Virus record (IMG/VR): IMGVR_UViG_3300006921_000084
Coordinates: 1 to 30,276 of that record
Direction: 5' to 3' (one strand)
DNA length: 30,276 nucleotides
Source of the DNA: a virus
Shown here: piece after piece, positions 1 through 30,276 of the stretch
Numbering within the stretch: position 1 is the stretch's first letter
Layout: each line of letters begins with the position of its first letter
The notes under the pieces: model-generated
The model's database searches: none
Told to the model about the DNA's origin: nothing
Seen by the model: the letters and a program-made list of their open reading frames with translations, nothing else
Made by a program: the position numbers and the translations under genes

Positions 1-3
1 CAT

Positions 4-76
4 TAACGTTAATCCTTTACGTAATTAATTATCTTAAATAATTAATGTATTATACTAACGTTACTATTAACGTTAA
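4..76 (-). promoter_or_regulatory. Leftward promoter with TAACGTTA operators, driving a gene that starts at base 3 and runs off the left edge
   Basis: On the minus strand there is a sigma70-like promoter: TTAACG (76 to 71) as -35, a 16-nt spacer, and TATAAT (54 to 49) as -10. The 8-bp palindrome TAACGTTA occurs at 68-75 (over the -35), 56-63 (in the spacer) and 4-11. The last copy abuts an ATG at 3-1 on the minus strand, giving TTAACGTTAATG, so a leftward gene probably starts there and continues outside the window. The placement over the -35, the spacer and the start codon is what one expects of a repressor- or activator-bound operator. The binding protein is not identified. Confidence 0.5.
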
Positions 77-87
77 TACCATACACT

Positions 88-303
88 CTAATCTAAATCC
101 CTATCTTCTTTTCTAAGAATTTCTAGCTCTAACGCTTCTTTCGTAACGTTAATCTCTATCTCAGCGATCATCATTTCTTTTAATCTCTGTACTGCAGGTG
201 ACTTAGCATCTACTGGAACCTTTTCCCATTCTGTTCCATTCCACTTTTCTAAATACTCAGCTTCTGCAATTTTCTTCAAAATATCTTTAGGTAACTTAGT
301 CAT
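88..303 (-). CDS. Small charged hypothetical protein (71 aa)
   Basis: I do not recognise a family. The protein is highly charged (rich in Lys and Glu), has no signal peptide or membrane segment, and is probably mostly helical, with one central Trp pair (WNGTEWEKV) that could form a small hairpin. It lies on the minus strand just left of the divergent control region and upstream of the promoter at 4-76. The start ATG at 303 has only a weak GGACC-like Shine-Dalgarno. A TAACGTTA palindrome lies inside the coding region at 144-151. Small accessory phage protein; function unknown. Confidence 0.6.
   Translation of the reverse strand: MTKLPKDILKKIAEAEYLEKWNGTEWEKVPVDAKSPAVQRLKEMMIAEIEINVTKEALELEILRKEDRDLD
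144..151. repeat. TAACGTTA palindrome, fourth copy of the left-end cluster
   Basis: This is an exact copy of the 8-bp palindrome found at 4-11, 56-63, 68-75, 29559-29566 and 29605-29612. This one lies inside the 71-aa gene. No other complete copy was found by eye elsewhere in the window; only partial AACGTTT matches occur, for example near 15178 and 19485. Confidence 0.6.
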
Positions 304-526
304 GTTGTAAGTTAGGTCCGATATTTAAAAAATGCAAGTAGAATGTGTGTATGAGGTATATACACAATGTATCCCACCCAAATATTTAAAGAATTAACGC
401 ATTTTCGTTGAGATTTTTAATGAAGGCGTTATTTCTTCAAATATTTGTCGGCGTGATACATCGCTCGTCCTTCGTTGACATTCGTCAACATAAAGATAAA
501 CAAACTGAAAAAGGTAGGTTAAGCTC
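304..526. promoter_or_regulatory. Divergent control region between leftward and rightward arms
   Basis: This gap separates the leftward 71-aa gene from the first rightward gene. A TTGACA box at 475-480 is a candidate rightward -35, with a weak -10 (TAAACA, 497-502) after a 16-nt spacer. The box lies inside a perfect inverted repeat, GTTGAC-ATTC-GTCAAC (474-489), suited to operator binding or a hairpin. A second inverted repeat, TAACGC (395-400) with GCGTTA (426-431), contains half-sites like the TAACGTTA palindrome. CAAATATTT occurs twice (379-387 and 438-446, the latter within the palindrome CAAATATTTG). Promoter assignment is inference from motif and position. Confidence 0.5.
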
Positions 527-859
527 ATGGCAAAACTTAATATTCAAGCGTTAGAACAATCTAAACACTTAGTGAAAAGACAACAGTCCACTATGTTAAT
601 AAAGAAAGTAGTAACATTCGTTAATCCTTCAACTAATACGAAAGAAACTACAGATAGTATTATCACAGCCGACGAGGCACAGCAATGTGTTGGTCTTGAT
701 AACACTAGTGTGTTTGGATTAGTTAGTCCTGATTGTTCGCAAGAGGCTCTCGTCGGCTTTATAGAGAGTGAATTGCAACCATTAGGCCTAGAAACGGCTT
801 ACATTAAACAATGTGATACCGACAAGAAGTATCATATGTTTCTTATCAGTAAGTCCTAA
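527..859 (+). CDS. Hypothetical protein, first gene of the rightward arm (110 aa)
   Basis: No family recognised. This is a soluble 110-aa protein of mixed alpha/beta character with no signal peptide or membrane segment and three Cys residues (two in the middle, one near residue 98). The start is supported by an AAAGGTAGG Shine-Dalgarno about 10 nt upstream. It is the first gene after the divergent control region and is followed directly by a strong intrinsic terminator (870-916). It is therefore likely to be transcribed early and in excess over the genes behind it, which would fit a host-takeover or regulatory protein, though nothing in the sequence proves that. Confidence 0.75.
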   Translation: MAKLNIQALEQSKHLVKRQQSTMLIKKVVTFVNPSTNTKETTDSIITADEAQQCVGLDNTSVFGLVSPDCSQEALVGFIESELQPLGLETAYIKQCDTDKKYHMFLISKS

Positions 860-869
860 ACAACATATC

Positions 870-916
870 GTGTGTCTAGTGTATTCATCTGAATGCATTA
901 GGCACACCTTATTTTT
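870..916 (+). terminator. Strong intrinsic terminator after the first rightward gene
   Basis: A 17-bp stem without mismatches (arms 870-886 and 891-907, three G-U wobbles) with the 4-nt loop ATCT is followed by CTTATTTTT. This is the clearest rho-independent terminator in the window. It sits 10 nt after the stop codon of the 110-aa gene. Confidence 0.85.
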
Positions 917-968
917 AATCAATACCATACAACAAAAACAGTGTAAACTAAACGGAAAGAGGTTAAAC

Positions 969-1160
969 ATGTCACATTATATGCCACGCTATCGTGATGA
1001 ACAAGCAAAAATGATAGTAAGTATTTTTAATAACAACGGTTATAAGAAAACTATAACAGAAGTGTTACAGCAATACAGTAGTAAAAGATCAAGAGTAAAT
1101 TTTATAAGCGGTTATCGTAACGGTTATATACAACTAACAAAGAGAGGAACACATGAGTAA
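969..1160 (+). CDS. Small basic hypothetical protein (63 aa)
   Basis: A 63-aa basic protein of unknown family, rich in Tyr, Arg and Lys, with a probable helical core. I chose the ATG at 969 because it has a GGAAAGAGG Shine-Dalgarno 5-12 nt upstream. The same frame is open back to 813, but that longer form would run through the terminator at 870-916 and overlap the preceding gene. The stop overlaps the next gene's start by 8 nt, which suggests translational coupling. The basic character would suit nucleic-acid binding, but no motif proves it. Confidence 0.65.
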   Translation: MSHYMPRYRDEQAKMIVSIFNNNGYKKTITEVLQQYSSKRSRVNFISGYRNGYIQLTKRGTHE

Positions 1161-1383
1161 GTTTATGATTGAAGAAACAAAAGAGAGTATAGAATCATGG
1201 AAAGAATGCATTTCAAACTTAATAGAGTTAAATAAATATAACCCTAAAGTAATTAAAAAGCTAAGGGAGTTAGAAGCAGAAATTCATGCCAAAGAGGATA
1301 TATCAAATAATAAAGACGACATTGTAATATTAGTAGATACACGCTTTGAAAGAAGATGTATTAGAATATCAATTAGATCATAG
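1153..1383 (+). CDS. Small coiled-coil-like hypothetical protein (76 aa)
   Basis: The first 50 residues are helical and charged (ESIESWKECISNLIELNK and following), probably a short coiled coil. The AGAGAGG Shine-Dalgarno overlaps the end of the previous gene. The last 12 residues are Arg/Ile-rich and look unlike the rest. A +1 shift near 1339 would instead give an acidic, ordinary-looking tail (HALKEDVLEYQLDHS and so on) ending at 1405. Either the 0-frame end is genuine, or there is a frameshift (programmed, mutational or a sequencing error). It is followed by a terminator hairpin at 1395-1440. Function unknown. Confidence 0.65.
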   Translation: MSKFMIEETKESIESWKECISNLIELNKYNPKVIKKLRELEAEIHAKEDISNNKDDIVILVDTRFERRCIRISIRS

Positions 1384-1394
1384 CAATGTTGTCA

Positions 1395-1440
1395 GTGGCG
1401 GTTAGGTAATACCTCACCTAATCGTCACGAAAGATTTTTT
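1395..1440 (+). terminator. Hairpin terminator
   Basis: Arms 1395-1407 and 1416-1428 form a 13-bp stem with G-U wobbles and an 8-nt loop. They are followed by GAAAG and a run of six T (1435-1440). It ends the transcription unit of the 63-aa and 76-aa genes. Confidence 0.75.
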
Positions 1441-1775
1441 AAATTAATAGAAATAAGGAGTAAACTATCCTGTAAAAAGGATATAGGTTGCATTGACGAA
1501 TGTGTAAAACTCATTAGAGTAAGACTAAATCCACCTTATTTCAATTTAGCAAAACGCTAAGCCAAGGTTATCGCTTATAAAACAAAAATAACCCACTGAT
1601 ATAATTATTGTGCACATAGTTATATTTAGGCGGAAGAAAGGTTCCACTATAAAGGCATATGCATTTTATAGTCCTGAACACAAATCGTGAAAATGTAGAG
1701 CGATAGTGCACACATATATTTTTTAAACCAACTAACAAGTTAAAAAAACAGCTAACTAAAAAAAGGGAGAGTAAC
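1441..1775 (+). ncRNA. 335-nt gap with a chain of stem-loops: candidate structured RNA or leader
   Basis: No convincing gene lies here. A perfect 9-bp stem (1450-1458 with 1534-1542) encloses three small hairpins (1466-1470/1479-1483, 1491-1494/1499-1502, 1509-1512/1517-1520), a cloverleaf-like plan that does not have tRNA loop sizes. More stems follow: 1546-1550/1556-1560, 1566-1571/1588-1593, and 1599-1607/1617-1625 (loop contains palindromic TGTGCACA). Then 1646-1653/1665-1672 is flanked by GTTC/GAAC, and a second GTGCAC lies near 1708. A TTGACG box lies at 1493-1498, so a promoter is also possible. AT-rich DNA folds easily, so an RNA is only a candidate. Confidence 0.35.
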
Positions 1776-1931
1776 ATGAACGATTTAATAATATTTCTAT
1801 CTTTTATAATATTTATGACTTTATCAGTAAGTTGGATACAAGCAATACAGATAGAGAAATTAAAAGAGAGAGTAAGATGTTTAAAAAAGAATAAGGAAGA
1901 ATATCTAACTAAGGAGTTATTTGACTTATGA
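1776..1931 (+). CDS. Small single-pass membrane protein (51 aa)
   Basis: A 51-aa protein starting MNDLIIFLSF. Residues 3-22 are one hydrophobic membrane segment, followed by a basic helical tail (KLKERVRCLKKNK). It has an excellent Shine-Dalgarno (AAAGGGAGAG, 5 nt before the ATG), and its TGA overlaps the next start codon as ATGA, so it is coupled to the 116-aa gene. It is probably anchored in the inner membrane with the charged tail in the cytoplasm. Small phage membrane proteins of this type often inhibit or modify the host, but no specific function can be read here. Confidence 0.7.
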   Translation: MNDLIIFLSFIIFMTLSVSWIQAIQIEKLKERVRCLKKNKEEYLTKELFDL

Positions 1932-2278
1932 AGTATTTACATGAAATAATGCACGATCAAGATCATTTCCATGATAATTGGGAAACAAGACAAAACTATT
2001 TGTATCCATGGACTATTACATCTGAACAAGCAAATAAATATACTATGATAGTGCCTATTAAAAACATAGTTAAAGTATATCCATTTAGAGGAACAACATA
2101 TGGATACAGACAAGAAGCATTATTCTTAGACTTTAATGATGTATATACTTGTTACAACAATTACACAAGAATACATAGTGATGAGTTGATAAAGATAATA
2201 AATAGGAAAAAAAAGAACCAATCTCTTATACTTAAAAAGAGTAAGAGATACTTTTATGCTTATTTGGAGGGAAAGTAA
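1928..2278 (+). CDS. Hypothetical protein (116 aa), Tyr/His-rich
   Basis: An unrecognised 116-aa soluble protein. The N-terminus is His/Asp-rich (MHDQDHFHD), which could bind metal. The middle is beta-rich (YTMIVPIKNIVKVYPFRG) and the C-terminus is a Lys-rich helix. Translation is coupled to the upstream membrane protein through an ATGA overlap, with an AAGGAG Shine-Dalgarno. No catalytic motif is evident. Confidence 0.7.
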   Translation: MKYLHEIMHDQDHFHDNWETRQNYLYPWTITSEQANKYTMIVPIKNIVKVYPFRGTTYGYRQEALFLDFNDVYTCYNNYTRIHSDELIKIINRKKKNQSLILKKSKRYFYAYLEGK

Positions 2279-2437
2279 ATGAATGACAATAGTAATATTC
2301 GTCTCAGTCGTCGTAGTCGTAACCTGGCTACTGAAGATGCTAAACGACTTATAAGGTTACAAAAAAAGAGGAAAAACAAAAGACTTGAAGACAAAGCAAT
2401 AGACGATTATTGCGATCAGTTGGCTTCACATCGTTAG
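2279..2437 (+). CDS. Small basic protein (52 aa)
   Basis: A 52-aa protein, MNDNSNIRLSRRSRNLATED and onward, with an Arg-rich start and a Lys/Arg helix in the middle (RLQKKRKNKR). It has a single Cys near the end. The ATG directly follows the stop of the preceding gene, with a GGAGGG Shine-Dalgarno. The charge pattern suggests binding to nucleic acid, but the family is unknown. Confidence 0.65.
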   Translation: MNDNSNIRLSRRSRNLATEDAKRLIRLQKKRKNKRLEDKAIDDYCDQLASHR

Positions 2438-2491
2438 TTGTTATCTTCCTTTGATAACAAGAGTAGGGCATACAATCGTCGTGTATGCCTT
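2438..2491 (+). terminator. Tandem hairpins, possible terminator or processing site
   Basis: Two adjacent stem-loops follow the 52-aa gene. The first is TTGTTATC (2438-2445) with GATAACAA (2453-2460). The second is GGCATACA (2467-2474) with TGTATGCC (2482-2489), extendable to about 10 bp and followed by the weak T stretch TTGCTTAT. Each stem has perfect 8-bp pairing. The T-run is poor, so attenuation or RNA processing is as likely as termination. Confidence 0.5.
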
Positions 2492-2511
2492 GCTTATAAC
2501 TGGAGAAACAC

Positions 2512-2649
2512 ATGTATTATGATATAGATGAAGATATAGTTTATTATGCTTGCTTAAGGCATTTGGAATTATTATGTTTAATAATAGTAGTAATAATACT
2601 CTATGAAATAGTTAAAAGATTTATTAAAAAAAGATACACTTGGAGGTGA
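2512..2649 (+). CDS. Small single-pass membrane protein (45 aa)
   Basis: A 45-aa protein, MYYDIDEDIVYYACLRHLEL and onward. It has an acidic N-terminus, a hydrophobic segment at about 19-32 (LLCLIIVVIIL) and a basic C-terminus (KRFIKKRYTWR), so it is predicted to be a small inner-membrane protein. The Shine-Dalgarno GGAG lies 6 nt before the ATG. Its own 3' end (GGAGGTGA) supplies the Shine-Dalgarno for the next gene. Function unknown. Confidence 0.65.
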   Translation: MYYDIDEDIVYYACLRHLELLCLIIVVIILYEIVKRFIKKRYTWR

Positions 2650-2655
2650 AAAATA

Positions 2656-2859
2656 ATGGACGATGAATATAGTGATAAAGATATTAATTCTATGATATTG
2701 TATTTAAGAATTAATAATTTAGCACAAATACAGTATATAGATGTAGAAAGTAAAGATAAACCTACATTCTATGATTACATGTCTAATAGACATTTTAAAA
2801 GAGAGCAAGTTACTGAAACATCAGTAGCCAATGGATGGAAAAGAGGATGGAAACAATGA
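2656..2859 (+). CDS. Hypothetical protein (67 aa)
   Basis: An acidic N-terminal half (MDDEYSDKDINSMILYLRI) and a basic, Trp-containing C-terminus. No recognised motif and no membrane segment. A strong GGAGG site lies 9 nt upstream. Its TGA overlaps the next ATG as ATGA, so the two are translationally coupled. Confidence 0.65.
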   Translation: MDDEYSDKDINSMILYLRINNLAQIQYIDVESKDKPTFYDYMSNRHFKREQVTETSVANGWKRGWKQ

Positions 2860-3062
2860 TTGTTAAATATGATAAAAATAACAACCCTAAATTAGTTCCT
2901 GAAACTAAAATAGTGCATAATGCAGCATGGCGTAAAGCTATGGAAAAAGAGTTTAGAGAAAAATACGGTGCATGGTGGATATTTCAGGGAGTTCCATTAA
3001 AAAATAGTAAAACAACATGGATTGAAAAATTCAGAAAGAAGGTTACATTATATGATCAGTAA
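2856..3062 (+). CDS. Hypothetical protein (68 aa), Trp-rich and basic
   Basis: I chose the ATG at 2856 over the in-frame ATG at 2835. It gives an ATGA overlap with the previous gene and has AGAGG 9 nt upstream, whereas 2835 would start inside that gene without a site. The 68-aa product is basic with two Trp-rich patches (YGAWWIFQG, TTWIEKFRKK). The family is not recognised. It overlaps the next gene by 11 nt. Confidence 0.65.
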   Translation: MIVKYDKNNNPKLVPETKIVHNAAWRKAMEKEFREKYGAWWIFQGVPLKNSKTTWIEKFRKKVTLYDQ

Positions 3063-3522
3063 CAATGATTACATACTAAATGAAGTTAAAAATAGTATGC
3101 ATATGAGTGGTGAATCATTAGAAGCAGATAAGATAGTCACATGGAGTGATATAGGTTCTTATATGATGACAATGATAAATCAAGTAGAAAAAAGACTAAA
3201 AGTTGGTGCAAAAAAGTATGGTGAACAAGTTCCTATATTTAAAGCAGATAACTTAGATAGAAATAATTTAAGTGAAGCAATAGAAGAAATACAAGATAGT
3301 TTAGTATATTGCACAGCACTTAAAATACAGACATCAGAATTACGACATTATGCTGAAAAAGATAGTGTTGAAGAAAATTATGTTAATGAATACACTCTTA
3401 ACATAACAAGTGCGATCAGATACTTACAGTATTCTTATTTCTTGTTAAAGAAAGCAGAATCGATAAAAGATCATATTAATATTAATAATACAAATCATCC
3501 TAAGGAGGATACAAATGAGTAA
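3052..3522 (+). CDS. All-alpha protein, possibly MazG-like nucleotide pyrophosphohydrolase (156 aa)
   Basis: A helical 156-aa protein. Residues about 45-90 contain a basic/Gly motif (EKRLKVGAKKYGEQV) followed by EAIEEIQDSLVY, which resembles the ExxExxD metal-binding helix of MazG/all-alpha NTP pyrophosphohydrolases. Those enzymes hydrolyse (d)NTPs to monophosphates in phage nucleotide metabolism. The resemblance is short, so the call is tentative. The start at 3052 follows AAGAAGG by about 10 nt; the ATG at 3022 lies deeper in the previous gene with no site. The end overlaps the ubiquitin-like gene by 8 nt, so they probably share a message. Confidence 0.6.
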   Translation: MISNNDYILNEVKNSMHMSGESLEADKIVTWSDIGSYMMTMINQVEKRLKVGAKKYGEQVPIFKADNLDRNNLSEAIEEIQDSLVYCTALKIQTSELRHYAEKDSVEENYVNEYTLNITSAIRYLQYSYFLLKKAESIKDHININNTNHPKEDTNE

Positions 3523-3745
3523 TACGGATACAACAACAATTAGATTAATGTGGAATACTTCTGCTTTTGCAGATACAACATTACCATCTAATGTTACTAC
3601 CATAGGACATCTTAAAGATCATTTAGGTAATGTTCCAGCTAATGCATCAGTTAATTATAATGGTGTAGTAGTTACAGACGACAGTAAAGTCTTAGAAGAC
3701 GGTGCTGCACTTGCTATTGTAGCAAGAGATAAAACTGGTGGATAA
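3515..3745 (+). CDS. Ubiquitin-like beta-grasp modifier with C-terminal Gly-Gly (76 aa)
   Basis: A 76-residue protein, the same length as ubiquitin, ending in ARDKTGG with an exposed di-glycine directly before the stop. The order is consistent with a beta-grasp fold: an opening strand (TIRLMWN), a second strand, the helix-like VTTIGHLKDHL, then strands VNYNGVVVT and the final LAIVARD leading to the tail. A strong AAGGAGG site precedes it. Downstream lie an E2-like protein, a JAMM peptidase and an E1-like enzyme, the partner set of prokaryotic Ubl systems (for example PRTRC and Bil loci). I infer it is the modifier that is adenylated at Gly76 and attached to targets. No tail removal is needed, since GG is already terminal. 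Confidence 0.85.
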   Translation: MSNTDTTTIRLMWNTSAFADTTLPSNVTTIGHLKDHLGNVPANASVNYNGVVVTDDSKVLEDGAALAIVARDKTGG

Positions 3746-3762
3746 TCAGTTAACTTAAACCT

Positions 3763-3840
3763 TGAAGGGTAACAACAAATCTCTACATTATTCACAAGTA
3801 ATAATAGATAACTCACTGTAGATTGATAAGTTACCCTTCA
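3763..3840 (+). promoter_or_regulatory. Long stem-loop between the Ubl and E2-like genes
   Basis: A perfect 11-bp stem (3763-3773 with 3830-3840) encloses inner pairings: AATC..TACA near 3778-3788 with TGTAGATT near 3817-3824, and ATTATT with AATAAT around 3787-3804. It has no T-run, ends 10 nt before the Shine-Dalgarno of the E2-like gene, and sits directly after the Ubl stop. It could protect the 3' end of a Ubl-only message or attenuate expression of the enzymes, giving excess modifier over enzymes. The function is inferred. Confidence 0.6.
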
Positions 3841-3861
3841 TACCTTAATGAGGGAAAGATA

Positions 3862-5643
3862 ATGAAAATAGAAATAGAAAATAGAGAACCTAATTACAAA
3901 GAAGTATCAGAAACGATACGATTAGGTCCTCAAAAAGAAATACTTGATGACTTAGATGTCATTAATAATAGATGGATGTTAACTAACTGGTGTTACGGAA
4001 ATAGATCAGAGTTACAACCATTAGAACCATTACATGTTACTAAAACATTTAGATGGGGTGCTGGTTATAAACAAAAGATATTAGATTGTATAGATACTAG
4101 ATTTCATCAATACAATAAACCTACTGGTAGTATACAAACATTATTTAGTAGGGCTAATAATGCTGAATGGTATAAAAAACAATTTACAGATAAAATATTA
4201 GATCTAGATGATAAGCTCAAAAGATTAAGAGCTAATAACATAGGATTTGATAGCAATGAAGATGTATTTAAAAAAATATATCTACAATTCTTAAATCGTT
4301 TTGATGAACAAAAAGCAATAGCAGAGAATATATCATCTTCTGGTGATATAGATATCAAAATAGATATGTATAGAATATCTAGTGATAGAATTGATGAACT
4401 AAGAATAAACGGTAGAGAATTAACACAAGCAGAAAAAGATTGTGTTGCTTACGAAAATACTTATGTTTATCAAACATACACATGGAAAAAACCAGTAATG
4501 GATTTTGTTAATCGTGAAGGTAATGTAGTATATAGTTATGAATTACCAGAACCTATACATATGGCATTTTATTTTAAAGTGTCTGAATTAGTTAACAAAA
4601 TGATATATTACAATGGTGATATTACAAAAATAACATCAAGTAACTTGTGTAGCACTACAAATATACATAATAGATATTGCAATAATCTTAGTCATAGGGC
4701 TGGATTAAACAATACTGTTAGTGTATGGGGTGCAGGTGCAGGTTATGAAGGTGCTTATGACGGTAATTCTGATCCATTAAACATGTCATCATCATATAGC
4801 AATAGTTACACTGTAACAGCATATCCTTACATTGGAACAAGAGAACATGTTATGCCTAGAGGTGTTGGTCAATATCTAGATTATGAAAAAGATCATTGGA
4901 GAAATGTATGCCATGGTGACATAACTAGTGAGTTTAACACATGTTTCTTACATATGGATGTAATAGGTGTGTTATCATTGTTTAATTCATGGAATGTATG
5001 GCACACAACACGATCAAATCCATTACAAGGAATTCGTTACATGTTTCTTGAAAAAAGGCCAGAAATGCAAGCAGTATGGGATCAAATAGGTTTTAGTGAT
5101 AATGATGCACATAAAAGATTATCTATTATGTATCAATGCTACTTAGGTCACTGGGATACTGATATTTCATTACAAGATAACTTTTTAAGTTTAGTTACTA
5201 TGGATGCTTTAGAAAATAAAATAGTAGCATACTTAGAAAATAATAGTATATATGATGAAGAATATACATGTATGTGGTTAGATATGTATGATGTTGGTGC
5301 AGCTGATTGGTATGAAGAGTTCTTAGCAGAACACATTATCAATGCAAGACATGCAATGATGACACATTCTAGTTCATATAACTGTTTAGAATATGCTACT
5401 GTTACAAAAGAGGCTGATACTATGGCTTTTATAGAATGGATAAGCACAAAAGAAACACTAGATTATGTTGATGCAGATAAATTAGATGAGTTACCATCGT
5501 TTGGTGATGAACTTGAAGCATTAACTAATGAAAATACAAGAACAACTCTTGAATCATTAGAAGATCTAGATGAAAATCGATTAGAAAGAGAAATGTCAAT
5601 GTGGGTAAACGCTAATACTAATAGGAGGACTAATAATGGCTAA
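3862..5643 (+). CDS. Large E2-like (UBC-fold) conjugating protein of the ubiquitin-like cassette (593 aa)
   Basis: I chose the ATG at 3862, 6 nt after GAGGGA; a TTG at 3823 in frame lies inside the hairpin. An E2-like segment is visible around residues 320-385. It has YPYIG (321-325) in the place of HPxV/I, then NVCHGDIT with Cys350 matching the CLGD-type active-site motif of prokaryotic E2-like proteins, then a helix and LFNSWNVWHTTRSNPL resembling the conserved end of that domain. About 320 N-terminal and 200 C-terminal residues are unrecognised, and the C-terminus is acidic. I infer Cys350 accepts the Ubl from the E1-like enzyme. The overlap with the JAMM gene (8 nt) and the operon context support this. 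The His-to-Tyr change and the great length are unusual, so a catalytically altered E2 is possible. Confidence 0.65.
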   Translation: MKIEIENREPNYKEVSETIRLGPQKEILDDLDVINNRWMLTNWCYGNRSELQPLEPLHVTKTFRWGAGYKQKILDCIDTRFHQYNKPTGSIQTLFSRANNAEWYKKQFTDKILDLDDKLKRLRANNIGFDSNEDVFKKIYLQFLNRFDEQKAIAENISSSGDIDIKIDMYRISSDRIDELRINGRELTQAEKDCVAYENTYVYQTYTWKKPVMDFVNREGNVVYSYELPEPIHMAFYFKVSELVNKMIYYNGDITKITSSNLCSTTNIHNRYCNNLSHRAGLNNTVSVWGAGAGYEGAYDGNSDPLNMSSSYSNSYTVTAYPYIGTREHVMPRGVGQYLDYEKDHWRNVCHGDITSEFNTCFLHMDVIGVLSLFNSWNVWHTTRSNPLQGIRYMFLEKRPEMQAVWDQIGFSDNDAHKRLSIMYQCYLGHWDTDISLQDNFLSLVTMDALENKIVAYLENNSIYDEEYTCMWLDMYDVGAADWYEEFLAEHIINARHAMMTHSSSYNCLEYATVTKEADTMAFIEWISTKETLDYVDADKLDELPSFGDELEALTNENTRTTLESLEDLDENRLEREMSMWVNANTNRRTNNG

Positions 5644-6559
5644 TTTCTACATGAGTAATAAAGACTGGAACACATTACAAAACTATGCAAGGTATGCTTA
5701 TGATGAGCATACATCAGAAATTGGTGGGTTCCTTATAGCAGAACAAGATAAAGATAATAAATGGAAAATGCATAAACCTGTAATACTAAAACAAGTAATT
5801 AGTAGTGGTAATACAGTGTTAGATAAAGATGCATTATCTGAATATTATGTTAAAACTGCTATGAAAATGAAAGATAAACCATTTCAATTTGTATGGTGGC
5901 ATAGTCATCATACAATGGAAGTGTTTTGGTCTGGAACAGACTTAACAGCAATAGACGAATTTAGTAATGGTCAAATGTCTATATCTTTAGTAATTAACTT
6001 AAAACAAGAATACAAGTTAAGAGTTAATTTATGGCATCCTTATAAGATGCATGAAGATGTAGAAATGGATATTATTAATAAACCTAAAACTAAAGTTGTC
6101 CCTAAACCTATTAGAGATAATGTTGATAAGTTATGTGATAAACCTTCTACATTTGTATATCCTAAAACAAATACATTATCTAAGAAAACCTATAACCAGC
6201 TAAGTGTATGGCAACAAAAGCCATTAGATTTAGAAATGGTTCAAGTTGAATCTAAAATAGATAATATATTGATGGATTATCTTACATCTTTAGATTTTCA
6301 AGAATACCAAATATCAGTTAACAAACTTAATTACGAATTGAAAAAGAGTAAAAGTGAGTTAAGATGTGGTTTAGTTAAAGAACCAGAACATGAAAAGTTC
6401 TTGTTTGCAGCAATGGCTACATTTAATGCAGATGATTGGGTTTATCCAAAAGGATCTAAATGGTCTTTTGAAGATAAATGCATAGAATATGATATTGAAG
6501 GTGAAGAAGATGAACCAATAGAATATGGAGGATACCACAATGTTGGAACAGCGTTATAG
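5636..6559 (+). CDS. JAMM/JAB-domain metallopeptidase, deubiquitinase-like (307 aa)
   Basis: Residues 1-120 form a JAB/MPN domain with the full zinc motif: Glu28 (SEIGGFLI), His89-x-His91, seven residues, Ser99-x2-Asp102 (HSHH..SGTD). All catalytic residues are present, so an active isopeptidase is expected. It would remove the Ubl from targets or process precursors; as this Ubl already ends in GG, deconjugation is more likely. Residues 120-307 are an unrecognised charged extension with a predicted helical core and an acidic end. AGGAGG precedes the ATG. It overlaps the E2-like gene by 8 nt and the E1-like gene by 20 nt, so the three enzymes are co-translated. Confidence 0.85.
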   Translation: MANFYMSNKDWNTLQNYARYAYDEHTSEIGGFLIAEQDKDNKWKMHKPVILKQVISSGNTVLDKDALSEYYVKTAMKMKDKPFQFVWWHSHHTMEVFWSGTDLTAIDEFSNGQMSISLVINLKQEYKLRVNLWHPYKMHEDVEMDIINKPKTKVVPKPIRDNVDKLCDKPSTFVYPKTNTLSKKTYNQLSVWQQKPLDLEMVQVESKIDNILMDYLTSLDFQEYQISVNKLNYELKKSKSELRCGLVKEPEHEKFLFAAMATFNADDWVYPKGSKWSFEDKCIEYDIEGEEDEPIEYGGYHNVGTAL

Positions 6560-7181
6560 TTCAATAGTGAGTAACTTCAATGAATATACATATCACATAT
6601 TAGGTTGCGGTGCTATAGGTAGTGCCGCAGCTACTCAAATTGTTAGAATGGGTGGCAATAACTTATACTTATATGATATGGATAGAGTAAGTGAAGAAAA
6701 TCTTGGTGTGTCACAATTTAGGATTTCTGATTTAGAACAATCTAAAACTAAAGCCTTAAGAACAATATGCCAGACAATAAATGCAGATATAACCATTGGA
6801 TGCGTAGATGGTTTATTTGAGCATTACATACCACACGGTAATGACATTATAATCTTAGGTTTTGATTCTATGGAGTCAAGACTTGATGCAGTCAAGAATA
6901 TAATGAAGCAACAGAAACCATTGTATCTTATAGATGGTAGAATGGGTGCAGAACATTATCAACAGTATGTGTTTACTAATCCAACTTTATCACAATACCT
7001 AAAAACATGGTATTCAGATGAAGAAGGCAGTAGTGAACCATGTAATGCAAAAGCAACATCATATTGTAGTAATATGAGTGGTAGTTTTATAGCAAATTCC
7101 ATTAGGAAATTGATTACAGAACAACCATACAACAAGGAATTGTCGTTTCATTTTCCTACAATGATGTTAGAGACTAAGTAA
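6540..7181 (+). CDS. ThiF/E1-like Ubl-activating enzyme (213 aa)
   Basis: A Rossmann-type adenylation domain: ATP loop GCGAIG (22-27), Asp46 and Asp48 (YDMDRV), Asn54 and Arg61 (ENLGVSQFR) with Lys69/Lys71, and Asp109/Arg114 (GFDSMESR). Conserved PCNAKATSY (Cys168) and Cys176 lie near the end and are candidates for a thioester or zinc role. E1/ThiF/MoeB enzymes adenylate the C-terminal Gly of a beta-grasp partner, here presumably the GG-ended Ubl. It is short compared with eukaryotic E1 but normal for minimal ThiF proteins. I chose the ATG at 6540 because GGAGGA lies 7 nt upstream; the ATG at 6525 sits on that ribosome site. It is the last gene of the cassette, followed by a hairpin. Confidence 0.85.
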   Translation: MLEQRYSSIVSNFNEYTYHILGCGAIGSAAATQIVRMGGNNLYLYDMDRVSEENLGVSQFRISDLEQSKTKALRTICQTINADITIGCVDGLFEHYIPHGNDIIILGFDSMESRLDAVKNIMKQQKPLYLIDGRMGAEHYQQYVFTNPTLSQYLKTWYSDEEGSSEPCNAKATSYCSNMSGSFIANSIRKLITEQPYNKELSFHFPTMMLETK

Positions 7182-7192
7182 TTAGGTCTTGA

Positions 7193-7230
7193 TTTAAAGC
7201 CCGTTAGTAGTTATATTAATGGGCTTTAAA
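7193..7230 (+). terminator. Hairpin closing the ubiquitin-like cassette
   Basis: Arms 7193-7206 and 7217-7230 pair over 14 bp (one G-U wobble) with a 10-nt loop. The T-run is weak, but the A/T-rich outer arm (CTTTAAA) serves both strands. It lies 11 nt after the E1 stop. Confidence 0.7.
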
Positions 7231-7262
7231 ATTAAATATTAACTTAAATTGGAGAAATTAAA

Positions 7263-7886
7263 ATGGGATTCGATGTATCAAAATATACATTCGTCAAAGA
7301 TCGTTTAGTAGAATATAGAAACACTTATGAGGGATGTTCAATAAAAACTGAATTAATATCAGTAAATAGTATAGTAGATTCAAAAACAGGTGATATGTGT
7401 AACGAGTATGTAATACAAGCTACAATAACACCAAATCCATTACAAGAACCAGAGATTTGTTTTACTGGATTAGCAGCAGAACGAGACAATGGAACTTTTA
7501 TTAACAAAACTTCAGCAATGGAAAATTGTGAAACATCAGCAGTAGGTCGTGCATTAGCATTTGCAGGATTTGGTGGTGATATGGCGTTTGCAAGTGCAGA
7601 AGAAGTAGTTAATGCACAATTAAATCAAAAAACATCAGCAGTAACAGTTGATTTGTTAGATGTTTTAGATGGAATGTTTAATATTGCTAAACAACATATG
7701 CCAGAAGATCATATAAGCACACATATTGAAAGACGTGGTGCAGATTATTATGATACTAAAGTAAAATGGAAAAAAGCAATGGCTCATTTTATGGGTGTAA
7801 TTAAACAAGAGCAATTGATTATTCAAAATGCAAAAGCTCAAAAAACAAAAAGTAAACCTAAAACCGTTAAAAAGGAGAGTAAATAA
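7263..7886 (+). CDS. Putative single-strand DNA annealing protein (Erf/Sak3/Rad52-like) (207 aa)
   Basis: Residues 87-114 carry the signature ENCETSAVGRALAFAGFG followed by ASAEEV. This matches the E-TSA-GRAL-G...SAEE motif of phage recombination mediators of the Erf/Sak3/Rad52-type annealing group. These coat single-stranded DNA and promote strand annealing in phage recombination and repair. The C-terminus is a Lys-rich tail (KAQKTKSKPKTVKKESK) suited to DNA contact. SSB starts directly at its stop (TAATG), which supports a recombination role. Shine-Dalgarno GGAG, 8 nt before the ATG. The precise subfamily is unsure. Confidence 0.6.
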   Translation: MGFDVSKYTFVKDRLVEYRNTYEGCSIKTELISVNSIVDSKTGDMCNEYVIQATITPNPLQEPEICFTGLAAERDNGTFINKTSAMENCETSAVGRALAFAGFGGDMAFASAEEVVNAQLNQKTSAVTVDLLDVLDGMFNIAKQHMPEDHISTHIERRGADYYDTKVKWKKAMAHFMGVIKQEQLIIQNAKAQKTKSKPKTVKKESK

Positions 7887-8398
7887 TGGCGATTACAGGA
7901 ACTAAAGTTGCTAACTCAAGCAATGGTAATAAAAATTATTTCATTAATAAATGTAAAATTAGTGAAGTAACTCAACAAGACTCACAATACAATGATACTA
8001 CTTTAAAAGTTACATTGACTGATGAAAGAAATGGCTATAGCTATACATGTTTTATCAATCAAAACTTTGAAAAAGATGTAAATGGTATTGTAACAGATCT
8101 TAAATTTCCAGATGATGTAAATACATTGTATTTAGCAGCTGGTAAAGATCTAAATGTATCTGATGTAGGTGAAATTAATGTAGATGCTTTAACTGATGCA
8201 CAAGTTGCATGTTTAAGTTATGAATCTACAGGTAAATACAAAAGAGCAATCTGGAGTACTATGTCAAGTTGGGATAATGTTGAAGACTTAGAATCTAAGT
8301 TTAAAGCACAAGTAGAAAAAGGTTATCCTAAAAACTACAAAAAAGATACTGTACAAGTTGGCGGTCAATCAGTAGCTGTTGAAGACTTACCGTTTTAG
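7886..8398 (+). CDS. Single-stranded DNA-binding protein (170 aa)
   Basis: A beta-rich N-terminal domain (about 1-130) consistent with an OB fold, and an acidic C-terminal tail ending VEDLPF. That ending is typical of SSB proteins, whose acidic tip with terminal Pro-Phe recruits partner enzymes. It binds ssDNA at the replication fork. It shares a base with the upstream annealase (TAATG) and its stop overlaps the next GTG start (TAGTG). Phage SSBs diverge strongly, so the fold call rests mainly on the tail and the neighbours. Confidence 0.75.
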   Translation: MAITGTKVANSSNGNKNYFINKCKISEVTQQDSQYNDTTLKVTLTDERNGYSYTCFINQNFEKDVNGIVTDLKFPDDVNTLYLAAGKDLNVSDVGEINVDALTDAQVACLSYESTGKYKRAIWSTMSSWDNVEDLESKFKAQVEKGYPKNYKKDTVQVGGQSVAVEDLPF

Positions 8399-8661
8399 TG
8401 ACAGCTAAAAAAATAGTTCTTCGTTGGATAGAAAATCAAATGAAGAATAGATCTAAAGTCTTCTATAGTTACGATTTTGAAACACAAATAAATAATTATG
8501 GAAGACTTGCTCATCAGAAAGTACATACGCCAAGTACATATTCTAGAGCATTTAGAACAATCCGTTCAAGTGATGATTTAGCTAGAATGGGAATTAAACT
8601 AATAGAAATTAAAGACGTGAAAGGGAAAGCAAAGGGATGGAAAATAGAGAAGCTATCGTAG
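8398..8661 (+). CDS. Small winged-helix-like protein (87 aa), GTG start
   Basis: A basic 87-aa protein. Residues 40-85 (HTPSTYSRAFRTIRSSDDL, then an Ile/Lys wing ending KGWKIEKL) look like a recognition helix followed by a beta wing, suggesting a DNA-binding winged helix. The GTG start overlaps the SSB stop (TAGTG) and has no Shine-Dalgarno, so translation probably depends on ribosomes finishing SSB. It overlaps the primase-helicase gene by 25 nt. A helicase-loading or origin-binding role is possible from the position, but that is inference. Confidence 0.65.
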   Translation: MTAKKIVLRWIENQMKNRSKVFYSYDFETQINNYGRLAHQKVHTPSTYSRAFRTIRSSDDLARMGIKLIEIKDVKGKAKGWKIEKLS

Positions 8662-10442
8662 AAATAGTAGAAGGTTCTATCAATAACAGAAATGTTACTG
8701 GTAATATAAATATCTACAATGACATAGTAGAAAAGAATGCATTTAAGAAAGAAATGTATCGTTCTTATTACCATTTTGATGAATCGTTTACTAAACACGT
8801 AGATAAGGAAGGATCTGTAAAAGGATTTAACGGATTAGTTTATTTAAATTACATACATTTAGACATTGATAAAGGTGATATAGACGACAAATCATTTAAT
8901 CCTTATGTTATGAATTGTTTATCTGAAGTATTAGATAAGGGAGTTATGGCAGAAGATATTAATATATGGTTTAGTGGTAGTGGTTATCATATCAAAATAA
9001 AGAATGTATTTGGTTTACAACCAAGTAAAGAATTACATACAAAATTAAAATTTACATTAGAAAAACATTTTAGTTTTGGTGATTCTATATATGATAAGAC
9101 AAGAATAATACGTAGTGAATGGGCTTTGAATACCAAAACAGGTTTATACAAAGTCTTTATTCCTATAAATTTATTACAAGATTATTCATATAATGATATT
9201 AAAAAGTTTGCTAATAGTAAAACAGCATACACTAAATGGTCAAAGAAATATCCAGGTTTTTATGATAATATGTTTAAATCTGAAGATATACAATTTGATC
9301 CATACTTACAATCAATGGTAGTTGCATCACCAACAATAGCTGCTGTCACTAATGGTGATAGTAGAAAAGGTGATGTATCTAATGTAGTATCGTGTATGCA
9401 ACACATATTTAATGAAGGACCAATAAAAGGTTCTCGTAATATGAAATTAATGCGTATGGCAAGCTCGTACAAACGTTCTGGTGTTCCATATTTAGTAGCT
9501 TTAAATGGCTTACTAACATGGAGTGACGGAACATTACCAGAAAATGAAGTCATAAGATCTGTTAACAATACATATGAAGGAAATTATGTGTATAGTTGTA
9601 AAGATCATATTATGGCTGAATACTGTGACCCTAAATGTATTTACTTTAAAAATAAAGACTATGTATTAGAAATTAATAGTATTGATGCATTAGAAAAGAA
9701 TCTTCGAGAATATATAAGTGAAGATCTTACTAAACGTTCAATAGATGTAGGTGCTTTGTTTAATACATATAAATATACTTTTAAACCAGGTGAACTAATT
9801 GTGTTCTCTGGTGATACAGGTATGGGTAAATCAGCATTTGTACAATATTTAGTAACAAAGGCATTGAAAGACGTATTGTATTTATCATTGGAAATGAAAG
9901 AAGAATTAACTTTCAGACGCTTTGGTCAAATGGCTATAGGTAAAAGTCAAGAATGGATTAACAATGAATATAAAACTAATCCAGACTTTACACTTAAAGA
10001 CAAATTAGGACATGTTAAACTAATGACTATAGCACCAAGAATAGATTCAGTAAAGAAAATCGTTGCAGAATATCAACCAAATGTATTAGTAGTAGATACT
10101 GCTGATGAAGTACAAGTAGACTTTAACAGAGGTGAAATAGAAAAACAAAATATTGTTATTGATGGGCTTAAACAAATAGCACAGAAAAACAATATAATCA
10201 TTATAGCTATATCACACTTAAATAAAGCTAGTGCAGCTAGTAATGTAGTTGCATTACATTCATTAAAAGGTTCATCTAATCTAGTACAGAAAGCTGACAA
10301 AGTGTTAGTCATCAAAGGTGAAAGATCAGAAAAAGTAAGACAAGTCGTGTCTGAGAAATCAAGAGACGAAGATAGGTTTGAAATGACTGTATTCTTTAAC
10401 ACAGATGACTTTACTTTTAAGCAATTAAATGAAACGAGTTAA
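8637..10442 (+). CDS. Primase-helicase: archaeo-eukaryotic-type PrimPol domain fused to DnaB-type helicase (601 aa)
   Basis: The N-terminal domain has AEP primase motifs: HLDID (Asp76, Asp78), SGSGYH (113-118), and a third motif around RIIRSEWALNTKTG (157-169). A Cys cluster (321, 330, 334) follows a helical linker. The C-terminal RecA domain has Walker A GDTGMGKS (392-399), LSLEM (418-422, DnaB motif 1a), Walker B VLVVD (483-487) and AISHLNK (524-530). It would unwind duplex DNA 5'-3' and lay down primers at the fork, the role of T7 gp4 but with an unrelated primase domain. The start overlaps the winged-helix gene, with AAAGGG nearby. No DNA polymerase is seen in the window. Confidence 0.85.
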   Translation: MENREAIVEIVEGSINNRNVTGNINIYNDIVEKNAFKKEMYRSYYHFDESFTKHVDKEGSVKGFNGLVYLNYIHLDIDKGDIDDKSFNPYVMNCLSEVLDKGVMAEDINIWFSGSGYHIKIKNVFGLQPSKELHTKLKFTLEKHFSFGDSIYDKTRIIRSEWALNTKTGLYKVFIPINLLQDYSYNDIKKFANSKTAYTKWSKKYPGFYDNMFKSEDIQFDPYLQSMVVASPTIAAVTNGDSRKGDVSNVVSCMQHIFNEGPIKGSRNMKLMRMASSYKRSGVPYLVALNGLLTWSDGTLPENEVIRSVNNTYEGNYVYSCKDHIMAEYCDPKCIYFKNKDYVLEINSIDALEKNLREYISEDLTKRSIDVGALFNTYKYTFKPGELIVFSGDTGMGKSAFVQYLVTKALKDVLYLSLEMKEELTFRRFGQMAIGKSQEWINNEYKTNPDFTLKDKLGHVKLMTIAPRIDSVKKIVAEYQPNVLVVDTADEVQVDFNRGEIEKQNIVIDGLKQIAQKNNIIIIAISHLNKASAASNVVALHSLKGSSNLVQKADKVLVIKGERSEKVRQVVSEKSRDEDRFEMTVFFNTDDFTFKQLNETS

Positions 10443-10444
10443 AT

Positions 10445-10669
10445 GTGTTTAAATTAATAAACAGTAATAATGAAAGTACTAAAACAATGCAATTAGGATT
10501 TAAGTTATGGATATTTCAATTTCTAATTACTTACAGTCAATTTGCAGGACATAGTTTTGGTATGTCATTTATCTTATTTAATATAAAGTTAGCATTCCAA
10601 TTTGGAACAGTTAATATGAATATGCTTAAAAACAATACATCAAGCATAGGTAAGGCATATGACGCATAG
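10445..10669 (+). CDS. Hypothetical hydrophobic protein (74 aa), GTG start
   Basis: An unrecognised 74-aa protein rich in Phe, Leu and Ile (LGFKLWIFQFLITYSQFAG and onward). It could hold one or two short membrane segments, or it may be a compact beta protein. It starts with GTG 3 nt after the helicase stop without a good Shine-Dalgarno, so it is probably translated by reinitiation. It overlaps the nuclease gene by 11 nt. Position alone ties it to replication. Confidence 0.55.
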   Translation: MFKLINSNNESTKTMQLGFKLWIFQFLITYSQFAGHSFGMSFILFNIKLAFQFGTVNMNMLKNNTSSIGKAYDA

Positions 10670-10997
10670 AAATAAAATACGTGGTAACAATCTTGAAAGA
10701 GAATGTGTTAACATTGCTAAAGAGGAAGGGCTCTCTGCTGAGAGGGCCTATGCCTCCAATGGTAAAGCATTAGGTAAGTCTGAACAAGTTGATTGTTTAG
10801 TAGAAGGATATGCAGTCCAAGCTAAAATGAAAAAGAAGATTGCACAATGGTTATATCCTAAGCATCATGCAGATGATGTAGACTTAGTAGTTACACGTAT
10901 GGATCGCAAAGAAGCGTTAGCAGTAATACCATATACAGAATGGATAAGATTAATTAAAATAGAAAAGGAAATGAAAGATGGTAAACGTAAACCTTAA
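10659..10997 (+). CDS. Putative PD-(D/E)xK nuclease, Holliday-junction-resolvase-like (112 aa)
   Basis: A small nuclease-like protein. RGNNLERECVNIAKEEG supplies the first-helix Glu (13/15), SEQVDCLVEG the acidic residue (Asp45), and VQAKMKKK the QxK form of the third motif (Gln54, Lys56). This order and length match archaeal-type Hjc resolvases and related phage endonucleases that cut branched DNA in recombination and before packaging. An 'ASNGKALGKSEQVD' stretch before Asp45 fits the family's R-x-SG region. It lies beside replication genes and overlaps the next gene by 20 nt. Confidence 0.65.
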   Translation: MTHRNKIRGNNLERECVNIAKEEGLSAERAYASNGKALGKSEQVDCLVEGYAVQAKMKKKIAQWLYPKHHADDVDLVVTRMDRKEALAVIPYTEWIRLIKIEKEMKDGKRKP

Positions 10998-11187
10998 TTC
11001 AAAAGAAGTAGAATTGTTAGTCTCTATATCAAAGAAAATTATAATTGCACTTGATGAAAGAGATGAAGTAAGAAGAGAAAAAGATAAAGATTATGAATTA
11101 GATAACATGACATCTGATGCAAATCATGATAAAAATATAAATCAAGTAATAAGAAAATCAGAAGATGAAGGAGATAGTTTTGGCTAA
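10978..11187 (+). CDS. Charged helical hypothetical protein (69 aa)
   Basis: Residues 8-45 are likely helical (KEVELLVSISKKIIIALDERDEV) with alternating charge; the tail is acidic and disordered. Shine-Dalgarno AAAGG lies upstream inside the nuclease gene, and the ATG overlaps that gene. The family is unknown. A short coiled coil is possible. Confidence 0.6.
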   Translation: MVNVNLNSKEVELLVSISKKIIIALDERDEVRREKDKDYELDNMTSDANHDKNINQVIRKSEDEGDSFG

Positions 11188-11341
11188 GAAAAAAGAAGAT
11201 AATTATTTAGATTTCTATAATCCAGCAGAATTAATGATTGTTAAAGCAGCGTTATTAAATTACAGAAAAGCACCTTTTGTTGGTGAAACAGAAAAAGAAA
11301 TGATTGAAGAAATACTTAAAAGAATTAATCAAGATAATTAA
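11180..11341 (+). CDS. Small hypothetical protein (53 aa), TTG start
   Basis: A 53-aa product, MAKKKEDNYLDFYNPAELMI and onward, starting with TTG at 11180. GAAGGAG lies 7 nt upstream and the start overlaps the previous stop by 8 nt, which decides the unusual start codon. The next in-frame ATG (11234) has no site and would remove the conserved-looking Asp/Tyr-rich opening. The body is two charged helices. No function recognised. Confidence 0.65.
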   Translation: MAKKKEDNYLDFYNPAELMIVKAALLNYRKAPFVGETEKEMIEEILKRINQDN

Positions 11342-11344
11342 AAA

Positions 11345-11466
11345 TTGTCCCCCCTATATTAACACGCTTTGAAGGAAGCGAGTGGTGAAAATCCACCTCA
11401 GACCCTTTAGAGCAAATACACTTGGTTGGCACTGATGTATATAATATATTAACTAAGGGGGGATAA
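11345..11466 (+). promoter_or_regulatory. Structured leader resembling a cobalamin-riboswitch core
   Basis: An 11-bp outer stem (11345-11355, containing CCCCCC, with 11456-11466, containing GGGGGG) closes a 100-nt RNA. Inside, a hairpin CGCTT/AAGCG (11365-11369/11376-11380) leads into GGAA-6 nt-GGTGAAAATCC-8 nt-CCC. The cobalamin (B12) riboswitch core has the same words and the same 8-nt spacing (GGGAA, GGTGnAAATCC, CCC), and an ACTG follows at 11431 after an extra loop (ATACA/TGTAT, 11416-11420/11436-11440). The outer stem ends 4 nt before the Shine-Dalgarno of the next gene, so it could gate translation. The usual GCnACTGT directly after CCC is displaced, so another T-loop RNA is possible. 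Confidence 0.45.
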
Positions 11467-11478
11467 TAAAGGAGAAAT

Positions 11479-11631
11479 ATGAAGCAACCAAAAGTAGATA
11501 CAACGTGGGATGTAAATGTTGAAGGTAAATTGAATCGTAATAATATTATTTTTCATACTAATAAATATCAACGACTTGTGTCAAAACTTAAAGAATATAA
11601 TAATTTTGTAAAAAAAGTAAAGGAGCTTTAA
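11479..11631 (+). CDS. Small basic protein (50 aa) downstream of the structured leader
   Basis: MKQPKVDTTWDVNVEGKLNR and onward: a 50-aa basic, soluble protein with a C-terminal helix. AAAGGAG stands 6 nt before the ATG, directly after the 3' arm of the leader stem, so its translation is the most obvious target of that RNA. It shares its stop with the next start (TAATG). No family recognised and no obvious link to B12. Confidence 0.65.
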   Translation: MKQPKVDTTWDVNVEGKLNRNNIIFHTNKYQRLVSKLKEYNNFVKKVKEL

Positions 11632-11780
11632 TGGAATGCACAATTTGTACTAATGGAGTACCAGCATCGGAACCAATAGAAACAGGTGATCCAGGATGTT
11701 ACATTGCTTTATGCACTGGATGTAAAGATTGGGGTGAATTTGAGAACGAAGAAGAGATTAAAGAAGAAAATGATTTATAG
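11631..11780 (+). CDS. Small zinc-ribbon-like protein (49 aa)
   Basis: MECTICTNGVPASEPIETGD and onward. It has CxxC at 3-6, Cys23, then CxxC at 28-31, a layout expected to bind one zinc ion, followed by an acidic tail (ENEEEIKEENDL). Zinc ribbons of this size usually bind nucleic acid or a protein partner; the acidic tail favours a protein partner. GGAG precedes the start and the gene is coupled to the 50-aa gene. It is the last gene of the rightward arm. Confidence 0.7.
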   Translation: MECTICTNGVPASEPIETGDPGCYIALCTGCKDWGEFENEEEIKEENDL

Positions 11781-11792
11781 GCAACCTACCGA

Positions 11793-11828
11793 CTGGGTTA
11801 TGAGATATTTTTATGTTTTGTAACCCAG
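11793..11828. terminator. Stem-loop in the convergent region between the two arms
   Basis: CTGGGTTA (11793-11800) pairs perfectly with TAACCCAG (11821-11828) around a T-rich loop, 12 nt after the last rightward gene. GGCAA (11780-11784) and TTGCC (11830-11834) can extend the base. An A8/T5 run at 11860-11872 lies between this stem and the end of the giant gene and could supply T-tracts on either strand. The position between convergent operons supports a terminator. The rest of 11781-11917 shows nothing else clear. Confidence 0.5.
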
Positions 11829-11917
11829 ATTGCCCTCAAAATGGTACCTAGACGGTTGTAAAAAAAATTTTTCGTATATAAGTAACCCTAAAAACAACGG
11901 CTAACGTGTAGGCACCA

Positions 11918-14900
11918 TTATGGAGCTTCTTCAACAATTTCTTCATTTTCTTCCTTATCAGGCCTATTTCCTAGCCTTCCTACAGCATGAACAGGAATAC
12001 CAAACATCCATTCCATTGCCATTTCAGGAGTTTCTGCTGTTCTTAAGAAATCTCTTCCCACCCTACCAAAAGGTAATGCAGTAGCTGCAGTGTATTTAGC
12101 AAAAGCTTCCCAGTCGTTGTTAATTATACTAGTTGTTGGTCCTAATACAAATCTTGCAGCAGGAGGAGTTACAATAGCTAATGGAGATAACAAAGGATGT
12201 CCATATTGATTATAGAAAGCTCTTTCTCTTTCTTGCTCATCTCCATACATTAAATGTGAGAAATCTACCATCCAATTCATAGGTGGTGATAAAGCATATT
12301 CAAATATACTTGCTGCAAACACACTACCTAAAGCTGCAGTCATTAAATCAGCACTTAATTGTCTTTCAAATTTTTTGTTAGCATCAAAGTCTCCATATCC
12401 TTCTGTAAGCATACGATCACTTATTATGTTTGCTCTTCTTCTAATACTATTCCAACTATAAGGATGGAAACGTGTCATAACTCTACCAAACGCAGTATTA
12501 GCAAAGTTAGGTCTATTTGTAGCGTGATATATAAACTGTGAAGATTCAATACCTTTTTGTGCATATTCTAACAAAAATTGTTCAGTAACTTCTACTTGAC
12601 CTCTACTATCAGTAAACAATTCTCTAGCTTTAATGTAGTGTGCAATAGCTGATTTTAAACGTAAATGTCTTTCTGTAGTTCTCATAAAATAAGAACCCAT
12701 ATCTAAAGCTACTTTATTTATACCAAACTTTTTAGAAGCTTCACTAATAGTTAATTCTTGTTCAACAGTTTGTTTTCTTTTTTCAATATTTTCTTTATTT
12801 AAAGACTTATCTTTAGTATATACTGGCAACTTTTTAAATGCTTCAGCAATTCTAGGTCCAGCAACATTTACAAATGACTGCCAATCAGTTTCTCCAGCAG
12901 GTTTCATCATAGCTAATTCTCTTACAATATTAGATTCTAAGAAACCAAAACTTTCTACATATGTATGAACGTCATCTATAGTTCTAATAGGATCTTTTAT
13001 GTATTGTCGAGTTGAAGGATCATAAGCATTTATTGTTTTACCTTTAAATACAGTGTTAACTAAATAATTTTCGTCAAATGATTTAAGATAAAAATCAAAT
13101 CCTACATCAGTAATTAAATTTGTAGTACCACCATACATATTAGCTACAGCTGATTTAGGGTGAGCAAGTAAAGCCATCATTTCAAACTTACCCTCCATAT
13201 CTGAAAACCAATTCATTTTATCTACCATAGCTCTGTGTCTTGCAGTAGGGTCTTTAGGTAAACTTTTAAATATTTGTATTCTACCATCAGTTAAATGACC
13301 TAATGCTTTATTAACTCTTTGTTCTGCACGAACCATTACATTACCAACTGTTTCATCACTATAAAATCCTCTAAATGATTTTCTAATATTTGTAATGTCT
13401 ATATTGTCTTTGTTTATTTCTTTGGTATTATTTTTAAATATAAAATCATTTCTATAATCTACAGTTCTTTTTCTAATTGCTCCTATAGTACTTGATCTTT
13501 TATCAAATTTAACACCTTTACCAGATTTTAATACTACCATATTTTCAGCATAGTCAATTAAATCTATATTATTTCTTTGTATAACCTTACCATCTACATT
13601 TACAAATTCACCATATAACTCTCTAAGCATAGCTTTTCTTTTACTTTTAACAGTATCTTCATATTTTTTCGTTAAATTAATTCTAGCTGTTTTTTTATCT
13701 GCTTGAGAAGCTTTACTTTTGTTAATTTTTTCTATATTATTACCATAAGCATCTTTTATGTTTTTAAAACGATACTTAGCATACAATTCTTTTTGCATGT
13801 TATTAATTTCACTTTCAGAAGGTCTAGTATATTGTCTTAAATCATTTATTAATTTTGCATCTACTGCATCGTACATAGGATTTTCTTTTAAAAAATGTAA
13901 ACTATATCCAGATTCAGCATATTTAACTAATATATCCATATCTTTAGCATTTACACCATTAAGTTCTAAACTTCTAGTACTAGGCATGTTCATATAACCC
14001 TTAGTTAAATCTATAATTTTATGCAACCATCTTCTTCCTACATCAGGATCAATTCTTTTATTACCAGGTAAAGTATTATACTTAAAATGGCTTATATGTA
14101 GTCTAGACATAAGAGCAGCACGTTGTGTAGTCACACCCAACGCACTAGTTCTTAAATATCTTTTATAAGCTTCCATAGATGTATCATACCCTTCAATAGG
14201 TACTGAAGCTCTTTTTCTTATTGTAGAAAATTTACCTACACCAGGTGCTTCTATAGAACCTCTTCTAGTTGATATCATGTTAATTCTATCATAAGATACT
14301 TGATCGTAAAACTCATTATTATATTGCTCTGGATTGTTTACCAGTTTATTTACCATATTTTTATACAAACGTTCTGCAACTTCTGGTAATGTTATAAATT
14401 TTTGTTCTAAAGCTCTATGTAGTTCCAAGTTTTCAGTAAGTAATTCACCTTCTTTTAATCCAAGTTTTGTATCATACCTACCTACTACTTCACCTCTTTT
14501 AAATGCCTCTATATCAATATCTTTAAACTCATAATAGTATTCTTTAGTTACAGTGTTTTGTAACTTACCAAAATAACGTAAAGTTTCTCTAGGTATGTGT
14601 TCGTTTTGTATAAACTTAATATGTGCTTTAGTATTAGGGTGATGTAAAGGATGATATGTGTTACTAAATCTTTCACCATCTACTTCTTCTGTTCCAATAA
14701 AACCAAGTCTCTGATCTCTTACTTTATTTAAATTAGTTTCTTTTATAAAACTTTGCAACTCTTGGTATTTAGTCATTTTAGGATTTGTTTCAGATATTGT
14801 TTTTTGTAATTTAGAATAATCTAATCCAACACTTCCATCTTTCAATACAGTACCATACTTTTCAATAGCTATATCACGTATATCTAATTGAAACTCTGCC

Positions 14901-17900
14901 CAGGTTAAATCTTCACTATGAAAATGTTTACGTACAACTTCTTTACCTTGTGCTAAACGCCTGTCATTTAAATTTACACTCTCAATAAACAATAACCTAT
15001 CTGGCATAATTATACCATGAACATCCATAAATGTTTCTGACATAGCTTTATGCATATATTCTGGTTGATCTACACTTAGTTTATTTTTTATATCTACATC
15101 ATAAAATTTATCAAAATTAAATACTCCACCTTTAAATCTACCTTGTACTAATTTTTTACCACTTAACATTTCTGCTAACGTTTTATAGTTACTTGCATGC
15201 AAAGTATTGTAAGCGTCAGTCATAGTTTCTGTTTGTATAGTTTCTTTAATATACTCAACCATTTCTCTAGGCGTTAGTTCTAAATCTTTATCTGTGCCTC
15301 TTTCTTTAACTTCTATTCTATACTTTGGATCTATTTCACTTAATAATTTTCTAAATTTTATTACATTAGCTTTAAGATTTGCAATAGATTGTGGAGATTC
15401 ATTCTCTCTCGGTCCTCTATCTCCTGGTTTTTCATTACCTTTTAATCCCATTTGTCTTTCGTAAGCTGCTAATGATTCTAATATAGGTTTTACTTTAGCA
15501 TATTCTTTATAGTTTACAGGTCTTATAGTATCAAGCTTAGAATTTAATTCAGCTATCATTATATCAGCTAAAACATTACCAGCAGTGTGAGCCGAACCTA
15601 TTGTTTTACCTATCTCACTTACAATATTTGTTGGATATTTAATACCTACATCAGTATATATACCATCTTTAATTACTTGTGCTGTTCCGATGTTATAAAC
15701 TTTATCTACTTTTTCTAATATTTTTCCTATCTCTGAAGGAAATAATAAGTCTGTATCAAACTCTGGTGGCATTAGTTTTGAACCATGTTTTTTTTCTAAT
15801 TCTGCTATTTCTTTAATTAATTTTCTATGTAAAAGTTTTCTAGTACCCCACTCTTTCCATCCATCTAAATATCTGTTCTCTAATATATTACTAAATATTC
15901 TTAAGTGATTGTAATCTATTGTATCTATACCGCTTTTAGCAGCAACATCTAACTTTTCAAATGTTTTTAAATAAATACCAGTAAGGTCCATAACATGAGA
16001 AGTTTGTCCATTTAATGCCATTCTCTTTATAATGTTACCCATTCTATCTATTTCATAAGTCAAAGCTTTTGGTGTCATTTGATATTTATCTACAATCTCT
16101 TGTTTTGTTTTTATTTGTGAAGCAATTTCTTTTTTAAAATTATCAGCTTTGGCTAAAGCTTCCCAATTTGTTAAATCTGCAGCAAAAGTTCCACCAAATT
16201 TTATATCCTTATCTATTACAGTACCAGGGCCATCTCTGTCACCTGTTTTAACAGGTTCTTGTAAAGTTGTAGTTTTAAATATAGCAGATCTTCTTCTTGT
16301 TTCAGTAGGTTCTTTAAGTGATTCTAATATAGATTCTTCAAATCTAGCTATATCACGTTTAACTTCTGGAGATATAGCAGCATTACGCATCATATTATTA
16401 GGTCCTTCTGGTTGAAAGTTTCTCATTTCATACTCATAATTACCTAATTGCTGTCTTAAATTATAATAATTAGACTTATCTTTTTCACTCCAATCATTTT
16501 CATTTTTTCTAGTACCTTTATTTTTCTTACCTTCTTTATATAATACTAAATTTCTTAATTTATCTCTTACTCGTATAACTTCTTGTTTTCTTACCTCGAA
16601 TGCAGCTTTTTGTTCTTGTGGCATTCCATTATAATTTAATTCCATAAAAGGGTTAGCTTCGTGCCAATATTCAAATAGTTTCTCTACCTGTTTATTAATG
16701 ATAGTCATTTCACTCTTTGGTATTGTACCTCTACCACCCCTAGTAGCTTTCTTAGCATAAAATTCTGTAAGAGCTTGTTTTAAATATCTTTTACTTAACA
16801 ACACAGTCTCAGGATAGCTCATACCATCAGGATTGTTTCTTGAACCAGCAGCAAACTTTTGTAATTTAGCATTAGCTCTACCACTAAACATAAACTTTTG
16901 TTGTTGTGCAGTATGTATAAGTTGATAAACAAAACTGTCTATTTCTGGTCTAGTCATACGAAAACGTTTAGTTAAAGTTTCTGATATACTACTATCATTT
17001 AAACCTTTATGTGGTTTATCTAAAAAGTTATACGTTTCTTGTACAGCTTTTACTACTCTGACAACAGACATTTTGTTATACAAAAAATGTGGATTATCTA
17101 GTATAGCTTCTACTTCTGACTTAGTAGTACTTTTAGGATCAAAAAATATATTTTTAAAATATTTATCATTTTCAATTCCAAATGCTTTGGCATAGGGGTC
17201 TTTTGACAATGCTTCGTTTAACATTCCTACAATATTAAACATGTTTTCTTTCTTCATATTAACTAATGGATCAATAGTCATATTTAAATCTTTAGTATAT
17301 TCTGCTATTTGTCTTACTATAGAATCTACATCTCCATGTTTATCAATCATGTTTTTAGATATCTTATCATAAGTAGGTCCATCTTTTTTTAGTTTACCTT
17401 TAATAGTAGCGTCATGAAACTTTTTAAATTGTGAAACGTCTAACTCACTTACTGGTAGTTCATAAGTATTTTCTAGATACTCTCTTACCTTTCTCATTGT
17501 AGTAAACGCATCAGGAAGACCTACTGTTTCTGCGGCGTCAATATATCTATTACCTATAGCTGAATTTAATCTAGCTATTTCTTGCCATATTTCTAATTTT
17601 TCTTTTGGACTAAGATCAGCTCTACTTTGTAAAGCTAATTCTGCTGCTTGTTTAATCTGTGTGAAACCATTGAATATAATACCAATAGAATCTTTACCAT
17701 ACGTAGCTGAATCTGCTGCTTTAATCTTTTCACCTAACATTAAAATACCTAAAGAGTTAGGTTTAGCTACAACGTCACCTATAATACCTCTATCCATTAA
17801 AAACTGATCATCTTTTAATTCATAATCTTCTTTTATATTTTCTTTTTTAGAAAACTCATATTGAACATGTGGTTGTCTATAGCCGTCTTTTATTCCTTTA

Positions 17901-20900
17901 GGCATACCCCAAGATAAATGTGCAGAGTCAATATCTTTATCAGCTCCACCCATCATTAAATCATTTCTTGAATTAGTAATTAATGCAAAACCTTTTTTTG
18001 ATTTACCTCCAGCAAAACCTACAAACTTGAGTGCTCTCATATTACCAGCAGTCATAACAGGTGAACGATTAATAATTGCATATTGTGAATCTCTCCAAGC
18101 AGTTAAATCTTCTGCTGACATCTTAGCCACTTTAGCATTGTTCATATTTAAAGATAAGACGTTTTGCATATCTGTCCACCATTGTTTTAAAGTAATTTCT
18201 TTACCTTCTGTAGGATGTTTAACACGCATATTCTCTGCACCAGACCATAACATAAACTCGTTATCTGCTAAACCTTTTTCTGCTGAACTATATTTTTGTT
18301 TTTTTAATGAATACTTCCAATCGTATGGTGCTAAAATAACTGAATAACTATTATTTACTTTAGGTCTTATAATACGTGCTAGCAAATAAGATCTTAAGGT
18401 CTTTTGTACAAACTCTGATGTACCTCTACTCTGTAAAGCTGAATATGAAAATCCAGTATCAGCTAAATGTTGACCTACGTGCTTATCATGAACTCTACTA
18501 AATTCACTAGCTTCTGTATCTAGAAACTGACCATGTTTATTTTCAAAGTATAAATGTTTTAATATACTTTTGAATGCTTGACTTTTAGTTCTGGTAGTCA
18601 TAATTGTATCAATAGTAGCAATATCTATTTTATCTATATCTAATCCTTCTAAATCTCTACCACCTTTTAGTTTTTTACCTTTGTGAGTTTTTTGATCTAA
18701 TCTTTTTAGAGCTTCCTTAGTTACTTTAGAATCACCTCTTACTGCATCACTTAGTAAACCTCTCCATCCTTGGTGAAATGCCTCACCTACTGGAGTATTA
18801 GGATCAAACTGTATGTTGTTAGCATTTAAAAACATTTGTTGCATAATATTTAGTTTACCAGTAACATTAATTTTTTCACGTACATCTATATTCCAATGAA
18901 AGTCACTTGTTTTTACGTTGAATTTTTTAGGATCAATAGGATATACGTTTTGATCAATAGTTGCTTTTGATTTATCGTAAGCCAGCTCATTAAGCATGTT
19001 AACTTCTAATCCAAATTTATGTTTAGCACCAGAAGTGTAAAGCATAAACTGTAAATTATTAGCATCCATATATCTCATATCAGCTTTATCTGCTCTAGCA
19101 TAAGCAAATTTACCTATTACTAAACTTCTACTACCCTGATCGTTTCTAGCTTTTTCTCTTGAAGTTCTAGGTTTAGAAAATAATGTACCCTTAGCCATAC
19201 CCGAAGCAGAATCATTACCCATATACTTTACTAACTTATCAAATATTCTAGAATTTAACAATATTGTACCATCTGTTTCTGATTCAAATCTTGTACCTAC
19301 ATTTAAATCTTCTAATAATATACCATTCATATCATTATTTTTTAAACCTAATTTAAGTCCATCTAAAAAAGGTATTTCAGCTTTATCCATTTGATTTAAA
19401 TACTTTTGAAATTTTGCAGGAGTTTTATAGTCTCCGTTTTTTTCGTTTCTTAAATATCTTTCTACTAACCCAGTTATTTTTTTAACGTTTACATCTTTAC
19501 CAGATTTTATCATTCCCATTTCACGCATTCTATATATCATAGTAGCAACAGTATTTTCTTTAGTTTCTTTATTAATTTGTTTTTTAGAATTAGCTCTGTA
19601 CCAAGCTAAACCTTCTGGCGTTTTAATTGCTTCTTTAATAATTTTTTTATACACACCCTCTACTTCTGTAGGAGTCCAATGACCTTGTTTACCTTTTGCA
19701 GCCCAAGGATAACTTCTTATATCTACCCTACCAGTGTCAGATATACCACCATATATAAACTCTCTATCTCTTTCATTTAATTTTTTCTCAAATGCATACC
19801 AATCTTTTTCACTTACATAAGGTCTTACTATAGGGTTTTTACTTTTAGGTGAATACACAGTTTCTCTAGCAAAAGGACTTACAAAGATAACATTTTTTTT
19901 CCCTTTATTAACTTGCATATAACTTATAGTTTTACCACGCATATTTCTAAAACCTATAAAAGTATCTCTCTTACCAGCAGTAAGCTTGCTTAAAGGATTA
20001 CCTTGAGGATCAACCATAGGAACCATTTGTGGATCTCCTACTGTTTTTTTATCCCCTGATTTTAATGGGTTAGTAAAATCAATATAAAAGTCATCATATA
20101 TAGGTTTGTAATTATCAAATCTTAAAGCTACCCTTCTAGTTTCTTTTATATCATTAGAGTCAAATTTAACTTTAGGATATTGTCTTTTAACTTTTTTAAC
20201 AAACTCATCAACATCAATACGTTCCTTACCCTTTGAGTCTTTGTAGAAATGTTTTGCTTTAGTAGTATTAAATGCAGTAACCATTTTTTCAAAGAACATC
20301 TCTTGTGTAAACTTTTCATAACCAGAAGTATCTGCTATACGTTTAGCTATTTGTGTTAAACTATGCACTGGAAAATCTACTTCATTACCAGAGGTAAGTT
20401 CTTTTCTGAAGCTTTCATTCAATAATGATAAATCTATATTTTTAGAAGGTTTATATGGTGCTATATCTACATCTGGTGTATAATTATCGCTTTGTACTCT
20501 TTCTTTTAACTTAACAAGCTCTTGTAGTAAACCTAATTTACCTTCTTCTTTTCCTTTTCCTTTTAATGCATATTGAATTTGTTCTTGAGTAATCTTTCCA
20601 TTTTTTTCTAATTGTTGTACAACTTTTAAAATTTCTAACCCTAATTGATCAGTAATAACTTCTTTACTAGTTAACTGTTGTTGACGTATGGCTTCAAAAT
20701 GATTTAGCCAATATTGTTGATAGTCTTTAGTTTCAGATTTAAACCATGGAAGTCTTTTTAATGTGTCTATATTTTCTCTTACAGATTTAGTTCTATCAAA
20801 AGTATTTGCGTGAACATTTATATCCTTAGTAGCTCTAGTTTGCCACGTAGGTCTAGCATTAACACTAAAAAATACACCCATTAAAGTTTCATATATTTGT

Positions 20901-21988
20901 TCTTCTACTGGATAATCATTCATAGCAGCTACTATACCACCATATCCTGCACCAGCTGTCCCTCTTACCACAGTATTTATAAACTCAGTAGCTTCTGCTG
21001 TATTTTTAGTAGCTAAAGTACTAGCTGTTTTTCTTATTATACTTTCGCCTGCTTTTACTAATGCTGGATTACTAGATGTCATTAGTTTAGATATGTTTGC
21101 ATATTGACCTATACTACCAAAGATACCACCAGCTATACCACCATGCATACCAGCCATAGCCATTTCTTTAATACCTTCACCAGACATACCTCCAGTATTT
21201 CTAGATGCTAACGGATGATTAGAGAAAGCCATAAGCAATCCAACGTGTCCAGCTTCGTGAAGTATTCTACCTACCGCATCTTTACTCATTCCACCTAATA
21301 ATAAACCACTAGATATACCTTCTAACAACTTACCTTTGTTTTCACCTAACGCTGCTATACCTTGCATTTGTACTACTTCAGCAATTTTACCTGGTATAGA
21401 TTTTAATTCATAGATAGATTTGTTTTTAACAGGATCTAACATTACAGGATTAGTAGAACGGAAGGGTTTTAATAGTGTAGTGTTAGCTAATCTTCCCATA
21501 GATCTTTGCAATCTATCACTACTAGCTGCATAATTATTAGATTTATCTACTAATTTTTTACCTAGTTTTGCTAAAGATTTACTACTTTCTGCAGCACCAC
21601 GTCTTATTATTGCATTACCAACAGTAGCTGTAGCACTAGTTAACATTCTAGCTCCACCCATCATAATCCCTGGTGCTAAACCTATTAAGTGTGTAACATT
21701 ATTTACTATTTTTTCCATACCAGTATCTGGTTTATCTGCAAAACCAAACGTGGTAAAGCCTTCTAATAGTCCAGATACTGCTTGTTTAATAACTCCATCA
21801 GTAGCATCTTGAGAAGCTATAGGAATTTTAAGTTCAGTTAGTTTACTTTCAACATAATTTAAACTATCTTGATCTAAGAACGCTGCATTAGAGTCATAGT
21901 AGTTTTTTAGAATGTTAGCATATGTAACTTCATTTAAACGACCAGCTCTTAAACGACTGTTTAAGCTATTAATATAAGGGTTTAACAT
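11918..21988 (-). CDS. Giant virion-type protein with double-barrel RNA-polymerase motifs, candidate virion RNA polymerase (3356 aa)
   Basis: Residues 1-400 are rich in Gly and hydrophobic stretches (for example GLAPGIMMGGARML, HGGIAGGIFGSIG), as in ejected inner-core proteins, and contain HEAGH (244-248), a possible zincin motif. Residues 900-1495 hold a set of two-barrel RNA polymerase signatures in the right order: TDGTILL (Asp906-Gly907), GMAKG (930-934), SGAKHKFG (Lys989, Lys991), RSP (1308-1310), GADKDIDSAHL with DxDxD at 1350-1354 (compare NADFDGD in beta-prime), and YIDAAETVG (Asp1484). Residues 1500-3000 are mostly helical and unrecognised. The C-terminus resembles other giant phage virion proteins (FHPYSWNSIRRR, then hydrophobic segments). 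It is the last gene of the virion operon, 6 nt after its neighbour, with a poor ribosome site. I infer that it is packaged and injected to transcribe phage DNA, like crAss-like phage gp66. Confidence 0.7.
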   Translation of the reverse strand: MLNPYINSLNSRLRAGRLNEVTYANILKNYYDSNAAFLDQDSLNYVESKLTELKIPIASQDATDGVIKQAVSGLLEGFTTFGFADKPDTGMEKIVNNVTHLIGLAPGIMMGGARMLTSATATVGNAIIRRGAAESSKSLAKLGKKLVDKSNNYAASSDRLQRSMGRLANTTLLKPFRSTNPVMLDPVKNKSIYELKSIPGKIAEVVQMQGIAALGENKGKLLEGISSGLLLGGMSKDAVGRILHEAGHVGLLMAFSNHPLASRNTGGMSGEGIKEMAMAGMHGGIAGGIFGSIGQYANISKLMTSSNPALVKAGESIIRKTASTLATKNTAEATEFINTVVRGTAGAGYGGIVAAMNDYPVEEQIYETLMGVFFSVNARPTWQTRATKDINVHANTFDRTKSVRENIDTLKRLPWFKSETKDYQQYWLNHFEAIRQQQLTSKEVITDQLGLEILKVVQQLEKNGKITQEQIQYALKGKGKEEGKLGLLQELVKLKERVQSDNYTPDVDIAPYKPSKNIDLSLLNESFRKELTSGNEVDFPVHSLTQIAKRIADTSGYEKFTQEMFFEKMVTAFNTTKAKHFYKDSKGKERIDVDEFVKKVKRQYPKVKFDSNDIKETRRVALRFDNYKPIYDDFYIDFTNPLKSGDKKTVGDPQMVPMVDPQGNPLSKLTAGKRDTFIGFRNMRGKTISYMQVNKGKKNVIFVSPFARETVYSPKSKNPIVRPYVSEKDWYAFEKKLNERDREFIYGGISDTGRVDIRSYPWAAKGKQGHWTPTEVEGVYKKIIKEAIKTPEGLAWYRANSKKQINKETKENTVATMIYRMREMGMIKSGKDVNVKKITGLVERYLRNEKNGDYKTPAKFQKYLNQMDKAEIPFLDGLKLGLKNNDMNGILLEDLNVGTRFESETDGTILLNSRIFDKLVKYMGNDSASGMAKGTLFSKPRTSREKARNDQGSRSLVIGKFAYARADKADMRYMDANNLQFMLYTSGAKHKFGLEVNMLNELAYDKSKATIDQNVYPIDPKKFNVKTSDFHWNIDVREKINVTGKLNIMQQMFLNANNIQFDPNTPVGEAFHQGWRGLLSDAVRGDSKVTKEALKRLDQKTHKGKKLKGGRDLEGLDIDKIDIATIDTIMTTRTKSQAFKSILKHLYFENKHGQFLDTEASEFSRVHDKHVGQHLADTGFSYSALQSRGTSEFVQKTLRSYLLARIIRPKVNNSYSVILAPYDWKYSLKKQKYSSAEKGLADNEFMLWSGAENMRVKHPTEGKEITLKQWWTDMQNVLSLNMNNAKVAKMSAEDLTAWRDSQYAIINRSPVMTAGNMRALKFVGFAGGKSKKGFALITNSRNDLMMGGADKDIDSAHLSWGMPKGIKDGYRQPHVQYEFSKKENIKEDYELKDDQFLMDRGIIGDVVAKPNSLGILMLGEKIKAADSATYGKDSIGIIFNGFTQIKQAAELALQSRADLSPKEKLEIWQEIARLNSAIGNRYIDAAETVGLPDAFTTMRKVREYLENTYELPVSELDVSQFKKFHDATIKGKLKKDGPTYDKISKNMIDKHGDVDSIVRQIAEYTKDLNMTIDPLVNMKKENMFNIVGMLNEALSKDPYAKAFGIENDKYFKNIFFDPKSTTKSEVEAILDNPHFLYNKMSVVRVVKAVQETYNFLDKPHKGLNDSSISETLTKRFRMTRPEIDSFVYQLIHTAQQQKFMFSGRANAKLQKFAAGSRNNPDGMSYPETVLLSKRYLKQALTEFYAKKATRGGRGTIPKSEMTIINKQVEKLFEYWHEANPFMELNYNGMPQEQKAAFEVRKQEVIRVRDKLRNLVLYKEGKKNKGTRKNENDWSEKDKSNYYNLRQQLGNYEYEMRNFQPEGPNNMMRNAAISPEVKRDIARFEESILESLKEPTETRRRSAIFKTTTLQEPVKTGDRDGPGTVIDKDIKFGGTFAADLTNWEALAKADNFKKEIASQIKTKQEIVDKYQMTPKALTYEIDRMGNIIKRMALNGQTSHVMDLTGIYLKTFEKLDVAAKSGIDTIDYNHLRIFSNILENRYLDGWKEWGTRKLLHRKLIKEIAELEKKHGSKLMPPEFDTDLLFPSEIGKILEKVDKVYNIGTAQVIKDGIYTDVGIKYPTNIVSEIGKTIGSAHTAGNVLADIMIAELNSKLDTIRPVNYKEYAKVKPILESLAAYERQMGLKGNEKPGDRGPRENESPQSIANLKANVIKFRKLLSEIDPKYRIEVKERGTDKDLELTPREMVEYIKETIQTETMTDAYNTLHASNYKTLAEMLSGKKLVQGRFKGGVFNFDKFYDVDIKNKLSVDQPEYMHKAMSETFMDVHGIIMPDRLLFIESVNLNDRRLAQGKEVVRKHFHSEDLTWAEFQLDIRDIAIEKYGTVLKDGSVGLDYSKLQKTISETNPKMTKYQELQSFIKETNLNKVRDQRLGFIGTEEVDGERFSNTYHPLHHPNTKAHIKFIQNEHIPRETLRYFGKLQNTVTKEYYYEFKDIDIEAFKRGEVVGRYDTKLGLKEGELLTENLELHRALEQKFITLPEVAERLYKNMVNKLVNNPEQYNNEFYDQVSYDRINMISTRRGSIEAPGVGKFSTIRKRASVPIEGYDTSMEAYKRYLRTSALGVTTQRAALMSRLHISHFKYNTLPGNKRIDPDVGRRWLHKIIDLTKGYMNMPSTRSLELNGVNAKDMDILVKYAESGYSLHFLKENPMYDAVDAKLINDLRQYTRPSESEINNMQKELYAKYRFKNIKDAYGNNIEKINKSKASQADKKTARINLTKKYEDTVKSKRKAMLRELYGEFVNVDGKVIQRNNIDLIDYAENMVVLKSGKGVKFDKRSSTIGAIRKRTVDYRNDFIFKNNTKEINKDNIDITNIRKSFRGFYSDETVGNVMVRAEQRVNKALGHLTDGRIQIFKSLPKDPTARHRAMVDKMNWFSDMEGKFEMMALLAHPKSAVANMYGGTTNLITDVGFDFYLKSFDENYLVNTVFKGKTINAYDPSTRQYIKDPIRTIDDVHTYVESFGFLESNIVRELAMMKPAGETDWQSFVNVAGPRIAEAFKKLPVYTKDKSLNKENIEKRKQTVEQELTISEASKKFGINKVALDMGSYFMRTTERHLRLKSAIAHYIKARELFTDSRGQVEVTEQFLLEYAQKGIESSQFIYHATNRPNFANTAFGRVMTRFHPYSWNSIRRRANIISDRMLTEGYGDFDANKKFERQLSADLMTAALGSVFAASIFEYALSPPMNWMVDFSHLMYGDEQERERAFYNQYGHPLLSPLAIVTPPAARFVLGPTTSIINNDWEAFAKYTAATALPFGRVGRDFLRTAETPEMAMEWMFGIPVHAVGRLGNRPDKEENEEIVEEAP

Positions 21989-21994
21989 TATATA

Positions 21995-22717
21995 TTATTG
22001 CTCTAAAGTAGCTTTTAATTGATACATTTGTTCAAGTCTATTGTTGTAATAGTCTTGGTCTTCATCAAAACTTTGACGTGCTGAAAATGTTGCAAGACTT
22101 TCTGCTGTTTCTATACCAGTATTAATTAAATCAATAGCTTGAGTTACTGAAGGTGCATTTGGATTCAACTGTTTTACTTGTAATACGTCAGCTAATCCTA
22201 CATTTAATAAATTGTATTGAGTTTCAAATTGTTGTTTTGAAGCTTCAGCACGTTTATTATCTTTTGCTAAGAACCTTTTAGCTGTTTCAAAAGTAAATCC
22301 TTGGTTTTCACTTGGATCTGATACACCTACAAAATTAGTTTGTCCTAAAGCTACCATAGCATCGTAACCTGCGTCTTCTAACTTTTGTGCAGTTTCATAT
22401 CTAATTTGATCCATAGCTTGTTCACCACGCAATCCTTGTAAATTTAAAGCATTCATAGCTCTTATCGCTTCTATATTATAGTTGTTTTCATAACCCATAC
22501 TAGCTAAATCTGTATCATATGTATGTTTTTCACCCATAATAAATGATTGTAATTCTGCTGTTGTTTCAGCTTGTGTTTGCATTAATTCTTTTGATGCATT
22601 TGTTTCTATTTCCGTCTTCTCCTCAAAGCTTGGTTCTCTAACTTGTGCCATTAAGCCTGATATGCTAGAGCTAGCTCTTGATAAAGAATTTAAAAATGCT
22701 TCACTGTAACTTGCCAT
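21995..22717 (-). CDS. Helical virion-associated protein, probable internal/ejection protein (240 aa)
   Basis: An Ala/Gln/Glu-rich, almost entirely helical protein with long heptad-like stretches (ETNASKELMQTQAETTAELQ). No Cys, signal peptide or clear membrane segment. It lies directly upstream of the giant gene, the position of small internal core proteins in short-tailed phages. It shares one base with the upstream gene (TAATG). Virion association is inferred from composition and position. Confidence 0.6.
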   Translation of the reverse strand: MASYSEAFLNSLSRASSSISGLMAQVREPSFEEKTEIETNASKELMQTQAETTAELQSFIMGEKHTYDTDLASMGYENNYNIEAIRAMNALNLQGLRGEQAMDQIRYETAQKLEDAGYDAMVALGQTNFVGVSDPSENQGFTFETAKRFLAKDNKRAEASKQQFETQYNLLNVGLADVLQVKQLNPNAPSVTQAIDLINTGIETAESLATFSARQSFDEDQDYYNNRLEQMYQLKATLEQ

Positions 22718-23247
22718 TATACTACTCCTCCTAACCCGCTTGGGTTTGTTTGAAAGTTTGCACCCATACTAGGTATTGAATAACCTCTTTCTGATGCCGT
22801 TCTTTCTAAATTTAATAATCCTACTTGTACGTCTCTTAACTCTGATTGAAATCCTTTTGATATAGATGACATAGTTTGATCAGCTCCTAATTTTTGTGCA
22901 GTCAATTGATTTTTAAATGCACTGTCTAGTCTGTTACTTTGCTCCATTGCACCACCACTATAACTCATACCTGTATTACCAACCAATGTATCCATAGCAG
23001 ATCTTTCTCCTTGATAACCTTGTAAAGCTCCTTGTTGAGTTATATTAAACTCTTGTCTAGCAAAACCAGCTCTTTGTCTGTAATCATCTCTTAATCCACC
23101 TATAGAGTTTATTAATGATGTTTGTGCAGTTAAAGCATGTTTTTTCTCTCTTGCTCTACGCTTTCTTTCTTCACGTCTTCTTTTACGCATACCTATATTA
23201 CCTAATATAGCACCACCTACTGCAAAACCTATACTTACTGGGTCCAT
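22717..23247 (-). CDS. Probable internal virion protein with N-terminal hydrophobic helix (176 aa)
   Basis: It begins MDPVSIGFAVGGAILGNIG, a Gly-rich hydrophobic helix, then a very basic stretch (RKRRREERKRRAREKK), then a long Gln/Ala/Ser helical body ending in Gly/Ser-rich residues. This plan (membrane-active start, helical body) matches small ejection proteins such as those in the T7 gp14 position, which form the periplasmic channel for DNA. Sequence similarity to gp14 is not evident by eye. Tightly coupled to its neighbours by shared stop/start bases. Confidence 0.6.
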   Translation of the reverse strand: MDPVSIGFAVGGAILGNIGMRKRRREERKRRAREKKHALTAQTSLINSIGGLRDDYRQRAGFARQEFNITQQGALQGYQGERSAMDTLVGNTGMSYSGGAMEQSNRLDSAFKNQLTAQKLGADQTMSSISKGFQSELRDVQVGLLNLERTASERGYSIPSMGANFQTNPSGLGGVV

Positions 23248-23630
23248 TACGCCTCCTCATTCATTTTCTTAGCCACAATAGAAGGACTAAAAGGTTTAAT
23301 TTCTAAATCAGGACTAATAGAATTTAACCAAAATTTACCACCAAAGCTAGAAGCAATTGCTTTAGATGCTTCTCTTTTAGCTTTATCATGTTTACTTACA
23401 AACAATTCGTCTGGACGATAATCCATATCATCATTATACATAGTGTCATTATCGTCTTCTTCTGATTCATGAAATAAACCCTTTTCTGGAGGTAGTTGTT
23501 TATACTCACTATTTGGATCATCTCCTTCTTGGTAAATACCAGATTCCATTCCTTCTTTAAATAATTTTTCTTGCAACCTATCTTGTTCTTGTTGCTTATT
23601 TTTTTTTATTAATTGTTCAGCTGTTGCCAT
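23247..23630 (-). CDS. Acidic hypothetical protein (127 aa)
   Basis: A charged N-terminal helix (KKNKQQEQDRLQEKLFKEG), a strongly acidic middle (HESEEDDNDTMYNDDMDY) and a more ordered end (GGKFWLNSISPDLEI). No family recognised. Low complexity in the middle suggests disorder. It lies between lysozyme and the internal virion proteins with 1-nt overlaps on both sides, so it is probably a scaffold-like or virion accessory protein. Confidence 0.6.
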   Translation of the reverse strand: MATAEQLIKKNKQQEQDRLQEKLFKEGMESGIYQEGDDPNSEYKQLPPEKGLFHESEEDDNDTMYNDDMDYRPDELFVSKHDKAKREASKAIASSFGGKFWLNSISPDLEIKPFSPSIVAKKMNEEA

Positions 23631-24148
23631 TACACATCCCCTTTTAATTTATTTATTGCTTCTACAAAGTCTTCTACTCTAACTGGTGTTTGTTCTTTCC
23701 ACGTAGATGGTTCCATCTCTGGTGGATTTTTATATAATAATTCTTTTATTGCATCATCATAATGTTTTGCTTTTAATAATTTCCATGTAGCTGGAAACTT
23801 TTTATGCCAACTAGTACCTAATTGATAATTAACAGATACTAATGCTATTTTAAAATCGTCATCATTTAATTTAAGTAACTTCATTTGTGTCTTAGAAGCA
23901 TCTAAAGCTGTCTTAACATCTTCTTTAAACCAGTTATCAATAACCCTTTTAGGTACTAAAGACTTAACAGGATACTTTTTGTTTTCTTCTTTAGTTAATA
24001 AATGCCCAATACCACAAGTAGGTTTACCTAATATATCTAAATAAACACTTTGTTTATAACCTTCTCTTAATTTTAAGTGTTCAAATAACTTTTTAGTAAA
24101 CTTATCATTATTATAATACTTTAATCTATCTGGTATTAAACCCCACAT
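23630..24148 (-). CDS. T4-type lysozyme (glycoside hydrolase 24) (172 aa)
   Basis: A muramidase that cleaves the N-acetylmuramic acid-N-acetylglucosamine bond of peptidoglycan. The T4 lysozyme triad is present with exact spacing: Glu29 (LREGY), Asp38 (VYLDILG), Thr44 (KPTCGIGH), as Glu11/Asp20/Thr26 in T4. The C-terminus has STWKEQTPVRVEDF, like the conserved W...TP.R region. Length is normal for the family. There is no signal peptide or anchor, so cell-wall access would need the holin, or packaging in the virion. It sits among virion genes, not next to the holin (about 4.2 kb away), so a virion-associated role in DNA entry is a real alternative. Confidence 0.88.
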   Translation of the reverse strand: MWGLIPDRLKYYNNDKFTKKLFEHLKLREGYKQSVYLDILGKPTCGIGHLLTKEENKKYPVKSLVPKRVIDNWFKEDVKTALDASKTQMKLLKLNDDDFKIALVSVNYQLGTSWHKKFPATWKLLKAKHYDDAIKELLYKNPPEMEPSTWKEQTPVRVEDFVEAINKLKGDV

Positions 24149-24778
24149 TTATTCATCATCCTTTTTTCCAAATCTATCTTTAAGGTAACCAATAGAATTA
24201 GCTATTCCTTTACTAAAAAAATACCCTCTTCCAGCAGCACTTCCAGGTCCCATCATAGGATATGAAGGTTCTTCAGTAGTAGATGATCCTTGAACTGGAC
24301 CTACAAATCCTTGTCCACTTGGGCTTGGACCAACAAAATCTGGATAATTACTAGCATTTGTTGGTGCTTTTGGATTATCTCCAGATGGATCGTCATTAAC
24401 TCCATCTAAATACATAGATACCAGAGTGTTATGACTTAACCCATCATCTTCATTTTTTTTATAAAATGCTTTAGCTTCAGCCTTACCAGTTTCACGCCAA
24501 AACTTTCTTGCTTCTCTTCTGCTCATCCCTGATTCCATTCCACTATCAATATTTTTTCTTCTAATATCACGACGAAATTTAAAACCTTTCATACCTTTAT
24601 GTATGTCAGATACGGTTCTACCCATTTCTAAACCCATTCTTGCACCTTCAGCTGTTGCAGTTATATTATCTATATTACGTATTGTTTTACTATTCTCTAT
24701 ACGTTTTTGCATTTTTCTTTCTTCTGCTGCTGCGTTTGTATCAAACTGTGCCATTACTACATCTGCTCTACTTGCCAT
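24149..24778 (-). CDS. Hypothetical virion-region protein (209 aa)
   Basis: Residues 1-115 are helical and charged, with Arg/Lys clusters (FKFRRDIRRKN, MSRREARKFW). Residues 120-180 are Pro/Gly/Ser-rich and probably disordered (FVGPSPSGQGFVGP). The last 25 are basic again. No known family. The ATG shares a base with the upstream stop, and lysozyme starts directly after its stop. Structural role inferred from position. Confidence 0.6.
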   Translation of the reverse strand: MASRADVVMAQFDTNAAAEERKMQKRIENSKTIRNIDNITATAEGARMGLEMGRTVSDIHKGMKGFKFRRDIRRKNIDSGMESGMSRREARKFWRETGKAEAKAFYKKNEDDGLSHNTLVSMYLDGVNDDPSGDNPKAPTNASNYPDFVGPSPSGQGFVGPVQGSSTTEEPSYPMMGPGSAAGRGYFFSKGIANSIGYLKDRFGKKDDE

Positions 24779-25062
24779 TATGCTTTCTCCAATTGTGTTT
24801 TAAACCATTCACCTTCTATTTTATAGTACAAATACGTTTCATCCCCTTCTCTAACTAACTTTTTATCGCCAGTTACTCCATCTACATTACGTGGTTTATT
24901 TTCTAATTTAGTTTGCGTATTTGCTTTACTATCTAAATCTTTTATTTTACCCCTTGAACTAGATAATGCACCTCCAACACCACCGCTTTCTGGTGGTTTA
25001 TAAGATTCACTATATAAGTTTTCACCGTACTTTCTTTTATTACCTGGTAATGCTTTAGCCAT
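24778..25062 (-). CDS. Small basic hypothetical protein (94 aa)
   Basis: A Lys/Gly/Ser-rich first half that is probably disordered (SGGVGGALSSSRGKIKD). A C-terminal beta hairpin-like stretch follows (DETYLYYKIEGEWFKTQLEKA), resembling the short adaptor-like ends of phage virion proteins. It starts at the stop of the nozzle gene (TAATG), so it is coupled to it. Family unknown. Confidence 0.6.
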   Translation of the reverse strand: MAKALPGNKRKYGENLYSESYKPPESGGVGGALSSSRGKIKDLDSKANTQTKLENKPRNVDGVTGDKKLVREGDETYLYYKIEGEWFKTQLEKA

Positions 25063-27488
25063 TATTTAACGCTCTTATTTCTATACACTATTTGCATATC
25101 ATTTAATTCAAAGTCTTGTTGATCTGTGTTACCAGCTATTTCTAATCCAAATGTTTTAACTTTTTTAAAAGCATCAGTAATGCTTCTTACTTTAAACTTA
25201 GTTGTTCTATTAGAACCATCATTATTACCAGCTAAAGTTCCTAATGTTACACTAGTAAAAGCAGAACCATCAGAAGTTTCGTCAGTAAATCCTTTGACTG
25301 TTATGTCTTCACCGTTTTTATAACTTACATATACAGTAGTTATAGCTTTATCTTGACTAGGATTATCAAATGTATATGCTGGTGTTTTTAAAGATACAGC
25401 TGTATTTGATCCACCCTTTAAAGAAGGTTCTGGATTCCAATATTTTAATTCTATATCATTTCCATCTTTTTCAAACCAAACTAATTTTCCATCATTAGTA
25501 TTAATAAGGTTAGATACATCTACAGTATTGCCTTTTAACGCACTATATGCCCATCCTAACGTCTTTAAATCAATTTCTAGTATTCCACCACTAGGATTGC
25601 TATTAAAGCCGTTTAAAGCTGGATTTGTAATAATCAATGTTTGTTTGTTTGGTATATATCCAATTTGTGCATCGTCACTATAATACTGAGTACTCCAATC
25701 TTTAAATCTTTTTTGTCCATTTGAACCTATTAACAAGTCTCTTAGTTGCTCTCCATCGTACAAAAAAGCACCGTATTCGTTAAACCACGCTACAAACCCT
25801 TCTGCTTTAACAACCTGATAATCGTTTCGACATCCTTTATATTTTAATGTAGCTTCTAATTGTTCTATATCTCTACTACAATTAATAATAAATAAAGTAT
25901 TCTTTTTAAATTCTAATAGTTTATTACCAACAGATGCTAATTTTACAATATCATCACCGTCATTTATTTCTACATCTATTCTTTTCTTAAAATCAAACGT
26001 ATCAAATTCACCTACTTCTGATTTAATTACAGTATCATTAGCTGTTTGCAGCATATTGTTTTCATCATAGTAAGTAATATTACCAACATAAGTTCTTCTA
26101 TTTAACATTGTTGATGTTTTAAAAGAAGTTCCTGCTCTACCAATAGGATTATAACCACGTTTTGTGTAAGGCTCTCTTACATCTAAAGACTGTATATTAT
26201 TTAAACCTGCTATAAATTGATTAAGTTGTGTAAAAGTTGCTCCCGTACAATACATTCTTTCATGATCTGAGCTAATTAATCCAGAATTATTATGAGTTAC
26301 TTGTGACATTTTAACCCATATATCAGATCCAGCTTTTCTCCAACCTTTACTAAAATCTAATTCCATAAATAGATATTGTATTCCAACAGAATCATCTTCA
26401 TCTATAGCCCAATAAACCTTAAATCCTGTTTGTCTTGTTTTATTTGGTATTCTACCTATTGCAGACCAGTATAAAGTTCTTTTTTTATCAGCATTTAAAG
26501 TAGGTTGATCTATGTAACCTACATGAGTAGGGCTAGATTCTTGATTGTCGTATATATTAGAAACCCAAATACTATATTTTTTATTACTTGAGTTATTATA
26601 AACTGCTATATTAGCACCAGTTTGATCTCCAGTACCATTACCTGCTGGGTCAAACCACATATAAAATGCTAACGGTCCATATCCTTCTGTATAACCAGTA
26701 TAAGTAGTACCTTTCATAAGATCTGCCACAGTATCTAATTTGTTAGTTCCAGTAGGAGTAATAGATCCTGCTGCTACAGTAAATGTAGAAGCAGATAAAT
26801 TAAATAAAAATTCTGATTGATTAGACGATGCAGGATAATAATCATTATTAACACCAACTTGATAATTTTGTAATGTTCCATCTGGATATCCATAACCATC
26901 TGGAGTAGATTGAGTACCACTTTTTAATGGTGCTGCATAAGCATCGGCTACTTTAAATCCACTTTCTTGTTTTATAATATGAACAGAAGCATCAAACCCA
27001 AAATCTTTAACAATATCTAAATATCCATACCATTTAATTTTATTTGATGTACCTGTATAACTATGTGGACATACTCTTAATTGACCATCTGCTGCATAAT
27101 ATTCTATTCGAGATGCTGTAGTACCATAATCGATATCAGAGTTAGTTTCATAAGCACCATCTGTTTTATCAAACCCTTTTATTTTAGTGTTAGGAATGTC
27201 ATGTATAAATAACATTTCAGTATTACTTAAAGCACCATTAGATGAATCTCTATCACTATTAAAGTGAAACAATCCATTACCATGGTTTAGTGTAGTCGTA
27301 AACTTTTCTTCATCAGCAGATTGTACGTGTGGTAAATCAACAACAGAACCAGAAACTTTTAGTTTACCTGGCGTTTCAATACTTAATCCTTTTAACTCTT
27401 GATATTCATTTATCTCTAAGTCTCTTTGATTAGTATTGTTATTTAAACCACCGCTAAAATTATTTACGTTTATTGTTTCTTTTGGCAC
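25062..27488 (-). CDS. Tail nozzle / tail tubular protein B-like (T7 gp12-like) (808 aa)
   Basis: The opening VNNFSGGLNNNTNQRDLEINEYQELKG matches the F-GGLN-...-E-...-N start typical of tail tubular B/nozzle proteins of short-tailed phages. About 700 residues of beta-rich sequence follow, with propeller-like strands (for example LLEFKKNTLFIINC, VVKAEGFVAWFNEYGAFLYDG). Six copies form the tail tip through which DNA passes. T7 gp12 is about 794 aa, so the length fits. The GTG start is supported by AAAGGA 7 nt upstream and overlaps the 45-aa gene. Position before lysozyme and the ejection proteins agrees. Confidence 0.7.
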   Translation of the reverse strand: MPKETINVNNFSGGLNNNTNQRDLEINEYQELKGLSIETPGKLKVSGSVVDLPHVQSADEEKFTTTLNHGNGLFHFNSDRDSSNGALSNTEMLFIHDIPNTKIKGFDKTDGAYETNSDIDYGTTASRIEYYAADGQLRVCPHSYTGTSNKIKWYGYLDIVKDFGFDASVHIIKQESGFKVADAYAAPLKSGTQSTPDGYGYPDGTLQNYQVGVNNDYYPASSNQSEFLFNLSASTFTVAAGSITPTGTNKLDTVADLMKGTTYTGYTEGYGPLAFYMWFDPAGNGTGDQTGANIAVYNNSSNKKYSIWVSNIYDNQESSPTHVGYIDQPTLNADKKRTLYWSAIGRIPNKTRQTGFKVYWAIDEDDSVGIQYLFMELDFSKGWRKAGSDIWVKMSQVTHNNSGLISSDHERMYCTGATFTQLNQFIAGLNNIQSLDVREPYTKRGYNPIGRAGTSFKTSTMLNRRTYVGNITYYDENNMLQTANDTVIKSEVGEFDTFDFKKRIDVEINDGDDIVKLASVGNKLLEFKKNTLFIINCSRDIEQLEATLKYKGCRNDYQVVKAEGFVAWFNEYGAFLYDGEQLRDLLIGSNGQKRFKDWSTQYYSDDAQIGYIPNKQTLIITNPALNGFNSNPSGGILEIDLKTLGWAYSALKGNTVDVSNLINTNDGKLVWFEKDGNDIELKYWNPEPSLKGGSNTAVSLKTPAYTFDNPSQDKAITTVYVSYKNGEDITVKGFTDETSDGSAFTSVTLGTLAGNNDGSNRTTKFKVRSITDAFKKVKTFGLEIAGNTDQQDFELNDMQIVYRNKSVK

Positions 27489-27597
27489 TGTTTCTTCCTT
27501 TAGGTAAACCTGTATTGTTCAATCTTCTATCTTTATTAGAATCAGAACTATTCCAAGGATTACCTTTTAACTTGTTAGTTGTTATTACTTTACTCAT
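27460..27597 (-). CDS. Small basic protein (45 aa)
   Basis: MSKVITTNKLKGNPWNSSDS and onward, ending in a Lys/Arg/Asn-rich tail (GRNSAKRNNKRK). It overlaps the phosphoesterase stop by 8 nt, and its end overlaps the nozzle gene's start by 29 nt, filling what would otherwise be a 100-nt gap in a fully packed operon. AGAGG stands about 11 nt before the ATG. The basic composition suggests nucleic-acid or virion binding. No family recognised. Confidence 0.6.
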   Translation of the reverse strand: MSKVITTNKLKGNPWNSSDSNKDRRLNNTGLPKGRNSAKRNNKRK

Positions 27598-28357
27598 TAC
27601 CGTCTATTACCTCTCCCCAAAGGGATGTTACGCCATCTTTAATTTCTACTATTTCTATTTTAAATTCCCCATTATCAAACCAATCTACTATAGCAAAAGC
27701 GTGTGCCCAGTTATGTAATCTACCCTTAAGCCATTTATTTTTTTCGTGAGACATATCTTTTAAACATCCAATAGACCATGCTCCAATAGTTCCGTTTAAT
27801 TTTGTTAGTGTATGTCTTTGTACGTCATGTACATGTCCATACATTACATTCTCTCCATAAGTTTCAAGATGTTTTTTAGCATGATACGTAGTAGCAAAGG
27901 CACCATGAAAGAAAGTGAGGTTATCAATTTGTATAGGTAAATTATATTCACTATAACTATATCCTCTCTCTTTTATTTTACACGCTTTGAAAAAAGAATA
28001 ATCAACGAGATAGGGATACTTAGCAACAAAATTATCCAACCAGAGATCGTGGTTACCTTGTAATAAATGTTTTTCTTTACATCCAACTTCTTCCAGTACT
28101 TCATCCCAAACATCTAATCCCTCATTTACTAATCTTATATCTTCATCTACTATTGGTAGTACATACTCTAAAGGTGGTAGTTTTTTATCTTTATATTTCC
28201 ACGCAGATACTGACTCCCACTCACCAACATCACCTAAATTTACAAACACATCAGGTTTAATCTTTTTTACTGCTTTAATAACACAATTAACTGCAGCCTT
28301 ATCCTCTAAAGGATAGTGCTGATCGGGTATAATAATACCACGCTTCTTTATTTCCAC
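27590..28357 (-). CDS. Calcineurin-like metallophosphoesterase (255 aa)
   Basis: All dinuclear-metal motifs are present: DQH (Asp12, His14), GD (Gly42-Asp43), GNHD (Asn102, His103), His151 (FFHG) and GHVH (His175, His177). The family cleaves phosphomono- or diesters (nucleotides, nucleic acid ends, cyclic nucleotides, phosphoproteins); the substrate here cannot be told. The body is close in plan to stand-alone phage phosphoesterases. The start is GTG, with GGAG 6-7 nt upstream. Its place between the holin and the nozzle gene, not among DNA genes, is unusual and may mean late expression. Confidence 0.85.
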   Translation of the reverse strand: MEIKKRGIIIPDQHYPLEDKAAVNCVIKAVKKIKPDVFVNLGDVGEWESVSAWKYKDKKLPPLEYVLPIVDEDIRLVNEGLDVWDEVLEEVGCKEKHLLQGNHDLWLDNFVAKYPYLVDYSFFKACKIKERGYSYSEYNLPIQIDNLTFFHGAFATTYHAKKHLETYGENVMYGHVHDVQRHTLTKLNGTIGAWSIGCLKDMSHEKNKWLKGRLHNWAHAFAIVDWFDNGEFKIEIVEIKDGVTSLWGEVIDGNE

Positions 28358-28366
28358 AAGTTTCTC

Positions 28367-28756
28367 CTAGTTTTTTTTCTTTACTTTTTCAAACGAACGC
28401 ATTCCCCCGAGACCTAGCATCCCAAGTAGTACTGTTGTTAGTGTGCCCATGTCAAACACAGGCAACACTATTTCAACACCACGAGCGTATAGCACGAAAG
28501 TAAGTAATGGTTGTAGAATAAAATGATACGCCAATGCTATTGAACAAACCCAGCCAGTAAATGGCCTCCAGCCTGCTACAAATATTGATGTATGACCTGC
28601 TTCTACTTTGTTAACTTCAAGTTGAGCTTTATTAATTTCTGCAATTAATTCAGCTTTCTCTTGTTTGTCTAAAGTGAATTTATCAACATTGCTTGACACT
28701 TTGTCGATAAGTGTACCTATTAAATTTAAATTAGGCATCTTTATCACATTGTGCAT
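28367..28756 (-). CDS. Three-TM type holin (GTA-holin-like) (129 aa)
   Basis: A helical, charged N-terminal half (residues 10-50) is followed by AGWRPFTGWVCSIALAYHFIL. That is the WRP-F-GW signature of the holin family found in gene-transfer agents and marine phages. Two further hydrophobic segments (LLTFVLYARG..IVLPVF and LTTVLLGMLGLGGM) precede a basic tail (KVKKKN). Holins make the inner-membrane lesion that starts lysis. I chose the ATG at 28756 (GGAAG 6 nt upstream); the ATG at 28738 (MPNLNLIG) or a GTG at 28759 are alternatives. It overlaps the coiled-coil gene. Confidence 0.75.
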   Translation of the reverse strand: MHNVIKMPNLNLIGTLIDKVSSNVDKFTLDKQEKAELIAEINKAQLEVNKVEAGHTSIFVAGWRPFTGWVCSIALAYHFILQPLLTFVLYARGVEIVLPVFDMGTLTTVLLGMLGLGGMRSFEKVKKKN

Positions 28757-28931
28757 CACAGTCTTCCAGGGCTTGTAAGTATCCTGTTTTTTCTGTTAGC
28801 ATTGTTTTTACTTCATTTAAGCGACCTTGTTGTTCTTGAATTGATTTTACTAATCCATTATGTTGCTCTACTAATGTTTCCATTTCTTTCATAGCAACTT
28901 CTTTTAGATCTACTTTTTTTTCTTTAGCCAT
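28731..28931 (-). CDS. Coiled-coil protein (66 aa)
   Basis: A 66-aa acidic helix with heptad spacing (MKEMETLVEQHNGLVKSIQE, then KTMLTEKTGYLQALE) and two Cys at the end (CDAQC). GGAG lies before the ATG. It is directly upstream of the holin with an overlap, the place where small lysis-regulating proteins often lie. There is no membrane segment, so it is not a holin itself. Function unknown. Confidence 0.65.
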   Translation of the reverse strand: MAKEKKVDLKEVAMKEMETLVEQHNGLVKSIQEQQGRLNEVKTMLTEKTGYLQALEDCDAQCDKDA

Positions 28932-28957
28932 GTGGGCTCTCCTATTTTGGTTATTAA

Positions 28958-29410
28958 TTATTTCTTTTTCTTAGCTGCTCTTTTTTTACGTCTAGCTGCT
29001 GCATTTGCTTTCATTTTAGAACTCATGTTCTTCAATCTAGATCCTTTTCCAACTACGCTAGTGTAAGAAGCTCCTTTTCTAGTAGTTTTTTTAACTCCAG
29101 TATGATATGAACGTTTATCCCAAGTAAATGTTTTCTGTCCTTTTTTACGGGCTGCACTTAAAGCAGAGTTAAAACCTTTGCCTTTAGCAGAACCTTTTTT
29201 ATAAATAGGGTAGTTACCGCCTTTAGTTTTTTTAACGCCTCTAACTGATTTACGATCTACTTTACCTTTATATTTAGAAACAACAGCTTTACCTCTGTTT
29301 AAAAGAGACTTAGCTCCTTTTTTAACTTTACCAGCTGCTTTTTTGATTCTACTACCATCCAACTTAGGTCTTCCTCTTTTACTACCGTATGTGCCTTTAC
29401 CTTGTGGCAT
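28958..29410 (-). CDS. Very basic Lys-rich protein, probable DNA-binding or virion protein (150 aa)
   Basis: More than a quarter of the residues are Lys or Arg, beginning MPQGKGTYGSKRGRPK and ending AARRKKRAAKKKK. A central segment, ALSAARKKGQKTFTWDKRSYHT, matches a short A-x-ARKxG-x-F-W-x-x-Y-x-T motif seen in small phage virion proteins. The composition resembles histone-like or core-condensing proteins. A GGAGAG site lies upstream. It may bind packaged DNA; that is inference from charge. Confidence 0.65.
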   Translation of the reverse strand: MPQGKGTYGSKRGRPKLDGSRIKKAAGKVKKGAKSLLNRGKAVVSKYKGKVDRKSVRGVKKTKGGNYPIYKKGSAKGKGFNSALSAARKKGQKTFTWDKRSYHTGVKKTTRKGASYTSVVGKGSRLKNMSSKMKANAAARRKKRAAKKKK

Positions 29411-29420
29411 ATTACTCTCC

Positions 29421-29558
29421 TTATCCCTGTCCTCGGGATTGTTTTTTATAGTACTTATTGCTTATTTTAGTACCATATTTTGTGTTATTTGACATACCTT
29501 GTCTTGTTTTTTTACAAGTTTTTTTAAATTTTACTTGACTATTAAAAACTTTTTTCAT
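29421..29558 (-). CDS. Small basic protein ending SRGQG (45 aa)
   Basis: MKKVFNSQVKFKKTCKKTRQ and onward, with GMSNNTKYGTKISNKYYKKQSRGQG at the end given in two parts here: GMSNNTKYGTK, then ISNKYYKKQSRGQG. Short, basic phage proteins ending in a YRGQG-like tail are common near virion genes of marine short-tailed phages. The ATG directly follows the TAACGTTA palindrome, and no Shine-Dalgarno is visible, so the message may be nearly leaderless from the promoter just upstream. Function unknown. Confidence 0.6.
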   Translation of the reverse strand: MKKVFNSQVKFKKTCKKTRQGMSNNTKYGTKISNKYYKKQSRGQG

Positions 29559-29612
29559 TAACGTTAATATAGTTATATATATATAATATTACAAGCTAAA
29601 TAATTAACGTTA
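29559..29612 (-). promoter_or_regulatory. Leftward late-type promoter region with two TAACGTTA palindromes
   Basis: The 54-nt gap between the thioredoxin-like stop and the 45-aa gene has TAACGTTA at both ends (29559-29566 and 29605-29612), separated by an alternating AT run. On the minus strand TTGTAA, 17 nt and TATATT form a weak promoter whose start point would fall at the palindrome or ATG. The same TTAACGTTAATG arrangement occurs at the left edge (12 to 1), so both sites are probably bound by one regulator. Confidence 0.5.
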
Positions 29613-29999
29613 TTATTTAATTTCTTTTTTAATTTTATCAAACACTTCTTTTTCATCAAATCTCATGCTAATACCTGGTTCGTATCTCATTACTTCTGTT
29701 CCATTTTTAAATATAATTATAGTAGGTACTACTTTTATATTCCACTCCTTTTGTATAACAGCTCCAATAGTTTTATTATTTAAATCTACTTCACCTATAT
29801 AACAAAGTTGTGCTAATTTTTCTACTTCCACTCTATTAGCGTAATTCCAAGATGCATTTACTTGTACAACTGCACATTCTTGTAACTTAACTAACTGTAC
29901 TTCTTCAAAAGTATCTAAACTAATTGATTGAGAATGCAATGGCGATAGTAATAATACTGCACCAAATAATCCACAAAGTAATTTGTAGTATTTCTTCAT
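29613..29999 (-). CDS. Secreted thioredoxin-fold protein lacking the CxxC active site (128 aa)
   Basis: Residues 1-24 are a signal peptide (MKKYYKLLCGLFGAVLLLSP then LHSQS). The mature part has a thioredoxin plan: strand AVVQVNASW, helix, and VVPTIIIFKNG with the cis-Pro (Pro92) strand. The active site W-C-x-x-C is replaced by Trp51-Asn52-Tyr-Ala-Asn55, so both redox Cys are lost. Cys42 and Cys66 remain and could form a structural bond. It would be exported to the periplasm, where it cannot act as a normal oxidoreductase. Binding, chaperone or superinfection functions are possible. AAAGGTG precedes the ATG; it follows the membrane protein by 12 nt. Confidence 0.7.
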   Translation of the reverse strand: MKKYYKLLCGLFGAVLLLSPLHSQSISLDTFEEVQLVKLQECAVVQVNASWNYANRVEVEKLAQLCYIGEVDLNNKTIGAVIQKEWNIKVVPTIIIFKNGTEVMRYEPGISMRFDEKEVFDKIKKEIK

Positions 30000-30011
30000 A
30001 ATTAAACACCT

Positions 30012-30276
30012 TTATTTATTATTCATGTTAAGAAGAGTCTCATTAATACTTCTTGTATCTTCTTTAACAGAATCTACTTTCTCTTCAAGTTTTTCTACTT
30101 TTTCTTCTGTATTCATAATCGAATCACGAACCATCTGATCCTTAAGATCATACTCCATACGTGATACTTCTGGCTCAGGTAGTTCTTTAGCTAACTGTAT
30201 TTCAGCTTGCAAGGAATACCACATCCCTACTATTAAAGCTATAGTAACAGCAATACTTATTGCAGTCTCTAAGCTA
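30012..30276 (-). CDS. Membrane-anchored coiled-coil protein, 5' end outside window (at least 87 aa)
   Basis: The reading frame is open to the right edge of the window, so the ATG at 30224 is internal. In-frame residues before it are SLETAISIAVTIALIVG, which with MWYSL make one membrane helix. Residues after it are acidic and heptad-like (EEKVEKLEEKVDSVKEDTRS). It is predicted as an N-terminally anchored coiled coil. It lies 12 nt upstream of the secreted thioredoxin-like gene, so both may act at the cell envelope. The start codon lies beyond the window; family unknown. Confidence 0.7.
   Translation of the reverse strand, partial: SLETAISIAVTIALIVGMWYSLQAEIQLAKELPEPEVSRMEYDLKDQMVRDSIMNTEEKVEKLEEKVDSVKEDTRSINETLLNMNNK

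Follow-up and report, generated by a model that had tools for sequence, protein, structure and literature searches.

A predicted two-barrel RNA polymerase inside a giant, probably packaged protein of small uncultured phages

Introduction

To our knowledge, virion-borne two-barrel RNA polymerases (RNAPs) are known experimentally from only a few phages (phi14:2, P23-45 and jumbo phages). The closest known enzyme to the one described here is gp66 of the crAss-like phage phi14:2 (PDB 6vr4), a single-chain two-barrel RNAP residing in a giant late protein. In record KC821624 it is gp077, a protein of 2180 aa recorded as structural and found by mass spectrometry. A functional analogue is provided by the virion RNAP of phage N4 (Schitoviridae), an injected protein of ~3500 aa with an internal RNAP domain whose fold is of the T7 single-subunit type. 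The QDE-1 and RDR polymerases of RNA interference share the single-chain two-barrel layout, but they are cellular enzymes devoid of any virion fusion. In Thermus phage P23-45, which has a very long tail, the RNAP domain forms the N-terminal part of a giant virion protein, the tape measure gp96, and the authors propose that transcription is coupled to the passage of DNA through a pore formed by the fused protein (PMC10770324).

Here, we analyse a window of 30,276 nucleotides of viral DNA, in which a 3356-aa protein is predicted to contain an enzyme of this kind. That a two-barrel virion RNAP can be part of a giant protein is already known. New is its occurrence in a different lineage with small genomes, and its internal position in the polypeptide. 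As judged from sequence searches, this lineage is diverse, uncultured and unmatched in Pfam, in PHROGs (window protein) and in 50,697 phage records.

The giant gene and its phage

The window is a 30-kb fragment, and the records of its relatives reach 43-48 kb. Since two of these records have redundant ends lying inside genes (151 bp at 99% and 336 bp at 97%) and a third has a 98-bp repeat, genomes of roughly 45-47 kb appear complete. The group as a whole has genomes of ~45-48 kb, in contrast to the ~90-105 kb of Crassvirales. One strand carries the replication block, with a primase-helicase at 8637-10442. The other encodes terminase, portal, major head protein, tail fibre, holin, lysozyme, small ejection-type genes and, as the last gene, the giant protein. 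Cultivated phages offer only remote matches to terminase, portal and helicase, and the best of these are not in crAss phages. The short tail assumed in the first-pass annotation agrees with what the relatives encode as portal, terminase and tail genes; a non-exhaustive look noticed no sheath or tape-measure gene. A T7-like RNAP (PF00940) was not found in nine records (the window and relatives), with a T7 positive control for four of them (E 1e-109), and neither the window nor seven relatives (G001-G003, G008 and G010-G012) yielded a DNA polymerase of family A or B. These phages encode a primase-helicase, devote about a fifth of the genome to the giant gene and seem to borrow the host replicase. 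No prophage copy of the giant protein was confirmed in a scan of GTDB genome contigs.

The 3356-aa reading frame is as first annotated, and its strand, which had been left unstated, is the minus strand. Its layout and neighbours are as follows.

11918..21988, minus strand: giant protein gene, 3356 aa, with ATG at 21988 and stop at 11918; it closes the late/structural block
20312..21988, minus strand: N-terminal ~560 residues with Gly/Ala-rich stretches, without a family match
16889..20311, minus strand: predicted two-barrel RNA polymerase region, residues 560-1700 (AlphaFold model and Foldseek)
11921..16888, minus strand: C-terminal ~1650 residues, probable ejection/channel part (conservation, hydrophobic helices)
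21995..22717, minus strand: 240-aa probable internal virion protein directly upstream of the giant gene (by position; a neighbour conserved in relatives)
22717..23247, minus strand: 176-aa internal-core-like protein, probable ejection protein (by position and composition only; no match in a Pfam search)
23630..24148, minus strand: phage lysozyme (Pfam PF00959, E 2.9e-9)

Full-length relatives of the giant protein measure 3075-3523 aa, and in each of them the RNAP is kept within a single late ORF of more than 3000 codons. The last ~450 residues are highly conserved. Two hydrophobic helices, 3210-3234 and 3265-3284, are the only segments of the protein above the threshold used and would suit membrane insertion. 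An AlphaFold model of residues 2600-3356 was of low confidence (pLDDT 61, pTM 0.43).

Predicted fold of residues 560-1700

The first-pass annotation had proposed a two-barrel RNAP from motifs in the letters, and the predicted structure bears this identity out. The AlphaFold model of residues 560-1700, computed on a 22-sequence alignment, is confident (pLDDT 81.8, pTM 0.78). A Foldseek comparison with the PDB points to a fold with two psi-barrels: each of the 12 entries matched at E<=0.001 is a two-barrel RNAP. The first is gp66 of phi14:2 (E 1.1e-10, probability 1.00), followed by QDE-1 (E 1.2e-7), a resemblance that the annotation had also suggested looking for, and by RDR2 (7.6e-6); the weaker matches listed are the largest subunits of cellular RNAPs. 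Global TM-scores to these entries are modest (about 0.2-0.4) and the rmsd is large, so only the core is common to the model and the PDB entries, as expected for a conserved core within divergent chains. Among predicted viral structures with E<=0.001, the top-ranking matches are unnamed; the named ones include several crAss-like giant proteins and, from Podoviridae sp. ctxqo3, a protein labelled 'RNA dependent RNA polymerase'.

Catalytic residues and their conservation

All motifs listed at first reading are present within one residue of their claimed positions: T905-D906-G907-T, G930-MAKG (K933), S986-GAKHKFG (K989, K991), N1307-R-S-P1310, G1348-A-D1350-K-D1352-I-D1354 and YIDAAETVG (D1484). 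The elements assigned to the polymerase core are the following.

18869..19333, minus strand: beta-like double-psi barrel that comes first in the chain (DPBB-B), at approximately residues 886-1040 (from the strands of the model and the gp66 alignment)
19268..19276, minus strand: T905-D906-G907 motif, D-G invariant, paired with TDA of gp66 (D962)
19190..19192, minus strand: K933, invariant in the family; gp66 partner uncertain, perhaps K1012 (family and gp66 alignments)
19109..19111, minus strand: K960, invariant candidate catalytic lysine of DPBB-B, paired with invariant gp66 K1027
19022..19024, minus strand: K989, invariant candidate catalytic lysine of DPBB-B, paired with invariant gp66 K1065
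18059..18067, minus strand: R1308-S-P1310, RxP of DPBB-A (gp66 R1322-x-P1324)
17927..17941, minus strand: D1350-K-D1352-I-D1354, predicted metal-binding DxDxD of DPBB-A (gp66 D1361/D1363/D1365)
17624..17716, minus strand: candidate bridge-helix segment, residues 1425-1455, with YGKDSIGIIFN (resembles GGKSGVGITAN of gp66; model helix 1435-1455)
17537..17539, minus strand: D1484, invariant aspartate in NRYIDAAE (family alignment)

Motifs read from a single sequence are weak evidence, since among 2000 shuffles of the giant protein 1003 contained DxDxD and 35 a loose version of the motifs in their order. We accept the set as real because of its conservation across diverse members of the family. 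Two protein-based scans of IMG/VR yielded close relatives (54-100% identity), and a third, with the RxP...DxDxD segment as query, two more distant ones. A degenerate DNA pattern for GADKDID then gave 106 stretches, several dozen of them in long ORFs with RxP 15-60 residues upstream. The resulting alignment, around residues 488-1728, holds 22 dereplicated members including the window protein, with 16-67% identity to it. Wherever the residue is present, D906, G907, K933, K960, K989, R1308, P1310, G1348, A1349, D1350, K1351, D1352, D1354 and D1484 are invariant, even in members as low as 16-27% identity. The three DxDxD aspartates are found in 22/22 members, part of which were collected by that very motif; because the DNA pattern preselected GADKDID in members so collected, its invariance is partly built in. 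Selection by this pattern did not touch K933, K960, K989, RxP, TDG or D1484, although RxP was required in ORF picking.

These alignments amend the list of lysines given by the first-pass annotation, which expected DxDxD, K933 and K989/K991 to be constant among homologues. DxDxD, K933 and K989 are indeed invariant; K991 varies among family members and was rejected as a catalytic lysine, and the invariant K960 had been overlooked. Taken by prediction for the fold and by alignment for the catalytic residues, residues ~560-1700 are a genuine single-chain two-barrel RNAP. As a DNA-dependent enzyme complete in one chain, this region would run from a beta-like double-psi barrel with K960 and K989 (and K933 nearby), through a beta'-like barrel with RxP and a metal-binding DxDxD, to a bridge-helix segment.

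Relationship to gp66 and other polymerases

The likeness to gp66 noted at first reading holds in detail. When the family was compared by hhalign with a profile of ten gp66-type sequences (gp66 and nine relatives), a single collinear alignment extended from TDG through DxDxD. It scored 46, whereas the reversed profile scored 18 and none of 100 column shuffles exceeded 28.8. It pairs D906 with D962, K960 with K1027, K989 with K1065, R1308 with R1322, P1310 with P1324, and D1350/1352/1354 with D1361/1363/1365. TD-G/A, two lysines, RxP and DxDxD therefore follow one another in equal order and one to one. The gp66-type alignment has its own invariants at K1012, K1027, K1065, R1322, P1324, D1361, D1363 and D1365. 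Every profile seed that reaches these columns yields the identical pairing (best E 8.6e-6) except for K933, which finds no consistent partner across seeds. Profile-profile E-values lie between 8e-3 and 9e-6 for nearly all seeds, and homology over the core is thus detectable. A second local alignment joins YGKDSIGIIFN to GGKSGVGITAN, a similar GKxxxGI..N segment where the bridge helix would be expected.

The two proteins nevertheless differ: gp66 is the shorter chain, it has DFDID in place of DKDID, and a direct sequence match is absent. Only the ten-sequence crAss profile succeeds, since gp66 as a single sequence gave no significant match to the family profile. The same was true of a single gp96 sequence. 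Although gp96 also has a DxDxD and an R-x-P-like FRNPVM motif, the RNAP here is internal (560-1700), the phage seems to have a short tail and none of its proteins was recognised as a tape measure. Unlike in N4, PF00940 was not found in the window or its relatives. In spite of the fold resemblance to QDE-1 and RDR enzymes, PF05183 gave no match at E<=10.

A tblastn search with the giant protein and three diverse homologues against the 50,697 phage records returned nothing. Neither Pfam (the protein and family members), nor PHROGs (the window protein), nor PDB-sequence searches gave an RNAP match. Two PHROGs of unknown function, phrog_9995 (E 6.5e-22) and phrog_464 (E 2.3e-7), matched one family member each. 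We found no description of the family in open-licence papers, and UniProt may hold uncharacterised homologues. The alignments can be used directly to follow the single-chain RNAPs through which phage enzymes connect to the QDE-1/RDR polymerases.

Proposed role of the giant protein

We favour, with a probability of about 0.8, that the two-barrel RNAP of this giant late protein is packaged, ejected and transcribes the first phage genes. Packaging and ejection are most likely in view of the gene position and the precedents of gp66, N4 and P23-45 gp96, from which we also infer early-gene transcription without host RNAP. The protein would be made late, packaged inside the capsid and ejected via the short tail, either before the DNA or together with it; the polymerase would transcribe the first genes during genome entry. 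The flanks of ~560 N-terminal and ~1650 C-terminal residues most likely make up the portion of this polypeptide that serves inside the virion and in ejection. These small phages would accordingly supply the infected cell with a transcription enzyme of their own. With about half the size of crAssphage, they also offer a place to test the idea of an injected RNAP fused to ejection machinery. A bolder version is tentative, and we lean against it: the phages would be small podoviruses (~45 kb) with the polymerase built into the middle of their ejection-channel protein, and this polymerase would form a distinct two-barrel virion RNAP family absent from cultivated phages, help to pull the genome in by RNA synthesis anchored in the host envelope and be the phages' only transcription enzyme.

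A true two-barrel RNAP might instead be made in the infected cell for middle or late genes, its flanks being processed away or regulatory; non-virion enzymes such as P23-45 gp64, YonO and others do exist (PMC10770324, PMC5467207). We consider this unlikely, because the gene ends the structural/ejection block and lies outside the replication block, and the RNAP is fused into the giant protein with its strongly conserved C-terminus in all full-length relatives. Moreover, the search for T7-like enzymes in nine records disclosed no second phage RNAP for the early genes.

The core could also make another product, as a PolD-like DNA polymerase or as a primase for genome entry or replication. PolD has the same two-barrel core (PMC10770324), and the family A or B replicase is missing from the records searched. 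Such a function is nevertheless very improbable: the structure matches at E<=0.001 are all RNA-synthesising enzymes with no PolD among them, the giant gene sits in the late block, and a separate primase-helicase is encoded. Small phages, besides, often rely on the host DNA polymerase. Least probable of all, and hardly credible, is a degenerate polymerase fold retained solely for a structural role in ejection. Inactive domains can persist in large virion proteins, but all catalytic residues are invariant in homologues at about 20% identity, which would not be expected of a dead enzyme, and collection by GADKDID biases the aspartates, not K933, K960, K989, RxP, TDG or D1484.

Other elements of the window

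A promoter search brought out two elements, neither of which could be linked to the giant-protein RNAP, and no promoter for this RNAP was identified. TCGTTGA occurs at 405 and 472 (plus strand) in the divergent early/late gap 304-526, where it adjoins a 25-nt inverted repeat (379-447), and it recurs in the same gap of G001, G002, G010 and G012; it is an unproven candidate for an early promoter or origin. The palindrome ATTAACGTTAAT lies at about 65-78, 29556-29569 and 29604, and at homologous places in G001, G002, G008, G010 and G012. It is strongly enriched in intergenic DNA beside late genes and is a probable operator or promoter element.

A structured RNA is predicted at 11346-11478 (plus strand; MFE -43.2 kcal/mol, z -5.1), within the convergent gap next to the giant gene and immediately ahead of a 50-aa ORF at 11479. 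It is 83-87% conserved in three relatives and in part in a fourth, with three compensated pairs. It has no Rfam match at E<=1, and its GGTGAAAATCC core recalls, by eye only, a cobalamin riboswitch.

A probable ubiquitin-like conjugation operon occupies 3515-7181 (plus strand), with a 76-aa beta-grasp-like protein ending in Gly-Gly, a 606-aa protein, a JAB/MPN protease-like protein and a ThiF/E1-like protein (E 1.2e-18). The G002 homologue of the 76-aa protein matches ThiS (E 1.9e-5). The operon is present in two near relatives and was not seen in four more distant ones. In the late block, 28958-29410 (minus strand) encodes a protamine-like protein of 150 aa, very rich in Lys and Arg, which G001 and G002 also have and which could be a DNA-bound virion protein. 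Finally, 29613-29999 (minus strand) encodes a thioredoxin-like protein with a signal-peptide-like start, 42-77% conserved in relatives.
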